Positions 1 through 64,000 of a stretch of DNA of 64,000 nucleotides are shown here, piece after piece. Location of the stretch: contig NZ_MWQY01000016.1 of NCBI RefSeq assembly GCF_002087085.1, positions 1 to 64,000 of the forward strand. Direction: 5' to 3'. Each line of letters starts with the position of its first letter. Position 1 is the first letter of the stretch. The DNA is from Marispirochaeta aestuarii. GTDB taxonomy: Bacteria > Spirochaetota > Spirochaetia > JC444 > Marispirochaetaceae. The translations under genes were made by a program, and so were the position numbers. Under the pieces are notes generated by a model. It was not told the origin of the DNA. It did no database searches and saw only the letters and a list, made by a program, of their open reading frames with translations.

Positions 1-302
1 GCGGGGATGTGCAGAACGTCGTTGTACCGATGATGGAGACCGAGGGGCTCAAGGGGCTCGATTTCACCATTCCCCAGAACCCGAACTGGGAGGTAATCCG
101 GGACGCCGCCGCAGGCAAGGTTCCCCTCTGCCTGCGGCATTTTTACTGGGACCACGGAGACAAGGCCCAGATGGACCTCGCGGAGTATACGAAGATGGTT
201 CTTGATTATTTCGGCAGACGGGGAGTGATGATTCAGACCTCAACCCCCGACGCGGAGGCTGCAGTTCCTTTAAGTAGGGAACTGTCTGAGATCTGCCTGT
301 AA
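1..302 (+). CDS. C-terminal part of an unidentified protein (5' end outside window)
   Basis: The reading frame is open from the first base and stops at 302, so only about the last 99 residues are visible. The segment has an acidic, aromatic-rich stretch (FYWDHGDKAQMDLAEYTKM) followed by a VMIQTSTPDAEA-like motif. The general look (EY.KMV.D.FG.RG, then STPDAE) is reminiscent of the C-terminal end of uroporphyrinogen-decarboxylase-fold methyltransferases, but this is only an impression. There is no membrane segment. The gene converges on the FAD-oxidoreductase relic that follows on the opposite strand. Function is not assigned. Confidence 0.55.
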   Translation, partial: GDVQNVVVPMMETEGLKGLDFTIPQNPNWEVIRDAAAGKVPLCLRHFYWDHGDKAQMDLAEYTKMVLDYFGRRGVMIQTSTPDAEAAVPLSRELSEICL

Positions 303-418
303 AATCTGGTTATTATTATAATCTCAACACCGGAGGAAAGACTTGGTCCGCTTTCAATCGAATATGACATTTCCTTTGCACCTGTCTGAATACAGAGCTC
401 CGTTGATAATTTCTCTCT

Positions 419-679
419 TCATAAGATTTCTGCTTGTGACCTTAATGTTTCTTGTAATAAATTCACATTAAGATTTCTAGGTGTTGAGTCATTAGCAATG
501 GATAGTGCTGCTGCTACGCCAGCAGCATGCCCATTTGCCATACATTGAGCCATAACCCTGACTGAACCAGAACTTACATGTGTCGCGGAAACTATTCTTC
601 CTGCTGCAAGTAAATTATCAATTTTTAAGGGCAATAAACACCGATAGGTAATACCGAAAGAACCGCCATCCTTTGATCG
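419..679 (-). pseudogene. Relic of an FAD-dependent oxidoreductase (C-terminal fragment)
   Basis: About 86 residues remain, with no start codon of a complete gene. The preserved part contains GITYRCLLPLKIDNLLAAGR and SVRVMAQCMANGHAAGVAAA. These correspond to the C-terminal FAD-binding segment of FAD_oxidored (pfam12831) proteins, where a YRCL.P...DNLLVAGR block is followed by S.RVM..CMA.GQAAG. Full-length members have roughly 450-700 residues, so at least four fifths is missing. The frame is closed by an in-frame stop at about 680 and nothing recognisable continues upstream. The remnant lies at the outer edge of the defence island and was probably truncated by insertion or deletion there. Confidence 0.75.
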
Positions 680-807
680 TTACTAATTATACTGGGCATA
701 TGGTAGGGTGGTTTATGCTAAAAATAAACACTCCTGAACTTGGGTCTTACCATGGCACCAATCAATTCTTGGAAAATTCGAGAACAGAGTCGCATTTCCG
801 GTGGACA

Positions 808-3546
808 TTATTTCCACCCTTTCCTTAATTCCTGAATCTTTTCATGCTTATTTACAACCTCTTTCCAAGTGTCCCAGTCCTGAGGGACTCCGTCCATTTG
901 CTCGTATCGTCCTTGGAAAGGATTCTTTGCCTTGTTCTGAAAGTCTTCGATGTACTTCTGAGCTTCTTCAAGATCCTCAATGGCAGCTTTAATCCAGACG
1001 TTTTGCAGGACCTCCGGGATTTGGCCAAAAAGGGCGTGGATTGCCTGGAGCCTTCCAGATAGGCGTTCGTGGACTTTGTCCTCCACAGAATCTTTATACC
1101 TGAGATTGAGAATTTCAATGGTTTCCAGATGCTGACCGATGCGCTGTATACGGCCCTTTCGCTGTTCAAGTCTTGTCGGGTTCCACGGAAGGTCAATGTT
1201 AATCAGAGTCCCCAGGCTCTGGAGGTTAAGCCCCTCGGCTGCCGCATCGGTTCCCACTATGAGACGTATGGAATGGTCCTTTACTCTGGCTTTAATCTCT
1301 TCTCGCTCTCGTTTATGGAATTGACCTTCAATCCAGATACCGGATTTACCACTACCAGCATAGAGGCCAATGTATTGATCCGGGTAATGTTCTACAATTC
1401 GCTCCCCGATATACCAGGCTGTATCGTAATACTGTGAAAACAGAATGCAGCCTTTTTTCGCGAAGTCATAATAATTCAAATATTCTATTATTGTATCGAG
1501 CTTGGGATCTGCATCAATCTGGGAGCGCCCCATTTCCAGATTCTGCAGGCACTGTTGGAGAAGAACCTTTTCTTCACTGGTAAGTGTCTTAAGTTCTGTA
1601 CTTTCAGTTCCCGGTATATCATCCATAAAATCGAAATAGTCGTCTTCCTCCTCTAATACGATACTATCGGACCAGTTATTAAGAAGCACACGCACAGTAT
1701 TGATACCTGCCTCTAGGGAGCTTCCGATCCGGCGTAGGAGTAGGGTTTTAAAGAATCCCGCGGATTTCACCCGGGCTGCAAGGGCTTTACAGAAATCTTC
1801 AGCTTGTTTATAGGCTGTGTACAGGTAGCTTTGCAGGGGAATCGCTTCGTCATAAAGTTTTATATTGATTTTCTGCAGATACGGTTGATTGGTTTTGGGG
1901 TCAATGGTGGCTTCAAGGTAATCCCTGGTGCGTTTGATAATACTTCTGAGAAAAGGGTGGTACCTTGTAAAAAGCTGGGATGCCGCCAGGCTGATCGGGA
2001 CTTTAGCTGCAACAGGAAGGTTATGGTAGTTGGTGTACTCTCCGCTGACATAGGCTTGAGTATCTTTTAGATGCAGCTGTAAACGTGCTTGTCTAAAGGC
2101 ATTATCTTCCCAGGATGGTGGAAAAGGATTTCTTAACCATTCCCATCGGTCGGTTTCTGAGCGAGGAGGCACGGCGTCCCCCAAAAGGTAGGGCAGGGCC
2201 TCCTGTGGTTTCCGCCAGTTACTTCCTGTTCCACCGAGAACATGATCACTGCCATAGGATAGCAGGCGAAGCAAGTCCCAGGCCTCAATAGGATGCATCT
2301 GGACAGGAGTTGCTGTCCCGAACAACATGGACCGGGTTCGACTGGAAATTTCCGAAAGAAACGCATAAAGCTTGTTCCCTTCAGCTTTGGGATTCCGAAT
2401 AGGCTCTCCGATTTTATCCTGGGAAGGAAGTTTCCGCCTTCGGGCCCGATGGGCTTCGTCAACAATAACTCCTTCCCACTCAAGGGAAAGTAGCTGTTCC
2501 GACGCGTTGCTACCTTGGATAATAAGTCCCTGAGAAACAAGACCTATTTTGCGCGGGCACTGTGTAAGTGGCTTGGTCCCCATTGCTGGGTACTCAACTC
2601 CATTCTCATCTACCCAGCACTTACCATTCCATACAGCGGAAGGTACCTCCATTAGGTCCATAAGCTCTGTCTGCCACTGCTGCATAAGCGTTTTGGGCAG
2701 AAGCACCAGAACCGGCTTTTCGGAACTCAAAGCCATAAGTTGTGCAGCCATACCCAGCTGAATGGTTTTACCGAGTCCCACTTGGTCGGCCAGAATATAG
2801 CGGGCGCCGATTTCCGTATGGGCTTTCCAGAAGCTGGCCACAAAATAGCGCTGATGGGGCCACAATCCAAACTGTGTTCTGTACACCGGGGATTCCACCA
2901 GCAATCCTGCGGGGTTGGGCTTCTTTTTCCACTGCTCAATATCCAGCTCTCGGCGGTCAAGGAGTCGTTCCACCTCTTTAATAACTGTGTCGCTTAATGG
3001 AACCGCTCTGGAATCTTGCCACAGTTCGTCGAAACGCTGCTGGACCCAGTCGCATGCCTCAGGACTGTCGTCTTCCCATACCAGTTCATAGTTCAGATTC
3101 CAACCGGAGAAGGTTTCGTTTGCCGATCCAAGAAAACTGGTCCTGCGGCCTCCTTCGTATCGGATTACTCCGGCCTTTCCATGGACCAGACCAAAAGCTT
3201 CGTTGGGAAGCACCCGTACCTGGAGATCCCTCTTCTGCAGCAGGTGGTATAGACGTTTTAGTCGTGCTTTTCCTTCTGCGGCAAGATGTTCGGCGTCATG
3301 TTTGAAAAACGAAATTTTCTGGGCTTGCTCAGCCCTCTGAGCGGTTAGAATATCCTGCGGATTCAGGTCTGAATTGCAGATAATTCTGATTGGTCCGTTG
3401 ACCTCTTCAAAGGCTTCCCCTGCAAACTCCAGCAGGGAGCTGTCGAAATACCCGGCAATCCGATCGTAACTCAAGGCGTTCTTAAGTCGCTCCGGTAGAA
3501 AGCTGGTACCCTTCTTTTCTCGATGGAACACATAGCGATTGATCAT
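808..3546 (-). CDS. SNF2-family helicase with N-terminal phospholipase-D-like domain (Hma-type defence helicase)
   Basis: A 912-residue two-part protein. Residues 1-190 form a PLD-like nuclease domain with an HxK motif (VHGKAGVI, near residue 122) and a following GSANET loop. Residues 230-830 are an SF2/SNF2 motor: Walker A GLGKT near 259, DEAH box (VDEAHRAR) near 364, and a C-terminal helicase half with GTDAAAEGLNLQ and the arginine-finger motif GRIQRIGQ near 804. The start ATG overlaps the stop of the upstream methylase gene as ATGA, so the two are translationally coupled. In the helicase-methylase-ATPase group this protein is the motor that would act on invading DNA. The DISARM helicase DrmD is a distant alternative, but no drmA or drmB is present. 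Confidence 0.88.
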   Translation of the reverse strand: MINRYVFHREKKGTSFLPERLKNALSYDRIAGYFDSSLLEFAGEAFEEVNGPIRIICNSDLNPQDILTAQRAEQAQKISFFKHDAEHLAAEGKARLKRLYHLLQKRDLQVRVLPNEAFGLVHGKAGVIRYEGGRRTSFLGSANETFSGWNLNYELVWEDDSPEACDWVQQRFDELWQDSRAVPLSDTVIKEVERLLDRRELDIEQWKKKPNPAGLLVESPVYRTQFGLWPHQRYFVASFWKAHTEIGARYILADQVGLGKTIQLGMAAQLMALSSEKPVLVLLPKTLMQQWQTELMDLMEVPSAVWNGKCWVDENGVEYPAMGTKPLTQCPRKIGLVSQGLIIQGSNASEQLLSLEWEGVIVDEAHRARRRKLPSQDKIGEPIRNPKAEGNKLYAFLSEISSRTRSMLFGTATPVQMHPIEAWDLLRLLSYGSDHVLGGTGSNWRKPQEALPYLLGDAVPPRSETDRWEWLRNPFPPSWEDNAFRQARLQLHLKDTQAYVSGEYTNYHNLPVAAKVPISLAASQLFTRYHPFLRSIIKRTRDYLEATIDPKTNQPYLQKINIKLYDEAIPLQSYLYTAYKQAEDFCKALAARVKSAGFFKTLLLRRIGSSLEAGINTVRVLLNNWSDSIVLEEEDDYFDFMDDIPGTESTELKTLTSEEKVLLQQCLQNLEMGRSQIDADPKLDTIIEYLNYYDFAKKGCILFSQYYDTAWYIGERIVEHYPDQYIGLYAGSGKSGIWIEGQFHKREREEIKARVKDHSIRLIVGTDAAAEGLNLQSLGTLINIDLPWNPTRLEQRKGRIQRIGQHLETIEILNLRYKDSVEDKVHERLSGRLQAIHALFGQIPEVLQNVWIKAAIEDLEEAQKYIEDFQNKAKNPFQGRYEQMDGVPQDWDTWKEVVNKHEKIQELRKGWK

Positions 3547-6452
3547 GGATCGGTATTCCCTGCGGCAAAATCATTGGTAATACGCCCTTGCAGAAGTTCA
3601 GTGTATTCCAGTTCCATCTTCCAGTGTTCCAGGTGCTGGTATGCCCGTCCTTCCAAAAGAAAGGCCAGAAGAGCAAGAATGTCTTCTCGCCTTGACCAGT
3701 AATCCCGTCGGGCGGATTTAAGATAGTTAAAACCCTCGCGGACATCCTGATGTATCGTGGCCAGGTGGATGGAAAATAGCAGATGTCGCAGCAGGGAATC
3801 GCCCCAAAGGCCGTCGCCCAGCTGGTTCTTCTTAAACTCAGCGGGTGTCTTAAAGCGGGCTTCGTTGGCTGCGGAATTACCCAGCAGAAACTTGTACTCG
3901 CTTACCCCAAAACCCCGGGCAAGCTCCATGTAGGCTCCGTTCCGCAGTTCACCGTGGCGCTCCAGCTCCAGACCCCGCAGATAGAGCCGTTCGTAGCTGT
4001 TCAGGTTGGCCCACACATGACGGGATAGCCCCCGGGGAATGAGATACCCCGCAGCAATACTGACTGCGCGGTCGATGATCAGTTCGAAGGGGGACTTTTC
4101 CCCTTTCTTCCTGCTGCGGAATAGCTCGTGGCGGATATCCTGTCCTTCGATGTCAGCGTAACTGGTGAGTACCCTGAGGGCGGCGGCATAGGCTCCCAGC
4201 TGGTAATCTGTATCTCCAAACTGGGGCATAAAACCCTCATCCACCCGGTGCATCTGATCCAGCTGACGCTTTACCTCGTCGTCCACCATGGGGTAGAGTT
4301 CGTCCAGGAACACGCTATTTTGCTCAAGACGCTTTCGCAGTACCAGCAACACGGTCCCCTGTACGTAATTGCCTTTTTTAAGCCCCGAGCTGGTCTCTGT
4401 GCCGATGGTCCAGGCTGCTGTGACCTTTAATCCCGCCGCCCAGAGAATCATACCCAGGTCCGCCCATACACCCGCGTTCTGATGGGTAAACATGACTACT
4501 TGAAAGCCGTTATCCGGCATGTTCCTGGTAAGGTTAGCGTAGATATCCACCATACTGCGTTTAAAGTCCTCTCCGGAGCCTTTGACGGCTAGGGCAGATT
4601 TACCATCTCTGTTCCAATTTGAAAAGATCTTAGGAAGATGCTTTTCATACCAAGACAAAAAATAGTCAGCCAATTCGTGATAATTTACCGCGTCCGCATA
4701 TGGGGGGTCTGTTATCCATAAATCACTTGGAACTACGACCTGAGTCGCATCAACTGCAAGAATAGTATTTCTTTCATGAAAAGTAATCTGATCAGCTATT
4801 GAAGGGAGTCTGATATATCTATCTTGCATTAAAATGGATGGAATAACCGGAAAATTTAGAATTGGATTCAATGCTTGATTGGCGAAAGAAGGCGTTACAA
4901 CACCGATTCCTCCAGATTTTGCTAATTGAGATTGCCAACGTGCTAACTTTGAATTTGCATCTACAGCGTTACTCATTGAGATAATGCTTCCAATTTTTTC
5001 TTCTATATTCTTAAATGAGGTTACAGATTTCATGTACAGCCCGTGCATCAATAACTGTCGCGGATGAAACAGGTGATGCCAGTGGGTCCAGCCACGCTCC
5101 CGAATAGGTTGAGACGTGTTGTATCCCGGCTCAATTATTTTGGAGGGGATATACCCCCAATTCTGCCAGTCGGTAAAACGCTCTCTCAGTAAGGCCAGCA
5201 CTTTCTCTTCCCGTTCTAGGTCCTCCTGGCAAACTGATCTGTATTCCCGCTCCCCCTCCTCACTGACCCAGCGCACACAATAGAGCCGTTCCTGCAGGGT
5301 GTCTTCGGGGCGTGGAACTATGTCCTGGTTCTCCCATAAGCGAAGCCCGTAAACCGTGCCCCCCTCAGCGGTTTGCCGATCTCCCCTGATGGAAGCCATG
5401 CTGTATATGTTGCCGGTTTCAGGGCAAACCAGGGAGCTGCTCTGAACTGTTCCCATTTTGGCTTTTACCATCTGGTCTTTGCTGGCCCCGGTAACAATCT
5501 CTATATCATAGTTGCCTTTATCATCGTTACGGTGCAGCACCGCTACCACTCGATATTTTTCGCTGATGATCCAGCTGGGAGCAAGCGGGACCCACAATCC
5601 GGTGGCAGGGCTTTTAGCCTCCACGCAGTATAAATAGGCATCTGCCCGAAAGCCCCTGCCGTCGTGTTCAATCCCCCACTCAGCTATCTGTTTGTCCGCA
5701 GCCTCCCAGGCAGCTTTTTGGGCTGCTTTCACCTGCTTTTGGACCTCAGGGCCACCCCCTATAAGGTTAATGGCTGCCCAGGTTAAAAGCGCCGCCACGG
5801 GGTTCAAATCACTTCCGTAAGCTTCCAGCCCAAGCCTGGCAGCCTCGAATGGGATGCTGCCGCCGCCGCAAAAGACATCCCCGACCCGGGCGGTATGCTT
5901 GTAGATTTTTATGGATAACTCATTCAGTAGTTCATTCAGGTTCCCTGCGCTGGTTCTCAGGTGTTCATTTATAATCTTCCAGCTTTCATCCCCCGGGCCG
6001 TCTATTTGCTCCGGACGCTGGCAAAAGTTCAACTTGTCATCATAGCTTAGCCTGTTGAAAGCCAGTCGCTCAAGCTGCTCCCTATTCTCCTTGGTTACCC
6101 CGCTTATCCAGGAGACCTTGTCTCCTGAGTAATCGAGCATCCCTTCAGCTTCTTTTGCAGATACCAGAGAAGCAATTGTCTTTGTTCCCAGGGCTTTGTT
6201 CTTTCGCTTCCACAACCCCTCTGGGTCCATGGTCAGAATCCGTAAGAAGACCTCCTGGTCCTTTGCTGGATCACCGGAGGCGGGCATCAGGAGTCCGACT
6301 ATTACCGCTCTGACTAAAATCAACGGTTTGCGGCCCCACCACTTGCCCAGACCGGTCAATGTTTGACCGGCCCCGGCTTTCCGCTCTTTGTAGCTCTCGG
6401 CACTTAATAGTGCCAGGGGAAATTGTGTTTCAATAAAAGGGGTGTGGGGCAT
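3543..6452 (-). CDS. DUF1156 DNA methyltransferase (anti-phage associated)
   Basis: This 969-residue protein opens with the DUF1156 signature (QFPLALLSAESYKERKAG, then GLGKWWGRKPL). It carries an AdoMet-binding motif I near residue 192 (GDVFCGGGSIPFEAARLG) and a catalytic DPPY motif near residue 580 (WITDPPYADAVNY). These fit an amino-methyltransferase acting on adenine N6 or cytosine N4. Family knowledge places such proteins with DUF499, DUF3780 and a helicase in phage-defence loci, where they presumably mark host DNA. It has a clear Shine-Dalgarno (AGGAG six bases before the ATG), starts 9 bp after the DUF262 gene and is coupled to the helicase downstream. The target sequence cannot be predicted. 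Confidence 0.9.
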   Translation of the reverse strand: MPHTPFIETQFPLALLSAESYKERKAGAGQTLTGLGKWWGRKPLILVRAVIVGLLMPASGDPAKDQEVFLRILTMDPEGLWKRKNKALGTKTIASLVSAKEAEGMLDYSGDKVSWISGVTKENREQLERLAFNRLSYDDKLNFCQRPEQIDGPGDESWKIINEHLRTSAGNLNELLNELSIKIYKHTARVGDVFCGGGSIPFEAARLGLEAYGSDLNPVAALLTWAAINLIGGGPEVQKQVKAAQKAAWEAADKQIAEWGIEHDGRGFRADAYLYCVEAKSPATGLWVPLAPSWIISEKYRVVAVLHRNDDKGNYDIEIVTGASKDQMVKAKMGTVQSSSLVCPETGNIYSMASIRGDRQTAEGGTVYGLRLWENQDIVPRPEDTLQERLYCVRWVSEEGEREYRSVCQEDLEREEKVLALLRERFTDWQNWGYIPSKIIEPGYNTSQPIRERGWTHWHHLFHPRQLLMHGLYMKSVTSFKNIEEKIGSIISMSNAVDANSKLARWQSQLAKSGGIGVVTPSFANQALNPILNFPVIPSILMQDRYIRLPSIADQITFHERNTILAVDATQVVVPSDLWITDPPYADAVNYHELADYFLSWYEKHLPKIFSNWNRDGKSALAVKGSGEDFKRSMVDIYANLTRNMPDNGFQVVMFTHQNAGVWADLGMILWAAGLKVTAAWTIGTETSSGLKKGNYVQGTVLLVLRKRLEQNSVFLDELYPMVDDEVKRQLDQMHRVDEGFMPQFGDTDYQLGAYAAALRVLTSYADIEGQDIRHELFRSRKKGEKSPFELIIDRAVSIAAGYLIPRGLSRHVWANLNSYERLYLRGLELERHGELRNGAYMELARGFGVSEYKFLLGNSAANEARFKTPAEFKKNQLGDGLWGDSLLRHLLFSIHLATIHQDVREGFNYLKSARRDYWSRREDILALLAFLLEGRAYQHLEHWKMELEYTELLQGRITNDFAAGNTDP

Positions 6453-6461
6453 GGCGGACTC

Positions 6462-8138
6462 CTATTTTGTTATAGTGATGTCGTATAGGCGGGTAAATTC
6501 ATTAATCATCCGCTCTTTCCGTTTCTCAATAAAGAGCTTGTGGTCATCCCATTCCGCGCTGTTCAGATCGGGTAAAAATTTATAATGGTCAAAGAAACTC
6601 TGGTTATTCTGAAAATATTCCTTTGGGTGTTTGTTCTTTTTTTGATTATTGATCTGCCCGGAAATGGCATCGAGGTTCCAAAGAATGTTCACCTCCTGCT
6701 TGTAGTCCTTATCGGGATACAGGCCTTTTGGGAAGATATGCTCAAGCTCGGGGTTTATGCGACCGCTTTTTGTAGAAGAAAACAGGAATACCGTATCCTT
6801 TCTGATGATCTTTAAAGCGAACCAGCTGTTGTTGGCCAAGTCAACTTCCTCTATTTCGGTTCCGCGTTTGTTCTTAGCCTTTACAATGGCTATAACATCT
6901 GCAAGGGGAAAGTCTCCACTCCAGCTTGGTGCATCTGAGATTTCAATAACCTTGCGCGAAGATTGGTCAATATCCCCCTGTAAATTCCAGGCCTTAAGCT
7001 GGGAGATAATAAAGTATTTTTTTACCAGCATTTTTTGTGGTTCGTTCAAATGGTTGTAATCCTTGTTTCCCTTATTCCATAATTTGTAGAAATACACGAT
7101 CAACGGATACAGGGCATATTTTTGAGGAATCAGGGAATTACTGGTGATGTTGAACTCTACTTTTAGAAACTGTTCGAAGAATTTTGTCACAGGTTTCTCA
7201 AAGTTTTCATCCAGGATTCCCAAAATTTCTTGTTGTTCATCTTTACTGGTCTGGCTGACATCGATCCGCAAGTTTCCTTTAACGATTTGGTTTAGAAAAC
7301 GAAGGAGTTCAGATGTGTCAAAAACATAACCACCGGACTGGTTTTCTATTATCTCCGTCAAATCCTTGAGAAAATCATGGATATCGGTGTTACCGACACT
7401 TAAAGTGGAAAGCATAAGTTCGGCCCGGGTAAGGGGAATACCCCCTGTGTTGAGGCGCATGAAAATCTGGTTGACCTTTTCTTCTTTCACTTCATCAACA
7501 ATCCAGGCAACCAGGGGCTTCAGCGAATTGGTTCGGAATGCCATCCATAACTTATGAAAATTGTCCTCAAAAAGTTCCTCCTGCTTTTCGTCCAGATCCA
7601 GGGTAATTTCATTACGCAGTTCCCGCCGAAAAGCGTTTTCTTTTTCAATGTCTTTGGAAAAAAGCCGGTTTAACTTTAACAGGTGAGGTTCGTGAGGAGA
7701 ATTTCGATCGATAAACCTGAAACCCGTATCATCCATATCTACATCAGAATCAGAGAGCAGATCAAAAGCCAATACCTTACCATTGAAGCTATGCCGCAGA
7801 ACGCTGAACAAGGTCTGGAGCCTCTGCTGTCCATCGTAAACAAGATGTTTCGATATACTGTGGACACCATTGTCCTGGTTTGTGGACCTTGTCGTGTCCG
7901 AATCCAGATCCTGAATAAAATAATGAAAAGGGATCTCTTCGTTGGTTTTCCAAAGAATTATAGACCCAATCGGATATCCTTTAAAAACGGAATCAAACAG
8001 GTTGCATATACGTTCTTCTGCCTGATATCGTGTGCCCCACACATAATCTCTCTGGACATAGGGTAAAAAAAAGCCCTGGTCATCTACATTGTTGATTTTT
8101 TTGATTACCTCTAAAACTGAAAATTCCTGATACGCCAC
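6462..8138 (-). CDS. DUF262/DUF1524 GmrSD-like nuclease embedded in the defence operon
   Basis: The protein has 558 residues from the preferred GTG start at 8138, which lies two bases after the DUF3780 stop behind a GGAGAG site; a longer ATG-started form would overlap that gene. The N-terminal DUF262 part has QRDYVWG and DGQQRLQTL (near residue 100), the ParB-like NTPase motif of GmrS. The C-terminal part has an HNH-type DUF1524 nuclease: LEHIFPKG near residue 465, then NLDAISGQINNQKKNKHP. Proteins of this class are type IV restriction enzymes that cut glucosylated or otherwise modified phage DNA. Its place inside a methylase-based operon suggests a second layer against modified genomes. That role is inferred. 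Confidence 0.88.
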   Translation of the reverse strand: MAYQEFSVLEVIKKINNVDDQGFFLPYVQRDYVWGTRYQAEERICNLFDSVFKGYPIGSIILWKTNEEIPFHYFIQDLDSDTTRSTNQDNGVHSISKHLVYDGQQRLQTLFSVLRHSFNGKVLAFDLLSDSDVDMDDTGFRFIDRNSPHEPHLLKLNRLFSKDIEKENAFRRELRNEITLDLDEKQEELFEDNFHKLWMAFRTNSLKPLVAWIVDEVKEEKVNQIFMRLNTGGIPLTRAELMLSTLSVGNTDIHDFLKDLTEIIENQSGGYVFDTSELLRFLNQIVKGNLRIDVSQTSKDEQQEILGILDENFEKPVTKFFEQFLKVEFNITSNSLIPQKYALYPLIVYFYKLWNKGNKDYNHLNEPQKMLVKKYFIISQLKAWNLQGDIDQSSRKVIEISDAPSWSGDFPLADVIAIVKAKNKRGTEIEEVDLANNSWFALKIIRKDTVFLFSSTKSGRINPELEHIFPKGLYPDKDYKQEVNILWNLDAISGQINNQKKNKHPKEYFQNNQSFFDHYKFLPDLNSAEWDDHKLFIEKRKERMINEFTRLYDITITK

Positions 8139-8139
8139 G

Positions 8140-8721
8140 CTACTCTCCAAACAAATCAAGTTCAAAATCGCTGTTTCGTCTTTTAATTACAGAATCCGCT
8201 ATGGGGTTCTCGCAGAGAGCAAATCGTACAGCTTTGCGCCACCCCTTGTTCCGCCCCTTCAAGGCCTGTCCCGTTGCAGCGTTGGTCATGGTGTAGAGCC
8301 ACCAGCGTTCTTCGGGACTTAATCCCAGCCAGTTCCGCAACGTGTTTGGTACCTGAAGGGGGTCCGCATCTTCCACCGCCCAGCACAGAAGCACCAGCTC
8401 TTTACCGAAGTTCTTGTCTATAGTTATCATGCCGCTCTTTGGCCATCGGCCGCTCTTTTTACCGTGACGGATAAGGCGGCGGTTAAACTCATTCTTGGCC
8501 TCTTCGGCAATTTCGGACCATACAGTGTAGCTCAGCAGTACTTTCAGGTCCTGATGCTGAAAACCATCCAAACGCTGATGGTAGGGAACCAGCTCATCGC
8601 TCCACTGGAACTCTTCTGTTATGGCAACCTCCCGGTCCGGTCGGCTCCCTGCAGGAAGATGTACCACAAAGCTGTGAGAGGTCTGGTCCGGCATAAAGCC
8701 GAATCCTATAGTCTGACTCAT
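8140..8721 (-). CDS. DUF3780 protein (anti-phage operon partner)
   Basis: A 193-residue soluble protein starting MSQTIGFGF, with a conserved-looking middle (FGKELVLLCWAVEDAD, LGLSPEERWWLYTMTNAATG) and a basic GRNKGWRKAVRFAL segment before the acidic C-terminus. It matches what is known of DUF3780 proteins, which occur almost only between DUF499 and DUF1156 genes. The ATG overlaps the DUF499 stop (ATGA at 8718-8721). No catalytic motif is visible, so an adaptor or specificity role in the complex is more likely than an enzymatic one. This functional statement is inference. Confidence 0.85.
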   Translation of the reverse strand: MSQTIGFGFMPDQTSHSFVVHLPAGSRPDREVAITEEFQWSDELVPYHQRLDGFQHQDLKVLLSYTVWSEIAEEAKNEFNRRLIRHGKKSGRWPKSGMITIDKNFGKELVLLCWAVEDADPLQVPNTLRNWLGLSPEERWWLYTMTNAATGQALKGRNKGWRKAVRFALCENPIADSVIKRRNSDFELDLFGE

Positions 8722-11700
8722 CTCTGTTCTACTTCCTGGGGATCGGGAGTAAACTTCTCTTCTTGGGCCCAGTCAAGAAAGGCCTGCCCGGTTTCAAAGC
8801 TGATTTTACCAATGGCTACCTGCACGCTTGCTTCTCCTATAAGTTCCTGGAGGGCTGCCATCAGGGAGGATAGCTCATGGGCGGTTTTTCCTATACCCTC
8901 GGGTAGGGTATAAGAGAGGGTTTCTCCACTATTGTTGTGAATAATGGTCATAAAAACGTTCGCCAGGCGTGCATTGTACTTTGTACATTTTTCAAAAACA
9001 CTGTAAGCATCGGTCTGGGGAATATTGTAATACCTGTTCTCTGTCTTCCAATCCAGGGGCTTATCTGGGGCAACCACTGGTCCAGTTGCAGACTTTACAG
9101 TGAACGTCTCCTTGGCCTGGATATCATCTTTTTGTGCCAGGACCTGAATTAATTGGGCCCCATTAGGTACCAAAAAGTCCCCGTTATATGGCACCCCATG
9201 GGAAAGAGGATTACTGCCGTCGGTGGTATACTTAAGAGGGATTGGCGGAATGGAAAGGGCTTTGAACATGATTTCATCGCCTTGCTGATAAAATTGCCCC
9301 TTTATTGTTACCTGGTTTTTCCAGTATAAAGGTTCCCCGGTAGGACGAGGGTCAGACGAATCATCAACGCAAAGGAAGGTCAGAGACAGCTCCCTTGTGC
9401 GGAAATTCTGATAATCCGTTACTTGCAGGGAAGCGGAACTGGGCTTGTGTTTGCCGATTTCATAGTATACAACCCTTCCTCCTTCGGGAGTGATTTGAAG
9501 GATTGTTTCACCGGTATGCTCGTCTCGGTTTTTAACAATCACCTTCACCCCGGTTGGATCTTTTTCAAAGGGACCTTTTCTAACCTGATTACCTTCGCGC
9601 TTCCATAAACCTACCCGGAGCGCGTGATTGAGGATATCCTCCAGCAGATGCGGATGATGAAACTGCCATGATGTTTTTATAGCTGCTCGTTTAAGGATTT
9701 CATTCCAGATTACCGGATTCTGACCATCGAACAGCCGGGCTTCAACTTTTTTTACCCAGTTATCATTCGCCGGTTCTTCGGAAAAGCTCTGGTTATTCAG
9801 GAGAGTTTTACGGACTTGCTTCTCCGCATCAAAGTTGTTGTCGGTAAAGTTAAGATTGATATTCTCGCTGCGTAATCTATCAAGAGATGGATAGACAATA
9901 AGGGAGAATGTTGCTTGAAGGGAGCTTTTAAGCTGGATCTGATACCGGTCAAGACTTTTATCCGCTTCTTTTACCTGAGGATCATTGGCAGACAACCCAT
10001 CCTTTTTCTGTTCCTCCCGGACCAGGTTAATTGCCCTGAGGGATGCTGCGTTATCCAGAACCTGATCCATTGTGTTTCGGTCTCCAGTGATGAAAAGAGC
10101 CCGGTTTTTGAAGGTTTGCTGATCCCAGAAATCGAACCAGTCAGGGTGCAGAGGCTTCTCTGTACTCGCCCCAGTATAAGGATCAGTAATAATGAGAGTT
10201 GTCCTTGTTTGATCCAGACTCACGGAATCTATAGGTTTGAGTACGGACAAGTTCTGGTAAAGGTCTCCAATCTGAGGTTTGAACATTTCTTCCAGAACTT
10301 TTCTTAAGGATTGGATATTGTTCTCTCGAGTACTGTTTCGCTTAATATCGTAGACCCTTGCCGACAGGTTTTGCACATTCTTAAAGAAAAACCGGCCGTC
10401 CGCAGTCTGGTGAAGGTACCAGGCTCGGGAGGGGAGTACTTCAATTACATCTTTGATCAGATTCTGTACATCCCGCCCAGGGGTGCACATCCAACCGATT
10501 ATTTCCCGGTCTCGCAGACCAAGAATGGGGTTAGTGGATACCGAAAGGGATGCAATAAACAGCAGCTTGGCTACATCGCTGGCATCGCTGTTTTGATATT
10601 GCTCATCAATCTCTTCAGCGTGAGATTTTCCATCATTGGCGATATCGACGCGGATGGCTTCGCTTAAGGACTGATTAATGCGTTCAAATTCCGAGAATAT
10701 ATCATTGTCATTCAGATCAATGTCATATGGATGAATAAGATAACGATTCTCAGCCTTTCCGGTTTCCCACATATTCGAGATAATTGTTCGCATAAGCCGT
10801 AATAGGCCCCGGGTTTGCTGAAAGCTTGGGTTCTCTTTGAAGCGACCATAGAGATTGCGCAGCGAAAAATGAAATGGGTAAGATTCGCGAAGTTCAGCTG
10901 CAAAGGTTTCCGGAGATTCTGAAGTAAGCTCCATATTCTTCGCTTTCTTTACTTCCTCCGAATAAGCAACTGCTACATCATCGATTGCCTTGATCTCCGG
11001 AAGCTTTTCGAAGAGCCGGGTACGCAGAATATTGAAAACTTCATCCCCTACGGTTGCCACCGGCTCGATGATCATGGCACTGCGGTTTGTTTCCTGGGCC
11101 AGATTGTCCAGTGCGGCAGAAACTCCTGCTGCCTTACCATCTGTTTTATAGGCGGTGGCGGAGAGATCGGAGATTACAATAACCACGTTCTGCAGCTCTT
11201 CCTTATTCGCCGCAATCATAAGGTTGGAGAGTGCTGTTGTGGTAATATCTGCCAGATCGCCGTTACCGACCTGTACCGATTTCGCATTCATAAAGTAGGG
11301 GGGCATCTCATCAAGCAGAATTATGGTGGGCTCCCCCTGCAACAGGTTTATCCAAGAGGTAGCTCCTGGGGCCCGCAGTGGTTGGTACAGATCCTGAAAC
11401 ACCTCCTTTTTCCCGAGCTGTTCTGCAATCGATCCCCAAACCCCATAAGGATAATCTGATTCGCGACCATCGAATCCTACTACCCGGATAGGTTCATCCC
11501 CTAAATCGTGATCAGGCCAGAACTTCTTACGAATACTAGGGTATTTTGCCAGTAGGCCCAAAGCCAACATAGAGTGAGTTTTTCCACCCCCCATAGCCTG
11601 GGAAAGGAGGAAGGTCGAAGCTTGATCTTTCTTTCCTGTCAGGCGGTCAAACACCCGATCAACCAGAGACCTCATTCCCTTGGTGATAAAGTTCTCTTCA

Positions 11701-11837
11701 TAGAATGCTTCCGCGTTTTCTGCCGTCAAGCGCCCGTTTAAAAGGTCGCCCAGGTAGAGAACTACGTCTTTACGAGACTTATCAAATACACTTTGTCGAG
11801 GTGTACATGAGGACTTCAACGCCTGCAAGTTGGCCAT
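8718..11837 (-). CDS. DUF499 ATPase (large anti-phage ATPase)
   Basis: The first gene of the defence operon, 1,039 residues from the ATG at 11837, chosen because GGGAGAAG precedes it closely. An upstream in-frame ATG (11993) would add 52 residues without a ribosome site. Walker A is AMGGGKTHS near residue 84 and Walker B is TIILLDEMPP near residue 174, followed by a VVIVISDL sensor-like strand. DUF499 proteins are predicted AAA+-type ATPases. In this gene neighbourhood they are the A of helicase-methylase-ATPase systems. The C-terminal 250 residues contain an immunoglobulin-like stretch (KYTTDGSNPL), which may be for DNA or partner binding. Confidence 0.88.
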   Translation of the reverse strand: MANLQALKSSCTPRQSVFDKSRKDVVLYLGDLLNGRLTAENAEAFYEENFITKGMRSLVDRVFDRLTGKKDQASTFLLSQAMGGGKTHSMLALGLLAKYPSIRKKFWPDHDLGDEPIRVVGFDGRESDYPYGVWGSIAEQLGKKEVFQDLYQPLRAPGATSWINLLQGEPTIILLDEMPPYFMNAKSVQVGNGDLADITTTALSNLMIAANKEELQNVVIVISDLSATAYKTDGKAAGVSAALDNLAQETNRSAMIIEPVATVGDEVFNILRTRLFEKLPEIKAIDDVAVAYSEEVKKAKNMELTSESPETFAAELRESYPFHFSLRNLYGRFKENPSFQQTRGLLRLMRTIISNMWETGKAENRYLIHPYDIDLNDNDIFSEFERINQSLSEAIRVDIANDGKSHAEEIDEQYQNSDASDVAKLLFIASLSVSTNPILGLRDREIIGWMCTPGRDVQNLIKDVIEVLPSRAWYLHQTADGRFFFKNVQNLSARVYDIKRNSTRENNIQSLRKVLEEMFKPQIGDLYQNLSVLKPIDSVSLDQTRTTLIITDPYTGASTEKPLHPDWFDFWDQQTFKNRALFITGDRNTMDQVLDNAASLRAINLVREEQKKDGLSANDPQVKEADKSLDRYQIQLKSSLQATFSLIVYPSLDRLRSENINLNFTDNNFDAEKQVRKTLLNNQSFSEEPANDNWVKKVEARLFDGQNPVIWNEILKRAAIKTSWQFHHPHLLEDILNHALRVGLWKREGNQVRKGPFEKDPTGVKVIVKNRDEHTGETILQITPEGGRVVYYEIGKHKPSSASLQVTDYQNFRTRELSLTFLCVDDSSDPRPTGEPLYWKNQVTIKGQFYQQGDEIMFKALSIPPIPLKYTTDGSNPLSHGVPYNGDFLVPNGAQLIQVLAQKDDIQAKETFTVKSATGPVVAPDKPLDWKTENRYYNIPQTDAYSVFEKCTKYNARLANVFMTIIHNNSGETLSYTLPEGIGKTAHELSSLMAALQELIGEASVQVAIGKISFETGQAFLDWAQEEKFTPDPQEVEQR

Positions 11838-12000
11838 ATCACTTCTCCCAAATATTACATGTCCTAAACCAGGTACTGTCCACCAAAAGCAGTTAATCTT
11901 CTTAAAGATAGTTCGGTCAAAAACATAAAATTGCGCAAAAGGGTAAATACTATGGTGGGAGGAATCAGCTTTTCCGTCAAGTGAAAAATACATAAATCAT

Positions 12001-12030
12001 AGATAATGAAGAGAGAAGGAGTCTTGTCAA
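12001..12030 (-). promoter_or_regulatory. Candidate sigma-70 promoter of the defence operon
   Basis: On the minus strand, TTGACA (12030-12025) is followed after 18 bp by TTATCT (12006-12001), in an AT-rich 220-bp gap upstream of the DUF499 gene. The -35 hexamer is perfect and the -10 is three of six. Transcription would start near 11995 and give a leader of about 155 nt. A second weaker pair (TTGACC, ATTAAC) lies closer to the gene. Confidence 0.4.
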
Positions 12031-12059
12031 AACATACGGGATTAGAATACAGATACACC

Positions 12060-13130
12060 TTACGCTGGACAACGCCAGGCAGAGATAATTTTCTGCTTTA
12101 ACTCTCTTATAAGGATCTCTCCAGATTCATCCTGATCTGAAAAGAGTTGCGATTTCAGCTGTATGTATCTTTTCGTGTATGCAGATGTGTTGCCTTTCAC
12201 GTTCGCTCTAATAAAGGCTTTAACCGATTCAAGGTCATAGTCAAACTTCTTCAGGATACTGATTCTTCCTTCTTGTTTCTCAATATCACTGAATCGATGC
12301 TGTGTAGATTTTGGGTCAATCAACCGAGGATACTCAGGATTAATCCTGTTGAAGAGAGCTATGTTTGGATTATGTTGACTATTCAGGATGTCAGCAAGAC
12401 AAATATCCTTGATTTTAAAGGCAGCCCGGATATCTTGAAACGTCTTAAGATTGTGCTCTATCCGGATGACTGGAAAGAAATCTGTTGGCTTAAGAAATTG
12501 GGAGAGTTTTCTATCCCTCAACATCTCTGGATATTTCCAGTAGACAATGAGTCGCCGTTGTCGGGACTTGGTTCTGGCTAAATAAACCACACTTTCGTCT
12601 CTTCCATATAATTCTTTCCTATATTTTGGGTTTATAACAGAAAGACGAAGAGCGGCTATATAATCAAGGGGATATTGGGAGGTCCAAATATCGGTTGTTG
12701 AATCGCACCTGAAGGCGCGCGCACTGTCCAATACCTTATTTATATTGAGTGTTATGCTCGGACATTCATTCAGCCTGTGTAATGCTAGTTCAATCGTGTT
12801 GCGATTGATCAGGTCAAAATAGCGATCCTGAAGAATCTTTGCAGAGAGCTCAATAAGAACTTGATCCTTCTCGATATTGATCCCCCGGACACCGTAGGGT
12901 AGGTGAATTGGCGCCACCTTTAATACCGCCCTTACTATCTTGTCTCCATTAACTGTAGTTGTATTTTCAATCAATGAGTCTAGTTCGATCTCATTAACTG
13001 TATCCAGTGGAATAGAAATAAGGCATGTATCCAGCCGGGGGTAAGTTGGAAGAGGCCAATGAGCTAGTGACGTTTCTGTGCTGATATGATTTATATCAGT
13101 TCTTCCAGTGTTACATTGTAAGGTGTTCAC
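12060..13130 (-). CDS. Unidentified element protein, possibly a phage/plasmid replication initiator
   Basis: A 356-residue soluble protein, started from a GTG that overlaps the last 20 bp of the integrase gene, so both are probably co-transcribed. It is AT-rich compared with the chromosomal genes. The N-terminus (YPRLDTCLISIPLD) and the middle (LIVYWKYPEMLRDR, then FPVIRIEHNLKTFQDIRAAF) resemble the layout of filamentous-phage type II/X replication proteins. There, a charged YxKxxE-type block is followed by a RIE-containing strand. I cannot confirm the HUH or catalytic tyrosine positions. A replication or accessory transfer role is a guess supported mainly by the position next to an integrase. 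Confidence 0.6.
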   Translation of the reverse strand: MNTLQCNTGRTDINHISTETSLAHWPLPTYPRLDTCLISIPLDTVNEIELDSLIENTTTVNGDKIVRAVLKVAPIHLPYGVRGINIEKDQVLIELSAKILQDRYFDLINRNTIELALHRLNECPSITLNINKVLDSARAFRCDSTTDIWTSQYPLDYIAALRLSVINPKYRKELYGRDESVVYLARTKSRQRRLIVYWKYPEMLRDRKLSQFLKPTDFFPVIRIEHNLKTFQDIRAAFKIKDICLADILNSQHNPNIALFNRINPEYPRLIDPKSTQHRFSDIEKQEGRISILKKFDYDLESVKAFIRANVKGNTSAYTKRYIQLKSQLFSDQDESGEILIRELKQKIISAWRCPA

Positions 13131-14532
13131 ATTGAGACTCCTTCTGTTCTTTTTGCGGAATTGAGAATTGGATAATAGTACCGAATGCTTCTTCTATGGC
13201 GTTTGATACTAGCTTGAAGTCCTGTTCCTGTGCGTGGTTGGCGTAGTGAGCCGCCATGTTGGGGCTCCGATGTCCAGTAGCAAGTTGCACCGCCCGAAGG
13301 TCTATTCGATTAGCCAGATGGGTGGCGAAGTAATGCCTCCATGAATGAAAAACTATGTTCCGTGTGCGCCAGTATAGTTTTGCTTGTTGCAGCTCTTCAG
13401 CGGAGACCGTTGATGGATCATGTAGGGTTAGTTTGAGAAGCATTGTTTTGAGACTGTTCAACAGAAAATGAAAATCCATGGGAGCCTCTGGTGTCCTTGT
13501 TGACCAGAAAACGAAAGATGCGGGGCCTAATCCATGAGGATTATCGGCTGCAAGTCTCAATAGTTGCCGCCGAACCGATGGAAGAAGAGGAATGGTACGC
13601 TCCTCACCATTTTTTGTAGATTTAAGGCCCTCTTTGGTACTCCATGAATGGCGAATGTGGAGCCTGTCGTCCTTAATATCCCTGACTTGAAGACCTAATA
13701 CCTCACCAGCACGTAGCCCGGTTGTCATGGCTAGCAGATTGCCGATGCGGGCTCGTTGGTCGTCCCAGTCCAATTCAAAGAGTCTCTGTGCTTCTACCTG
13801 CTCCAGAACGCCTCGCTTCTTCGGATGCCCGGAGAACTTTGCTAATCCTTTGGCAGGATTTGAGACTATCAGTTCATTGTCGCTTGCCCATCTGAGCGCA
13901 ACAGTCCCCACTGATAAAATATTGTTGATTGTTTTGGGTTTCAGATTTTTCTCTGAGAGCCAGAGAGAAAATTGGACAAGATCACTTCTTTTTATTTTAG
14001 AAAGGGAGATGTCACTAAAAAATGGGTCCCAGTAGTTTTTTCGCCAGAGTTGCATGTCATAACAGTGACGTTCACCTATCTGCTGTCCGTGAGCAAGCTT
14101 TTCATTAATATAAGGCGATTGATCCCAACTCCAGAACCGCCTTAGAAATAAGGTAAAGATCTCATCTCTGCTGTTTTTTGTATCTATGACTCCTTCGATT
14201 AAGTCTCGTTGCTTAAGGATGTCGACTATTCGGCCAACATCTTTCTTTGAAAGATCTATAGTGCGAAGAGTCTCAATTAATGTGGCGAGGTTGAGTATGT
14301 CGGAAACTGATCGGGCCGACTCATCTGATCTTGGGGTAGGAATACCATTCTGTATCCAGTTTTGTACTACGAGATACGCCGAATTACGGTTTGTTTGACC
14401 GGTGGAGCGTCCGGAAAGATACTTTTTTGTTTTTGGATTGTAAAATTGACAATAATAAACTTTTCCGCGACGATATAACGAAAAACGGCGCATACCCGCT
14501 CCTTCGATGATCATACATTGATCATCATACAT
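13111..14532 (-). CDS. int: Tyrosine recombinase/integrase of the tRNA-fMet element
   Basis: The 473-residue protein has an N-terminal arm-type segment (SLYRRGKVYYCQFYNPKTKK), a SAM-like core-binding domain (about 130-240) and a catalytic domain. Active-site residues are visible: Arg in TTGLRAGEVLGL (near 272), HSWRHYFATH (His/Arg, near 397), GHRS, and the nucleophile in HYANHAQ (near 428). It starts about 70 bp from the 3' end of the initiator tRNA gene and reads away from it. This is the usual geometry of an integrase encoded by an element that inserts into a tRNA 3' end. Alternative starts exist at internal Met codons 7 and 14. Confidence 0.93.
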   Translation of the reverse strand: MYDDQCMIIEGAGMRRFSLYRRGKVYYCQFYNPKTKKYLSGRSTGQTNRNSAYLVVQNWIQNGIPTPRSDESARSVSDILNLATLIETLRTIDLSKKDVGRIVDILKQRDLIEGVIDTKNSRDEIFTLFLRRFWSWDQSPYINEKLAHGQQIGERHCYDMQLWRKNYWDPFFSDISLSKIKRSDLVQFSLWLSEKNLKPKTINNILSVGTVALRWASDNELIVSNPAKGLAKFSGHPKKRGVLEQVEAQRLFELDWDDQRARIGNLLAMTTGLRAGEVLGLQVRDIKDDRLHIRHSWSTKEGLKSTKNGEERTIPLLPSVRRQLLRLAADNPHGLGPASFVFWSTRTPEAPMDFHFLLNSLKTMLLKLTLHDPSTVSAEELQQAKLYWRTRNIVFHSWRHYFATHLANRIDLRAVQLATGHRSPNMAAHYANHAQEQDFKLVSNAIEEAFGTIIQFSIPQKEQKESQCEHLTM

Positions 14533-14534
14533 TG
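14510..14534. repeat. Direct repeat ATCATACATTG across the integrase start
   Basis: The 11-base sequence ATCATACATTG occurs at 14510-14520 and again at 14524-14534 with three bases between, spanning the first codons of the integrase gene. It may be a protein-binding site (recombination directionality factor or autoregulation) or a simple local duplication that created a second start codon. Confidence 0.5.
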
Positions 14535-14599
14535 GATTGCGGACTGCGCCGGTTTTCCGGTAGCAATCGATTAAACCTTTATAATGAAAAGGCTTATTT

Positions 14600-14672
14600 T
14601 AGCAGGGGCAGGACTCGAACCTGCGACCTCCGGGTTATGAGCCCGACGAGCTGCCAACTGCTCTACCCTGCG
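14600..14672 (-). tRNA. Initiator tRNA-fMet (CAU)
   Basis: The minus strand folds into a full cloverleaf: acceptor CGCAGGG, D arm GAGC/GCTC, anticodon arm TCGGG-CTCATAA-CCCGG and T arm GCAGG-TTCGAGT-CCTGC, with discriminator A. The anticodon CAU, three G:C pairs at the base of the anticodon stem and an unpaired 1:72 position are initiator hallmarks and exclude elongator tRNA-Met. Here position 72 is U (a C1-U72 mismatch) rather than the usual A. CCA is not encoded (AAA follows). An integrase gene starts just beyond the 3' end, so this gene is the likely attachment site. Confidence 0.93.
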
Positions 14673-14683
14673 TCGTTGAAAGT

Positions 14684-14712
14684 AATCTATTCATTTTCCC
14701 CAAAAGAGTCAA
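14684..14712 (-). promoter_or_regulatory. Promoter of the tRNA-fMet gene
   Basis: On the minus strand, TTGACT (14712-14707) and TAGATT (14689-14684) are separated by exactly 17 bp. Predicted initiation lies about 6 bases before the tRNA 5' end. This is a strong match to a housekeeping promoter. Confidence 0.7.
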
Positions 14713-14767
14713 GGCCCTTAAGGTGCTCTTGCCGGCCTGTCCGCCCCGGTCTACTATGACAGGCGAC

Positions 14768-15223
14768 ATGTCCATCATAACCATTGTAACGGGCGAAATC
14801 GATGCCGGTAAAACACGCCATTTACACGAGCGGGGGTCACGGTCCGGGACCGCGGCCTGGCTTTCGGTAAAAAGCTTTCCCGGTTACGATCTTCTTACGC
14901 TGCCGGGTGGGAGACGAATCCCCCTGGCAAGGCCGACCGGCACCGATGCCCCCCGGGGATGGTTCCCCTTCAGGCGTTTTTTCTTCAATCCCGCCGCCTT
15001 TGCTGCGGCTGAATCCTGTTGGGCTGCATTCGAGGGCTCGCCTCCGAAGGAGCTGATCCTGGATGAGGTCGGCCCTCTGGAGCTGGAGGGGAGGGGCTTC
15101 GCGCCGCTTTTACGGATTTTTCTTACTGCAGGTTCCGATCTTACTGTAAGCGTCCGGCCTTCCCTGCTTGAGGTCGTTCCCGATTATTTCGGCTTTTCTC
15201 CCGACCGGATCATTCGCCTTTGA
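14768..15223 (+). CDS. Small P-loop NTPase (THEP1/NTPase_1-like), probably cofactor-linked
   Basis: 151 residues from ATG 14768; an ATG four codons earlier is possible. The N-terminus carries a P-loop (VTGEIDAGKT) and the middle a Walker B-like ILDEVGPLELEG, the pattern of THEP1-type nucleoside-triphosphatases, which normally have 170-190 residues. It runs tail to tail with mocA and overlaps it by 14 bp, and an ABC importer follows. Such NTPases are often found beside molybdenum-enzyme genes. A role in cofactor or metal handling for the xanthine dehydrogenases here is an inference from context only. Confidence 0.75.
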   Translation: MSIITIVTGEIDAGKTRHLHERGSRSGTAAWLSVKSFPGYDLLTLPGGRRIPLARPTGTDAPRGWFPFRRFFFNPAAFAAAESCWAAFEGSPPKELILDEVGPLELEGRGFAPLLRIFLTAGSDLTVSVRPSLLEVVPDYFGFSPDRIIRL

Positions 15224-15788
15224 GCCGCTCCCACTCCTCCGGGGTGTCGATGTCACGGTAGATGCCGGAATCTGTAACTTCCACTGCCAGGGGATCGAGG
15301 GGGGCTATTACCTTCATGGCCTTGAGCTCCGGATCCGCGGTGTTTATCAGAGATACAGCCTCGGGACCCAGCAGCACCGGATGTCCCCTGTGTCCATCAC
15401 AGACCGGGAATGCCGCGGGAGCCGTTCCCTGGGCCCCTGCAAGGTGCCGGTAGGTAGCCGCTTGAACCATGGGGAGGTCCGCGGGAATTACGAAGACCCT
15501 TGTATGCCGGCACCGGGCAAGTCCTGTCTGCAGGGATCCGAGCATTCCCCTGTGCCAGTCCCGGTTTGTGACCAGTTTCAGGTTCCCGGCCGGCGGCAGG
15601 TATCCCGAAAGGTCGACTGCTCCCTGGACCAGGATTACCTCCTCACACACCTCAAGGGCTGTATTCAGGGCATAGGTAAAAAGGGGTTTCCCGTCGAGCT
15701 CGAGAAGCTGCTTCGGTCTTCCCATACGGGAAGACTCCCCTGCGGCAAGGACAATGCAGCAGGCGCCAAGGGGCTGCGGACTTTTCAT
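15210..15788 (-). CDS. mocA: Molybdenum cofactor cytidylyltransferase (MocA/YgfJ family)
   Basis: A 192-residue MobA-like nucleotidyltransferase. The nucleotide-binding signature LAAGESSRMGRPKQLL is at residues 14-29, the metal-binding region is VFVIPADLPMV, and the C-terminus has the family-typical DSGIYRDIDTPEEW. MocA transfers CMP from CTP to Mo-molybdopterin, giving the cytosine-dinucleotide cofactor used by xanthine-dehydrogenase-family enzymes. This fits the two sets of XDH subunits further along. E. coli ygfJ/mocA also lies in the purine-catabolic region. It is transcribed away from the ABC importer across a 107-bp gap. Confidence 0.88.
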   Translation of the reverse strand: MKSPQPLGACCIVLAAGESSRMGRPKQLLELDGKPLFTYALNTALEVCEEVILVQGAVDLSGYLPPAGNLKLVTNRDWHRGMLGSLQTGLARCRHTRVFVIPADLPMVQAATYRHLAGAQGTAPAAFPVCDGHRGHPVLLGPEAVSLINTADPELKAMKVIAPLDPLAVEVTDSGIYRDIDTPEEWERLKGE

Positions 15789-15830
15789 GATGGCAGTCTA
15801 TCCGCAGCAGCCGCTGTTGACAATCCGGCG

Positions 15831-15859
15831 TTGACGATTCCGGTTCCTGGTCGTAAACT
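15831..15859 (+). promoter_or_regulatory. Candidate promoter of the ABC importer operon
   Basis: TTGACG (15831-15836), a 17-bp spacer and TAAACT (15854-15859) lie 36 bp ahead of the binding-protein start codon. The ribosome site AGGAAG precedes that ATG. A further TTGACA lies 15 bp upstream but has no good partner. Confidence 0.55.
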
Positions 15860-15895
15860 CCTTGCAACGGTATGTAACTAAAAAAGGAAGCTGCT

Positions 15896-16972
15896 ATGAA
15901 AAACAGATGTGCTGTAATACTCATTCTGCTTGGCCTGAGTCTCTGGGCTCCCCTTTTCGCTGAGGGAGTGCAGGAGGCATCGGCTCCGCAGATTGTTGTC
16001 CAGGATGCCCTGGGGCGGAGCGTTGAACTCCCCGAAGCTCCCCGGAGGATTGTAACCGCCGGCAAGGCAGTAATCATGATAGTAGATGCCCTCTATCTTT
16101 TTCCCGGTGCGTCGGAGCGGGTCGCCGCTGTGGGGTTTACCGATCAGGGAATGGGGGATTTTTTCCCTGTGCTGGATGAAAATGCGGACGAAAAAGCCCG
16201 GCTTCAGAAGAACGTCGGTCCCGAGGAGATTCTCGCCCAGAACCCGGACCTGGTGCTGCTCAAATCGTACCTGCGGGATTCCCTGGGAAAACCCATCGAA
16301 ACGGCGGGGGTGCCGGTGGTCTACCTCGACCTGGAGACCCCGGAGCAGTTCGAGCGGGACCTGAGGATTTTAGGTACTCTCCTGGAGGATCAGGCCCGGG
16401 CCGAGGAGCTTATCTCCATGTTCAACCGGCAGGCGGAGGATATCCGGCAGCAGGTAAAAGACCGCCCCCGACCGGAGGTGGCCCTCTTCTCCGTTAACAG
16501 CGGTAACTCGGGGTACAGCTTCAGCGTGGCTCCCCAGGGCTGGATTCAGACCGTTCAGGTTCGTCTTGCAGGCGGTGATCCCGTCTGGACGGAGGCTGCC
16601 GGAAAACCGGGATGGAACCAGGTGGGGTTTGAACAGATTGCCCGCTGGGATCCGGAGGTGATGATTTTTCTCTCCTTCCGCGGTTCCACCGATACTGTTC
16701 TGGACGAAATACAGAATGATCCCCTCTGGACAGGACTTCAGGCTGTGCGGAACGGCAGGGTCTACTCCATGCCCGCGGATTTCTACAGCTGGGGGCAGCC
16801 GGATCCCCGCTGGATTCTGGGCGCCCGGTGGATGGCCGGGGTCCTGCATCCGCAGGCCTTCGATACTCCTTTTGAAGGGGAGGCGGCCGCCTTTTTCCGG
16901 GATTTCTACGGGATCGGCGAAGCCCGTTTCCGTCGGGATATACTTCCCCGTATTACGGGAGACCTTTTTTGA
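15896..16972 (+). CDS. ABC transporter substrate-binding protein (type III, iron-siderophore/molybdate class)
   Basis: 358 residues with a cleavable signal peptide (hydrophobic ILILLGLSLWAPLF, cleavage near FAEG-VQEA) and no lipobox cysteine. The mature part is a Peripla_BP_2 protein: DALGRSVELPEAPRRIV near the start, LVLLKSYL in the hinge region, and an ISTAGG-like WILGARWMAGVLHPQAF at the end. Type III binding proteins carry siderophores, cobalamin, haem or molybdate (MolA). The position beside MocA and ahead of two XDH sets makes molybdate or tungstate a reasonable candidate, but the ligand cannot be read from sequence. First gene of a three-gene coupled operon. Confidence 0.88.
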   Translation: MKNRCAVILILLGLSLWAPLFAEGVQEASAPQIVVQDALGRSVELPEAPRRIVTAGKAVIMIVDALYLFPGASERVAAVGFTDQGMGDFFPVLDENADEKARLQKNVGPEEILAQNPDLVLLKSYLRDSLGKPIETAGVPVVYLDLETPEQFERDLRILGTLLEDQARAEELISMFNRQAEDIRQQVKDRPRPEVALFSVNSGNSGYSFSVAPQGWIQTVQVRLAGGDPVWTEAAGKPGWNQVGFEQIARWDPEVMIFLSFRGSTDTVLDEIQNDPLWTGLQAVRNGRVYSMPADFYSWGQPDPRWILGARWMAGVLHPQAFDTPFEGEAAAFFRDFYGIGEARFRRDILPRITGDLF

Positions 16973-17964
16973 CCCGACCGGAACAGCGGCGGGGGATTTT
17001 TCTTCTCGGGGGACTCTTTCTTCTTCTCTTTGCCCTGTCCCTCCTTGTGGGGCGTTTTCCCACCGCCGGGTTTCTGTTTCCCGGGGATCTTCTTCGTGAC
17101 CCCTTGAGTCTGAGGGTTTTTCTGCGTCTGAGGCTTCCCAGAGTGCTGAGTGCCTCCCTTCTGGGGGCCGCCCTGGCGGCTTCGGGCTGCGCTTTTCAGA
17201 TGCTCTTCAGGAACCCCCTGGTGGAGCCGGGTTTTCTGGGGGTGAGTCAGGGTGCGGCCTTCGGCGCGGCCCTGGCAATTCTGCTATTCCCCCGGCTTCC
17301 CGGCGGGGTGCAGCTGTCTGCGGTACTTTTTTCCCTGGGGGGACTCTTTCTCTCCTACAGGGTGGCCAGCAGCATCCGCTTCGGCGGCTGGGTAATCCGC
17401 ATGGTAATCTCCGGCCTTGCCGTATCCGCCCTGTTTACCTCCGGTGTCGGTGTGCTCAAATATATGGCGGATCCCCTGTCCCAGCTGCAGGAGATGACCT
17501 TCTGGATGCTCGGCGGGCTTGCGGGAACGACCTGGCAGACGACCCTGTCAATGCTGCTTCTTTCCCTCCCGGCCCTGGTGGTTCTGTATCTCTTCCGGTG
17601 GCGGCTTAATATCCTCAGTCTGGATGATCTTACCTCCTTTTCCATGGGGGCCGATCCTTTCAGGGAGCGGATGCTGCTCCTTGTGGCGGCTTCCGTGGCC
17701 ACCGCCGGGGTTACCGCCGCGGCGGGTATAGTGGGATGGGTGGGGCTCCTGGTTCCCCACGCGGCGCGCCGGGTTTTCGGAGCCGAGGGGAGTCTCTCCC
17801 TCCCGGCATCCATGCTCCTTGGGGCGGTCATGCTGCTTGTCTGTGACGGAATTGCCCGGGCGCTGCTTCCCTTCGAGATACCCCTGGGGATTCTAACCTC
17901 CCTGCTCGGAGCAGGGCTCTTTATTCTGCTTTTATCCTCCGGCCAGGTGAGGTTCCGCCGATGA
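16969..17964 (+). CDS. ABC transporter permease (FecCD/BtuC family)
   Basis: 331 residues and about nine to ten hydrophobic membrane spans. The family signature blocks are ASGCAFQMLFRNPLVEPGFLG (N-terminal half), FWMLGGLAG in the middle, and GWVGLLVPHAAR in the cytoplasmic loop that contacts the ATPase. It starts with TTG overlapping the binding-protein stop (TTGA) and its own stop overlaps the ATPase start (ATGA). It would work as a dimer with two ATPase subunits to import the ligand of the preceding binding protein. Confidence 0.9.
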   Translation: MTRPEQRRGIFLLGGLFLLLFALSLLVGRFPTAGFLFPGDLLRDPLSLRVFLRLRLPRVLSASLLGAALAASGCAFQMLFRNPLVEPGFLGVSQGAAFGAALAILLFPRLPGGVQLSAVLFSLGGLFLSYRVASSIRFGGWVIRMVISGLAVSALFTSGVGVLKYMADPLSQLQEMTFWMLGGLAGTTWQTTLSMLLLSLPALVVLYLFRWRLNILSLDDLTSFSMGADPFRERMLLLVAASVATAGVTAAAGIVGWVGLLVPHAARRVFGAEGSLSLPASMLLGAVMLLVCDGIARALLPFEIPLGILTSLLGAGLFILLLSSGQVRFRR

Positions 17965-18740
17965 GCGCCTTTGCCATACGGAAGTTGAGCTTCTCCTATC
18001 ATGCCGATACGGAGCGTCCCGGCCTTTTTACGGACTTCAGCCTGGATATCGAAGCCCAGCGGGTTACCGCCGTCCTCGGGCCCAACGGTTCGGGAAAGAG
18101 TACCATCCTGAGTCTTCTGCTGGGCTATCTGCGCCCCCACAGGGGGAGTATCGCGCTTTTCGGTCAGCGTCTGGAGGGCTACTCCCGGACTGAGCTTGGA
18201 CGTCACATCGGCTTTGTTTCCCAGAGCGGAAGCCTGCCCTTTAATTATCCGGTGCTTGAATACCTGCTGTTAGGACGGGCTTCACGGATAGCCCTCTGGG
18301 AGACACCCACACGGAAGGACCTGGAGGCCGTAAAGGAAGCCGCCGGGAAGGCAGGCATTGAAAAGCTCGTTAAGAGAAACGTGCAGGAGCTTTCCGCCGG
18401 AGAACTGCAACTGGTGGCCATCGCCCGGGCCCTTGCCCAGGAACCGAAGATCCTTCTGCTGGATGAACCAACCAGTCATCTGGATCCTGCCAACGCCCTG
18501 CTCATTTTTCGCCTGATGCGTCGGCTTTCACAGGAGGGGCTCACGGTTCTGTTTACGACCCATGATCCCCTGCACGCCCGTCAGGCGGCACAGCGGGCCG
18601 TTCTGTTGAAGCAGGGAAGGCTTCTCTTTTCCGGGGATGCCGCTGAGGGGCTGACTGCGGAGCGGCTCAATACTCTCTACGGGGTCTCCTTTCAGGAGGC
18701 CAGGATAGGCGGCGAGGCCTTTCCCTTTCTGGTGCTCTAA
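17961..18740 (+). CDS. ABC transporter ATPase (FepC/BtuD-type)
   Basis: 259 residues with all nucleotide-binding motifs: Walker A GPNGSGKST, Q-loop FVSQ, signature LSAGELQLVAIARAL (the usual LSGGE is LSAGE), Walker B ILLLDEPTSHLD and the switch His in FTTHD. It is the last gene of the importer operon, coupled to the permease by ATGA. Its stop overlaps by 4 bp the stop of the convergent carbamate kinase gene. Confidence 0.92.
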   Translation: MSAFAIRKLSFSYHADTERPGLFTDFSLDIEAQRVTAVLGPNGSGKSTILSLLLGYLRPHRGSIALFGQRLEGYSRTELGRHIGFVSQSGSLPFNYPVLEYLLLGRASRIALWETPTRKDLEAVKEAAGKAGIEKLVKRNVQELSAGELQLVAIARALAQEPKILLLDEPTSHLDPANALLIFRLMRRLSQEGLTVLFTTHDPLHARQAAQRAVLLKQGRLLFSGDAAEGLTAERLNTLYGVSFQEARIGGEAFPFLVL

Positions 18741-19681
18741 TCCGGAACAATACGGGTACCGCCCCGTCCATCTATTGCTTCCGCCAGATGTTCAGGATCG
18801 GTGATTATACCGTTCTTTCCGCTGGCCTCAACGAACTCGACCATGGCCTCGATTTTCGGCAGCATGCTTCCCCTGGCAAAATGCCCTGCCTCAATATAAG
18901 CCTTTGCCTCGGAGACACTGATCTCGTCCAGGGATTTCTGCTCGGGTTTACCGAAATTCAGGCAGACCTTCTCCACCGCCGTAGATATTACGAAGAGATC
19001 GGCCGCAAGGCTCCGGGCAAGAAGACTTGCCGCCAGGTCCTTGTCGATAACCGCCTCTACCCCCACGTAGTGGTCCTGGTCGTCCCGGATTACCGGAATT
19101 CCGCCGCCTCCCGCAGCGATGGTAATGGTACCGCTCTCCACCAGCTGACGGATAACATCGAGTTCCAGGATTTCCACCGGACGGGGCGAGGGAACAACCC
19201 TTCGCCAGCCGCGGCCGGCATCCTCCGCCACGGACCATCCGTCTTTCTTCATGTGCATCCTGGCCTCTTTCTCGTCCATGAAGGAACCGATGGGCTTTGT
19301 GGGCGCCCGGAAGGAGGGGTCGTTCCGATCGACAACAACTTCCGTTACGACCGTACTCACATTCCTGATCTGATGCAGCCCGCCCAGGACGTTTCTCACT
19401 GCTGTCTGGATATTGTAGCCCAGGGCACCCTGGGTATCGGCGACGCAGGAGTCCAGTGGCACCATGTGAAGTTCGTTCTTGGCTATTTCTGCCCTGCGAA
19501 GGATAAATCCAACCTGCGGACCGTTACCGTGGACGATTGCCAGGCGATTCTCAGAGACAATCAGGGAGGCCATGTTTCTGGCCGTGGCATAGGCCGCCTC
19601 GTACTGGGCCGGGACGGTAACATGTTTCGGGTCGCTGATCAGCGAGTTACCGCCGATGGCGACAACAATGGTTTTACTCAT
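18737..19681 (-). CDS. arcC: Carbamate kinase
   Basis: A 314-residue amino-acid-kinase-fold protein with IVVAIGGNSLI at the N-terminus, IVHGNGPQVGFI, the VPLDSCVADTQGALGY block and AAGGGGIPVI, all typical of ArcC. It converts carbamoyl phosphate and ADP to ATP, carbamate and thus CO2 plus ammonia. In this locus it is the energy-recovery step for nitrogen released from purines, with the carbamoyltransferase-like YgeW encoded at the far end. It lies 6 bp downstream of the adenine deaminase gene in the same operon. E. coli has the equivalent yqeA in its purine cluster. Confidence 0.95.
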   Translation of the reverse strand: MSKTIVVAIGGNSLISDPKHVTVPAQYEAAYATARNMASLIVSENRLAIVHGNGPQVGFILRRAEIAKNELHMVPLDSCVADTQGALGYNIQTAVRNVLGGLHQIRNVSTVVTEVVVDRNDPSFRAPTKPIGSFMDEKEARMHMKKDGWSVAEDAGRGWRRVVPSPRPVEILELDVIRQLVESGTITIAAGGGGIPVIRDDQDHYVGVEAVIDKDLAASLLARSLAADLFVISTAVEKVCLNFGKPEQKSLDEISVSEAKAYIEAGHFARGSMLPKIEAMVEFVEASGKNGIITDPEHLAEAIDGRGGTRIVPD

Positions 19682-19687
19682 ACTCTG

Positions 19688-21412
19688 CTACTCCGCATTG
19701 ATATTGATAAATTCAAAGTTTGTAACATCAAAAAGACCCATATCCGTGAGCTTGAGCTCCGGAATTACCGGCAGGGCCAGGAAGGAGAGGCTCATGAAGG
19801 GGTCCACCTGGGGATTGACCCGGAGGGCCTCGTAGGCTGTCCGGTTGATTCTGCTCAGGCGCTGGTTCAGCTGGTCCGCCCCTTCATTGGACATGAGTCC
19901 CGCTATGGGCAGGGGCAGCGTATCGAGCACCTTGCCTTCCCTGACGGCGCACATTCCACCGCCGCAGGATATCAGCTCCCTTGCGGCAGTCAGCATGTCC
20001 CGGTCGTTGTCACCGATTATGATCAGGTTATGGGAGTCATGGGCGATTGTGGTAGCCAGCGCGCCGTTTTTCAGCTGGAAGCCTTCCACCAGGCCAAGAC
20101 CGATATTTCCGCTCCCCCGGTGCCGCTCGATGACTGCGAGCTTAAGGATGTCCAGCTTCTCCCGGTGAACAAAGAAACCCTGCTCGTCGATGTACACCTT
20201 GCGCACCGCTTTTTCTGTAATCAGGTTCCCCGGATGCAGATGGATAACGTTGACCAGATCTCCCCGCAGCTTCAGCCGAAAACTCTCCTGTGAGAGCTCC
20301 CCGACCTTGACGCTTCCGGATACCCTGCTGATGTCCGGGGTGTTGACAGCGAAGAGGGCTTCCTGATTCCTGGCCACCAGGACGCCCCTCTTGTATACCT
20401 GCTGCACCGTGAAGTGCCGCAGGTTGTCCACCACAATCATGTCTGCGTCAAATCCCGGAGCCAGGGCTCCCTTGCGGGCGAGACCGTAGCCTTCGGCGGC
20501 GTTGAGGGTCCCCATCTGTATGGCCGTCAGGGGATCCAGCCCGTTTTCAATGGCAAGGCGCAGGCTGTGGTCGATATGTCCCTCGCTAAGGATCTGTTCG
20601 GGCTGTTTATCGTCGGTGCAGAAGGAACAGTAACGGGAGGTGTGAGGGCCGACCCCCTTTATCAGGGTGGAAAGGTTGCGGGCGGCCGAACCCTCGCGAA
20701 TCAGAATACGCATCCCGATCCGCAGCCGGTCACGCATCTCGTCCAGGGTGGAGCATTCGTGGTCGGTCTGGATTCCCGCAGCCCGGTAGGCATTCAAACC
20801 CCTGCCTTCCAGCATGGGGCCGTGGCCGTCGATGGGTTTGTTTCTTTTTGCCGCCAGGGCGATTTTCGCCAGAATGCCCTCATCCCCCGCTGCAACGGAA
20901 GGGTAGTCCATGACCTCTCCCAGGCCCAGGACCGCATCGTCGTCTATCAGTTCTTCCAGAGCTGCAGCGTCCAGCACGGCACCGGCGTTTTCAAAGGAGG
21001 TGGAGGGAACGCAGGAGGGCAGCATGAAATAGACATCCAGGGGGGCCTTTTTCGCCGCACTGATCATGTAGCGTATTCCCTCAAGGCCGGCCACATTGGC
21101 AATCTCGTGGGGGTCCGCGATTACTGTTGTGGTTCCCCGGGGGACCACCAGCCGGGCGAACTGCTCGGGAGAGACCAGGGATGACTCTATATGAACATGG
21201 CTGTCGATCAGACCCGGGAGCAGATAGGCTCCGTTCAGGTCAAGCTCCTTTCTTCCTTCGTAGGCTCCGATACCGGCTATTACGCCCTGGTCAACCGCCA
21301 GACTCCCGTCGCTTACCTCGTGGGTGTGGACATTCACAATACGGGCATTCTGCAGTACAAGATCAGCCTTTCGCCGGCCCGCGGCAACATCGATCAACCT
21401 TTTCAAATCCAT
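19688..21412 (-). CDS. ade: Adenine deaminase (amidohydrolase family)
   Basis: 574 residues from ATG 21412; longer starts lack a ribosome site, while AGGGG precedes this one. The metal-binding motif is LPGLIDSHVHIESS, with a following PRGTTTVIADPHEIANV. The middle contains LGLGEVMDYPSV, GHGP and the CSFCTDDKQPEQI segment. The C-terminal Ade domain has TTIAHDSHNLIIIGDND and CGGGMCAV. This is the bacterial two-metal adenine deaminase giving hypoxanthine and ammonia, the entry of adenine into the xanthine pathway encoded here. It is divergent from the purine permease and co-transcribed with arcC. Confidence 0.95.
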   Translation of the reverse strand: MDLKRLIDVAAGRRKADLVLQNARIVNVHTHEVSDGSLAVDQGVIAGIGAYEGRKELDLNGAYLLPGLIDSHVHIESSLVSPEQFARLVVPRGTTTVIADPHEIANVAGLEGIRYMISAAKKAPLDVYFMLPSCVPSTSFENAGAVLDAAALEELIDDDAVLGLGEVMDYPSVAAGDEGILAKIALAAKRNKPIDGHGPMLEGRGLNAYRAAGIQTDHECSTLDEMRDRLRIGMRILIREGSAARNLSTLIKGVGPHTSRYCSFCTDDKQPEQILSEGHIDHSLRLAIENGLDPLTAIQMGTLNAAEGYGLARKGALAPGFDADMIVVDNLRHFTVQQVYKRGVLVARNQEALFAVNTPDISRVSGSVKVGELSQESFRLKLRGDLVNVIHLHPGNLITEKAVRKVYIDEQGFFVHREKLDILKLAVIERHRGSGNIGLGLVEGFQLKNGALATTIAHDSHNLIIIGDNDRDMLTAARELISCGGGMCAVREGKVLDTLPLPIAGLMSNEGADQLNQRLSRINRTAYEALRVNPQVDPFMSLSFLALPVIPELKLTDMGLFDVTNFEFININAE

Positions 21413-21438
21413 TATATAACCCCTTGTATGTATCCTAC

Positions 21439-21467
21439 AGAATAGCGCCCCTTTTTCGCAGGGGCAA
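21439..21467 (-). promoter_or_regulatory. Promoter of ade-arcC with internal inverted repeat
   Basis: On the minus strand, TTGCCC (21467-21462), a 17-bp spacer and TATTCT (21444-21439). An inverted repeat GCCCC...GGGGC (21447-21451 and 21461-21465) sits inside the promoter and overlaps the -35, so a repressor or RNA hairpin could act there. Confidence 0.5.
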
Positions 21468-21507
21468 ACTTTTTTTACTCTTTCAAGGCTCTGAGAAAAA
21501 AATTGCG

Positions 21508-21536
21508 TTGCACTACTCTTGCCCTGCGGGTAAACT
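21508..21536 (+). promoter_or_regulatory. Promoter of the purine permease gene
   Basis: TTGCAC (21508-21513), a 17-bp spacer and TAAACT (21531-21536), about 54 bp ahead of the permease ATG. It is divergent from the ade promoter, whose -35 lies about 40 bp away. No purine-riboswitch core was seen in the short leader. Confidence 0.5.
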
Positions 21537-21589
21537 GATATCTGATCGGTTCCGTTTTGGGGACACAAAAATTATTGCAGGGAGAGAGT

Positions 21590-22879
21590 ATGGAAAAGTT
21601 CTTTCAACTGAAAGCGAACAACACCACAGTTCGCACGGAGGTTATCGCCGGTATTACCACATTTCTGACGATGGCCTACATCCTGGCGGTTAACCCGGGA
21701 ATTCTGTCCGCCGCGGGAATGCCTGCCGATTCGGTCTTTACCGCTACGGCAGTCGCATCGCTTATCGCGACCCTTGTTATGGCGCTGTTTGCCAAGCTGC
21801 CCTTCGCACTGGCTCCGGGTATGGGGCTGAACGCCTTCTTTGCCTTCGCTGTTGTTCTCGGTATGGGATACAGCTGGCAGTTCGCCCTGACGGCGGTATT
21901 TCTCGAAGGTATCATCTTCATCGTTCTGACTTTCCTGAACATCCGCGAAGCCATCATTAACCTGATTCCAATGAATATCAAACGGGCAATCTCCGTTGGT
22001 ATCGGACTCTTCATTGCCTTTATCGGCATGCAGAACGCCGGAATCATCGTTAACAACGATGCGACCCTGGTGGGACTCGGTTCCCTGGCTAATCCCGCTG
22101 CTCTTCTGGCGGTAATCGGCCTTATAATTACCGGTGTCATGATCGCCTACAAAGTCAAAGGCGCCCTTTTGTGGGGAATCCTCATTTCTACGGTTGTCGG
22201 CATCCCCATGGGTGTTACCAGCCTGGAAGGATTCAAGCTGATGGCAGCTCCCCCGTCCCTGGGACCCATACTCTTCAAGTTTGATTTCGCGAACATCTTC
22301 AGCTTTGATATGCTGATCGTCCTCTTCACCTTCCTGTTTGTCGATATGTTCGATACGGTAGGCACCCTGATCGGTGTATCCACCAAGGCAGGTATCCTCC
22401 AGGCTGACGGTTCCATCCCCCGGGCAAAGCAGGCCCTTTTTGCCGACGCCGTTGGAACCACCGTTGGTGCCATGCTGGGAACCTCCACGGTAACTACCTA
22501 CGTAGAGAGCGCAGCTGGTGTTGAAGAGGGTGGACGTACCGGTCTTACCGCTCTTGTTACCGCAGCCATGTTCTTCCTGGCTCTTTTCTTCAGCCCCGTC
22601 TTCCTGCTGGTACCCGGAGCCGCAACTGCCCCGGCCCTGATCCTGGTGGGTGTTTTCATGATGAGCCCGGTAAAAGAGATCGAATTTACCGAGATTACCG
22701 AAGCTGTCCCCGCTTTCCTGGCGATCGTTATGATGCCCCTGGCCTACAGTATAGCCGAAGGTATCGTATGGGGCCTTACTTCATGGGTAATTCTTAAAGT
22801 CCTCAGCGGCCGCACCAAAGAAGTAGGTATCGCTACCTACATTGTAGCCGCAGTCTTCATTCTGAAATTCTTCCTCTAG
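21590..22879 (+). CDS. Purine (hypoxanthine/guanine/adenine) permease, NCS2/AzgA family
   Basis: 429 residues from the ATG behind GGAGAGAG; an upstream in-frame start is less likely. Twelve to fourteen hydrophobic segments. AzgA/PbuG-type landmarks are MAYILAVNPGIL, ALAPGMGLNAFFAF, FLFVDMFDTVGTL and GTSTVTTYVESAAGVEEGGRTG. It is a proton-driven purine importer that would supply adenine deaminase, encoded divergently, and the xanthine dehydrogenases. Related NCS2 xanthine/urate transporters (XanQ, UacT) look different in these loops, so hypoxanthine/guanine/adenine is the better guess. A strong terminator follows. Confidence 0.92.
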   Translation: MEKFFQLKANNTTVRTEVIAGITTFLTMAYILAVNPGILSAAGMPADSVFTATAVASLIATLVMALFAKLPFALAPGMGLNAFFAFAVVLGMGYSWQFALTAVFLEGIIFIVLTFLNIREAIINLIPMNIKRAISVGIGLFIAFIGMQNAGIIVNNDATLVGLGSLANPAALLAVIGLIITGVMIAYKVKGALLWGILISTVVGIPMGVTSLEGFKLMAAPPSLGPILFKFDFANIFSFDMLIVLFTFLFVDMFDTVGTLIGVSTKAGILQADGSIPRAKQALFADAVGTTVGAMLGTSTVTTYVESAAGVEEGGRTGLTALVTAAMFFLALFFSPVFLLVPGAATAPALILVGVFMMSPVKEIEFTEITEAVPAFLAIVMMPLAYSIAEGIVWGLTSWVILKVLSGRTKEVGIATYIVAAVFILKFFL

Positions 22880-22914
22880 GGATTTTCTGAAACTGATTCT
22901 GACAGCATTATTTC

Positions 22915-22948
22915 TGTGCCGCGGGAAACCGCGGCACATTTTATTTTT
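22915..22948 (+). terminator. Rho-independent terminator of the purine permease gene
   Basis: A perfect 10-bp stem TGTGCCGCGG / CCGCGGCACA with a GAAA tetraloop, followed directly by TTTTATTTTT. It lies 36 bp after the permease stop. Confidence 0.95.
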
Positions 22949-23089
22949 GGGTACCTGAAAACTAATATCATGTTTATAGAGGTGCCTTTATGTTGTGCTG
23001 GGCAACGCCGCTTTTAAATGTTATTATGTAATGACAATAGCATATGATAGGCTGTTGATTTTTTTGATTCTGTAAAAGAGGAGTTCCCT

Positions 23090-23968
23090 ATGGGTTCGCA
23101 TGTCAATGTTTCGGTTGTGGGGATAGGTATCATGGGCTCCGCCATAGCCGGCCGTCTGTTGGAAGTCGGACATCAAGTAACTGTATTCGATATTGATCGG
23201 AAAAGGCTCGATGCGATGAGTGCCCTGGGCGCCAGTACCGCGGGGTCCCCCGCCGAGGCTGCCGACGCCGCTGATTACATCATAACAAGCCTGAATACCG
23301 CGGCGATAGTGCGCTCCGCCGTTTTCGGACCCGGCGGCATTGCCGAGTCGGCTTCCGGAGACAAGATGCTGATAGATATGTCCTCCATCGATCCCGCTGC
23401 CACCCGTGAAATGGCCCGGGAACTTGAAGCGACTTCGGGGATGGCCTGGGTGGACGCCCCCCTCTCCGGCGGAGCGCCGAAGGCGAAGCTCGGGCAGCTG
23501 ACGGTTATGGCCGGCGGGAGTGCAGAAAATGTAGGGAGGGCCAGGGCGGTTATGGACTCCCTGTGTGCCAATTACAGCCACATGGGACCCTCCGGAGCGG
23601 GGCAGACCACGAAGCTGGTGAACCAGGTTCTCTGCGCCCTGGGTTTTCAGGCCGTTGCGGAGGCCGTCAGGATCGCTGAAGCCGGAGGCGTGGATGCCGC
23701 AAGGATTCCCGCCGCCCTTGCCGGTGGACGGGCGGACAGCAGTATTCTGCAGGAGTTCGGCCCTAAAATGGCGGCCCGGGATTACAGCCCCACCGGCCGA
23801 ATCGACAATATGCTGAAGGACCTTGAAGCAGTTCAGAGTTTCGCAATGGGAGAACGTCTGCCTCTCCCCCTGACCGGGGCGGTTACCGAGCTGCACCGCC
23901 TCTTTGTAGCTGCAGGAATAGGCCCCGAGGATACCGCGGCAATGATGAAGCAGTTTGAGGGCTTCTGA
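23090..23968 (+). CDS. NAD(P)-dependent beta-hydroxyacid dehydrogenase (3-hydroxyisobutyrate / tartronate-semialdehyde reductase family)
   Basis: 292 residues. The N-terminal Rossmann motif is VVGIGIMGSAIAGRLLEVGH. The substrate loop is DAPLSGGAPKAKLGQ (family DAPVSGG..GA). The catalytic lysine is in GAGQTTKLVNQ and the C-terminal helical domain is complete. The family reduces or oxidises small 3-hydroxyacids; GlxR (tartronate semialdehyde reductase) and 3-hydroxyisobutyrate dehydrogenase are the closest known roles. It opens a five-gene block of oxidoreductases set between the purine permease and the hydantoinase operon. A role with three-carbon products of purine breakdown is possible but unproven. 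Strong AGAGGAG ribosome site. Confidence 0.88.
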   Translation: MGSHVNVSVVGIGIMGSAIAGRLLEVGHQVTVFDIDRKRLDAMSALGASTAGSPAEAADAADYIITSLNTAAIVRSAVFGPGGIAESASGDKMLIDMSSIDPAATREMARELEATSGMAWVDAPLSGGAPKAKLGQLTVMAGGSAENVGRARAVMDSLCANYSHMGPSGAGQTTKLVNQVLCALGFQAVAEAVRIAEAGGVDAARIPAALAGGRADSSILQEFGPKMAARDYSPTGRIDNMLKDLEAVQSFAMGERLPLPLTGAVTELHRLFVAAGIGPEDTAAMMKQFEGF

Positions 23969-23970
23969 GG

Positions 23971-24288
23971 ATGTACACGAGAAGCGCGATCTTCGAAGGC
24001 CGTATTCTTCCGGGAAAGGAGGATGAGTTTTATTCCGCGGTTCAGGAGCGGCTCCTCCCCGCCTGGCGGCAGATGCTCCATGCCACGGATGTCCGGCTTT
24101 TCAGGCCCCTGCGCCGGGACGACGGAACGGCCGAGGTGTTTCTGGTGCAGGAAATCGACTACCCGTCCCTGGAGGCAATCGACGAGGCTCTATCCTCCCC
24201 CCGCCGGGAAAAGGCCTCTGAAGCCCTGAAATCCGTTCAACACCTTTACGAGGGACGGCATTACCATTATGTATATAAGAAGCTGTAA
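23971..24288 (+). CDS. Small dimeric alpha/beta-barrel (ABM/Dabb-like) protein
   Basis: 105 residues, two bases after the dehydrogenase stop. It shows the length and alternation of a ferredoxin-like dimeric alpha/beta barrel: a first strand (SAIFEGRILPGKEDEF), a helix, a central strand (AEVFLVQEIDY) and a final HYHYVYKKL. Such proteins are often accessory isomerases or monooxygenase-like enzymes in sugar-acid and aromatic catabolic operons. No catalytic residue can be named. Being between two dehydrogenases, it probably takes part in the same pathway. Confidence 0.75.
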   Translation: MYTRSAIFEGRILPGKEDEFYSAVQERLLPAWRQMLHATDVRLFRPLRRDDGTAEVFLVQEIDYPSLEAIDEALSSPRREKASEALKSVQHLYEGRHYHYVYKKL

Positions 24289-24322
24289 GACCCTATAAAT
24301 GATTTTAGCTGGAGTTAATGCG

Positions 24323-25291
24323 ATGTTTATTCTGGAACCCAACCTTCATGAACGTGTCCCTGGAGTATTTGATGAATCGGGAATGGTTAAAGCGCTTCTT
24401 CCCTGGACTGAATGGAAGAAGATGCTCGAGCTGCAAAAAAAGGAGAAGGTCAAGTGTTTTGTAATAAGCCACGAGCCCTATCCGGAGGAGTTCTACCGGG
24501 GTCTTGAAAAAGGCTCCCTGCTCATACGCTATGGTGTTGGGTATGATGCTGTCCCTGTAGAATTATGCCGGGAGCTTGGTATTCTCGTAGCGAATACGCC
24601 GGGGACTCTTGACCAGTCGGTGGCTGAACATGCAGCTGCGCTCATGCTGGCTGCGGCACGGCATATCGTTACCCTTGATCGGGAGGTTAAATCCGGAGGA
24701 TGGAACCCGGTAATGGCCCGGGAGCTCAGAGGCCAGACCCTCGCGCTTATCGGTTTCGGAAAAATCGGCCGCACCCTGGCGTCCATAGCAAAGTTCGGTC
24801 TTGGTATGCGAATAGTCGCTTTTGATATCAATGAAGGAATCCACAGCTCTTTTCCCGATCTTTTTGATGAGTTCACCACAAGTTTTAAAGAGGCTGTTTC
24901 AGATGCTGATTTTGTCTCCCTTCACATGAATCTCAATCCCCATACGCGGGGATTTCTCAATGCCGAAAGGCTGGAGTATTTCAAATCCGGATCCGTACTC
25001 ATCAATACTGCCCGGGGGGGAGTTGTAAATGAACAGGATTTATTTTCCGCTCTGAAGGACGGCAGACTCGCCTGTGCTGCCCTGGATGTTACCGCAGCGG
25101 AACCCTATGTTCCCCTTCCCGGTGCGGACCTGCGTACCCTGAGCAATGTAATCATGACTCCCCATGTGGCGTCCAATACAGGGGCTGCCAATCGGCGTAT
25201 TGCTGAATCCTGTATAGAAAATGCAAAAAAGTACGGACAGGGGAAATTATCGGAATTGACCCTGATTCCTGAACTGCAGGATCTGGTGTAA
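24323..25291 (+). CDS. D-isomer-specific 2-hydroxyacid dehydrogenase
   Basis: 322 residues from ATG 24323, which has GGAG eight bases upstream; an ATG at 24299 has none. Features in order: a catalytic-domain start, GVGYDAVPVELCRELGILVANTPG (written here only as family landmark GVGYDAV...VANTPG), the NAD motif GFGKIGRTLA, INTARGGVVNEQDL with the catalytic Arg, and ALDVTAAEP with the Glu. The last is TPHVASNTGAAN, with His as acid/base. Family members include glyoxylate/hydroxypyruvate reductase, phosphoglycerate dehydrogenase and D-lactate dehydrogenase. The substrate is undetermined; a C2-C4 hydroxyacid is likely. Confidence 0.88.
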   Translation: MFILEPNLHERVPGVFDESGMVKALLPWTEWKKMLELQKKEKVKCFVISHEPYPEEFYRGLEKGSLLIRYGVGYDAVPVELCRELGILVANTPGTLDQSVAEHAAALMLAAARHIVTLDREVKSGGWNPVMARELRGQTLALIGFGKIGRTLASIAKFGLGMRIVAFDINEGIHSSFPDLFDEFTTSFKEAVSDADFVSLHMNLNPHTRGFLNAERLEYFKSGSVLINTARGGVVNEQDLFSALKDGRLACAALDVTAAEPYVPLPGADLRTLSNVIMTPHVASNTGAANRRIAESCIENAKKYGQGKLSELTLIPELQDLV

Positions 25292-25338
25292 GATTCTGTA
25301 ATTCAGACGGTGTTTTATAAGAAAGAAATGGAGGACGT

Positions 25339-26085
25339 ATGAAGCTTGAGGGAAAAACGGCTGTAGTTACCGGGGGTACCGGAGGACTTGGATGGTACAT
25401 CTGTAAGAGTCTTGCCGCGGAAAAGGCAAAAATCGTTCTGGTGTATCTGAAGTCCCGGGAGAAGGCCGAAGGCTATGCAGCGGAACTGAGATCCATGGGT
25501 ACGGAAGCGGTGGCCGTGAGTGCCGATGTTACCACCGAAGAGGGCATCGGTAAAATGGCGGATGCCGCGGTTTCGAGCTTCGGCGGGATCGACGCTCTGG
25601 TTTTGAACGCGGCCTTCAATAAGTGGGTCAATTTCTCGGACCTCGAATCTCTGGATCCCGCTTTGTGGAATGATATTATCAACTACAATCTGACCGCTCC
25701 CTATCTGGCCATGAGAACGATCGGACCGAAGATGAAGGAGAAGGGCGGCCGGATTGTTACCATCTCATCCATTGCAGGACTGAGTCCTTCCGGCAGCAGC
25801 ATTGCCTACTGCGTTTCCAAGGCGGGTTTAATCCACCTTACCCGCTGCATGTCCGTAGCCCTGGCTCCCTCCGTACTGGTTAACAGTGTAGCTCCGGGGC
25901 TCATGGAAGGGACAAGAATGACGGAAAACCTGGCCCCTGAATACGCTGACAAAGCCAGGAAATCCGCCCTTATCGGGAAGGCTGCCGAGAGGGAAGATGT
26001 TGCCGATGCGGTTAAAACCTTTATCAAAACCGACAGCATTACCGGTCAGACCCTGGTGGTTGACGGCGGCAAGGTTTTTCACTGA
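25339..26085 (+). CDS. Short-chain dehydrogenase/reductase (first of two)
   Basis: 248 residues of the classical FabG-like SDR type. Cofactor motif TGGTGGLGWYICKSL, NAA in LVLNAAFNKW, catalytic Ser in ISSIAGLSPSGSS, YCVSK catalytic Tyr/Lys, and a C-terminal TGQTLVVDGGK. It follows the 2-hydroxyacid dehydrogenase by 47 bp on the same strand with a GGAGG site and ends 17 bp from the convergent GntR gene. The substrate is probably a sugar acid or small hydroxyacid rather than an acyl-ACP, judged by its neighbours. Confidence 0.9.
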   Translation: MKLEGKTAVVTGGTGGLGWYICKSLAAEKAKIVLVYLKSREKAEGYAAELRSMGTEAVAVSADVTTEEGIGKMADAAVSSFGGIDALVLNAAFNKWVNFSDLESLDPALWNDIINYNLTAPYLAMRTIGPKMKEKGGRIVTISSIAGLSPSGSSIAYCVSKAGLIHLTRCMSVALAPSVLVNSVAPGLMEGTRMTENLAPEYADKARKSALIGKAAEREDVADAVKTFIKTDSITGQTLVVDGGKVFH

Positions 26086-26102
26086 TCCCGAGGGAATACT
26101 GT

Positions 26103-26846
26103 CTATTCCGCCCGCACTTCAAGGGTGAATCTGCTGTGGTCGCCCCGGTACCAGCCCAGGGAAAACTCGATGGGAATATCCTGATCCGTATATACGATGG
26201 TTTCTGTGTACTGGACCGGGCTGCCCGGTTTTATCTCCAGGAGGGTGGCCTCCTCCTTTGGGGCTGCAATGGCTTCAATGGAACGCCGCATCAGGGTCAG
26301 TTCGAAGGCATAAGTTTCAGATAAAAGAGTATGGAGGGCGACCTGGCTGAAGTCGTGGGAATCGAAGCCGGGAACAAGTCCTGCGGGCAGAAAGGTGTTT
26401 ACTATCATCAGGGGCTGCCGGTCGGCGGAACGCAGGCGGCGCAGAAAGAACACTGTGTCCCCTGACTGCAGGCCCAGTTTTTCCGCTACCGCGGTATCGG
26501 CCTTTGTCTGATAAAGGTCCAGAACACGGGTACTGGGGCTGACACCCTTGTCCCGCATCTCCTGGTTGAAACTGCTTAAGGCAAGGCGGAAGTCCCGCTG
26601 CACCTTCGGCCTGGTGACAAAGGTTCCTTTGCCTTTGCTTCGTACCAGGTATCCTTCGGCCACGAGTTCGGTGATTGCCTGGCGTACCGTGGGACGGCTT
26701 ATTTCAAAACGTGTACAGAGTTCGTTCTCCGTCGGGATGGGGTCTCCCACCCTGCATGTATCGATGTAATCCCGCAGGTGTTGCTTCAGCTGATAGTAAA
26801 GTGGAATCGGAATGCTCTTGTCGATGGCGTTCCTGTCAAGGCGCAT
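26103..26846 (-). CDS. GntR-family regulator, HutC/UTRA subfamily
   Basis: 247 residues. The N-terminal winged helix has the GntR pattern (PIPLYYQLKQHLRDYI, then IPTENELCTRFEISRPTVRQAI and GKGTFVT). The C-terminal UTRA ligand domain ends in EFSLGWYRGDHSRF. HutC-type members respond to small metabolites such as sugar phosphates, urocanate or amino acids. It is convergent with one SDR gene and divergent from another, with a 286-bp gap carrying palindromes. It therefore most likely controls the dehydrogenase block. The ligand is unknown. A clean GGAGAAG site precedes the ATG. Confidence 0.92.
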   Translation of the reverse strand: MRLDRNAIDKSIPIPLYYQLKQHLRDYIDTCRVGDPIPTENELCTRFEISRPTVRQAITELVAEGYLVRSKGKGTFVTRPKVQRDFRLALSSFNQEMRDKGVSPSTRVLDLYQTKADTAVAEKLGLQSGDTVFFLRRLRSADRQPLMIVNTFLPAGLVPGFDSHDFSQVALHTLLSETYAFELTLMRRSIEAIAAPKEEATLLEIKPGSPVQYTETIVYTDQDIPIEFSLGWYRGDHSRFTLEVRAE

Positions 26847-27043
26847 ACGCTTCTCCTGATGTTCCGGCAGCTGCGGGAATCCCTCTGTGTACAGTATTGT
26901 ATCATGAAAAATGGGAGATGATAAGGAGAGGTAATAATGTAAGTATGTACTGTCTTATTCAGCTGTATTTTCCGGTTCGGTGAAAATGAATACAAATAGT
27001 TAAGGAAAACCGACAGGTTGTACACAAAAGTAAAAGAAAACTG

Positions 27044-27059
27044 GATGTTTGAATACATC
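27044..27059. promoter_or_regulatory. Candidate GntR operator in the divergent gap
   Basis: GATGT-TTGAAT-ACATC is a 5-bp inverted repeat with a 6-bp centre, 74 bp before the second SDR gene. A second similar palindrome, TACA-GTAT-TGTA at 26890-26901, lies close to the GntR gene. Both suit a dimeric repressor. A possible -35 (TTGACC, 27066) follows the first. The assignment is tentative. Confidence 0.35.
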
Positions 27060-27132
27060 TTTCCCTTGACCACCGGCGCTGAGTGTTACAGACTGGTTCT
27101 ATTACAGCATAACCTTTAGGAGAAGCGGATAT

Positions 27133-27873
27133 ATGAATCAAGCAAAAAAGATCGCCCTGGTAACCGGCGCCGCCGGGACCATGGGTAAGGCAGTCGCAAA
27201 GGGATTAATCGAAGACGGGTACCGGGTCGTTCTGGCGGATGTAAAAAAAGAGGCCCTGGACAAGGTTGCCGCGGAACTGGGACAGGACTGCTATCCCATC
27301 GCCTTTGATATCAGCGATTTCGGGGCCTGCAAAAAGGCTATCGGGCAGGTCAGGACTGAGGTGGGGGACGTGGATGTCCTCGTGAACAACGCCGGAATCC
27401 TCTCCAACAACAAGGTCGCCGCCACCACCCCCGAAGAGTGGCACAAGGTTCTGGCGGTCAACCTGGACGGCGCCTTCTATCTTATTCAGCTCTGTCTGCC
27501 GGCGATGATCGAGAAAAAGTGGGGCAGGATTATCAACACCAGCTCCTTCGCGTCAAAATCCGGGGGGATTACTGCGGGCACCACCTATTCGGTTTCCAAA
27601 GCCGCCATCAACGGTCTTACCTTCTCCATTGCCGCGGAGACCCTCAAGACCGGGGTCACCTGCAACGCCGTTGCCCCCGCCTATGTTCGGACCCCCATGG
27701 TGGAACAGCAGCTCAATGACGAACAGCGGGCCGCCGTGCTTGCCAAGATCCCCGTGGGCCGCTTCTGTGAACCGGAAGAGTTTGCCCACGCTGTACGCTT
27801 TCTGGCTTCTCCCATGTCGGGATTCATTACCGGTGAAATCCTTGACCAGAACGGCGGGCTTCAGTTCGACTGA
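27133..27873 (+). CDS. Short-chain dehydrogenase/reductase (second of two)
   Basis: 246 residues: TGAAGTMGKAVAKGL cofactor motif, VNNAGILSNN, NTSSFASKSGG with the catalytic Ser, YSVSKAA with Tyr/Lys, and the C-terminal FITGEILDQNGG. It is a classical SDR, only distantly similar to the neighbouring one, so not a recent duplicate. It is divergent from the GntR regulator and followed at once by a terminator, hence monocistronic. The likely substrate is a small polyol or hydroxyacid; no specific one can be given. Confidence 0.9.
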   Translation: MNQAKKIALVTGAAGTMGKAVAKGLIEDGYRVVLADVKKEALDKVAAELGQDCYPIAFDISDFGACKKAIGQVRTEVGDVDVLVNNAGILSNNKVAATTPEEWHKVLAVNLDGAFYLIQLCLPAMIEKKWGRIINTSSFASKSGGITAGTTYSVSKAAINGLTFSIAAETLKTGVTCNAVAPAYVRTPMVEQQLNDEQRAAVLAKIPVGRFCEPEEFAHAVRFLASPMSGFITGEILDQNGGLQFD

Positions 27874-27898
27874 TCAGAACATCTTCCGGCTTATCTGC

Positions 27899-27932
27899 AG
27901 GCGGATTCCCTTAAGGAGGGTCCGCCTTTTTT
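27899..27932 (+). terminator. Rho-independent terminator after the second SDR gene
   Basis: AGGCGGA (27899-27905) pairs with TCCGCCT (27921-27927) with further partial pairing inside. TTTTTTCC follows. It lies 26 bp after the stop codon and separates this gene from the hydantoinase operon promoter. Confidence 0.88.
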
Positions 27933-27954
27933 CCTTCTTCCACGCCTTTAAAAC

Positions 27955-27983
27955 TTGACAGTCCATGAGAGCGGTTTTAGTAT
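27955..27983 (+). promoter_or_regulatory. Promoter of the hyuA-ygfK-ssnA purine operon
   Basis: A perfect TTGACA (27955-27960), a 17-bp spacer and TAGTAT (27978-27983). Initiation near 27990 would leave a leader of about 180 nt before hyuA, which is unusually long and contains structured segments. Confidence 0.75.
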
Positions 27984-27989
27984 GGTTTG

Positions 27990-28170
27990 TGTACGCTGCA
28001 TGGATCTTAAAAAATGTTCCGGGTACAGCTATCTGACGGACTGATTTTTCCTATTCTTTTTTTCAGGTTAAACCCAAAAAGAATAGTTGGACCTTGAACG
28101 GAGAGGTTCGGCTATTCACCTCCGGCCCTCCTTATGCCAAGGCCCGCGAAATAACGGTACGGGGTAGGCT
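27990..28170 (+). promoter_or_regulatory. Structured 5' leader of the purine operon (candidate attenuator or riboswitch)
   Basis: Two stems are visible. Stem 1 is an 11-bp perfect CTATTCTTTTT / AAAAAGAATAG (28051-28061 with 28076-28086). Stem 2 is CGGAGAGGT / ACCTCCG (28099-28107 with 28118-28124). The loop of stem 2 contains CTATTC (28112-28117), which is complementary to the GAATAG strand of stem 1. The two pairings are therefore mutually exclusive or form a pseudoknot. A 14-codon reading frame (28000-28044, no clear ribosome site) ends just before stem 1. No known purine, Moco or guanidine riboswitch core was recognised. Function is inferred from structure and position only. Confidence 0.5.
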
Positions 28171-29538
28171 ATGATCGTTAAGAACGGACTGGTTGCCTTC
28201 AGCGGCGAGGATGAATTCCTCCGAAAAGACCTGAGGCTGCAGGACGGCCGTATTGTCGAAATCGGCCGGGATCTTACGGCGAATCACGATGACGAGATAC
28301 TGGACGCATCGGACTGCTGGGTTCTTCCCGGCGGCATTGACCCGCATGTTCACTTTTATGACCCCGGCTATACTGACAAGGAAGATTTTGCCCACGGCAG
28401 CGCTGCAGCAGTCTCCGGAGGGGTGACCACTGTAATCGACATGCCCTGTACCTCTCTGCCTCCTGTAACTGATTCCCGGTCCCTTCAGGGAAAACTGAAC
28501 ATAGTATCTCCGAAAGCCCATGTGGATTTCGGCTTCTTCGGGGGCGTCTCGCGGCAGCTCTTCGACGCAGGCTGCGAGGAGTCCATGGCTTCCATAGCCG
28601 AACAGGTAATGGGCTTCAAGGTCTACGCCGTATCGGGGATGGAAGAGGTCTGGGGTGCTCTGGACCACTGGCGCTTTCGTAAGGTTCTGGAGATCGCCGC
28701 AGGTCTCGGCAGCATTGTGCTGCTCCACGCCGAGGATGCCGAATACGTGGTCAATGCCTCGGAGGAACTGGAAAAAAGGCGCAGGGACCCGGAGGCCTGG
28801 TATCTTGCCCGTCCGGAGCTGGCGGAGGTCCTTGCCGTTACAAGTGCCCTGCGGATTGCCGCGGAAGCCCGGGGAAACCTGCATATCGTACACATCGGCA
28901 CCGCCGAGGCGGCACGGCTTTTGGCCGCTCCGCAGCCGGAGGGCTGCCGGATAAGCGGAGAGACCTGTCCCCAGTACCTGGCCTTCAGCCTGGATGACTT
29001 TATCGCCCAGGGGGCGGTCCTGAAGATAGCCCCGCCGATCAAGAAAGCGGGTAACCGGGAGAAGCTCTGGGAACTGCTGAAGGCGGGAACCATTGAGTTT
29101 GTGGCCTCGGACCATGCCCCGGGAACGGCGGGGGAGAAGTCCGGAAGGGACATCTGGAAGAACTCCGCGGGGATCGCCGGAACGGGCACCATGCTGCCCT
29201 TTCTTTTTTCAGAAGCTTACCTGGCCGGCAGGCTGTCCCTCTCCCGTTTTCTCGAAGTCGCCTCGGAAAATGCCGCCAGGCGCTACGGCTTTTTTGACCG
29301 CAAGGGTTCCATCGATACCGGCAAGGACGCCGACCTCGTTCTGATAAATTCCAGGGAAAACTGGACGGTCCGGGGAGACCAGTTCCTCTCCAGGGGGAAA
29401 CTGACTCCCTTTGAGGGCAGGACTTTTACCGGCAGGGTGGAAAAGACCCTGGTCCGGGGCCGGACTGTCTTTGATCGCCGGCGGGGTGCCCTGGAGGCCG
29501 GCTGGGGCGAGTTTATACGACCGACAAGGAGTGTGTAA
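28171..29538 (+). CDS. hyuA: D-hydantoinase/dihydropyrimidinase-type ring-opening amidohydrolase
   Basis: 455 residues, close to E. coli HyuA/YgeZ. Metal ligands HVHF near residue 57, carboxylated Lys in GFKVYAVSG (near 150), LLHAED, HIVHIG and the Asp in SDHAPGT (near 312). This family hydrolyses cyclic amides such as hydantoins and dihydropyrimidines. In the anaerobic purine pathway it is one of the ring-opening enzymes acting after reduction of the purine ring. The first gene of a nine-gene operon ending at 41335, behind a strong promoter and structured leader. Its stop shares one base with the ygfK start. Confidence 0.9.
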   Translation: MIVKNGLVAFSGEDEFLRKDLRLQDGRIVEIGRDLTANHDDEILDASDCWVLPGGIDPHVHFYDPGYTDKEDFAHGSAAAVSGGVTTVIDMPCTSLPPVTDSRSLQGKLNIVSPKAHVDFGFFGGVSRQLFDAGCEESMASIAEQVMGFKVYAVSGMEEVWGALDHWRFRKVLEIAAGLGSIVLLHAEDAEYVVNASEELEKRRRDPEAWYLARPELAEVLAVTSALRIAAEARGNLHIVHIGTAEAARLLAAPQPEGCRISGETCPQYLAFSLDDFIAQGAVLKIAPPIKKAGNREKLWELLKAGTIEFVASDHAPGTAGEKSGRDIWKNSAGIAGTGTMLPFLFSEAYLAGRLSLSRFLEVASENAARRYGFFDRKGSIDTGKDADLVLINSRENWTVRGDQFLSRGKLTPFEGRTFTGRVEKTLVRGRTVFDRRRGALEAGWGEFIRPTRSV

Positions 29539-32500
29539 TGGGAGATGCAATGAGGCTTCTGCCTTTTGACGAGCTTTTAACGCGGATCTTCGAAGAATAC
29601 AGGGACGGCGGGTCGATCTTCGATCTTCCAGAGGATTCGTGGTTTCGCAAGAAGAACGGAAAAAGCCTTTCCATCTTCGGAAATCCCATGGAGACTCCCC
29701 TTGGGCCCGCCGCGGGACCCCATACCCAGCTGGCCTCGAACATTATCGCCTCCTACCTGACGGGAAGCCGCTTTATCGAGCTGAAAACCGTGCAGATCCT
29801 CGACTCCCTGGAGATCGAAAAACCCTGTATCGATGCCGCCGACGAGGGTTACAATACCGAGTGGTCCACGGAACTCTCCCTGGATGAGGCCTGGCAGGAG
29901 TACGCCAAAGCCTGGATTATTCTGCACCTTCTGGAAGAGCTCTTCGGTCTCCGGCGGACGGAAAACCGGCGCTCCTTTGTCTTCAACATGAGCGTCGGCT
30001 ACGATCTTAAAGGGATCAAAAGTGAGCCCATGCAGCGCTACCTCCGCCGCATGAAAGACTCTTCGTCGGAAAAGCTTTTTTCAGGTTGGATCGACCAGGC
30101 AAAACAGATGCTCCCGGAGCTGCTGAAGGGCTCGGAACTTGAGCGGCGCAGCCGGGTTCTGTCCGATTTTAGGGTTTCCGGTAAAATCTGCGGTTCCGTG
30201 ACCCTCTCCACCATGCACGGCTGCCCTCCGGAGGAGATCGAGGCGATCTGCTCCTACATGCTCAGGGAGCAGAAGCTGGATACCTATGTAAAACTGAATC
30301 CCACCCTCCTGGGCTATGGGACGGTCCGGGAAATCCTGGACGGCCTGGGCTACACCTATGTGGAGCTCAATCCGGAGAGTTTCGAACACGATCTTCAGCT
30401 TCCCCGGGCCCTTGAGATTCTTTCCCGGCTGCGGAAGCTGGCGGCGGATTCGGGACGGAACTTCGGGGTCAAACTGACCAATACCCTGGCCTGTAGAAAC
30501 AACCAGGGACGGCTTCCGGGAGAGGAGATGTACCTCTCCGGCCGGGCACTCTTTCCCCTTTCAATTAACGTTGCCGCCCGGCTTTCCGAGGAGTTCGGCG
30601 GAGAACTGCCCATCTCCTTTTCCGGCGGAATAAGTATCCATAACGCTGCGGAGGTTTTCGCCACCGGTATCCGGCCGGTCACCCTGGCGACGGAGCTTCT
30701 GAAGCCCGGCGGATACCTGCGGCAGGTCCAGCTTGCAAAGCTGCTGGAAGAGCTTCCTGAAGCCGACTGGCAGAGGGAACGCATCGACGTACAGGCCCTG
30801 AAAAGTCTTGCCGCCTCTTCCCTGAGGGACCGAAGCCTCTCCAAGGAGTTCCGGGGCAGCGATGCGGTCCATAATCCGGGGGAACTGCCATTGTTCGACT
30901 GCTATGTAGCCCCCTGCGTCAGTGCCTGTGCCATCGGTCAGCATATTCCGGAATACCTGCGCCTGGCCGGGGAGGGCAGGTACGGAGAGGCCCTGGAGTG
31001 CATTTACGAGCGCAACGCCCTGCCCTCAATCACCGGCCACATCTGCGACCACCAGTGTCAGCTGGTCTGTACCCGCCTGGATTACGAGGGCGCCCTCAAC
31101 ATCCGGGAGGTCAAGAAGATCTCCCTGCTCAAAGGTATGGAGGAGTATCAGCGCCGCTGGGTCAAGCCGGAGATCCGGCATCCTGAGCGGATCGCTGTCG
31201 TAGGAGCAGGGCCCGCGGGGCTTTCTGCGGCCTATTTCCTTGCCCGGGAAGGTTTTTCCGTAACCGTCCTTGAGCGGGAAGAGGATGCCGGCGGTGTCGT
31301 GCGCTACGTGGTGCCCCACTTCCGGATAAGCCGGGAGGCCATTGACCGGGACATAGATTTTATCCGCCAGCACGGAGTGGAGTTCCGCTTCGGGGTGGAT
31401 GAGAATATCGATATTGAAGCCCTCAAAAAAGAAGGATTCACCTATATTGTTCTGGGTCTCGGAACCTACCGGAGCCGAAAGCTTCCCATAGAGGGTGACA
31501 GCCAGCGGATCTATCCATCCCTCTCCTTCCTGACCCAGTTCAACCGCGACCCCTCCCGCCTTAAGGTGGGCCGCCGGGTCGTGGTTATCGGGGCCGGGGA
31601 TACCGCCATGGACTGCGCCCGGGCGGCCCTGCGCTGTTCCGGAGTCGAGGAGGTTCAGATTGCCTACCGCAGGGCCTTCGAGCAGATGCCCGCCAGCCGG
31701 GAGGAGTACGAATACGCCGCGGAGGACGGGATCTCCTTCCGCTGGCTCAGGAACCCTGAACGCTTTAGCGCCGACGGCAGTCTTACCCTGCGGGTAATGG
31801 AGCTGGGAGAACCCGACGAATCGGGGCGGAGGCGCCCTGTTCCGACGGACAGGACGGAAGAGATTAAGGCGGACAGTCTGATTTATGCTGTGGGTGATGA
31901 TCCCGATTCCGATGCTCTGAAGAGCGCAGGTCTCGAGCCCGATGTAAAGGGCATGGTTCCCACCGGGGAAGGCGGGGAGACTGATCGGGAAAACATCTTT
32001 CTCATCGGAGACAGCCGGACCGGGGCATCCACCATCGTCAACTGCATCGCCGAAGGCCGCAGGGCCGCCGACGCCATCTGCCGTAAAAGCGATTCCCTCT
32101 GGGAGCGGAGCGAGCTTATTCCCTACCTGGATCCGGAGGAGCGGACGGCGGACATCGCCGTCAAGAAAGGGCATCTCTCTTCCAGGCCGGATCCCCGGTC
32201 CGACTACGACTCGGCGTCCTTCTGCGCCACCGAAAAGTCCCGCTGTCTTGAATGCGATTTCCTCTGCAACAAGTGCGTCGATGTCTGCCCCAACCGGGCC
32301 AATATAAAGGTGGAAACCGCGGGGCAGGAGCAATTTGACGATGCCTTTCAGATTGTGCATATCGATGCCTACTGCAACGAGTGCGGCAACTGCGGACAGT
32401 TCTGCCCCTGGGACGGACGCCCCTACGCGGACAAGCCCACGGTTTTCAGCAGTCCGGCGGATTTTGAAAACAGCAGCAACCCCGGCTGGCTCCTTGAGAA

Positions 32501-32672
32501 CGGGAGCCTCCGCGTACGTTTTCAGGGACGGGTACAGACCCTGGACCTGGGGGAGGCCTTCAAGCGCTCGGAAGGACGGGATGATGAAGCGCGTTTTTAT
32601 CGGCTCTTTGAGCTTCTTCACCATCGAAGACCCCACCTCTTTACCCGACTTTCCTCGGGAGGTGCGGTATGA
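29538..32672 (+). CDS. ygfK: YgfK-type iron-sulfur flavoprotein oxidoreductase
   Basis: 1,044 residues, as in E. coli YgfK (about 1,030), once called a putative selenate reductase subunit. The order is a dihydroorotate-dehydrogenase-like N-terminal barrel (MHGCPPEEI, VKLNPTLLGYG), a Cys-rich linker near 454 (CYVAPCVSACAIG) as in GltD, and two dinucleotide folds (GAGPAGLSAAYFL near 555, GAGDTAMDCAR near 684). A C-terminal ferredoxin part has CNKCVDVCP near 910 and CNECGNCGQFCPW near 945. Recent work on gut bacteria implicates YgfK in anaerobic urate/purine degradation, presumably in electron transfer to the ring. It overlaps ssnA by ATGA. Confidence 0.93.
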   Translation: MGDAMRLLPFDELLTRIFEEYRDGGSIFDLPEDSWFRKKNGKSLSIFGNPMETPLGPAAGPHTQLASNIIASYLTGSRFIELKTVQILDSLEIEKPCIDAADEGYNTEWSTELSLDEAWQEYAKAWIILHLLEELFGLRRTENRRSFVFNMSVGYDLKGIKSEPMQRYLRRMKDSSSEKLFSGWIDQAKQMLPELLKGSELERRSRVLSDFRVSGKICGSVTLSTMHGCPPEEIEAICSYMLREQKLDTYVKLNPTLLGYGTVREILDGLGYTYVELNPESFEHDLQLPRALEILSRLRKLAADSGRNFGVKLTNTLACRNNQGRLPGEEMYLSGRALFPLSINVAARLSEEFGGELPISFSGGISIHNAAEVFATGIRPVTLATELLKPGGYLRQVQLAKLLEELPEADWQRERIDVQALKSLAASSLRDRSLSKEFRGSDAVHNPGELPLFDCYVAPCVSACAIGQHIPEYLRLAGEGRYGEALECIYERNALPSITGHICDHQCQLVCTRLDYEGALNIREVKKISLLKGMEEYQRRWVKPEIRHPERIAVVGAGPAGLSAAYFLAREGFSVTVLEREEDAGGVVRYVVPHFRISREAIDRDIDFIRQHGVEFRFGVDENIDIEALKKEGFTYIVLGLGTYRSRKLPIEGDSQRIYPSLSFLTQFNRDPSRLKVGRRVVVIGAGDTAMDCARAALRCSGVEEVQIAYRRAFEQMPASREEYEYAAEDGISFRWLRNPERFSADGSLTLRVMELGEPDESGRRRPVPTDRTEEIKADSLIYAVGDDPDSDALKSAGLEPDVKGMVPTGEGGETDRENIFLIGDSRTGASTIVNCIAEGRRAADAICRKSDSLWERSELIPYLDPEERTADIAVKKGHLSSRPDPRSDYDSASFCATEKSRCLECDFLCNKCVDVCPNRANIKVETAGQEQFDDAFQIVHIDAYCNECGNCGQFCPWDGRPYADKPTVFSSPADFENSSNPGWLLENGSLRVRFQGRVQTLDLGEAFKRSEGRDDEARFYRLFELLHHRRPHLFTRLSSGGAV

Positions 32673-33997
32673 TTCTGTTTACCAATGCGACCCTGGTGGA
32701 ATTTGATCCTCCCCGGATACGATATAATGAGGATGTTCTGGTGGAGGGAGATACCATAATCAAAGTCGGAAAGGGACTCGATGCTGCGGGAGTCGAAAGA
32801 ACCGTGGATGGGTCGGGAAAACTGCTTTTCCCCGGGATCGTCTGTTCCCACACCCACTTCTATTCCGGCCTTTCCCGGGGGATCATGGCGAATATCGGGG
32901 ACACCCCGGATTTTGTCTCCATTCTGAAGAATCTCTGGTGGCGACTGGACCGGGCTCTGGACTCCGGGAGTCTTCGTGCTTCGGGGCTTATCTGTTCTCT
33001 GGATGCCATCCGCGCAGGCACCACCGCGGTGATCGATCATCACGCCTCGCCGAACTTCATTTCCGGGTCCCTGGATGTTCTTAAAAAAGCCTTCGAGGAG
33101 ACGGGTTTGCGGGGGACCACCTGTTACGAGGTGACCGACCGTCATGGTGAAGAGGCGATGCAGGAAGGGGTGGACGAGAACATCGCCTTTGCCCGGAGTA
33201 TCGATGCTGAAAAAAAAGCGGGGACCTGGTCCGGCCTGACGGAGGCCCATATCGGGGGGCATGCCCCCTGCACCCTGCCGGATGCCGCCCTGAAACTCCT
33301 GGCTGATGCCTGTGAAGAGCGCGGCCGGGGTTTTCATGTGCACCTGGCGGAGGATGCCTGGGACGTCTCCCATTCCCACATAAATTACGGAAAAGACCTG
33401 GTTTTCCGGCTGGATAACTTCGGTCTGGTCAGAGACAACAGCATCCTGGTCCACGGTGTCCATCTGAACCCCGACGAAGTGGAGCGCATCAACGAACGCG
33501 GGGCCTTCCTGGTGCACAACTCCAGGTCCAACATGAATAACGGGGTGGGCTACAATCCCAATCTTCCCCGCCTCGAAAACTGGGCCCTGGGAACCGACGG
33601 TATCGGATCGGATATGTTCGCCGAGATGCAGAGCGCCTACTTCAAGCATAAGGACGAGAAGGGGCCTCTCTGGCCGGGGGACTTCCTGGCAGCTCTGGCT
33701 GCAGGTAACCGTATTCTGGAAAAGAGTTTCGGAAGGCCTTTCGGTCGGATCGAACCGGGCTATACCGCCGACCTGGTTGTGGCGGACTATGCCTCTCCAA
33801 CGCCTCTTGAGCCGGAGAATATCGCGGGACATATGGTATTCGGCATGGCATCGAACATTGTAGAGACGGTCATGATAAACGGAAGGATCGTCATGGAAAA
33901 GCGGAGTTTCCCGGGGATTCCCCGGGAGGATATATACCGTGATGCGGCGGAACAGGCGCGGCGCCTCTGGGAGCGAATGGACCGAATCACGCCGTAA
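32669..33997 (+). CDS. ssnA: SsnA aminohydrolase
   Basis: A 442-residue amidohydrolase of the E. coli SsnA type. Metal site CSHTHFYSGLSRG near residue 60, DHHASP, HVHLAEDAWD near 222, the second-half ligands in HGVHL near 263 and the Asp in GTDGIGSD near 307. In known purine clusters ssnA directly follows ygfK, as here. It is required in the anaerobic urate pathway and probably deaminates or opens a purine-derived intermediate. The chain of coupled genes pauses after it, with a 33-bp gap before ygeY. Confidence 0.93.
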   Translation: MILFTNATLVEFDPPRIRYNEDVLVEGDTIIKVGKGLDAAGVERTVDGSGKLLFPGIVCSHTHFYSGLSRGIMANIGDTPDFVSILKNLWWRLDRALDSGSLRASGLICSLDAIRAGTTAVIDHHASPNFISGSLDVLKKAFEETGLRGTTCYEVTDRHGEEAMQEGVDENIAFARSIDAEKKAGTWSGLTEAHIGGHAPCTLPDAALKLLADACEERGRGFHVHLAEDAWDVSHSHINYGKDLVFRLDNFGLVRDNSILVHGVHLNPDEVERINERGAFLVHNSRSNMNNGVGYNPNLPRLENWALGTDGIGSDMFAEMQSAYFKHKDEKGPLWPGDFLAALAAGNRILEKSFGRPFGRIEPGYTADLVVADYASPTPLEPENIAGHMVFGMASNIVETVMINGRIVMEKRSFPGIPREDIYRDAAEQARRLWERMDRITP

Positions 33998-34030
33998 AAA
34001 ACTATACTATACTTAAGGCAGGGGAAATTA

Positions 34031-35266
34031 ATGAGCGTACAAGAAATGATTCTGAAGAAGGCTGAAGGCTATCGTGACGAGGCGGCCCGGGTATTGAGCG
34101 ATCTTATCAGGCTTAAATCCTACAGCTCCGCTGAAAAGGATGTCTGTCTTCGCATAAAAGAGATGTGCGAACAGTACGGTTTCGACGAGGTGCGGATCGA
34201 CGGCCTGGGGAGTGTAATAGCACGGGTCGGATCGGGCCCGAAGAAGCTGGCCATCGACGCCCATATCGACACCGTCGAGGTGGGAGATCCCGCCCAGTGG
34301 CAGAAAGATCCTTTTTCGGGAGAGATTTCCGACGGCTTTGTCTATGGTCGGGGTGCTTCGGACCAGAAGGGGGGAGCCGCCTCGATGATTACCGCCGGAC
34401 GTATTCTGAAAGAGCTGGGCTACGACGGGGAGTACTCGGTCTATTTTACCTTTACCGTTATGGAAGAGGACTGCGACGGGATGTGCTGGAAGTACCTGAT
34501 CGAGGAGGAGGGTTTGAAGCCCGATTTCGCCGTCTCCACCGAACCTACATCCTGCAGGCTTTACCGGGGACACCGGGGCAGGATGGAGATGGTCGCCCGC
34601 TTGAAAGGTGTCTCCGCTCACGGCTCGGCCCCGGAACGGGGAGAGAGCGCAGCCTACAAGGCTGCCCGGGCAGCCCTGGCAATGGAGCAGCTGAACAGCG
34701 ACCTCAAGCCTGATGAGGACAATTTCCTTGGAAAGGGGACCATCGTCGTCAGCCAGATCGATGTCAAGGGTCCCAGCCAGTGCGCCGTTCCGGATCAGGC
34801 CATGCTCTATCTTGACCGGCGACTGACCTGGGGGGAGGACAAGGAGCTGGCCATATCCCAGGTAAAGGAGTACATGGCCCGGGCCATCGGTGAAGATGAA
34901 TCCGCCGTAAGCGTCAGCATGCCCCGATACGAGAAGCGGGGATGGAAGGAGGCCGACTACAGCCAGGAACTCTACTTCCCCACCTGGAAGATCCCCGAGG
35001 AGCACGAGATAGTCCAGGCCGGCAGGCGTGCCTACGAGGCGCTCTGGGGAAAATCCCCGGTAATCGACAAGTGGACCTTTTCCACCAACCTGGTGGCGGT
35101 AACGGGACGGCACAAAATCCCCGCCATAGGTTTCGGCCCGGGGGATGAGAACCAGGCCCATGCCCCCAACGAAAAGACCCGGGTGGAGGATCTTGTTATC
35201 TGTTCCGCCTTCTACGCCATGCTGCCCTACGCCCTGGAAGGGCAGGAAGGAAAAGGCGGGGCATGA
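34031..35266 (+). CDS. ygeY: YgeY-type M20 family hydrolase
   Basis: 411 residues (E. coli YgeY 403). M20/ArgE-DapE fold: first metal motif DAHIDTVEVGD near residue 75, GRGASDQKGG with the bridging Asp near 106, catalytic Glu pair EEDCDG near 144, and the dimerisation domain containing GHRGRMEM and AHGSAPERGE. The last metal ligand is HAPNE near the C-terminus. It would hydrolyse an N-acyl or ureido/formamido amino acid produced by ring opening, giving the amino acid taken up by the PLP enzymes encoded beside it. AGGGGA ribosome site; overlaps the next gene by ATGA. Confidence 0.92.
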   Translation: MSVQEMILKKAEGYRDEAARVLSDLIRLKSYSSAEKDVCLRIKEMCEQYGFDEVRIDGLGSVIARVGSGPKKLAIDAHIDTVEVGDPAQWQKDPFSGEISDGFVYGRGASDQKGGAASMITAGRILKELGYDGEYSVYFTFTVMEEDCDGMCWKYLIEEEGLKPDFAVSTEPTSCRLYRGHRGRMEMVARLKGVSAHGSAPERGESAAYKAARAALAMEQLNSDLKPDEDNFLGKGTIVVSQIDVKGPSQCAVPDQAMLYLDRRLTWGEDKELAISQVKEYMARAIGEDESAVSVSMPRYEKRGWKEADYSQELYFPTWKIPEEHEIVQAGRRAYEALWGKSPVIDKWTFSTNLVAVTGRHKIPAIGFGPGDENQAHAPNEKTRVEDLVICSAFYAMLPYALEGQEGKGGA

Positions 35267-36414
35267 TCAGTTTCAGCTGTGCCTGCAGCCTCTGCGGCCG
35301 GGAGTACGAATTTACCCCTGAACGGATGCTCTGCGACGACTGCGCATCCCGGCAGACCCCGGACCAGCCCTTGATGGGGGTCCTGGAGTTCCGTCCGGAA
35401 GGGCAGCTCCCCCGGGACTGGGACAGCCTGGATCTGCTGCCGGTGGAACGGGAGTACTTTCCCCCGGTTCCCGTGGGGCAGACGCCCCTGTGGGAACCGG
35501 AAATTCTGCGCAGGGAGACCGGATTTCCAAAACTCTTTCTGAAGGATGACAGCCGGAATCCCACGGGATCCCTGAAGGACAGGGCCAGCTATCTGGTGGC
35601 CGCCTACGCCAGACGGGAAGGCATCGAACGCATCGTGGTGGCATCCACCGGCAATGCCGGCTCCTCCATGGCGGGAATCGGTGCCGCGGCGGGACTTTCG
35701 GTTAAGCTCTTTCTTCCTGCTTCTGCTCCGCCTGCCAAGCTTGTTCAGTCCCTTCAGTATGGTGCGGACCTGATTCGGGTCGACGGAACCTACGACCTGG
35801 CATACGACCGCTCCATGGCCTGTGTCGCCGGGGAGGGCGGACTCTCGCGGAATACCGCCCACAATCCCCTGACCATTGAAGGCAAGAAGACCGTCTCCCT
35901 GGAGATCTTCCGACAGCTGGGAGGCCGTGTACCGGATTACGTCTTCGTCCCTACCGGAGACGGGGTAATCCTGAGCGGCGTCTACCGGGGCTTCGAGGAT
36001 CTGTTCAGCCTGGGGCTGGCAGACCGGATGCCCTGCTGCGTTGCGGTCCAGGCGGAGGGTTCTGCGGCCATAAGCCGTGCCCTGGATGCCGGCAGTTTCG
36101 GGACACCCGTCGCGTCGTCGACGATTGCCGACTCCATCTCTGTGGATGTACCCCGGGGAGGACTCTTTGCCCTGGGACGCCTTCAGCGCCACGGTGGAAA
36201 AGCGGTAATCGTGAGCGACCGGGAAATCCTTGCCGCCCAGAGGAGCCTCTCCTCCCGGTCCGGACTATTCGCTGAACCCGCCGCCGCCGCCGCGTGGGCC
36301 GGATTCGTAAAGATGAAGGATGAAATAGATCCCGGAGCCACAGTGGCAGTACTGATTACCGGAAACGGCCTGAAGGACATCGACTCTGCCAAAAAGGGAG
36401 TAAGCCTGTCATGA
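35263..36414 (+). CDS. Threonine-synthase-like PLP enzyme with N-terminal zinc-ribbon-like segment
   Basis: 383 residues. A short Cys-rich start (CACSLCGREYEF, then MLCDDCA) looks like a zinc ribbon, as in some threonine synthases. The body is fold-type II PLP: NPTGSLKDRASY with the PLP lysine near 104, ASTGNAGSSMAG for the phosphate and ring contacts, a glycine-rich VPTGDG, and a C-terminal PAAAAAW. Homoserine-pathway genes are absent around it. It sits inside the purine operon (ATGA on both sides), so it most likely performs a beta-elimination or replacement on an amino acid from ring degradation. E. coli has no counterpart in its cluster. Substrate unknown. Confidence 0.82.
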   Translation: MISFSCACSLCGREYEFTPERMLCDDCASRQTPDQPLMGVLEFRPEGQLPRDWDSLDLLPVEREYFPPVPVGQTPLWEPEILRRETGFPKLFLKDDSRNPTGSLKDRASYLVAAYARREGIERIVVASTGNAGSSMAGIGAAAGLSVKLFLPASAPPAKLVQSLQYGADLIRVDGTYDLAYDRSMACVAGEGGLSRNTAHNPLTIEGKKTVSLEIFRQLGGRVPDYVFVPTGDGVILSGVYRGFEDLFSLGLADRMPCCVAVQAEGSAAISRALDAGSFGTPVASSTIADSISVDVPRGGLFALGRLQRHGGKAVIVSDREILAAQRSLSSRSGLFAEPAAAAAWAGFVKMKDEIDPGATVAVLITGNGLKDIDSAKKGVSLS

Positions 36415-38552
36415 GTGCCGATATAAGCAAATCGATTCCCCGGGCCGACGGCAGGGCCAAGGCCGAAGGGCGGGCACGCTATATTGCCGATTATCCCCAT
36501 GATGATATGCTGTGCGCCCGTTTTTACCGGGCACCTTTTTCCCGGGGGATAATACGCTCCATCAAACTACCGGAACTCCCCGAGGGCTACCATGCGGTTG
36601 ACTATCGGGATATCCCTGCGGCCAACCATATAGCCCTGATCAAGAACGACCTGCCCGCCTTTGCGGAAAAGGAGATCCGCTACAGGGGACAGATCATCCT
36701 CATTCTGGCGGGCCCCGACCCGGACATGGTTGACGAACTCCTTCAGGAAATCGAGGTGGATTACGAGGCGGGAATCCCCGCTGCAGGTATCGATGAGGGG
36801 CTTGCCTGTGTCGGCGGTCCCATCCATGGAACAGACAACATTTATGCCGATCTCCATATAAAAAAAGGCGATCCCGACGCAGCATTCGCCTCTGCGGCCC
36901 GGATCGTGGAGGGAGAATACTCCACCGGGTTTCAGGAACAGCTCTATATGGAGCCCCAGGGGCTCATGGCCTGGACGGAGGAAGAGAACCGGAAGGTGGT
37001 GGTTCAGGGGTCCATGCAGTGCCCCTATTACGTTAAGCATTCCGTGGAAGAGGTACTGGGCGAGGGCTATGAGGTCAGGGTCATCGAGACAACCACCGGC
37101 GGCGCCTTCGGCGGCAAGGAGGACTACCCTGAGATTATGGGAGCCCCCCTGGCGGTGGCTGCCGTCAAAATCGGAAAACCCTTGAGGATGGTCTTCGACC
37201 GTTTCGAGGACCTCTCCTGGACCTCCAAGAGGCACCCCTCACGGACCCGGATCCGCACCGCCCATGACGCGGATGGACGGATCACAGCCATGGATTACGA
37301 CATAATCATCGACGGCGGTGCCTACGAAAGCTACTCCCTGATAGTTTTGCAGCGTGCCATCTTTACCTCCAACGGGGTCTATAATTTCCCCAATGTGCGG
37401 GTTCGGGGCAGGGCGGTGGCAAGCTCCACCGTGCCCTCCGGCGCTTTTCGCGGTTTCGGGGCCCCCCAGGCTATCTACGCCCTGGAGATGCACATGGAGA
37501 AGGCTGCCAGGGAGTTCTCGGCGGATCCTGTTGATTACCGGATGCCCTATGTCGCTGCCAAGGGGGACCCCACCATCACCGGCGGCAGAATCCACGAAGA
37601 CGTCATCATGGACCGCCTTATAGAAAAAGCCCTGGAGATTTCCGGCTTCCGGGAAAAACGTGAACGGTACCGGAAGGAGCCCTGGAAAGGTATCGGCATC
37701 TCCTTTTTCAACCATGGCTGCGGTTTTACCGGCGACGGAGAGCAGCGTCTTATAAAGGCAAAGGCCTCCCTGCGGAAAAACGCCGACGACAGCGTGGACA
37801 TTCTTATTGCCAACATCGATATGGGGCAGGGACCACAGACTACCTTTCCAAAAATTGTGGCCCGCATTCTTGACCTCCCCCGGGAAAGGATCCGCTACGA
37901 CAACCCCGATACCGACAAGGTTCCCAATTCAGGTCCCACCGTGGCGAGCAGGACCATGATGATTGTGGGATACCTGGTTCAGAAGGCGGCAGAGCGGCTG
38001 AAAAAGGAGTGGGTCGGCGGAAAGGTCCAGGAGATCGAGGAGCACTACTCCATGCCCCCCTATGTCCGCTGGAAGCAGGAGACCCTGACCGGGGACGCCT
38101 ATCCGGCCTTCGGCTGGGGGATCAACGTGGTCGAGGTCGAGGTGGATCCCGTGACCTGGGAACCCGCAGTCCTCGGGGCCTGGGGTGTCTATGACGTGGG
38201 AGTCGCCATTGATGAGAGGGTCGTGGCCGGCCAGATCCAGGGGGGCATGAGCCAGGCCCTGGGCTACGCCTGTCTTGAAAATCTTGAAGTCGACGGTGAC
38301 GGGGTATTTCGTCAGCGTACCATGGCGGACTACATTGTTCCCACCAGCCTGGATTTTCCCCGTACGGGAGCCTGTACCCTGGACAATCCCTATGAGTACG
38401 GCCCCTTTGGTGCCAAGGGGGTGGGAGAGATCGTCCATGATGGCGGACACGCGGCTTTCTGCGCTGCTCTTGAGCAGGCCACGGGCAGGGACTGTCCTGA
38501 TGTTCCCCTTACCCCGGAACGCTTACTGGAGATTATGAACAATGACGATTGA
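36411..38552 (+). CDS. xdhA: Xanthine dehydrogenase-type molybdopterin-binding subunit
   Basis: 713 residues, molybdenum hydroxylase large subunit (E. coli XdhA 752). Aldehyde-oxidase hammerhead at 1-110, the Moco-binding GGAFGGKEDYPE near 230, FRGFGAPQA near 345, MGQGPQTTFPK and the terminal GPFGAKGVGE carrying the catalytic Glu. With the next two genes it makes a three-subunit xanthine dehydrogenase oxidising hypoxanthine to xanthine or xanthine to urate (reversible in reducing conditions). The cofactor would be finished by the MocA encoded at 15.2 kb. Coupled to its neighbours: ATGA upstream, an 11-bp overlap downstream. Confidence 0.92.
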   Translation: MSADISKSIPRADGRAKAEGRARYIADYPHDDMLCARFYRAPFSRGIIRSIKLPELPEGYHAVDYRDIPAANHIALIKNDLPAFAEKEIRYRGQIILILAGPDPDMVDELLQEIEVDYEAGIPAAGIDEGLACVGGPIHGTDNIYADLHIKKGDPDAAFASAARIVEGEYSTGFQEQLYMEPQGLMAWTEEENRKVVVQGSMQCPYYVKHSVEEVLGEGYEVRVIETTTGGAFGGKEDYPEIMGAPLAVAAVKIGKPLRMVFDRFEDLSWTSKRHPSRTRIRTAHDADGRITAMDYDIIIDGGAYESYSLIVLQRAIFTSNGVYNFPNVRVRGRAVASSTVPSGAFRGFGAPQAIYALEMHMEKAAREFSADPVDYRMPYVAAKGDPTITGGRIHEDVIMDRLIEKALEISGFREKRERYRKEPWKGIGISFFNHGCGFTGDGEQRLIKAKASLRKNADDSVDILIANIDMGQGPQTTFPKIVARILDLPRERIRYDNPDTDKVPNSGPTVASRTMMIVGYLVQKAAERLKKEWVGGKVQEIEEHYSMPPYVRWKQETLTGDAYPAFGWGINVVEVEVDPVTWEPAVLGAWGVYDVGVAIDERVVAGQIQGGMSQALGYACLENLEVDGDGVFRQRTMADYIVPTSLDFPRTGACTLDNPYEYGPFGAKGVGEIVHDGGHAAFCAALEQATGRDCPDVPLTPERLLEIMNNDD

Positions 38553-39021
38553 ATTCTTTGTAAACGGTATGCCTGTTCTGGTACAGGCCGACCCCATGAA
38601 ACGGCTTCTGGACATCCTGCGGGAGAACCTCTCCATGGCAGGAACCAAGGAGGGCTGTGGAGAGGGGGAGTGCGGCGCCTGCAGTGTTCTGATGGACGGC
38701 AGACTGGTGAACAGTTGTCTTATCCCCATGGCACAGGTCGAAGGCACCCGCGTTGAGACCATCGACGGTCTTCGGGAAAGTGCGGCCGGACAAATCCTGA
38801 GCGAAGCCTTCGCTGAGGCCCATTCAGTGCAGTGCGGTTTCTGTACCCCCGGCATGATGATGGCAACCCTGGCCCTTCTGAAGGGGAACCCCGATCCGAC
38901 GGAGGGTGAGATACGCCTGGCCCTTTCGGGAAACATCTGCCGCTGTACCGGTTATGACATGATTATCGATGGTGTGATGCTGGCCGCGCGCAGGGCACGG
39001 GAGCAGGGGGTCGCCTGGTGA
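38542..39021 (+). CDS. xdhC: Xanthine dehydrogenase 2Fe-2S subunit
   Basis: 159 residues, identical in length to E. coli XdhC. It contains both [2Fe-2S] sites: the plant-ferredoxin-like CGEGECGACSV...C near residues 40-60, and the second, CGFCTPGM near 99 with CRCTGY near 134. It passes electrons from the molybdenum subunit to the FAD subunit. It starts inside the last codons of the large-subunit gene and ends in a GTGA overlap with the FAD-subunit gene. All eight ligand cysteines are present, in contrast to the degenerate domain of XdhD nearby. Confidence 0.95.
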   Translation: MTIEFFVNGMPVLVQADPMKRLLDILRENLSMAGTKEGCGEGECGACSVLMDGRLVNSCLIPMAQVEGTRVETIDGLRESAAGQILSEAFAEAHSVQCGFCTPGMMMATLALLKGNPDPTEGEIRLALSGNICRCTGYDMIIDGVMLAARRAREQGVAW

Positions 39022-39875
39022 AAAGACTGCGACCGACACGGCTTGAGGATGCTCTGGAGTTCAGGGCTGAGTATAAGGCCCTGCCATTTGCCGGAGGGAC
39101 CGATCTGATGGTGCGTCACCGTGGTTACACCGGGACCCTTCCGAAGATACAGTCCCCGGTACTGTTTCTCGATGCCCTGGATGAGCTGAAAACCCTGGAA
39201 ATCGTGGATGGTACGCTGCGGATCGGCGCGGGGGTCAGCATGGCGGAACTGTTGGCTTTTCCTGGAACCCCTGAACTGCTTCGCCGGGCCGTGCAGCTGA
39301 TCGCGGCCCCTGCCCTCCGGAACAGGGCCAGCCTGGGAGGGAATATCTGTAACGCCTCCCCTGCAGCGGACAGCCTGCCGCCCCTGTATGTGCATCAGGC
39401 CAAGGTTGTAGCTGTTTCCCGGGAGGGAGAACGGAGTCTTCCAATTGCCGAATTCCTTACCGGTCCCGGACAGACCGCCCTCAAGGAGTATGAAATACTC
39501 CTGAGAATTGAGCTTCCCCTGCTGCCTGAGAAAGGCAGGCTTTACTACCGCAAGGTGGGGACCCGAAAAGCCAATGCCCTGTCAAAACTCTCCTCCGCAG
39601 GTTACGCAGAGATAGATAAGGGAAAGGTCCTTGATTTCCGTTTTGCCCTTGGCGCGGTGGCGCCAACGGTAATCCGTTTGTCGGAGGCGGAATCCCTGGT
39701 ACAGGGCGCATCGCTGAAAGAGATAGACACCCGTGCAGTGTCAGAAGCCGCGGAAACACGTATACAACCTATCGATGACCAGCGATCCAATGCGACATAC
39801 CGCAGGAAGATCGCCTTGAACAGTTTAATGGAATTTATTGAACAACTGAAAACTATTGTTCCGGAGGATTTATGA
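39018..39875 (+). CDS. xdhB: Xanthine dehydrogenase FAD-binding subunit
   Basis: 285 residues (E. coli XdhB 292) from a GTG that overlaps the preceding stop. FAD-binding PCMH-fold landmarks: LPFAGGTDLMV, ASLGGNICNASPAADSLPPL and, in the C-terminal domain, YYRKVGTRKANALSK. It would hand electrons from the 2Fe-2S subunit to NAD+ or a ferredoxin-like carrier. The gene order large, 2Fe-2S, FAD differs from E. coli xdhABC, in which the FAD gene comes second. Ends in an ATGA overlap with the second PLP enzyme. Confidence 0.93.
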   Translation: MKRLRPTRLEDALEFRAEYKALPFAGGTDLMVRHRGYTGTLPKIQSPVLFLDALDELKTLEIVDGTLRIGAGVSMAELLAFPGTPELLRRAVQLIAAPALRNRASLGGNICNASPAADSLPPLYVHQAKVVAVSREGERSLPIAEFLTGPGQTALKEYEILLRIELPLLPEKGRLYYRKVGTRKANALSKLSSAGYAEIDKGKVLDFRFALGAVAPTVIRLSEAESLVQGASLKEIDTRAVSEAAETRIQPIDDQRSNATYRRKIALNSLMEFIEQLKTIVPEDL

Positions 39876-41335
39876 TTGATTTGACCGTACATGAGGCACA
39901 GATTGAAAAAAACGCACAGCTCTGTGCCCGGCAGGGGATTCTTCTGCCGACATACAAGGAGATGGCGGATCCCGATACTGTTTCGGCCGAAATCAAGGAA
40001 GAGCTCAAGGGTATCGGGCTGAACCAGGTCCATTCCCGAAACCTTTACCGGGTAACCTGGGAGAACGAAGCTCTGGAGACCGGCGGCACCTACAGCGGGG
40101 TTAACTATATCGAAATTCCCTCGTCCCTGACGGGAATAAGGGCCCGGGTTGTCGGTCTTGTGGGCAAGTGGTTTCCCACCGGCGCCCATAAGGTAGGAGC
40201 CGCTTACAGCTGTCTGGCCCCGACTCTGGTGACCGGACAGTTTGATCCGGAAAAGAACATGGCGGTCTGGCCTTCCACTGGTAATTATTGCCGGGGAGGG
40301 GCCTATATTTCCCGCCTGCTGGCATGTAAATCCGTAGCGATACTCCCGGAGGAAATGTCACAGGAACGTTTCAACTGGCTCAGGAAGATGGCGGACGAGA
40401 CCATTGCAACCCCCGGGTGTGAAAGCAACGTAAAGGAGATCTTTGACAAGTGCGCCGAACTCAATGCCGAGCGGGGAGACAGCATTTTTATCTTCAACCA
40501 GTTCTCAGAATTCGGAAACCATCTCTGGCATCACGAGGTAACCGGCCGTTCAATGGAAAAGGTTCTGAAGCAGATAATGGGACCCAAAGACCGTTTTGCC
40601 GGTACCTGTGTCTCCTCGGGTTCCGCCGGAACCACTGCCAGCGGTGAGTACCTGAAGCGGGTCTACCCCGGGGCAAAACTTGCGGTGAGTGAAGCCCTGC
40701 AGTGTCCCACCCTGCTTTCCAACGGCTTCGGCGGACATCGCATCGAGGGAATCGGTGACAAGCATGTACCCTGGATACACAATCTGAAGAATACCGATAT
40801 GGTTGTAGCCATCGACGACGAAGCGACCATGAGACTTTTACGGCTCTTTAACGAAGCCCTGGGCAAGGCCTACCTGAAAGAAAAAGGAGTGGATCCGTCC
40901 CTGATCGAGGTTTTGAACGTGATGGGTATAAGCAGTATCTGTAATCTGCTCACGGCCATCAAATTTGCCAAATACTATGAACTGACGGAAGAAGATGTGG
41001 TAATGACGGTCTTCACCGATTCGGAAGCTATGTACACCTCCCGTCTTGCGGAGCTTAACGCGGAGCGGGGACCCTACACCAGGGACAACGCCGTGGCGGA
41101 CTTTGAACTTCTCCGGAGAACCGGTATCGACGCCCTGCTGGAGCTTCGTTATGAGGACCGCAAGCGTATTCATAACCTGAAATACTACACCTGGGTGGAG
41201 CAGCAGGGAAAAACCTATGCCGAGATAAACGCTCAGTGGTACGACAGGGATTACTGGGAGAATATCTACCGGGCCAAGGACAGACTTGATGAACTGATCC
41301 TGGAGTTTAACGAGCGGGTGCGGAGGTATATGTAG
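39872..41335 (+). CDS. Fold-type II PLP-dependent enzyme (cysteine-synthase superfamily, unassigned)
   Basis: 487 residues, longer than cysteine synthase (about 310) or diaminopropionate ammonia-lyase (about 400). PLP lysine K107 lies in TGAHKVGAAYSCL, the phosphate/carboxylate loop is WPSTGNYCRGGA, and the glycine-rich cradle is SSGSAGTTASGEY. It lacks the YgeX motifs (no KDES or GLNAFKALGG type block), so it is not the classical diaminopropionate ammonia-lyase. Proteins of this length class are annotated only as PLP-dependent subunit beta. As the last gene of the coupled operon it is a plausible terminal lyase releasing ammonia from the opened ring. The reaction is not known. Confidence 0.85.
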   Translation: MIDLTVHEAQIEKNAQLCARQGILLPTYKEMADPDTVSAEIKEELKGIGLNQVHSRNLYRVTWENEALETGGTYSGVNYIEIPSSLTGIRARVVGLVGKWFPTGAHKVGAAYSCLAPTLVTGQFDPEKNMAVWPSTGNYCRGGAYISRLLACKSVAILPEEMSQERFNWLRKMADETIATPGCESNVKEIFDKCAELNAERGDSIFIFNQFSEFGNHLWHHEVTGRSMEKVLKQIMGPKDRFAGTCVSSGSAGTTASGEYLKRVYPGAKLAVSEALQCPTLLSNGFGGHRIEGIGDKHVPWIHNLKNTDMVVAIDDEATMRLLRLFNEALGKAYLKEKGVDPSLIEVLNVMGISSICNLLTAIKFAKYYELTEEDVVMTVFTDSEAMYTSRLAELNAERGPYTRDNAVADFELLRRTGIDALLELRYEDRKRIHNLKYYTWVEQQGKTYAEINAQWYDRDYWENIYRAKDRLDELILEFNERVRRYM

Positions 41336-41339
41336 GATT

Positions 41340-41605
41340 TCGCAGAGTAACGCAGAGGATGAAGAGGAACCGCGCAGAGGCCGCTGAGGATGCAGAGATG
41401 GAGGGGCCGCGCAGAGGCCGCTGAGGACGCAGAGGATGGAGATGACCGCGCAGAGGTCGCAGAGTAACGGAGAGGATGGAGAGGGGCCGCGCAAAGGTCG
41501 CAGAGTAACGCAGAGGATGGAGAGGGGCCGCGCAAAGGTTGCTGAGGACGCAGAGATGAGGGGGCGCGCAGAGGCCGCGGAGGGTCGCAGAGGAGTAAAT
41601 GGAAG
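41340..41605 (+). repeat. Repeat block 1 of CGCAGAGG/CGCTGAGG units
   Basis: Six or so degenerate units of about 37-41 bp, each beginning CCGCGCAGAGG and built from the submotifs CGCAGAG, CGCTGAG and GGATGGAG. The block fills most of the 363-bp gap between the PLP-lyase gene and the amidohydrolase gene. A non-repetitive tail after it contains GCATCTCTGTTC, which recurs after block 3. No tandem CRISPR-like spacer pattern. Confidence 0.9.
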
Positions 41606-41698
41606 ATAACTCTGTGTTCTCTGCGACTCCGGGGTGAATCTTTGAAGCGAGCATCTCTGTTCTGAATCAGTACTCATGATGGATTTTTTGGAGGGGCT

Positions 41699-43069
41699 AT
41701 GATCTTGTTGAAGAATTGTTTTTACCTGGTAAAGTCGGCGGATGATCCGGGCAGCTTTGGAGTGGATGTTCTGATCCGGGGAAACCGCGTCGAGGCAGTC
41801 GGTTCGAATCTTGCTATGCCTGCAGATGCTGAGGGGAGGGTAATAGATGCTTCGCGGCATGTGGTAATTCCCGGCCTGGTAAATACTCATCACCATTTTT
41901 ATCAAACTCTTACCAGAAATCTTCCGGCGGTGCAGAACGCCAAGCTTTTTACCTGGCTGGTCTATTTATATGAAATCTGGAAATATCTGGATGAGGATGC
42001 CATCTACTGGTCCACAGCTCTGGCTACGGCGGAACTGCTTAAAACCGGCTGTACCCTGACGACCGACCATCATTATCTGTATCCCGGAGGTGTGGGGGCT
42101 GATATTATGGCCCTTCAGTTCAAGGCTGCCGGAGACACGGGAATACGCTTTTCTCCCACCAGGGGATCCATGAGCCTTTCCAAAAAGGACGGCGGGCTGC
42201 CTCCGGATACGGTAGTCCAGAGTGAAGACGATATCCTGGTCGACTCCGAGCGGGTGATCCGGGAGTTTCATGATTCCGATCCTTTTTCCATGCGAAAAAT
42301 AGCCCTTGCCCCCTGCAGTCCCTTTTCGGTGTCCGAACAGTCAATGAAGGATACCGCGGCTCTGGCGCGAAAGTACGGGGTGCTGCTGCATACCCACCTG
42401 GCGGAAACTAAGGACGAGAATAAATTCTGCGAACGAACCCTGGGGCGGCGGCCCTTGAAGGTGATGGAGGACTGTGACTTTGTGGGCCCCGATGTCTGGT
42501 TTGCCCACGGAATCCATTTTACCGATGATGAGCTTTCAGTCCTGCAAGAGACGGGCTGTCAGATTGCCCACTGCCCGACTTCCAACATGCGCCTTGGATC
42601 GGGGATTTGCAGGGTGAAAGAGATGAAGGAGATGGGGATAAACGTTGCCCTGGCGGTGGACGGCTCTGCTTCAAATGATTCTTCAGATATGCTCGGGGAG
42701 ATCCGGAATGCTCTTTTCCTGCAGCGGGTTGCCCATGGTGCCGATGCGTTAACAGGTCGGGACGTTTTCCGGATGGCGACCGAGAACGGAGCCAGACTCC
42801 TGAATTTCGAAAAAGCTGGTATAATAGAAGAGGGCGGACCTGCGGATATAGCCCTCTTTGATGTGCATAAATTGGAGTATGCAGGCTCCCTGTCGGATCC
42901 TCTGGGGGCGCTGATCTTTTCCGGTTACAACCATGGAACGGATTACACCATTGTCAACGGAAAACTCGTGGTGGAAAAAGGACGTCTTACCGGCATAGAC
43001 GAGGAGGATCTGAGTCGCAGGGCAAATGCGGCGGCGTCGAGACTCTATGAAAAAGCGGGGATTGTCTAG
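41699..43069 (+). CDS. Amidohydrolase, probably 8-oxoguanine/guanine-type deaminase
   Basis: A 456-residue zinc amidohydrolase of the ATZ/TRZ class. Metal ligands: NTHHHFYQTLTRNLPAV near 60-75, HTHLAETKDE near 240 and the Asp in VDGSASNDSSD near 330. The segments LFTWLVYLYEIWKYL and TTDHHYLYPGG match the pattern of 8-oxoguanine deaminases and hydroxyatrazine-type hydrolases. Deamination of 8-oxoguanine would give urate; guanine would give xanthine. Both fit the locus. It has its own GGAGGGG site and stands between two repeat blocks, so it may be transcribed separately. Confidence 0.85.
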   Translation: MILLKNCFYLVKSADDPGSFGVDVLIRGNRVEAVGSNLAMPADAEGRVIDASRHVVIPGLVNTHHHFYQTLTRNLPAVQNAKLFTWLVYLYEIWKYLDEDAIYWSTALATAELLKTGCTLTTDHHYLYPGGVGADIMALQFKAAGDTGIRFSPTRGSMSLSKKDGGLPPDTVVQSEDDILVDSERVIREFHDSDPFSMRKIALAPCSPFSVSEQSMKDTAALARKYGVLLHTHLAETKDENKFCERTLGRRPLKVMEDCDFVGPDVWFAHGIHFTDDELSVLQETGCQIAHCPTSNMRLGSGICRVKEMKEMGINVALAVDGSASNDSSDMLGEIRNALFLQRVAHGADALTGRDVFRMATENGARLLNFEKAGIIEEGGPADIALFDVHKLEYAGSLSDPLGALIFSGYNHGTDYTIVNGKLVVEKGRLTGIDEEDLSRRANAAASRLYEKAGIV

Positions 43070-43097
43070 CCGAGCCTGGGAAACCGTGCAGGGGGAG

Positions 43098-43395
43098 AAA
43101 GGACCGCGCAGAGGACGCAGAGGGACGCGGAGAAATAGCCGCGCAGAGGCTGGTAGGACGCAGAGGGGACGCTGAGGATTGGGGCCGCGCAGAGGACGCA
43201 GAGGACGCGGAGGACGCGGAGAAATAGCCACGCAGAGGCCGCTGAGGTTCGCAGAGAAGAGACCGCGCAGAGGACGCGGAGGAATAGCCACGCAGAGGCC
43301 GCTGAGGACGCAGAGAAGATACCACGCAGAGGCCGGTGAGGACGCAGAGGGGACGCTGAGGATTGGGGCCACGCAGAGGTCGCTGAGAGTTATGG
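43098..43395 (+). repeat. Repeat block 2 of CGCAGAGG/CGCTGAGG units
   Basis: About eight degenerate units of 25-47 bp, alternately starting CCGCGCAGAGG or CCACGCAGAGG. They contain GACGCAGAG, GACGCGGAG and GACGCTGAGGATTGGGG, the last appearing twice as a longer exact segment. It fills the 348-bp gap between the amidohydrolase and ygfM genes. Confidence 0.9.
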
Positions 43396-43417
43396 AGAAC
43401 AGGTAGAGGGGGTATGG

Positions 43418-44218
43418 ATGATGCAGGACTATAAACTCGCTTCGAGTATTGAAGAGGCCGTGGAGCTTAACAAGGCGGGCTATGTGTTTCTTGCCGGGGG
43501 GACCCAGGTGAACCGGTCACCTTTTTTGAAGCATGGCCACCGCCCGGAGAAGGTGGTAAGCATTTCCGGGCTCGATTTGTCCGGTATTTCCCGGGAGGGC
43601 AACGAGTTTCTGATCGGTGCCGGTGCCACTTTACAGGATATTGCAGACAGCCATCTTATACCTGATGTTCTGCGCAGGGCGGCGGGATTTATTCCCAATA
43701 GAAGTGTCCGCAATATTGCGACCATCGGCGGTAACGTCGGAGCAAAGAGGCCCGATTCCTACCTGATACCCACACTGATGGCCCTCGGAGCCGTGGCGGA
43801 AACAGTCGCCGGGCCGGTATCAGTAAATGAGTATGTGGACGGGGATAACGAGACCCTGATAATCCGTTTTCGCATTCCTCCCCTGGAGGGAGCGTGCCGG
43901 GCAATAAAGGAGTCCCGGTCACACCAGGCATTGCCGGTGGTAAGCGCGGCGGCCTGGATGCGGGCTGAAGGGGGCGCTGTTAAGGAAGCCGTGGTAGCGG
44001 CGGGCTGTGTTGCTCCGAGAACGATGCGCCTGAGAGAAATCGAAGAGGGGATTGTCTCCGGGAAACTCCTGGAATCCGGACAGGCCCTGGAAGTGGCGGT
44101 GGCAGGGGCGATTCATCCCGAGGAGGATATCCTGGGAAGCCGGGAGTATAAAACCTATATCAACTCGGTTTTGATCGCCGATCTTGTCCGCGGTCTGGCA
44201 GAGGAGGTGCTCAAATGA
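43418..44218 (+). CDS. ygfM: FAD-binding subunit partner of XdhD
   Basis: 266 residues (E. coli YgfM 259) of the CoxM/XdhB FAD-binding class: FLAGGTQVNRSPF, LIGAGATLQDIADS, NRSVRNIATIGGNVG and a C-terminal SHQALPVVSAAAWM. It immediately precedes xdhD with an ATGA overlap, the same pair order as in E. coli (ygfM-xdhD). It presumably delivers electrons to or from the XdhD molybdenum centre. Two further ATG codons nearby make the exact start uncertain by a few residues. Confidence 0.9.
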   Translation: MMQDYKLASSIEEAVELNKAGYVFLAGGTQVNRSPFLKHGHRPEKVVSISGLDLSGISREGNEFLIGAGATLQDIADSHLIPDVLRRAAGFIPNRSVRNIATIGGNVGAKRPDSYLIPTLMALGAVAETVAGPVSVNEYVDGDNETLIIRFRIPPLEGACRAIKESRSHQALPVVSAAAWMRAEGGAVKEAVVAAGCVAPRTMRLREIEEGIVSGKLLESGQALEVAVAGAIHPEEDILGSREYKTYINSVLIADLVRGLAEEVLK

Positions 44219-47085
44219 AGGTAACTTTTATCCTGAACGGAAGGGAGATCTCCTTCGAAACTGCCCCGGGGGAGAAGGCACAGAAAGTTCTGCAGCGCAA
44301 CGGCATCGCCTCGATCCGGGATTCCGATAACGGCCGCGGTTTCGCCGGTTCCGACACGATTATCCTTGACGGAAAGGCCGTCTCTTCGGGATTGCTGCTG
44401 GCCCCCCAGCTGGAGGGGCGGGAGGTCCGCACGATAGAGTTTTACGGCGGCAGCAGAAACCCGAGCTTCGTACAGCAGGCCATGCTGGAAGCCGGCTGCG
44501 TGCAGTCCGGTTACAATTCTCCCGCGGCGGCGCTGATGATTCATGAACTCCTGAAGCGAAATCCCGATCCCGACCGGGAGGCGGTGAAGGATGCCCTTTC
44601 CGGGCTCTTTAACCGGGCTACCGGCTACGAACAGTTTTTCGATGCCGTACGCATTGCCGCCGCCCGCATGAAGGATCCGTCCTATAAAAACGAGGGAATC
44701 CCCGAATTCGGGGAAGAGTACAGCATAGTCGGCAAACCGGCGCCCAAGAAGGATTCCGCCCGCATGGTCGCGGGTGAGAAGGTCTACGTTGAAGACCGGG
44801 TTGAACCGGGAAGCTGCATTCTCAAGGTCCTGCGGAGTCCCCACGCCCATGCCAGGATACGATCCATCGACACCAGGGCCGCGGAGGCCGTGAAGGGTGT
44901 GGTGGCGGTTTTTACCCATAAGGACGTACCGCAGCGGACCTACAGCCAGGCCGGACAGGGATACCCCGAACCATCCCCCTACGACAGGATGCTGATTTCA
45001 CGAAAGGTTCGCCACGTGGGCGACCGGGTGGCGGTGGTGGTTGCCGAGACGGATGAGGCAGCGGAAAAGGCCCTCTCCCTGATAAAGGTGGACTACGAAC
45101 TGCTGCCGGTGGTGCTGGACTGGGACGATGCCTGGGCGGAGGATGCTCCCATTATTCACGGCGGAAGAATCGAGTATGTCGACGGAGCTCCGGAGGATCT
45201 GAATGAACTGAACGCCGGGGCGGATGACGGGGAAGAACCGGTACTCTATCAGTTCCCCATCGGCGGGAACCCCAGGAAAAACATAGCCGCTTCGGTTTCC
45301 GGGGGTATCGGTGATCTTGAAAAAGGTTTCGCCGAAGCTGATACGGTAATCGAAAGGACCTATACCACCACCCAGATCCAGTGTACTCCCCTGGAAACCC
45401 ATACCTGTTATGCACGGGTCGAAGGGGACAGGCTCGTTATTCATGCGTCGACCCAGGTGCCCTATCACGTACGTCGCATTGTCGCCACCCTGCTGGACCT
45501 GCCTGAAAACCAGGTGCGGGTAATCAAGGAGCGTGTGGGCGGCGGCTACGGATCGAAGCAGGATATTGTTCTGGAGGAACTTACCGCCTTCTGCGCCTGG
45601 AAAACCGGGCGGGCTGTGTTCCATCAGTACAGCCGGGAGGAGGAGTTCATCGCCAACTCCACCCGAAAACCCATGCGCATTACCGTCAAGCTGGGGGCAA
45701 AAAAGGACGGCAGGCTTACGGCCATGTTCATGAAGATGGAGTCAAACCAGGGGGCCTACGGTGCCCACGCCCTGACGGTGCCCATGAACGGGGTCTCCAA
45801 GAGCCTACCCCTGTTTCTGTGCGACAACGCCGGCTTCGAGGTCGTGGCCTGCTACTCCAACCGGCCTCCCACGGGGGCCTACCAGGGCTACGGGGCTCCC
45901 AAGGGGAACTATGCCCTGCAGCTCGCAGTCCGGGAACTGGCGGCGGAGCTGGGGATGGACCATCTGGAACTGGTGGAGAAGAACCGGGTAACCGAAGGGG
46001 CCATGCTGGAGATTCTCAAATGCCTTGGTGAAGGCCGGGAAGGTGCGGCGGCGCCGGCGGTAAGCTGCGGTCTGGGTCCTGCCCTGGAACAGGGGGCTGA
46101 GATGATCAGCTGGGGCAGGCGGGAAGATTCCGGCGATCCGGATGTAAGGATCGGCAAGGGATTCGCCACGGTGCAGCAGGGTTCTGGGCTCCCGGGGCTG
46201 GATGCCGCCAACGCTACCATCAAAATGCTTGGAGACGGCAGTTTCCTGGTTCAGTCCGGGGGGGCCGACCTTGGTACCGGTCTCGACCTGGTGAGCGCCA
46301 AGATGACAGCGGAGGTCCTGAAGTGCGGGCTGGAGGTGATTACCGTTCAGTCCGGGGATACCGATATGGCTCCCTTCGATACCGGGGCCTACGCCTCCAG
46401 CGGAACCTTCTTCTCCGGCGGGGCCACCTACAACGCGGCGCTGAAGATGGCGGGCAAGATTAAAAAGGAGGCTGCCGCGATTCTGGGAGAGAAGGAAGAG
46501 GATATCGAGCTGGCTGCTCCGGGAATCGCCCGGGGTAAAAAGGGCGAGCTGAGCTACCGTAAACTGGCCTGGCATACCCAGGGGGGAGAGGGCACAGGAC
46601 AGCTGATAGCCTCGGCCTCCTTTGTGACGGATAAGTTCTCCTTTCCCTACGGTGCCCACTTCTGCCAGGTGGCGGTGAACACCCGCACCGGGAAGGTTAC
46701 GGTGCAGAAGTACTACGCTCTGGAAGACTGCGGTACCCCCATCAACCCCGAGTACGCCCTGGGGCAGATCTACGGTGCGGTGGTCAAATCCATGGGACAT
46801 GCCCTGTACGAGGAGATGATCTTTGACAAATCCGGCCGCTGCCTGACCACGGACCTGAGGAGCTACGGGGTTCCCATGATCGGGGATATCCCGGAGGATT
46901 TTAAATCCGTGCTGGTACGGACGGACGACCCATTCGGGCCCTTCGGGGCAAAGTCGGTGTCGGAGATCAGCGTGAACGGGGCCGCTCCCGCCATAGCCAG
47001 CGCGATTTACGACGCGGTGGGGGTATGGATGCGGGACTGGCCCTTCAGTCCGGAAAAGGTGCTGAAGGCCCTGGGCAAGATTTAG
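44215..47085 (+). CDS. xdhD: XdhD-type molybdenum hydroxylase with a degenerate 2Fe-2S domain
   Basis: 956 residues, exactly the length of E. coli XdhD. The first 160 residues have the fold of the two 2Fe-2S domains, but the cluster ligands are gone: SDNGRGFAGSDTI replaces the CxxGxCGxC site and FNRATGY replaces CRCTGY, leaving one cysteine in AGCVQSGYNSP. The rest is a complete molybdopterin subunit: VGGGYGSKQDIVLEE near 440, YQGYGAPKG near 560, GGADLGTGLD and the catalytic Glu in GPFGAKSVSE. The loss is also seen in E. coli XdhD, so it is a family trait. It is required for anaerobic urate degradation in studied bacteria. Confidence 0.95.
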   Translation: MKVTFILNGREISFETAPGEKAQKVLQRNGIASIRDSDNGRGFAGSDTIILDGKAVSSGLLLAPQLEGREVRTIEFYGGSRNPSFVQQAMLEAGCVQSGYNSPAAALMIHELLKRNPDPDREAVKDALSGLFNRATGYEQFFDAVRIAAARMKDPSYKNEGIPEFGEEYSIVGKPAPKKDSARMVAGEKVYVEDRVEPGSCILKVLRSPHAHARIRSIDTRAAEAVKGVVAVFTHKDVPQRTYSQAGQGYPEPSPYDRMLISRKVRHVGDRVAVVVAETDEAAEKALSLIKVDYELLPVVLDWDDAWAEDAPIIHGGRIEYVDGAPEDLNELNAGADDGEEPVLYQFPIGGNPRKNIAASVSGGIGDLEKGFAEADTVIERTYTTTQIQCTPLETHTCYARVEGDRLVIHASTQVPYHVRRIVATLLDLPENQVRVIKERVGGGYGSKQDIVLEELTAFCAWKTGRAVFHQYSREEEFIANSTRKPMRITVKLGAKKDGRLTAMFMKMESNQGAYGAHALTVPMNGVSKSLPLFLCDNAGFEVVACYSNRPPTGAYQGYGAPKGNYALQLAVRELAAELGMDHLELVEKNRVTEGAMLEILKCLGEGREGAAAPAVSCGLGPALEQGAEMISWGRREDSGDPDVRIGKGFATVQQGSGLPGLDAANATIKMLGDGSFLVQSGGADLGTGLDLVSAKMTAEVLKCGLEVITVQSGDTDMAPFDTGAYASSGTFFSGGATYNAALKMAGKIKKEAAAILGEKEEDIELAAPGIARGKKGELSYRKLAWHTQGGEGTGQLIASASFVTDKFSFPYGAHFCQVAVNTRTGKVTVQKYYALEDCGTPINPEYALGQIYGAVVKSMGHALYEEMIFDKSGRCLTTDLRSYGVPMIGDIPEDFKSVLVRTDDPFGPFGAKSVSEISVNGAAPAIASAIYDAVGVWMRDWPFSPEKVLKALGKI

Positions 47086-47213
47086 TCGCGACGAGCGTAA
47101 GGGATCCGGAGGGGCCGTCAGGCGACCGGCCGATTGAGGCCGGGCCGAAGCCGGAAGGCGGAGCCCGGAGGAGCCCGACCCGAGCCGCGTATGCGGTGAG
47201 GGGTACGCCCTGA
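47086..47213. other. GC-rich inverted-repeat element upstream of ygeW
   Basis: This 128-bp stretch between xdhD and ygeW is much richer in G and C than its surroundings. It holds several short inverted repeats (GGCCG...CGGCC, GGAGCCCGGAGGAGCCCG, CCGCGTATGCGG). It has the look of an intergenic palindromic (REP-type) unit. No promoter is evident. A poly-A run and GGAGAG ribosome site follow before the ygeW ATG. Confidence 0.55.
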
Positions 47214-47241
47214 AAAAAAACTGGATTGAAACGGAGAGAAG

Positions 47242-48438
47242 ATGGAACGGACAAGGATTGAAGCTCTGATAGCTGAGCTGGCCAAAAAGCAGGGAAGCGG
47301 GATGTACCTGAAGGATTTTCTGCTGACCTGGGAGAAAACGGACGACGAGATTGCCGCGACCTTTCTGGCGGCGGATGCGCTGAGGGCTTTGAGAGAGGAG
47401 AATGTATCCTGCAGGCTCTTTGATTCCGGGCTGGGGATAAGCCTGTTCAGAGACAATTCGACCAGGACGCGCTTCAGCTATGCCTCGGCCTGCAATCTGC
47501 TGGGGCTTGAGGTGCAGGACCTGGACGAGGGAAAGAGCCAGATTGCCCACGGCGAGACGGTGAGGGAAACCGCCAATATGGTCAGTTTTATGGCGGACGT
47601 GATCGGGATACGGGACGATATGTACATCGGCAAGGGGAACACTTACATGCGGGAGGTTGCCGAGGCGGTGGAGATGGGACACGCCGAGGGGGTGCTGGAG
47701 CAGCGACCGACCCTGGTGAACCTGCAGTGCGATATTGATCACCCCACCCAGTCGATGGCGGACATGCTGCACCTGATTCACCATTTCGGGGGTGTGGAAA
47801 AGCTCAAGGGCAGGAAAATCGCCATGACCTGGGCCTACAGTCCCTCCTACGGAAAGCCGCTGTCGGTGCCCCAGGGGGTAATCGGTCTGATGACCCGCTT
47901 CGGGATGGAGGTTGTGCTGGCCCATCCTGAAGGCTACGAGGTTATGCCGGAGGTGGAGGCTGTGGCCGGGAAAAACGCTGAAAGGTCCGGGGGGAGTTTT
48001 GAGCGAGTGAACAGCATGGAAGAGGCCTTTGCCGGAGCAGACATTGTCTACCCCAAGAGCTGGGCACCCTTCGCTGCCATGGAAAAACGGACGGAGCTCT
48101 ACGGTCGGGGCGACTTCGACGGAATCAAGGCCCTGGAGAAGGAGCTCCTTGCACAGAATGCGAAACACACCGACTGGGAGTGCAGCGAGGAGCTGATGGC
48201 CGGGACCCGGGGGGGAGAAGCCCTCTATCTGCACTGTCTGCCGGCGGACATAAGCGGTGTGAGCTGCAGGCAGGGCGAGGTGGCTGCCTCTGTTTTTGAC
48301 CGCTACCGGATACCTTTGTACAAGCAGGCAAGCTACAAGCCCTACATAATCGCTGCGATGATTCTCTTGAGCAAGTTTCAGGACCCGGCGGCGAAGCTGA
48401 AAGGACTGCTGGAGGCTGGAGAGAAGCGGGTGAAGTAG
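47242..48438 (+). CDS. ygeW: Knotted carbamoyltransferase YgeW
   Basis: 398 residues (E. coli YgeW 396), aspartate/ornithine carbamoyltransferase superfamily. Carbamoyl-phosphate loop FRDNSTRTRFSYAS, the extended LDEGKSQIAHGETVRETANM, HPTQSMADMLHLIH, and the C-terminal LHCLPADISGVS. YgeW proteins do not use ornithine or aspartate. In purine-degrading bacteria they are thought to release carbamoyl phosphate from a ureido/carbamoyl intermediate. ArcC, encoded at 18.7 kb, would then turn that into ATP. Last gene of the purine locus, followed by repeat block 3. Confidence 0.95.
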   Translation: MERTRIEALIAELAKKQGSGMYLKDFLLTWEKTDDEIAATFLAADALRALREENVSCRLFDSGLGISLFRDNSTRTRFSYASACNLLGLEVQDLDEGKSQIAHGETVRETANMVSFMADVIGIRDDMYIGKGNTYMREVAEAVEMGHAEGVLEQRPTLVNLQCDIDHPTQSMADMLHLIHHFGGVEKLKGRKIAMTWAYSPSYGKPLSVPQGVIGLMTRFGMEVVLAHPEGYEVMPEVEAVAGKNAERSGGSFERVNSMEEAFAGADIVYPKSWAPFAAMEKRTELYGRGDFDGIKALEKELLAQNAKHTDWECSEELMAGTRGGEALYLHCLPADISGVSCRQGEVAASVFDRYRIPLYKQASYKPYIIAAMILLSKFQDPAAKLKGLLEAGEKRVK

Positions 48439-48449
48439 GGAGAAGAGAG

Positions 48450-48632
48450 GAAACCGCGCAGAGGCCGCAGAGTAACGCAGAGAGGAGACCGCGCAGAGGT
48501 CGCTGAGGGGAAGGCCGCGCAGAGGTCGCTGAGGGATGCAGAGGGGAAGGCCGCGGAGGGGACGCAGAGGCCGCAGAGTAACGCAGAGAGGAAACTGCGC
48601 AGAGGTCGCTGAGGGACGCAGAGGGGAAGAAG
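48450..48632 (+). repeat. Repeat block 3 of CGCAGAGG/CGCTGAGG units
   Basis: About five units starting CCGCGCAGAGG, with GTCGCTGAGGGA and CCGCAGAGTAACGCAGAG submotifs, in the 299-bp gap after ygeW. The tail GGTGATTCTCC and later GCATCTCTGTTC (near 48701) resembles the tail behind block 1 (GGTGAATCTTT and GCATCTCTGTTC). This suggests a repeat element with a defined right end. Confidence 0.9.
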
Positions 48633-48737
48633 GTGACAGGAGAAAACTCGGCGCCCTCTGAGGTTCGGCGGTGATTCTCCTCAATCCTTGGTATGCTGTG
48701 CATCTCTGTTCCAAAAACAGGATGAAATACAGATTAT

Positions 48738-49283
48738 ATGGATTTTCAGATAGATAAAACCATTACCCTGCGGGAATTACACGCCACCGATGCCGGGGAT
48801 ATTTTCCGTACCATCGACAGACAGAGGGAGTATCTTGGCAGGTGGCTGCCCTTTGTGGAAACAACAATACGCCTAGAAGACTCCCGGGCGTTTGTTTCTT
48901 CCGTTGTGGATGCCCCTGAGGATCGTTTCGAGCATGTTTTTTCGATTCGAGATACGGATACCTTCATCGGGCTTGTCGGTTTCAAGGATACCGACAGACA
49001 GAATAAAAAGACCGAGATAGGCTACTGGCTGTCGGAAGACCGGCAGGGGCGGGGGATCGTGACCCGGGCGGTGAAGCGGCTCTGCAAGTTTGCCTTCAGC
49101 GAGCTGGGAATGAACCGGATACAGATAAAGTGCGCCGTTGGAAACGAAGGGAGCAAAAGGATTCCACTGCGTCTTGGCTTTACCCTGGAAGGAGTTGAAC
49201 GGGACGGGGAGCTTCTTTCCGGCGGGGTCTATACGGATCTGGAGATCTACAGTCTTCTGAAAAGGGATGTTTCAGGGGATTAA
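48738..49283 (+). CDS. GNAT acetyltransferase (RimJ/RimL-like)
   Basis: 181 residues with the RimJ/L layout: ITLRELHATDAGDIFRTI at the start, LGRWLPFVETT, IGYWLSEDRQGRGIVTRAVKRL containing the acetyl-CoA loop (Q/R-x-x-G-x-G/A), and IQIKCAVGNEGSKRIPLRLGF followed by TLEGVERDGELL. Members acetylate N-termini of ribosomal proteins or small amines. The target here is unknown. The ribosome site is weak (AGGA far upstream). A decayed copy of its 3' end occurs about 3.4 kb downstream. Confidence 0.9.
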   Translation: MDFQIDKTITLRELHATDAGDIFRTIDRQREYLGRWLPFVETTIRLEDSRAFVSSVVDAPEDRFEHVFSIRDTDTFIGLVGFKDTDRQNKKTEIGYWLSEDRQGRGIVTRAVKRLCKFAFSELGMNRIQIKCAVGNEGSKRIPLRLGFTLEGVERDGELLSGGVYTDLEIYSLLKRDVSGD

Positions 49284-49295
49284 GGGGATCGTTAT

Positions 49296-49342
49296 ACGCA
49301 ATGCGTACTGTGTCCTCTTCAAGGGGCTTTCGCGCATTGCGT
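49296..49342. repeat. Inverted repeat in the gap after the GNAT gene
   Basis: ACGCAATGCG (49296-49305) is perfectly complementary to CGCATTGCGT (49333-49342), and the loop can extend the stem through CCTC/GGGG pairing. There is no T-run, so it is not a typical terminator. The left arm is itself palindromic (ACGCA-A-TGCGT), like an operator. The rest of the 262-bp gap shows nothing recognisable. Confidence 0.5.
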
Positions 49343-49545
49343 GAATCCCGCCGTGTCCATCAATTCTCAGGATGCATGTTTCCGGGGAAGGAGGACAGAA
49401 GTAGCCTGTCGGTCCTTGCCGGTGCCGTACGGGGATGACAGTACTTGCGCCGGTACGACATTTTTTCGCTTGACGGCACCCGAATCATCCAATATCCTGA
49501 AATCCTCAATTATAGTTTACTGATTTTCATTTTTAGGAAGTTTAT

Positions 49546-51693
49546 ATGCGTCGCACGTGGTTTTGGGCATTACTGGTATTTATTATATTCGTATTGCTTG
49601 TGGGAGCTGGAAGTTCCTTTCTTACCTATCAGAGGGTAGCCCGCCTGTCGGACTTGAAGACCCAGATGGATGAAACTCTCACAAAAATGGCGCAGCTGGT
49701 CAATGATACCTACTTCCTATTGTACGATTCCGACGATATCCGGGCTTCCCGGGAAGTATGGCGGGAATCCCTTGAAAATGCCTATATTGATCTGAATAAT
49801 TTGTCCCAGCACCCGGGGCTGCAGCACGTGGATTCAGCAATAAGCCAGGAGATAGGCCAGATCAGAAGCTCATGGGAAAATACCGTCAGGAACTATTTCT
49901 CCGGTGATCAGTTTCTGTTGAACTTCCTGGATTCCAAGGTTGAATTGAATACCAATGACAATATCAACAGCATGGTTTCCCAGGTTTCGCGGTTGATAAG
50001 TGAAACAGGAGTCGATTCAGGGCAGCAGGAGGACGTTTATCAGCTGAATCTGGCGTATTTGAGGCTGAGAACGGGAACAGCCCAGCTGCGGGTGTTTATT
50101 ACCTCCGCTGTGGAAGAGTTGAGAGGCAATGTCCAGGATGAAACCGACAGAGCGCTGGAACAGACGTTTACTGTGTCCGGTATTGTTCTGGTACTTCTTC
50201 TGCTGCTGATCGTTCTTGTTCTGACCTTCAGTTTGCGGGTCCTTCGTCAGGCCAATATCGACCTGGAAGAACAGGTCAGGGAGAGGACCAGGGCCATTCA
50301 AAACCTTCTGGACTTTTCCGGGGTGGGGTATATTACCTTCGGACCTGATTTGATCATCAATCCTGAAATCTCACGGGAATGCAATACCATCTTCGGGCGC
50401 TCGATCGCGGGGGAGAACATTGCCCAGGTTCTGTTTTCTTCCAGCCAGCGGCAGGAGGATTTCTCCGATGCCATGGCCCTGGTTTTCTCAGGAACCTCCC
50501 ATCCGGAGGTGGTTTTTAATGTTCTGGATTCCAAGACGTTCATAAATGACAAGACTATTGAAATGAGTTTTCGTCTGGTTGATGAGTCCACAATCATGGG
50601 ACAGCTCAGGGATATTTCCGAGACTGAAGAACTGCAGAGAACTCTTGAAAGAGAGAACAGCCAGCGGGAAATGGTTCTGAAGGCAGTGACCTCCAAACGC
50701 TATTTCCTGAGTATTCTGGATGATGCCAGGGAGCTCTTTGCAGCCCTGGAAGAGTGTATTGTGGACGGTAACTTCCACGCAGATGAAGAGAGAAAAAATC
50801 AGATAATCCGTGATATTCACACCTTCAAGGCCAACGCTTCCTTTTTGAGGATGGCCCGGACCTCGAAACTTGCTCACATGCTGGAAGATGTCCTGATTGC
50901 CCAGGGCATACTCTCCGACGAGGAACCCCTGGGCAACGAGATTGCCGAGTTGAAAAAGGCTTTTAACGATGAAGTCTCCAGCGTGGTTGAGGTCCTTGGC
51001 CAGGAATGGCTTAAAGGGGCGGATAAGATTGAGATCAGCCTGAGATTGCTCGAGAAGACTCGAAAGTTCGTGCGGGATCGCTACCCGGAAGACAAGTATC
51101 TGATTCATGCAATCGATGTTCTTTCGTATCTGCCTCTCTCAATGCTGTTCATGCGCCTTGGTGATATGAGCCGGGATCTCGCTGCAACCAACGGGAAAAG
51201 GGTGAATGTCCTTATCGAAGACAACGAGATTTCCGTTACACCTGAACAATACCAGAATCTGTTGCATGCGGTTAATCATATCCTTCGAAACATGATAACC
51301 CACGGTATTGAATTTCCGAGGCACAGGGAAAAAGCCGGTAAAAACCCCGAAGGTAACATTAAAATCCACTCCAGCCTGGAGGGGCGGGAAATCCAGATCA
51401 GGATTTCCGACGACGGGGCCGGTCTTTCCGTGAAAAAGATAACGGAACGGGCCAGGGAGATCGGATGGCTGGACGACGGGGGATCTCTGTCAACCAGGGA
51501 GAGTGTTAAGATGATCTTTGAACCGGGGTTTTCAACCGCTGATACTGTGACCGCTGTTGCCGGCCGGGGATTCGGACTGGCTGCGGTAAAAGACGCGATC
51601 TATCAGATCGGTGGAAAAATCAGGGTATCCACCGCCCCGGGCAGGGGTACAACCTTTATTATTGTGATTCCAAATGAAAGGATGGGATATTAG
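49546..51693 (+). CDS. Membrane CheA-like histidine kinase with Hpt and HATPase domains
   Basis: 715 residues. TM1 at about 5-27, an extracytoplasmic sensor of roughly 175 residues, TM2 at about 207-228, a short coiled coil, and a PAS-like region (about 250-360). Then comes an Hpt domain with the phosphorylatable His425 in DIHTFKANASFLRM and a CheA-type ATPase (NHILRNMITHGIE N-box near 580, DDGAGLSVKK G1, GRGFGLAAVKDAI G2). No HisKA dimerisation helix of the usual type is seen. As in CheA, the Hpt would be phosphorylated by the ATPase and pass phosphate to the CheY-like protein encoded two genes on. The signal sensed is unknown. Confidence 0.85.
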   Translation: MRRTWFWALLVFIIFVLLVGAGSSFLTYQRVARLSDLKTQMDETLTKMAQLVNDTYFLLYDSDDIRASREVWRESLENAYIDLNNLSQHPGLQHVDSAISQEIGQIRSSWENTVRNYFSGDQFLLNFLDSKVELNTNDNINSMVSQVSRLISETGVDSGQQEDVYQLNLAYLRLRTGTAQLRVFITSAVEELRGNVQDETDRALEQTFTVSGIVLVLLLLLIVLVLTFSLRVLRQANIDLEEQVRERTRAIQNLLDFSGVGYITFGPDLIINPEISRECNTIFGRSIAGENIAQVLFSSSQRQEDFSDAMALVFSGTSHPEVVFNVLDSKTFINDKTIEMSFRLVDESTIMGQLRDISETEELQRTLERENSQREMVLKAVTSKRYFLSILDDARELFAALEECIVDGNFHADEERKNQIIRDIHTFKANASFLRMARTSKLAHMLEDVLIAQGILSDEEPLGNEIAELKKAFNDEVSSVVEVLGQEWLKGADKIEISLRLLEKTRKFVRDRYPEDKYLIHAIDVLSYLPLSMLFMRLGDMSRDLAATNGKRVNVLIEDNEISVTPEQYQNLLHAVNHILRNMITHGIEFPRHREKAGKNPEGNIKIHSSLEGREIQIRISDDGAGLSVKKITERAREIGWLDDGGSLSTRESVKMIFEPGFSTADTVTAVAGRGFGLAAVKDAIYQIGGKIRVSTAPGRGTTFIIVIPNERMGY

Positions 51694-52164
51694 ATGAAAG
51701 CAGAATATGCCAACGTTTTTATACGAAGCGCGGTACACGTATTCAAGAAAGAACTGAATATTAATATGTCCCGTCAATCCCTGATTAAAAAGAATGCTCC
51801 CATTCCCGGGCTGCCGGTCTGTATTATCCTTGGAATAACCGGTCATGTTCGCGGGCAGGTGGTCTATTCTCTGGATAAAAGTTTCGCCCAGGATATTACC
51901 CATGCCATGCTGCCGAACAAACTGCCCCATGAGCTGAAAAAGTATATTAACTCGGCGGTCGGAGAAATCGGAAATATGATCACCGGCCAGGCCAGTATTG
52001 AGTTGGCCGGTCAGGATAAGATCATAAATCTGACACCTCCGGCTGTTTTTACGGGAGATCAGATGGTGGTTGATTTTCTTGAGATGCCGACAGTTTCGCT
52101 CAGGCTCCTCTCTGAGATGGGGATGCTCGAAATCAATATTGCGATAATGGAGGAGGTGCTGTAA
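51694..52164 (+). CDS. cheX: CheX/CheC-type phosphatase
   Basis: 156 residues beginning directly after the kinase stop. The CheC/CheX/FliY signature E-x-x-N is present as GEIGNMITGQASIEL (Glu91, Asn94), the residues that position water for dephosphorylating CheY-P. A single copy of the motif fits CheX rather than CheC. It would reset the receiver encoded by the next gene, whose start codon overlaps its stop. Confidence 0.88.
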   Translation: MKAEYANVFIRSAVHVFKKELNINMSRQSLIKKNAPIPGLPVCIILGITGHVRGQVVYSLDKSFAQDITHAMLPNKLPHELKKYINSAVGEIGNMITGQASIELAGQDKIINLTPPAVFTGDQMVVDFLEMPTVSLRLLSEMGMLEINIAIMEEVL

Positions 52165-52538
52165 TGATACGCGGATTAATCGTGGACGACGCCGCAATCA
52201 TGCGCCTGCGGCTCCGTGAAATTCTCGAACCCAGGTATGAAATCGTGGCGGAGGCCGGAGATGGCAATGAAGCCATTGAAATGTATGACAGATATAAACC
52301 GGATTTTATTACCCTGGATATTTCCATGCCCAATACCAATGGTATGGAAGCCCTGGAGATCCTGATGCAGAGAACTCCTCCTCCGCGGATCATAATTGTC
52401 AGTGCCGTAGGACAGCAGCGGCTGGTGATAAAAGCACTTCAGGGCGGGGCTAAGGATTTTGTTATTAAACCCTTTGAATCCCCCCGGGTTCTTAAGGCTG
52501 TAGAAAGGGTTATGTCTAACGGAACCAATCCCGGATAA
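52164..52538 (+). CDS. CheY-like single-domain response regulator
   Basis: 124 residues with a complete receiver: acidic pair Asp8-Asp9, phospho-acceptor Asp52 (TLDISMP), Ser80 in IIIVSA and Lys102 in VIKPF. No output domain. It has a strong GGAGG site and overlaps cheX by one base (TAATG). The output may be the flagellar switch or a protein-protein target. Together with the kinase and phosphatase it makes a closed three-protein phosphorelay. Confidence 0.93.
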   Translation: MIRGLIVDDAAIMRLRLREILEPRYEIVAEAGDGNEAIEMYDRYKPDFITLDISMPNTNGMEALEILMQRTPPPRIIIVSAVGQQRLVIKALQGGAKDFVIKPFESPRVLKAVERVMSNGTNPG

Positions 52539-52644
52539 GGGAATAAGTAATAAACTCCATTGATCTGGTTGTCCGTGGTGCAGCCTTAATGAGTCTCGGA
52601 AGGCCTTCTTTCTCCGTCCCGTCTATCTGCGATATCCTGGGATC

Positions 52645-52746
52645 TGTAGTTCCAGTTCCGTCTGCTTTACTCTGGAAGGAGTCGAACGGGACGATGAGCC
52701 CTTCTCCGGTGGGGATTATACCGGTCTGGTGGTCAACAGTTTGTAA
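52645..52746 (+). pseudogene. Decayed copy of the GNAT acetyltransferase 3' end
   Basis: From 52666 the plus strand reads FTLEGVERDDEPFSGGDYTG, then LVVNSL and a stop at 52746. This aligns with the C-terminus FTLEGVERDGELLSGGVYTD of the intact acetyltransferase at 48.7 kb, and DNA identity is visible in this segment and in about 20 bp before it. The upstream 500 bp of such a gene is missing. It lies in the convergent gap between the CheY-like and JetD genes. Confidence 0.8.
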
Positions 52747-52782
52747 AAAAGAGCCTGACAGGGTGCTCGATAGATTCAATCC

Positions 52783-53916
52783 CTATCGCACCCGTTCCTG
52801 TTCTATCCGTGATATTTCCGGATGCTCGATCAAGTAGTCTGCCAGCTCCTTCTCATCCAGGTTCAGATAATCGTACCAGCTGCCTCGGTCAAGGGACCCT
52901 CCCGGAACTGCGAACTTGGTATAGTGCTTGTACGTCGCCAGATCCATTCCTGCCGAAAGGGTATGGGGGAATATGCTGCGGAAGCGGCCCAGGATCGCCA
53001 GTCCGTGGAGGTCCATATCGCCCCAGTAATACAGGTTTTTACGCATCAGCCAGGGAACTTCCTTTAGCCGCTGACAGGCGTTCCCCTGTCCCCATATAAG
53101 CAAGGTTGTCTCCTGAGATTCTCTTTTCAGTATCGATGTAATAAGCGGCGGAAGGGGGCGGATAAAACATGCCTTGTTTTCGATTACAAGGATCCGTTCA
53201 GCCGGGAGTTCCATAGTGGAAAATTCTTCCACGGGGAAGATCCCCATGTCGGCATTGTAAAAAGAGTACGCCGCTTCATAAAAGCGTGTCCAGACAAAAA
53301 AATCACTGGAGTAAATCGGACTATCCAGATCAAGGGATTCTCTTCCCATCTCTTCCAGTATTTTCTGTATGGGGGTTCTGTTCCGCTCAATAAACTTGGT
53401 GTCAAGGCTGATGGGAAGGGTTCGACGGTTGAGCCCTCTCAGATCGGTGTTGGTATGAAGCTCCGATAGTTGATGCGCCGTGCGGAGAATATCCGGCCAT
53501 CTGTCGAGGTAACGTAGAATCATTGGAATGTTTCGGCACAGCCATGGGTCTGGTACGGCGATAGTCTTTCGGGTAAGATCGATCGCCTCAAAAAGAGCGG
53601 CTACCTCAGCTTTTTTCCCGATAAACCGGAAAAGGTCCTCCGGTGTTTCGAAGAGAATCGCCTTGGGGATGGTCTGAGTTCCGAATTTCCTTGTCCGGAC
53701 GGTTTTGAACTCAATGACGTACCCGAATCCCTTTTGTTCTTTGGCCTGCGTTTCCAGCTTCCGGATCTGCCTTACCGCCTCGTTATATTGACTGAAATCA
53801 ATTTTGAGATTGACCCTCGGCCGGTAAGGGAAGACAGATTCCCCGGTGACAACCAGTTTCAGGAATTCAGGGTAGCGGGTTAACAATCTGCTTCGCAGTT
53901 CTTCGGGGCTTATCAT
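52783..53916 (-). CDS. jetD: Wadjet subunit JetD (DUF3322/DUF2220 nuclease)
   Basis: 377 residues: an N-terminal DUF3322 region (1-180) and a C-terminal DUF2220 Toprim-like domain with YYWGDMDLHGLAIL near residue 299, whose acidic residues bind the catalytic metal. JetD (MksG) cleaves plasmid DNA after the JetABC motor has extruded and sized it. Last gene of the four-gene operon, overlapping jetC by ATGA. Confidence 0.93.
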   Translation of the reverse strand: MISPEELRSRLLTRYPEFLKLVVTGESVFPYRPRVNLKIDFSQYNEAVRQIRKLETQAKEQKGFGYVIEFKTVRTRKFGTQTIPKAILFETPEDLFRFIGKKAEVAALFEAIDLTRKTIAVPDPWLCRNIPMILRYLDRWPDILRTAHQLSELHTNTDLRGLNRRTLPISLDTKFIERNRTPIQKILEEMGRESLDLDSPIYSSDFFVWTRFYEAAYSFYNADMGIFPVEEFSTMELPAERILVIENKACFIRPLPPLITSILKRESQETTLLIWGQGNACQRLKEVPWLMRKNLYYWGDMDLHGLAILGRFRSIFPHTLSAGMDLATYKHYTKFAVPGGSLDRGSWYDYLNLDEKELADYLIEHPEISRIEQERVR

Positions 53917-56900
53917 TGATTCATGGCCTGCATTTCCCGGTAGTTCTCTATGCTCAGATGATGCGGCACAGCATACTCTTTCTGCTTCTCGATAAAACAG
54001 ACTGATCCGATATGCTTTTCGACTATGTTGATCCTGTCAAGGGGAGTAATGATCATCAGCTGTAGACCCATGGTTTTGAACAGATCCATGGCGAATTCTG
54101 AATTCTCCGGATCGACCTTGGAAAATATTTCATCCACAATAATAAAGCGGAAGGAGCGACCTGTCTGCTCGTGCTGTTCACGGTTAAGTCCGTATTGATA
54201 GGCTACGGCGGAAGCGAGGATCGTATAGGCAAGTTTGGCCTTTTCTCCACCGGAAAGGCTCATGGAATCCTCGTAGTACTGTTTCTGCTCATCGTTGTCC
54301 CGGTACAATTCTATTGCGCCGAACTCAAGCCAGTTGCGTACATCCAGAACTTTCTTTCGCCAGGTATCGTCCTCGGAGAGTTTCGAAATAAGTTCCTGTA
54401 TCCGTATAAAGGAGGCTTCCAGCTCAACTTCACTGTTTTCTCCGCCACTTCCGGTTTGCCTGGCGTTTCCCATGGAGCTTCTCAAAAGGGCACGAAACTC
54501 CTGAACGGACACATCCCGGGCGGCCCTGGTATCAAGGCGTATGTAGGTTTCCGGCAGTCTGGAATATCTGACCGAAATCAGAGAGCGATTGAGGTTTCCG
54601 ATATCTTCCTTGATCTTTTTCTCGGTAAGATCAAGGGTATTGCTGAAGGAAATGATGTTTTCGAACATTCGCTCATTCATGAACTTGCGAAAGTCTTTTT
54701 TGTATTTTGGCAGGTCGTCCTTTTGTATTCTGTCGTGGACCGAAATAAAATCATCAAGAAAATCCGGGTTGGCGGAGAGATGATGCGTATCCGAGGACCA
54801 CCCGGGAAAACTCCTTGCCAGTTCAGCTCCGGGGAATAGAAACCGGTTCATGGCATTAATCAGGTCCCGGCTGACCTTGTCGATCTTCTTTACGGTGTTC
54901 TCGATGTTGGAGCGGTTCTCCTCCATTACAGCTATCTGCTGTGATTTAATCCTTTCAATAGGGTCGAAGCCTTCCGTTTTCTTACGGGTGAGCAGTTTTT
55001 CTATAAACGGGGAAACACTGTCGAGTTCTGACCGCTGAGTTTCATCGAGTTCTTCCAGCAGCGCCAGGCTGGTTTTTATCTGTTCCTTCAGACTGCTGAT
55101 TTTCTGCTTGCATAGGGCTATATCTTCAAGAAGATTGTCGCGTTTTTCTTCCATTTTTCTGCGGGCTTCTTCCAGTTCCCCTTTCTTTGCTTCCAAAGCC
55201 CTCAGCGCGTCCGCGCTCTGCAGCAGGGACGTTTTCTGGGCCTCCAGATCGCCGATTCTTTCGGCAAGCTCCGCCCAGTCAATTTCACTGTACTGTTCCA
55301 AGGCGACAATTGTTCTTCCGGATTCTATTCTGTCCCTCAGTCCTGCAATTGTCTGCTGGGATTTGTTGACGGATTTCTTCAGTTCTTCCAGAATCGCACC
55401 TGTATTCCGGTGTTGTTCCTGCAGGAAGGCGATCTTCCGGCTGTTGTCCCAACCGAGAACATAGCGGTCTCTGTCCCATCGTCCCGGACGATCGTCTTTT
55501 TCATGTTTTCGCCTGCCCTTAACCAACCCCCGGGAAGTAACAGCATAGGTTGTGTGGGAAAACTCTTTAAGATCATCGGTGCACAGGTAGTCAAAGCGGT
55601 CAAGGAGCGTGGATGCCAGCCAGGAAGAGAATGGGGTGTCCGGGCGTACTTCCAGTTTTGCAGGCAGGGTTGCAGGTTCCGGGGTAAAAAGTTCTTCTCT
55701 GGTACCGCTTTGGAATTTACTCCGGCTATCGGGTATCCGGTAGTAGATCAGTCTGCCTTTAAGATCGGTTGAATTGATGTAGGTAGTCGCCTGCTGATAC
55801 AGGCCTTCGGGCACCAGGACACTAAGGGCGAAGCTGTGCAGCAGTTTCTCCGCTGCTTGTTCCCAGCGCCTTTCATCCTCCCGTATTTGTATAAGCTCTC
55901 CTGCAAAGGGGAGTTCTGCAGGGGCTGCTTCAAGAGCGTCACACAGTTGCCTTCGCAGATGGAGGACTTTTGAAGGGATGTTCGATCGTCGATCCCGGAG
56001 GGATTTAATCTCTTTTTCCAGTTCTGAGGAGATGCTTTCCTGGTCTTCCTGCTTCCGTTCGATGTTACGAAGGTCTCTTTCCGCCTCTTTAACCTGATTT
56101 TCCTTCTTTTTGATCAGCGTTTGTACCGTGCTTCTGTTTGTGTTGAAGACATCTGCGGATACCGGGGCGGGCAGGCCCAGGGACTCAGAGCATCTTATAT
56201 ATTGGGAATGACGTTTTTTGAGCTCCTGTATCCGTTCCCGTGCTCCCGAAAGGTTGTTTTCGATTTCCCTGAGTCTGCCGGAAGTCGAATCCCGGGCGAT
56301 AGCAGTGTTTACTGATTCCAGTTCACGCGCTGTTTTTTCCTTTTCCTGTTCAATCCGTCCTTTTTCCGACAGATGCCTTTCCAGCAGAGACGATTGCTCA
56401 GCGTGAAATTCTTCGGCTTTTTCCTGAATACGTGCGGCAAAGAAGAAAGGTATCCCCTGGCTGATGCTATGCAGCTGTTCCCGCTCCTTCTGAATGGTGC
56501 GGTATTTTTCACCGTTTTCCTTTATTTCGGTCAGGAATTCCAGCTGCTTTTCCGCCATCTCAATCTTGTTGTGGGTTTGCAGCAGGTCCTGATAATTACC
56601 TTTGAGTTTATGAAAATCCTCCTCCATTCCCGGCTCTTCTATCATGTGGGTACGGATAAAAACATTCAGGTTTTCGATCTGTTTTACACCGACTATCTGG
56701 GAAAAGAGGTTCAGTGCTTTCTCGGAGCGGAGTCCAAGAGCCCGGATAAGGTACTGCTGATATTTTGCGAAACTGTCGTGCCAGGCGATTCCCGGGATAC
56801 TGCCCAGACGTTTACGGTATTCTCTTTTTGCGTCCAGGGGCTGTAAATGCTCCTGAATATGCAAGGGGGCGTCGGCGGTAATATATTCCCGTTGTAGTCC

Positions 56901-57323
56901 CGAAGCGGAAAACCAGCGGATCTGGGCAAGGCAAAAAGAAGCATTGTTTAGATTGTTGCTGAATCCCGCTACCAGAATGGAGTAGCAGCTTTTATCCCGC
57001 AGATTTGAGACGGCGGAACGGCCGGCATCATCGTTGCGAATACTTCCGTAGGCTCCAAGTACATAGGTCTCTTCGGTACGGTCCCGTTTACGTTCGCTTC
57101 CGGAGGACTGGTTGTAATGGCGTCTGACCGGGGGAACCAGGAGTGTAACAAGGGCATCCGCCAGGGTCGTCTTTCCCGAACCGTTCGCCCCCGTAATCAG
57201 GATGGATTCGCAGTCTGGTTTGATCCGCCATATTCTTTCGTGAAATCCGCCCCAGTTATAGATCTCGAGATACGCCAGCCGGAACCCGCTGTCGATAATC
57301 TGTTCAGGAAACAGCATCTCCAT
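53913..57323 (-). CDS. jetC: Wadjet subunit JetC (SMC/MukB-like ATPase)
   Basis: 1,136 residues with an SMC architecture. Walker A GANGSGKTTLADAL near residue 46, long coiled coils (about 250-480 and 660-800) around a hinge-like middle, signature MSLSGGEKAKLAY near 1023 and Walker B FIIVDEIFSKVD near 1061. It is the loop-extruding ATPase of the Wadjet condensin. It starts two bases after the jetB stop. Confidence 0.95.
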   Translation of the reverse strand: MEMLFPEQIIDSGFRLAYLEIYNWGGFHERIWRIKPDCESILITGANGSGKTTLADALVTLLVPPVRRHYNQSSGSERKRDRTEETYVLGAYGSIRNDDAGRSAVSNLRDKSCYSILVAGFSNNLNNASFCLAQIRWFSASGLQREYITADAPLHIQEHLQPLDAKREYRKRLGSIPGIAWHDSFAKYQQYLIRALGLRSEKALNLFSQIVGVKQIENLNVFIRTHMIEEPGMEEDFHKLKGNYQDLLQTHNKIEMAEKQLEFLTEIKENGEKYRTIQKEREQLHSISQGIPFFFAARIQEKAEEFHAEQSSLLERHLSEKGRIEQEKEKTARELESVNTAIARDSTSGRLREIENNLSGARERIQELKKRHSQYIRCSESLGLPAPVSADVFNTNRSTVQTLIKKKENQVKEAERDLRNIERKQEDQESISSELEKEIKSLRDRRSNIPSKVLHLRRQLCDALEAAPAELPFAGELIQIREDERRWEQAAEKLLHSFALSVLVPEGLYQQATTYINSTDLKGRLIYYRIPDSRSKFQSGTREELFTPEPATLPAKLEVRPDTPFSSWLASTLLDRFDYLCTDDLKEFSHTTYAVTSRGLVKGRRKHEKDDRPGRWDRDRYVLGWDNSRKIAFLQEQHRNTGAILEELKKSVNKSQQTIAGLRDRIESGRTIVALEQYSEIDWAELAERIGDLEAQKTSLLQSADALRALEAKKGELEEARRKMEEKRDNLLEDIALCKQKISSLKEQIKTSLALLEELDETQRSELDSVSPFIEKLLTRKKTEGFDPIERIKSQQIAVMEENRSNIENTVKKIDKVSRDLINAMNRFLFPGAELARSFPGWSSDTHHLSANPDFLDDFISVHDRIQKDDLPKYKKDFRKFMNERMFENIISFSNTLDLTEKKIKEDIGNLNRSLISVRYSRLPETYIRLDTRAARDVSVQEFRALLRSSMGNARQTGSGGENSEVELEASFIRIQELISKLSEDDTWRKKVLDVRNWLEFGAIELYRDNDEQKQYYEDSMSLSGGEKAKLAYTILASAVAYQYGLNREQHEQTGRSFRFIIVDEIFSKVDPENSEFAMDLFKTMGLQLMIITPLDRINIVEKHIGSVCFIEKQKEYAVPHHLSIENYREMQAMNQ

Positions 57324-57325
57324 AT

Positions 57326-57892
57326 TTACTTTTCTCCATCGGTGAGTTTTGCCTTGAACTCATCTATGAACTCCGGAGTCACTCTGGCTTTCATTATGGG
57401 AAGGATCTCGAAGCGGGGATCATCGCTTTTCAGCTCAGCAGATACCGTACGGATATATTTAAGGCGTTCCAGTGCAGAAATGTGCTTGTCCAGATCACGA
57501 ATAAGACGCACTTCGTCGCCGGAATCGGGAAAGTATACGCGAAGTTTGTCCCGTATCTGTGAGAGGCTGATAAACACTTTAAGGCTGTCGCTTTTATCCG
57601 GATCGAAACGTTCCAGTTCCTCCCTCAACAGAATCGCAAGCAGGGAGACTTCGAAGGAAAGAGGCCGGCGCGGAGTAAGTCGCGGAAGGTCCCCGTCCTC
57701 CTGCCCGTCCTTCTGGGTAATAAAGGCAAACCCTTCGGCCTCGGAGAGAACCAGTTCAAGGCCGATACGGGAGAGGTAGTCGGCGGCTTTTCGCTGCAAT
57801 ATCAGTAGTTCTCCCCAATGCGGGTCGTCGTAATAGAGAGGACCCTTAAGTAGTTTAAGGACCAGGGGCGCGAAATCGGCGTATTCAGCCAT
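57326..57892 (-). CDS. jetB: Wadjet subunit JetB (DUF4194, KITE-like)
   Basis: 188 residues, DUF4194: MAEYADFAPLVLKLLKGPLY, DPHWGELL and PRRPLSFEVSLLAILLREEL, then a winged-helix-like YIRTVSAE segment. It corresponds to MksE/KITE and bridges kleisin and SMC. The start overlaps the jetA stop by 8 bp. Confidence 0.9.
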   Translation of the reverse strand: MAEYADFAPLVLKLLKGPLYYDDPHWGELLILQRKAADYLSRIGLELVLSEAEGFAFITQKDGQEDGDLPRLTPRRPLSFEVSLLAILLREELERFDPDKSDSLKVFISLSQIRDKLRVYFPDSGDEVRLIRDLDKHISALERLKYIRTVSAELKSDDPRFEILPIMKARVTPEFIDEFKAKLTDGEK

Positions 57893-59375
57893 GATCTGTT
57901 CCTTCGTTTGAGAAAAGGACCCGGGGTATATGTATATTCCGGGTTATTCCGTCAAAGCTGTAGATGAACGAAAACCCGGTCTCCAGGATCCTGTTGTGCG
58001 GACTGCGGCTTGCAATATCCAGATACGCGATAATTTCAGCAAGCCCCTTTTCGGGAGGATACGTTGAAAGCAGATAATCCAGAGAAACTGATGTTCTGCG
58101 GTCAAGCTCTCTGGCGATGTTGTTTTCCAGCAGGCCGTAATCAATGTAAAAAAGATTTGCCAGAGGTGAAAGGTCCGGAGAATCTAGCTCGGGTTCTTCA
58201 GGAGGACTGAAATCGGTTTCTTCCTGAAGAACGGAAAGAGGACGCTCCATGGGCAGGTAAATCTCCGGATCAGTCTCGATGAGCATAAATGAGTCTTCAT
58301 CCGGCAGGTCGCCGTTCAGATTAAGCACTATTGTCTTGATTTCGTTTATCTTATCAAGAAGAACCCGGGAACGTTCAGCCTCAGGTCCGACTATTATGCG
58401 GTTTAGCCGCTCCGTCAAGCGACGGTTGGAGTCTATAATGCGCTTACCTGCATTCAGCAGGAGTGATTTAAGGCGCAGCAGAAAGGTATCGCCGGTCTCC
58501 ATTCCCCGCTGGGTTACGTAAGCGAAGATCTTTTCTACCAGTGTGTTTATCTCGTCCCTGCCGTAATCGGTTACAAGGAAATTCCAGAACGCATCGAAAC
58601 TTTTTCCCTGAGGAGTATTGTGCAGTTCGTCTGCAGCATTAAGTGCGGCCTTCAGGATTTGTCCCCTGGAGGAGCTGTATTCCACCTCCTCTTTATAAAT
58701 ACGGTTCAGTATTCCCCGGAAGTTTTCTTCAACGCTGGAGAAATCGGCGATCAGATCACGGGCGCTTCTGGAAAGCTCAAAGAGTTGTTCACCCATTTGC
58801 CGTTTATCCAGAGAATCAACCTCGCCATGTTCTTGAATCAAGTCTATTTCTGCCTGGAGTTCTGCTTGTTCTTTCTTCAATTCGGCGATCTTCTCCTCGG
58901 GATCGGCTATTGACTCCCGGGAAAGACGGCGCAGACGATGAAGAATGTCGGTGAAGCGTGATTCAGTAGCTACATAGCTGACTCGACTCATATCTTCGAT
59001 CAGGCGTATCGCCCGTTCCGTATAAGGAGTCAGTTCCAGGACCGGTTCTCCCGACTGATCCAGGTAACGGCGCAGGAAGCGGTTATCGTGACGACACCAT
59101 TCCTGAATCAGTTTTTCCGCCTTTTCCATGGAATCTATCTTCTCTGAATCAGGTTCGGCTATATCATCGAGAAAGAGGCCTGTCTCCAGCACAGCATCTT
59201 GATAGCTGACGATAAGCCTTTCCTTTTTCTTGAACAGCTCATACAGGACTGCGATAACCAGTGCCGGATTTTGCCTCCGGAATAGGCGTAATAATGGTTG
59301 GTCATCGAACAACCGGTGGAGACCGAAGTAGTCCAATGGGGTCTGATCTTCTTCGGAGCTTCTGATTGAATACAT
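57885..59375 (-). CDS. jetA: Wadjet subunit JetA (DUF3375, kleisin-like)
   Basis: 496 residues from ATG 59375, favoured because AAGG stands before it; an ATG eight codons upstream is also open. DUF3375 features: LDYFGLHRLFDDQPLLRLFR at the start, LTPYTERAIRLIEDM, then the ESRFTDILHRLRRLS region and a predicted coiled coil (160-200). It is the MksF/kleisin part of the Wadjet motor and first gene of the jetABCD operon. The operon order is complete and standard for type I. Confidence 0.92.
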   Translation of the reverse strand: MYSIRSSEEDQTPLDYFGLHRLFDDQPLLRLFRRQNPALVIAVLYELFKKKERLIVSYQDAVLETGLFLDDIAEPDSEKIDSMEKAEKLIQEWCRHDNRFLRRYLDQSGEPVLELTPYTERAIRLIEDMSRVSYVATESRFTDILHRLRRLSRESIADPEEKIAELKKEQAELQAEIDLIQEHGEVDSLDKRQMGEQLFELSRSARDLIADFSSVEENFRGILNRIYKEEVEYSSSRGQILKAALNAADELHNTPQGKSFDAFWNFLVTDYGRDEINTLVEKIFAYVTQRGMETGDTFLLRLKSLLLNAGKRIIDSNRRLTERLNRIIVGPEAERSRVLLDKINEIKTIVLNLNGDLPDEDSFMLIETDPEIYLPMERPLSVLQEETDFSPPEEPELDSPDLSPLANLFYIDYGLLENNIARELDRRTSVSLDYLLSTYPPEKGLAEIIAYLDIASRSPHNRILETGFSFIYSFDGITRNIHIPRVLFSNEGTDHG

Positions 59376-59495
59376 TACACTGCCTTTATAACACAGCATG
59401 GATAACTGAGGTAAGTGTCATTATGGCGAAGGGGACCTCTTCCTGATTTTGATTGCCTTCAACGCAATTGATACTTATTATTAAAAACAGGAACG

Positions 59496-59543
59496 GCATC
59501 ACCCGACGGGTTTCAAAGACCGGGGTGATGCTGAAAATTTTTT
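59496..59543 (+). promoter_or_regulatory. Hairpin with U-run in the leader of the YeeE-type genes
   Basis: GCATCACCC (59496-59504) pairs perfectly with GGGTGATGC (59523-59531) and is followed by TGAAAATTTTTT, directly before the AGGAGGG ribosome site. No plus-strand gene precedes it, so it is best read as an attenuator in a 5' leader rather than a terminator of an upstream gene. Confidence 0.5.
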
Positions 59544-59560
59544 CAGGAGGGAGCAGTGTA

Positions 59561-60067
59561 ATGGTTAAAGACAAAGCATGGTCGCCCTATGCAGCCGGTA
59601 TTGTAATCGGCTTGTTGCAGATTCCCGCGTTTCTGATCATCGGTTCAGCCCTTGGGGCTTCGTCTTCCTATGTATCCGTTTCAGCCTATATTGCGGGGCT
59701 GATAGATCCGGCGATCAAGGAGATCGGCTACTTCGAAAAATATATGACCTCCTTGAGCTATCTCTGGCAGGCAAGTATGGTTGTTTCCATCGGTATTGGC
59801 GCATTTATCTCTTCCCGTTTATCAGCAAGCCGGAGGCCGTCCTATTCACCGATATGGAAGACAGCGACAGGCGCGACACTGGTTCAGCGTCTGGGTATGG
59901 CCTTCATCGGTGGTTTTATCCTTCTTTTTGGTGCCCGTTGGGCGGGAGGCTGTACCCTGGGTCATGGTATTTCAGGAGTGGGTCAGTTGGCAGTATCTTC
60001 CATGGTTGTAGTGGTGAGTATGTTTCTGGGCGGTATGGCTGCAGCAAACATCATGCGGCGTTTGTAG
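59561..60067 (+). CDS. YeeE/YedE family sulfur-compound transporter, first half
   Basis: 168 residues from the ATG that follows AGGAGGG. Four to five hydrophobic spans and the YeeE/YedE (DUF395) signature GGCTLGHGISG with the conserved Cys131 that relays sulfur compounds such as thiosulfate. Full-length TsuA/YeeE proteins have about 350 residues. Here the two homologous halves are separate genes, this one and the next, 9 bp apart, forming a heterodimer. A longer N-terminus is open but lacks a ribosome site. Confidence 0.88.
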   Translation: MVKDKAWSPYAAGIVIGLLQIPAFLIIGSALGASSSYVSVSAYIAGLIDPAIKEIGYFEKYMTSLSYLWQASMVVSIGIGAFISSRLSASRRPSYSPIWKTATGATLVQRLGMAFIGGFILLFGARWAGGCTLGHGISGVGQLAVSSMVVVVSMFLGGMAAANIMRRL

Positions 60068-60076
60068 GAGGGATGT

Positions 60077-60640
60077 ATGGCATTTACATTTGTTGTTACG
60101 GGTATAGTAATGGGGCTGATTTTCGGCTTTGCCATAGAAAAAAGCCGTGTTTTTGAGCCAGGAATGATGGTCGGACTCTTTCAGTTCAGGAACCTCACCG
60201 TGCTCAAGGTTTTTCTCTCCGCCATAGCGACGTCAATGGTGGTGATTTCCGTTCTTAATATTCTGGGACTTGTTGATCCGGGTCCGAAGGCTGCTGTTTA
60301 TCCCGCCACTATCGCCGGCGGACTGATTTTCGGTGCAGGTGTCGCCCTTGCAGGGGGCTGTCCCACAACCCTTCCGGCACAGATCGGAGCGGGATACAAG
60401 GATGCCTGGGCTGTTCTGGCGGGGGGTGTGTTCGGAGTTGTGATATACGGATACTTTGAGCCCCTGCTTTCGGGGCTGAATCAGGGACCTGGGAAAATCA
60501 CGATTCCCCAAAGCCTGGGGCTGCCTTTCTGGGCCCTGGGGTTTCCGGTGGCGATTATCATCGCAATTTTTCTTGGCGTTCTTGAACGCCGCCGTCCGTG
60601 GAAGTCAGAAATGGGTAAAGATTACAATGGAGACTTTTAG
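60077..60640 (+). CDS. YeeE/YedE family sulfur-compound transporter, second half
   Basis: 187 residues, four to five membrane spans. The second half-signature is LAGGCPTTLPAQIGAG with Cys95, the counterpart of Cys131 in the first protein. A GGAGGG site precedes the ATG. The pair resembles PmpA/PmpB-type split transporters that import thiosulfate or related sulfur species. Substrate not shown by sequence. Confidence 0.88.
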   Translation: MAFTFVVTGIVMGLIFGFAIEKSRVFEPGMMVGLFQFRNLTVLKVFLSAIATSMVVISVLNILGLVDPGPKAAVYPATIAGGLIFGAGVALAGGCPTTLPAQIGAGYKDAWAVLAGGVFGVVIYGYFEPLLSGLNQGPGKITIPQSLGLPFWALGFPVAIIIAIFLGVLERRRPWKSEMGKDYNGDF

Positions 60641-60664
60641 TTAAATCTCCCTGGTGTTTTACTG

Positions 60665-60710
60665 TCCGCCGGAGGGAATGAAAAATTCTTCTCTCTGGCG
60701 GATACCTTTT
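60665..60710 (+). terminator. Possible terminator after the YeeE pair
   Basis: TCCGCC (60665-60670) pairs with GGCGGA (60697-60702), with partial pairing of GAGGGAAT and ATTCTTCTC inside, followed by TACCTTTT. A weak, possibly two-way terminator between convergent genes. Confidence 0.45.
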
Positions 60711-60722
60711 GGATTCAGGGGT

Positions 60723-61124
60723 TTATTCCGGAACTGCCGCGATGGCGTCTATTTCAACCAGCCAGTCAGGATGCCCCAAACCAGGGACAAACTGAACGGT
60801 AACTGCGGGAAACCTCTGGTTATCACCCCATTGTTTCTGAAAGGCCCGAAAACCGTCCAGGGGATCCTGTCCCTGCAGAATATGAATGATAAACTTGATG
60901 ACATTCTCGAGTTTTGCATCTGCGGCAGCCAATACCTTGCGAATGTTGATCAGTACTTGTTCTGTCTGCAGCTCCAGATCGTTTTTACCGACAAGATCGC
61001 CCTTTTCGTCTATCGCATTCTGCCCGCCAATGTAGATTGTTCTGTGGTTTCCCGATACGGATATGGTATGAGAATATCCCCTGGGTTCTGCCATGTTGTC
61101 CGGATTTAAATACAGTATTTTCAT
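60723..61124 (-). CDS. RidA/YjgF-family protein lacking the catalytic arginine
   Basis: 133 residues of the Rid fold: a SGNHRTIYIGGQNA strand, DLELQTEQVLINIRKVLAAA helix and VEIDAIAAVPE end. In active RidA imine deaminases an Arg stands in the RPARxxV segment. Here the segment reads FPAVTVQFV, so that residue is absent. It therefore belongs to one of the non-RidA subgroups, whose roles are mostly unknown. Followed by the DUF1697 gene on the same strand. Confidence 0.88.
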   Translation of the reverse strand: MKILYLNPDNMAEPRGYSHTISVSGNHRTIYIGGQNAIDEKGDLVGKNDLELQTEQVLINIRKVLAAADAKLENVIKFIIHILQGQDPLDGFRAFQKQWGDNQRFPAVTVQFVPGLGHPDWLVEIDAIAAVPE

Positions 61125-61137
61125 ATGGTCTGCCTTT

Positions 61138-61665
61138 TTACATATTATCCGCTAAAAATCGTGCGGTATTTACGTTTCTTACCGTCATTGATTGATACAG
61201 CGGATGGCCGATGATTTTCGTCAACTGACTTTTGTTTAAAAACTCCCTTTTAACGTTCCAGATTATTGCCCCTTCGACATATTTGAGATCAATAAATTCC
61301 TTCTTAACCGGCAGGCTGTCGGCTGTTTCTTCAAAATCTATTTCCGGAAAAAGAAAGGCGACATCTGTTTTCTGTTCCGAGTCATTCTTCCAGTTCAGCG
61401 GAATGGCATCAGCGATCCTTCGAATTTCCTGGTGTGTTTTAATAAGCAGGGGAATCTGGAATCCATATTCATTGCTCAGGCTGTCCATGATTTTCTCGTG
61501 AAGCCTGTCCCGAATCTGATCGGATTCAAAGAATACATTTCCTGATTTGATGTACGTCGAGACATTGCTACAGTCCAGAGACGCAAAGATATCTTTAAGT
61601 CTCTTCATTTCAACCTTGTTTTTGCCCCCGACGTTGATTCCTCTCAGCAGCGCAGTGTATTTCAC
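61138..61665 (-). CDS. DUF1697 protein
   Basis: 175 residues from a GTG at 61665 with GGAGAT nine bases upstream; a longer ATG start would add 26 residues that do not fit the family. The hallmark N-terminus YTALLRGINVGGKNKVEM and STYIKSGNVFFES are present, as is the C-terminal NVNTARFLADNM. DUF1697 proteins are small soluble proteins of unknown biochemical role. It sits in a small group of stress-type genes on the minus strand. Confidence 0.9.
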   Translation of the reverse strand: MKYTALLRGINVGGKNKVEMKRLKDIFASLDCSNVSTYIKSGNVFFESDQIRDRLHEKIMDSLSNEYGFQIPLLIKTHQEIRRIADAIPLNWKNDSEQKTDVAFLFPEIDFEETADSLPVKKEFIDLKYVEGAIIWNVKREFLNKSQLTKIIGHPLYQSMTVRNVNTARFLADNM

Positions 61666-61769
61666 GTTTTTCCGATCTCCTTTTATTGAATTAAGTTTCC
61701 CGGCGACCCAGGTGATGTGGAAACAATTCCCTGGCATGTACATTGATTACATAGGATTTTCCTCCGGAT

Positions 61770-62183
61770 TTATAATCCTTCTGTGTATTTCTTGAAATTA
61801 TCCAATATTGCCTGCCAACCATTTTTCTGCATTTCCAACGGAGTCGATTTGTCTGCATCGAAGGTTTCTTCAATTTTCGTAGCATCATCAACAGATGAAA
61901 ATCGGACGGTAGTTTTTCTGCCGTCATCAAGGGAGAACTCGATGGTCTTATTGACATCAACGAGAAGGTACTCCCCGGAAAAATCGAATCCCCCGCTCCC
62001 GTCCTTTGCTTCCATACGATAAGAAAATCTGCCGCCCGGTTTCAGATTGTTTTCTGCATGCGGACATATCCAGTCGTGAGAAGCGAAATTCCAGTGGATA
62101 ATATGTTCCGGAGATGTCCAGCTGTTCCAGACCGAGGGCGTATCTTTTTCTACTTGTGTTTCGACGGTAATTTTTTCGCTCAT
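61770..62183 (-). CDS. SRPBCC/AHSA1-family protein
   Basis: 137 residues from the ATG behind GAGGCAGC. AHSA1-type START-fold: VEKDTPSVWNSWTSPEHIIHW at the start, a central GGRFSYRMEAKDGS and the C-terminal helix NGWQAILDNFKKYTEG. Family members bind small hydrophobic ligands or act as chaperone co-factors. No specific function can be given. Confidence 0.9.
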   Translation of the reverse strand: MSEKITVETQVEKDTPSVWNSWTSPEHIIHWNFASHDWICPHAENNLKPGGRFSYRMEAKDGSGGFDFSGEYLLVDVNKTIEFSLDDGRKTTVRFSSVDDATKIEETFDADKSTPLEMQKNGWQAILDNFKKYTEGL

Positions 62184-62380
62184 TGCTGCCTCCTCGAACA
62201 GGCATTTCCAGACTATACTATAACTAACAAAAATAGTCATAAATATACGAGGAAATCAAGGGAGTTATCCGGATTTTTCGATCCTTTTTACGGTTCCGGA
62301 TAGCTGTGTTCATTGAGACGAATCTGTGTTGACAGCTGCGGATTTCGTCCGTTAGATTACTCATACACAGGCAAAGAAGT

Positions 62381-62740
62381 ATGATTGGTTTTATCAGTAC
62401 AAGGGTAATCCGCTGGACAGCTCGGATTCTGTCTGCCCTTATAATTCTTATAGGCCTTCCTTTTTATTTCGGATACGGGAGTCCTCTGCCTTTTGCTGAT
62501 CCCGCTTATTCCACACTGGATAATCTCTGGCTGATTATATTCCCGCTGATGTTTATCGGCCTGGGGCTCGGCTGGAGGTATGAGAAATTGGGCGCTGTGC
62601 TGGTGCTTATGCCCCTCAGTATCGGTTTTGCTGCAGGTATGATAACCGAAGGCGAGATTCCTGTGTTTATGGGTGTTCCCTTTCTTGCCGGTCTGCTCTA
62701 TGGTATATCAGAATTCACGCGACCCCACGCTAAAGGATGA
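62381..62740 (+). CDS. Small membrane protein of unknown function
   Basis: 119 residues with four hydrophobic segments (about 14-32, 47-62, 69-87, 92-110) and short polar ends. It has no recognised domain. It precedes the YbaK-like gene by 4 bp on the same strand, so the two may be co-transcribed. AAAGAAG is a weak ribosome site. Confidence 0.75.
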   Translation: MIGFISTRVIRWTARILSALIILIGLPFYFGYGSPLPFADPAYSTLDNLWLIIFPLMFIGLGLGWRYEKLGAVLVLMPLSIGFAAGMITEGEIPVFMGVPFLAGLLYGISEFTRPHAKG

Positions 62741-62744
62741 GTTC

Positions 62745-63215
62745 ATGTCAATTGAGTCAGTCAGGGAATATTTCAGCACCTTGAATATGGAAGACAGGAT
62801 CCTCGAGTTTGATGTCTCAAGCGCCACCGTCGAGCTTGCGGCCAGGGCTTTGAGCTGCGAGCCGAAACGAATTGCCAAAACGATGTCCTTTCTGCTGGAT
62901 GACAGATGTGTATTAATCGTGACGGCCGGGGATGCAAGGATCGATAACGCGAAATACAAAAAGCTCTTCGGTAAAAAGGCAAAGATGCTAAGCCCGGAGC
63001 AGGTGGAAGCATTAACCGGGCACCGGGTGGGCGGGGTGTGCCCCTTCGCCGTGCCCGAGGGTACGCCGGTGTATCTCGATTTCTCCCTGAAGAGGTTTAC
63101 CACGGTCTTTCCCGCCTGCGGGAGCAGCAACAGCGCTATAGAGCTCAGCCCGGAGGAGCTGGAGAGATATTCCCGGGCTGAATCCTGGATCGATGTCTGC
63201 AAGGACTGGATCTGA
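62745..63215 (+). CDS. YbaK/EbsC-family aminoacyl-tRNA deacylase
   Basis: 156 residues from ATG 62745, preferred over an upstream frame extension lacking a ribosome site. The YbaK fold is shown by RIAKTMSFLLDDRCVLIV with the catalytic Lys, KKLFGKKAKMLSPEQVEALTGHRVGG (partial landmark LTGHRVGGVCPF) and YLDFSLKRF. Such proteins trim mischarged tRNA, commonly Cys- or Ala-tRNA(Pro). No ProRS neighbour. Confidence 0.88.
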   Translation: MSIESVREYFSTLNMEDRILEFDVSSATVELAARALSCEPKRIAKTMSFLLDDRCVLIVTAGDARIDNAKYKKLFGKKAKMLSPEQVEALTGHRVGGVCPFAVPEGTPVYLDFSLKRFTTVFPACGSSNSAIELSPEELERYSRAESWIDVCKDWI

Positions 63216-63228
63216 GAAGGAGGATAGC

Positions 63229-63846
63229 ATGTCGGCAGATTTTGGAATCACTGATAACAGTCGCCTGGAGAGACAGCTTGATTTTCTTGTCGAGATAGAC
63301 AAAGTCAAGAACATCCTGCGAAAGTCCCGGCTTTTTGATGCTTCCCGTTTCGAAAATGACGCGGAGCACTCATGGACAATCAGCCTGATGGCGATCCTTC
63401 TGAAGGAGTACGCGGACTTTGAGGTAAATATCGAGAAGGTCCTGGTTATGCTCCTTATCCATGATATCGTCGAGATCGATGCGGGGGATACCTTTCTGTA
63501 CGCGGAAGCACGGGAATCCGCCCATATCGAGGAGGAGAAGGCGGCGCGGAGGATTTTCGGCATGCTGGATGCCGACCAGCGGGATTATTTTATCGGGGTC
63601 TGGCATGAATTCGAGGCCCGTCAGTCGAATGAAGCCCGTTTTGCCGCCGTATTCGATCGTCTTGAACCCCTGCTTCAAAACTTTCTCAATGAAGGCTTTA
63701 CCTGGAAAAAAAACAACATTTCCTGTGCCATGGTGATCGAGAAGAACAGACAGATCGCGGAGGGGTCCCCCCGAATCTGGGATTTTGTGCAGAAGCTGCT
63801 GAAGATCGCTGTTCAGAGGGGCTATTTTCCGGAACCGGAAGCTTGA
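63229..63846 (+). CDS. HD-domain hydrolase (YfbR/HDDC2-like 5'-deoxynucleotidase)
   Basis: 205 residues from the ATG after AAGGAGG. HD motifs: DAEHSWTIS for the first His, LLIHDIVEIDAGD for the HD pair and following acidic residues, and a later Asp in FDRLEPLLQ. The length and the EHSW/IHDIVEIDAGD pattern suit the HDDC2/YfbR group that dephosphorylates deoxynucleoside monophosphates. It lies 13 bp after the YbaK-like gene, probably in the same operon. Confidence 0.88.
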   Translation: MSADFGITDNSRLERQLDFLVEIDKVKNILRKSRLFDASRFENDAEHSWTISLMAILLKEYADFEVNIEKVLVMLLIHDIVEIDAGDTFLYAEARESAHIEEEKAARRIFGMLDADQRDYFIGVWHEFEARQSNEARFAAVFDRLEPLLQNFLNEGFTWKKNNISCAMVIEKNRQIAEGSPRIWDFVQKLLKIAVQRGYFPEPEA

Positions 63847-63865
63847 GCTTCAGGCAATGTCTCTT

Positions 63866-64000
63866 TCAGCTGTTTTTTATGGCGTCCTGATTGATCCCCG
63901 CAAAGGATTCGGCAATGAAGGCGGAGGTCTGGCCCAGGAGCCTGCTCTGGTCCGCGGCGGACAGGCTTTCCGGACATACGGCTATTCTGAAAATTCGTGA
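63866..64000 (-). CDS. C-terminal end of an unidentified protein (5' end outside window)
   Basis: The minus strand is open from the window edge to a TGA at 63866-63868, giving 44 residues that include RIFRIAVCPESLSAADQSRL and end GINQDAIKNS. The composition fits a real soluble protein of this genome, and the stop lies 19 bp from the convergent HD-hydrolase gene. Too short to identify. Confidence 0.6.
   Translation of the reverse strand, partial: SRIFRIAVCPESLSAADQSRLLGQTSAFIAESFAGINQDAIKNS

What the first reader, a model, noticed from the sequence alone, without database searches (positions are those of the whole stretch)
35263..41335. Two fold-type II PLP enzymes where ygeX is expected
The usual terminal step uses YgeX (diaminopropionate ammonia-lyase). 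Here no YgeX-type motif is seen. Instead a threonine-synthase-like protein with a zinc-ribbon-like start follows ygeY, and a 487-residue cysteine-synthase-superfamily protein (PLP Lys107) ends the operon. Both are coupled by 4-bp overlaps to pathway genes. They may split the YgeX reaction or serve a different amino-acid product, meaning a variant of the pathway.
Basis: partly seen in the sequence, partly recalled or inferred. Interest (0 to 1): 0.7.

Follow-up and report, generated by a model that had tools for sequence, protein, structure and literature searches.

The report
Two-enzyme ending for bacterial urate breakdown
In a spirochaete's gene cluster for breaking down uric acid without oxygen, the usual last enzyme (YgeX) is missing; two uncharacterised vitamin-B6 enzymes sit in the cluster instead, and this pair recurs in uric-acid clusters of many other anaerobic bacteria, which points to an undescribed way of finishing the pathway.

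Summary
The window carries a reductive urate (2,8-dioxopurine) cluster: hyuA, ygfK, ssnA, ygeY, xanthine-dehydrogenase genes, ygeW, carbamate kinase. It contains no ygeX. A 383-aa zinc-ribbon, threonine-synthase-like protein (TSL, 35263-36414) and a 487-aa cysteine-synthase-fold protein (P487, 39872-41335) are coupled into it by 4-bp overlaps. One correction: an orphan ygeX exists elsewhere in this genome, away from any urate gene. A 97%-complete genome of the same genus has TSL, P487 and the cluster but no ygeX.

The pair is not local. In 248 Spirochaetia genomes P487 and TSL co-occur (100 genomes) and track ygfK; wherever they share a contig they lie within 10 kb (73/73). P487 recurs in Anaerolineae, Halanaerobiales and other phyla; of 50 P487 genomes 37 carry ssnA, 30 ygeY, 8 ygeX. 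In three families where clusters lack TSL, a different ygeX appears and P487 stays.

TSL has lost the threonine-synthase phosphate arginine. P487 has an Asp (98/99 sequences) aligned to Asp232 of the serine-forming cysteine (hydroxyl) lyase Fn1055. Best reading: P487 turns diaminopropionate plus water into serine, and TSL eliminates ammonia to give pyruvate. The pathway link is shown; the chemistry is inferred. New variant of a known pathway.

The parts
28171..29538 (+). hyuA-like hydantoinase/dihydropyrimidinase-type amidohydrolase (pathway context)
   Evidence: allantoinase/dihydroorotase/D-hydantoinase family models; over one subfamily-level cut-off (TIGR00857), below the equivalog cut-offs
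29538..32672 (+). ygfK (2,8-dioxopurine reductase)
   Evidence: TIGR03315 1371 bits, cut-off 835
32669..33997 (+). ssnA
   Evidence: TIGR03314 546 bits, cut-off 455
34031..35266 (+). ygeY (ureido-amino-acid hydrolase)
   Evidence: TIGR03526 495 bits, cut-off 321
35263..36414 (+). TSL: threonine-synthase-like fold-type II PLP enzyme with N-terminal zinc ribbon; proposed amino-acid ammonia-lyase that forms pyruvate
   Evidence: 4-bp overlap with ygeY and with the next gene
36411..38552 (+). molybdopterin-binding xanthine-dehydrogenase-type subunit
38542..39021 (+). 2Fe-2S xanthine-dehydrogenase-type subunit
   Evidence: cysteine motifs CGEGECGAC and CGFCTPG in the sequence
39018..39875 (+). FAD-binding xanthine-dehydrogenase-type subunit (GTG start)
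   Evidence: inferred from sequence and position
39872..41335 (+). P487: cysteine-synthase/CBS-fold PLP enzyme with its own C-terminal extension; proposed beta-hydroxyl-lyase (diaminopropionate + H2O to serine + NH3). Lys107 PLP lysine, Asn-loop 135-STGNYCR-141, phosphate loop 250-GSAGT-254, Asp296 in HRIEGIGDKHVPW
41699..43069 (+). 8-oxoguanine-deaminase-type amidohydrolase
   Evidence: NF006055 577 bits, cut-off 532
43418..44218 (+). second FAD-binding subunit (YgfM-like position)
   Evidence: inferred from sequence and position
44215..47085 (+). fused 2Fe-2S/Mo subunit, XdhD candidate
   Evidence: not run against the family libraries
47242..48438 (+). ygeW knotted carbamoyltransferase
   Evidence: TIGR03316 753 bits, cut-off 500
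18737..19681 (-). carbamate kinase (YqeA role)
   Evidence: identified by sequence, and homologues recur next to TSL/P487

Best explanation
TSL and P487 are the terminal amino-acid module of a reductive urate pathway that does not depend on a YgeX in the cluster. Upstream enzymes (XdhD, YgfK, SsnA, HyuA, YgeW, YgeY) deliver 2,3-diaminopropionate (DAP). P487 forms the alpha-aminoacrylate on PLP by expelling the 3-amino group, then adds water with Asp296 as general base, giving serine and NH3. TSL, a threonine-synthase relative that has lost phosphate recognition, performs the beta-elimination that finishes the route, giving pyruvate and NH3; its substrate is serine from P487, or DAP directly. 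Shown: both genes are conserved parts of urate clusters across phyla, are not housekeeping thrC/cysK, and TSL (not P487) is exchanged for YgeX in some clusters. Inferred: the substrates, products and order of the two reactions. Separate likelihoods: membership in the urate pathway about 0.9; TSL acting as the pyruvate-forming ammonia-lyase about 0.6; P487 as a serine-forming hydroxyl-lyase about 0.45.
For: Coupling and neighbours. Of 248 Spirochaetia genomes, P487 is in 115, TSL in 104, ygfK in 100; P487-TSL odds ratio 215 (p 3e-47), ygfK-P487 odds ratio 95 (p 2e-39); 46 genomes have ygfK + P487 + TSL and no ygeX. All 73 same-contig TSL/P487 pairs are within 10 kb, 62 adjacent. Beyond spirochaetes, TSL lies near P487 in 46 of 80 loci, with carbamoyltransferase, carbamate kinase, D-hydantoinase, YgeY and a xanthine permease. 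Of 50 P487 genomes, 37 have ssnA over cut-off, 30 ygeY, 8 ygeX. TSL/YgeX swap: clusters L134-L136 carry ygeX, ygeW and P487 but no TSL, and ygeX lies within 5 kb of P487 in 3 of 7 TSL-less against 1 of 38 TSL-bearing genomes (p 0.009). P487 Asp296 aligns to Asp232 of Fn1055 (best PDB match of that stretch; the D232N mutant differs in exactly that column) and is kept in 98 of 99 homologues. Fn1055 converts cysteine + H2O to serine + H2S (PMC9865163). The TSL position of the threonine-synthase phosphate Arg is T, M or L in 58 of 58 readable homologues.
Against: No biochemistry exists. P487 also occurs with a complete YgeX-containing set (L135, L136), where a serine-forming step is not needed to finish the pathway. 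The two Asp of YgeX that bind DAP (Asp128 and Asp197 in the window genome's YgeX) are Thr and Asn in TSL, so there is no residue-level sign that TSL binds DAP. The AlphaFold loop holding P487 Asp296 (residues 277-300) has pLDDT below 50, so its place in the active site rests on the sequence alignment. The genome counts are phylogenetically non-independent, and many genomes are incomplete MAGs.
Confidence: 0.45

Rival explanations
1. TSL alone replaces YgeX as a diaminopropionate ammonia-lyase. P487 does a side job on the same pool: it makes serine or cysteine for biosynthesis, racemises DAP, or processes a by-product such as albizziin.
For: TSL, not P487, is what disappears when a cluster-type ygeX is present. 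TSL and YgeX are related by profile comparison (hhalign probability 98.7%). P487 also occurs at a ygeW-ygeY locus without TSL (L035).
Against: The DAP-binding Asp residues of YgeX are not conserved in TSL. The near-perfect pairing of TSL with P487 over 100 genomes and several phyla suggests one shared task.
Confidence: 0.33
2. The orphan YgeX elsewhere in the genome finishes the pathway, and TSL/P487 serve another amino-acid product in the same regulon.
For: A ygeX is present on contig C38, and ygeX is enriched in genomes with ygfK.
Against: The congeneric genome G002 (97% complete) keeps the cluster, TSL and P487 but has no ygeX. 46 Spirochaetia genomes and most of the 50 P487 genomes drawn across phyla lack ygeX. 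The ygeX contigs L011 and L143-L151 show no urate genes around ygeX in any of the 10 neighbourhoods inspected.
Confidence: 0.12
3. They are ordinary threonine synthase and cysteine synthase genes that happen to lie in the operon.
For: Family models that match these sequences are named threonine synthase and cysteine synthase; a Halanaerobium TSL even passes the NF006050 threonine-synthase cut-off (309.6 against 303).
Against: The genome has separate thrC (TIGR00260 274 bits, cut-off 167), cysK (435, cut-off 351) and another PRK06381-type gene. TSL and P487 of the window score below the cut-offs of the models they match. The phosphate Arg is absent in TSL, and association with urate genes is conserved across phyla.
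Confidence: 0.06

Closest known systems
YgeX, diaminopropionate ammonia-lyase (TIGR03528/NF006058), last step of the E. coli and C. difficile reductive urate pathway (PMC12507026)
   Same: Same slot at the end of the pathway; PF00291 fold-type II PLP enzyme; TSL is related at profile level
   Different: TSL has a zinc ribbon and threonine-synthase signature and lacks the two substrate-binding Asp of YgeX; P487 aligns with YgeX only weakly (hhalign 32%); here two genes stand where YgeX is one
Threonine synthase (PRK08197/TIGR00260; PDB 2zsj, 2d1f, 6cgq)
   Same: Best sequence and fold match of TSL (E 1e-48; TM 0.83 to target)
   Different: Substrate-phosphate Arg replaced by Thr/Met/Leu, GNAGN loop replaced by GDGV, sits among urate genes and not threonine genes
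Cysteine (hydroxyl) lyase Fn1055 of Fusobacterium nucleatum (PDB 5b53, 5b55, 5z5c)
   Same: Shared Asp in the HRIEGI-x-D segment; CysK-type PLP fold
   Different: About 150 residues shorter; acts on cysteine, releasing H2S; the P487 loop STGNYCR and its C-terminal extension are its own
Cysteine synthase CysK / cystathionine beta-synthase core
   Same: Fold (TM about 0.8 to target), PLP-phosphate loop and catalytic lysine
   Different: At most 28% identity; Ala (CysK) or Tyr (CBS) where P487 has Asp296; family score far below CysK cut-offs

Membership tests
Reductive urate (2,8-dioxopurine) gene cluster | SsnA, YgfK, YgeY and YgeW present together | tested here: met
   All four over curated cut-offs in the window
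Reductive urate (2,8-dioxopurine) gene cluster | YgeX in the cluster | tested here: not met
   Only genome copy is on contig C38, with no urate genes on that contig
YgeX / diaminopropionate ammonia-lyase | TSL or P487 hit by TIGR03528/TIGR01747 | tested here: not met
   Neither protein is found by the TIGR03528 genome search; P487 lists no such model, and none is among the best 25 models of TSL
YgeX / diaminopropionate ammonia-lyase | Substrate Asp pair (ATDGNHG and SDT motifs) | tested here: not met
   Thr and Asn in TSL; P487 has STGNYC at the first and no confident alignment at the second. Role of the Asp pair is from my own knowledge of the E. coli enzyme
Threonine synthase | Fold and zinc-ribbon architecture | tested here: met
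Threonine synthase | Arg that binds the substrate phosphate (NPxRxEG) | tested here: not met
   R in three solved threonine synthases; T/M/L in 58 TSL proteins with a readable motif. Role of this Arg is from my own knowledge of the T. thermophilus enzyme
Threonine synthase | Curated model cut-off | tested here: not met
   Window TSL 207 bits against 303 (NF006050) and 142 against 167 (TIGR00260); a Halanaerobium homologue does pass
Cysteine synthase (CysK) | Curated model cut-off | tested here: not met
   P487 90.6 bits against 351
Cysteine (hydroxyl) lyase (Fn1055 type) | Water-activating Asp in the GI-x-D loop | tested here: met
   Asp296 aligned to Asp232, conserved in 98 of 99
Cysteine (hydroxyl) lyase (Fn1055 type) | Serine formation by beta-replacement with water | not testable with these tools
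   Needs an enzyme assay
OrtB, 2-amino-4-ketopentanoate thiolase subunit | Sequence similarity and an OrtA partner | not tested
   Considered because of similar length (own knowledge); no OrtB model appeared among P487 hits, but no direct comparison was made

The most novel reading that the evidence does not exclude
P487 is a new enzyme, a diaminopropionate (hydroxyl) lyase that makes serine and ammonia from DAP and water. With TSL as partner, a widespread group of anaerobes ends urate degradation through serine instead of by the one-step YgeX reaction.
Probability: 0.35. Interest if true: 0.75.

Novelty: new variant of a known kind. Interest (0 to 1): 0.6.

Why it matters
The reductive urate pathway was worked out only in 2025, in E. 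coli and clostridia, and it ends in YgeX. The 2025 survey of cluster variants scored YgeX simply as any PF00291 protein near SsnA (PMC12507026), so TSL and P487 would have been counted as YgeX and stayed invisible. Two unassigned PLP families, P487 alone with at least 590 matching loci among GTDB species, now have a concrete pathway and a testable substrate. The variant covers spirochaetes, Anaerolineae and Halanaerobiales, and would correct annotations that now read threonine synthase and cysteine synthase.

Tried and rejected
OrtB-like thiolase for P487: considered because of its length, but no NCBIfam hit pointed there, so dropped. Mutual exclusion of the pair with ygeX at genome level: tested and false, since ygeX is enriched in genomes with P487; the exclusion appears only at cluster level and for TSL. 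P487 as the YgeX replacement: rejected because P487 stays in YgeX-containing clusters. Searches of the open literature for the pair in urate clusters (terms ygfK/ygeX/threonine synthase; ygfK/ssnA/ygeW; urate/spirochaete/ygfK) found no paper describing it; this covers the held open-access set only. The AlphaFold model was not used to place Asp296 because the loop has pLDDT below 50.
Full report
Locus. The window lies on contig C16 of a 4.2-Mb genome whose named P487 relatives include spirochaetes; I call its class Spirochaetia on that basis. Between 18.7 and 48.4 kb it carries a purine/urate degradation set: carbamate kinase, adenine deaminase and a permease, then on the + strand a hydantoinase, YgfK (1371 bits), SsnA (546), YgeY (495), TSL, three xanthine-dehydrogenase-type subunits, P487, 8-oxoguanine deaminase (577), a second FAD subunit, a fused Fe-S/Mo subunit and YgeW (753). 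The published E. coli pathway is urate, 2,8-dioxopurine, ureidomethyl-hydantoin, diureidopropionate, albizziin, 2,3-diaminopropionate and finally pyruvate, catalysed by XdhD, YgfK/SsnA, HyuA, YgeW, YgeY and YgeX (PMC12507026; commentary PMC12990295). Every step has a candidate here except YgeX.

The two proteins. TSL matches threonine synthases (2zsj E 1e-48; AlphaFold pLDDT 92, best fold matches threonine synthases) but scores below their curated cut-offs. P487 matches cysteine synthase and CBS over the core only (pLDDT 82, TM about 0.8 to targets). It has a conserved C-terminal extension (HNLKYYTWVEQQ) and reaches no NCBIfam cut-off. The genome has separate thrC, a second PRK06381-type gene, cysK, trpB and a trpB relative, so neither protein is needed for housekeeping.

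Where is ygeX? One ygeX exists, on contig C38 (523 bits against a cut-off of 532 in TIGR03528, but over the cut-offs of NF006058 and TIGR01747). Its 12-kb contig holds no urate genes. G002, a 97%-complete genome of the same genus with the same cluster (86% and 93% identity for TSL and P487), has none.

Distribution in Spirochaetia. In 248 genomes: ygfK 100, P487 115, TSL 104, ygeX 46 (counts after my own bit-score thresholds; fragments of ygfK included). All four occur in 37; ygfK + P487 + TSL without ygeX in 46; P487 and ygfK are strongly linked (odds ratio 95), as are P487 and TSL (215). P487 and TSL share a contig in 73 of 100 genomes and then always lie within 10 kb, 62 times adjacent. Of 20 P487 neighbourhoods read, most show ygfK, ssnA, ygeY or ygeW beside them. 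Caveats: shared ancestry and MAG incompleteness; by genus P487 is in 51 of 101, TSL in 49, ygeX in 21.

The swap. Two kinds of ygeX exist in these genomes. The orphan kind (58-83% identical to the window genome's copy) lies away from urate genes in most TSL-bearing genomes inspected (L143-L146, L148-L151; L147 is a more distant copy, also orphan; L133 and L152 are within about 5 kb of P487). A second kind (about 42% identical to it, 74-83% among themselves) sits inside urate clusters that lack TSL: L134, L135, L136, in L136 in the order ygeX, ygeW, P487, xdhD, ygeY, hyuA, ygfK, ssnA. Within these families genomes have either TSL or a ygeX, not both. So TSL appears to be the functional counterpart of YgeX, while P487 is a constant partner. 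These clusters probably descend from one or a few events, so this is suggestive, not proof.

Beyond spirochaetes. Of the 80 best loci, 46 have TSL within about 10 kb, often with carbamate kinase, an OTC-type carbamoyltransferase, a D-hydantoinase over its cut-off, and in Halanaerobium kushneri a YgeY at 717 bits and a xanthine permease. Whole-genome searches of 50 of these found SsnA over cut-off in 37, YgeY in 30 and ygeX in 8. SsnA is a specific marker: over cut-off only in E. coli among 14 controls.

Residues. In three solved threonine synthases the motif NPxRxEG carries the Arg that grips the substrate phosphate (role: my own knowledge; letters). In 58 of 58 TSL proteins with a readable motif it is Thr, Met or Leu, and the GNAGN loop is GDGV or similar. 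TSL therefore should not use a phosphorylated substrate. The DAP-binding Asp pair of YgeX is Thr/Asn in TSL. In P487 the loop HRIEGIGDKHVP (or HIP) is kept in 98 of 99 homologues; its Asp296 aligns with the residue mutated in 5b55, D232N of Fn1055, whose entry title names a trapped aminoacrylate (alignment). CysK has Ala and CBS Tyr there. Fn1055 turns cysteine and water into serine and H2S, a cysteine (hydroxyl) lyase reaction (PMC9865163). By analogy P487 should replace a beta-substituent by water to give serine; in this pathway the obvious substrate is diaminopropionate.

Mechanism committed to. DAP + H2O to serine + NH3 (P487), then serine to pyruvate + NH3 (TSL), with the alternative that TSL acts on DAP directly. 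Shown: pathway membership and pairing. Inferred: substrates, products and order. The strongest counter-evidence is that P487 also accompanies a complete YgeX set.

Novelty. I found no description of this pair in the open-access library. The 2025 survey coloured SsnA neighbourhoods by PF00291 as 'YgeX', which would absorb TSL and P487. I file it as a new variant of a known pathway containing two uncharacterised enzyme families.

Noticed in passing
window 41340-41602, 43090-43392, 48440-48633: Intergenic arrays of imperfect 35-41-bp repeats (GCGCAGAGGnCGCnGAG...), ten or more copies of one family, in the spacers between pathway genes; they create spurious minus-strand ORFs rich in R, P, S and L.
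   Followed up: partly
L035:7951-19718 (genome G027): A second P487 sits in a ygeW-P487-ygeY run without ygfK, ssnA or TSL, beside a hydantoin-racemase-like gene, a dihydropyrimidinase-like gene, an M20 hydrolase and a BMP-type ABC transporter (names from sequence alone): possibly a related hydantoin pathway.
   Followed up: no
L064:11578-12153, L106:11566-12117 and similar: In Anaerolineae a 183-200 aa protein without any NCBIfam match at E 1e-20 often follows P487 directly.
   Followed up: no
G000:C38:4498-5748 (L011): The orphan ygeX of the window genome sits at a sharp GC step (33% upstream, 51% across the gene), away from urate genes; such orphan ygeX copies recur in other spirochaetes and may serve another diaminopropionate source.
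   Followed up: partly
window 36411-39875 and 43418-47085: Two xanthine-dehydrogenase-type enzymes, one with separate subunits and one fused, flank P487; which one is the urate reductase (XdhD role) was not resolved.
   Followed up: no
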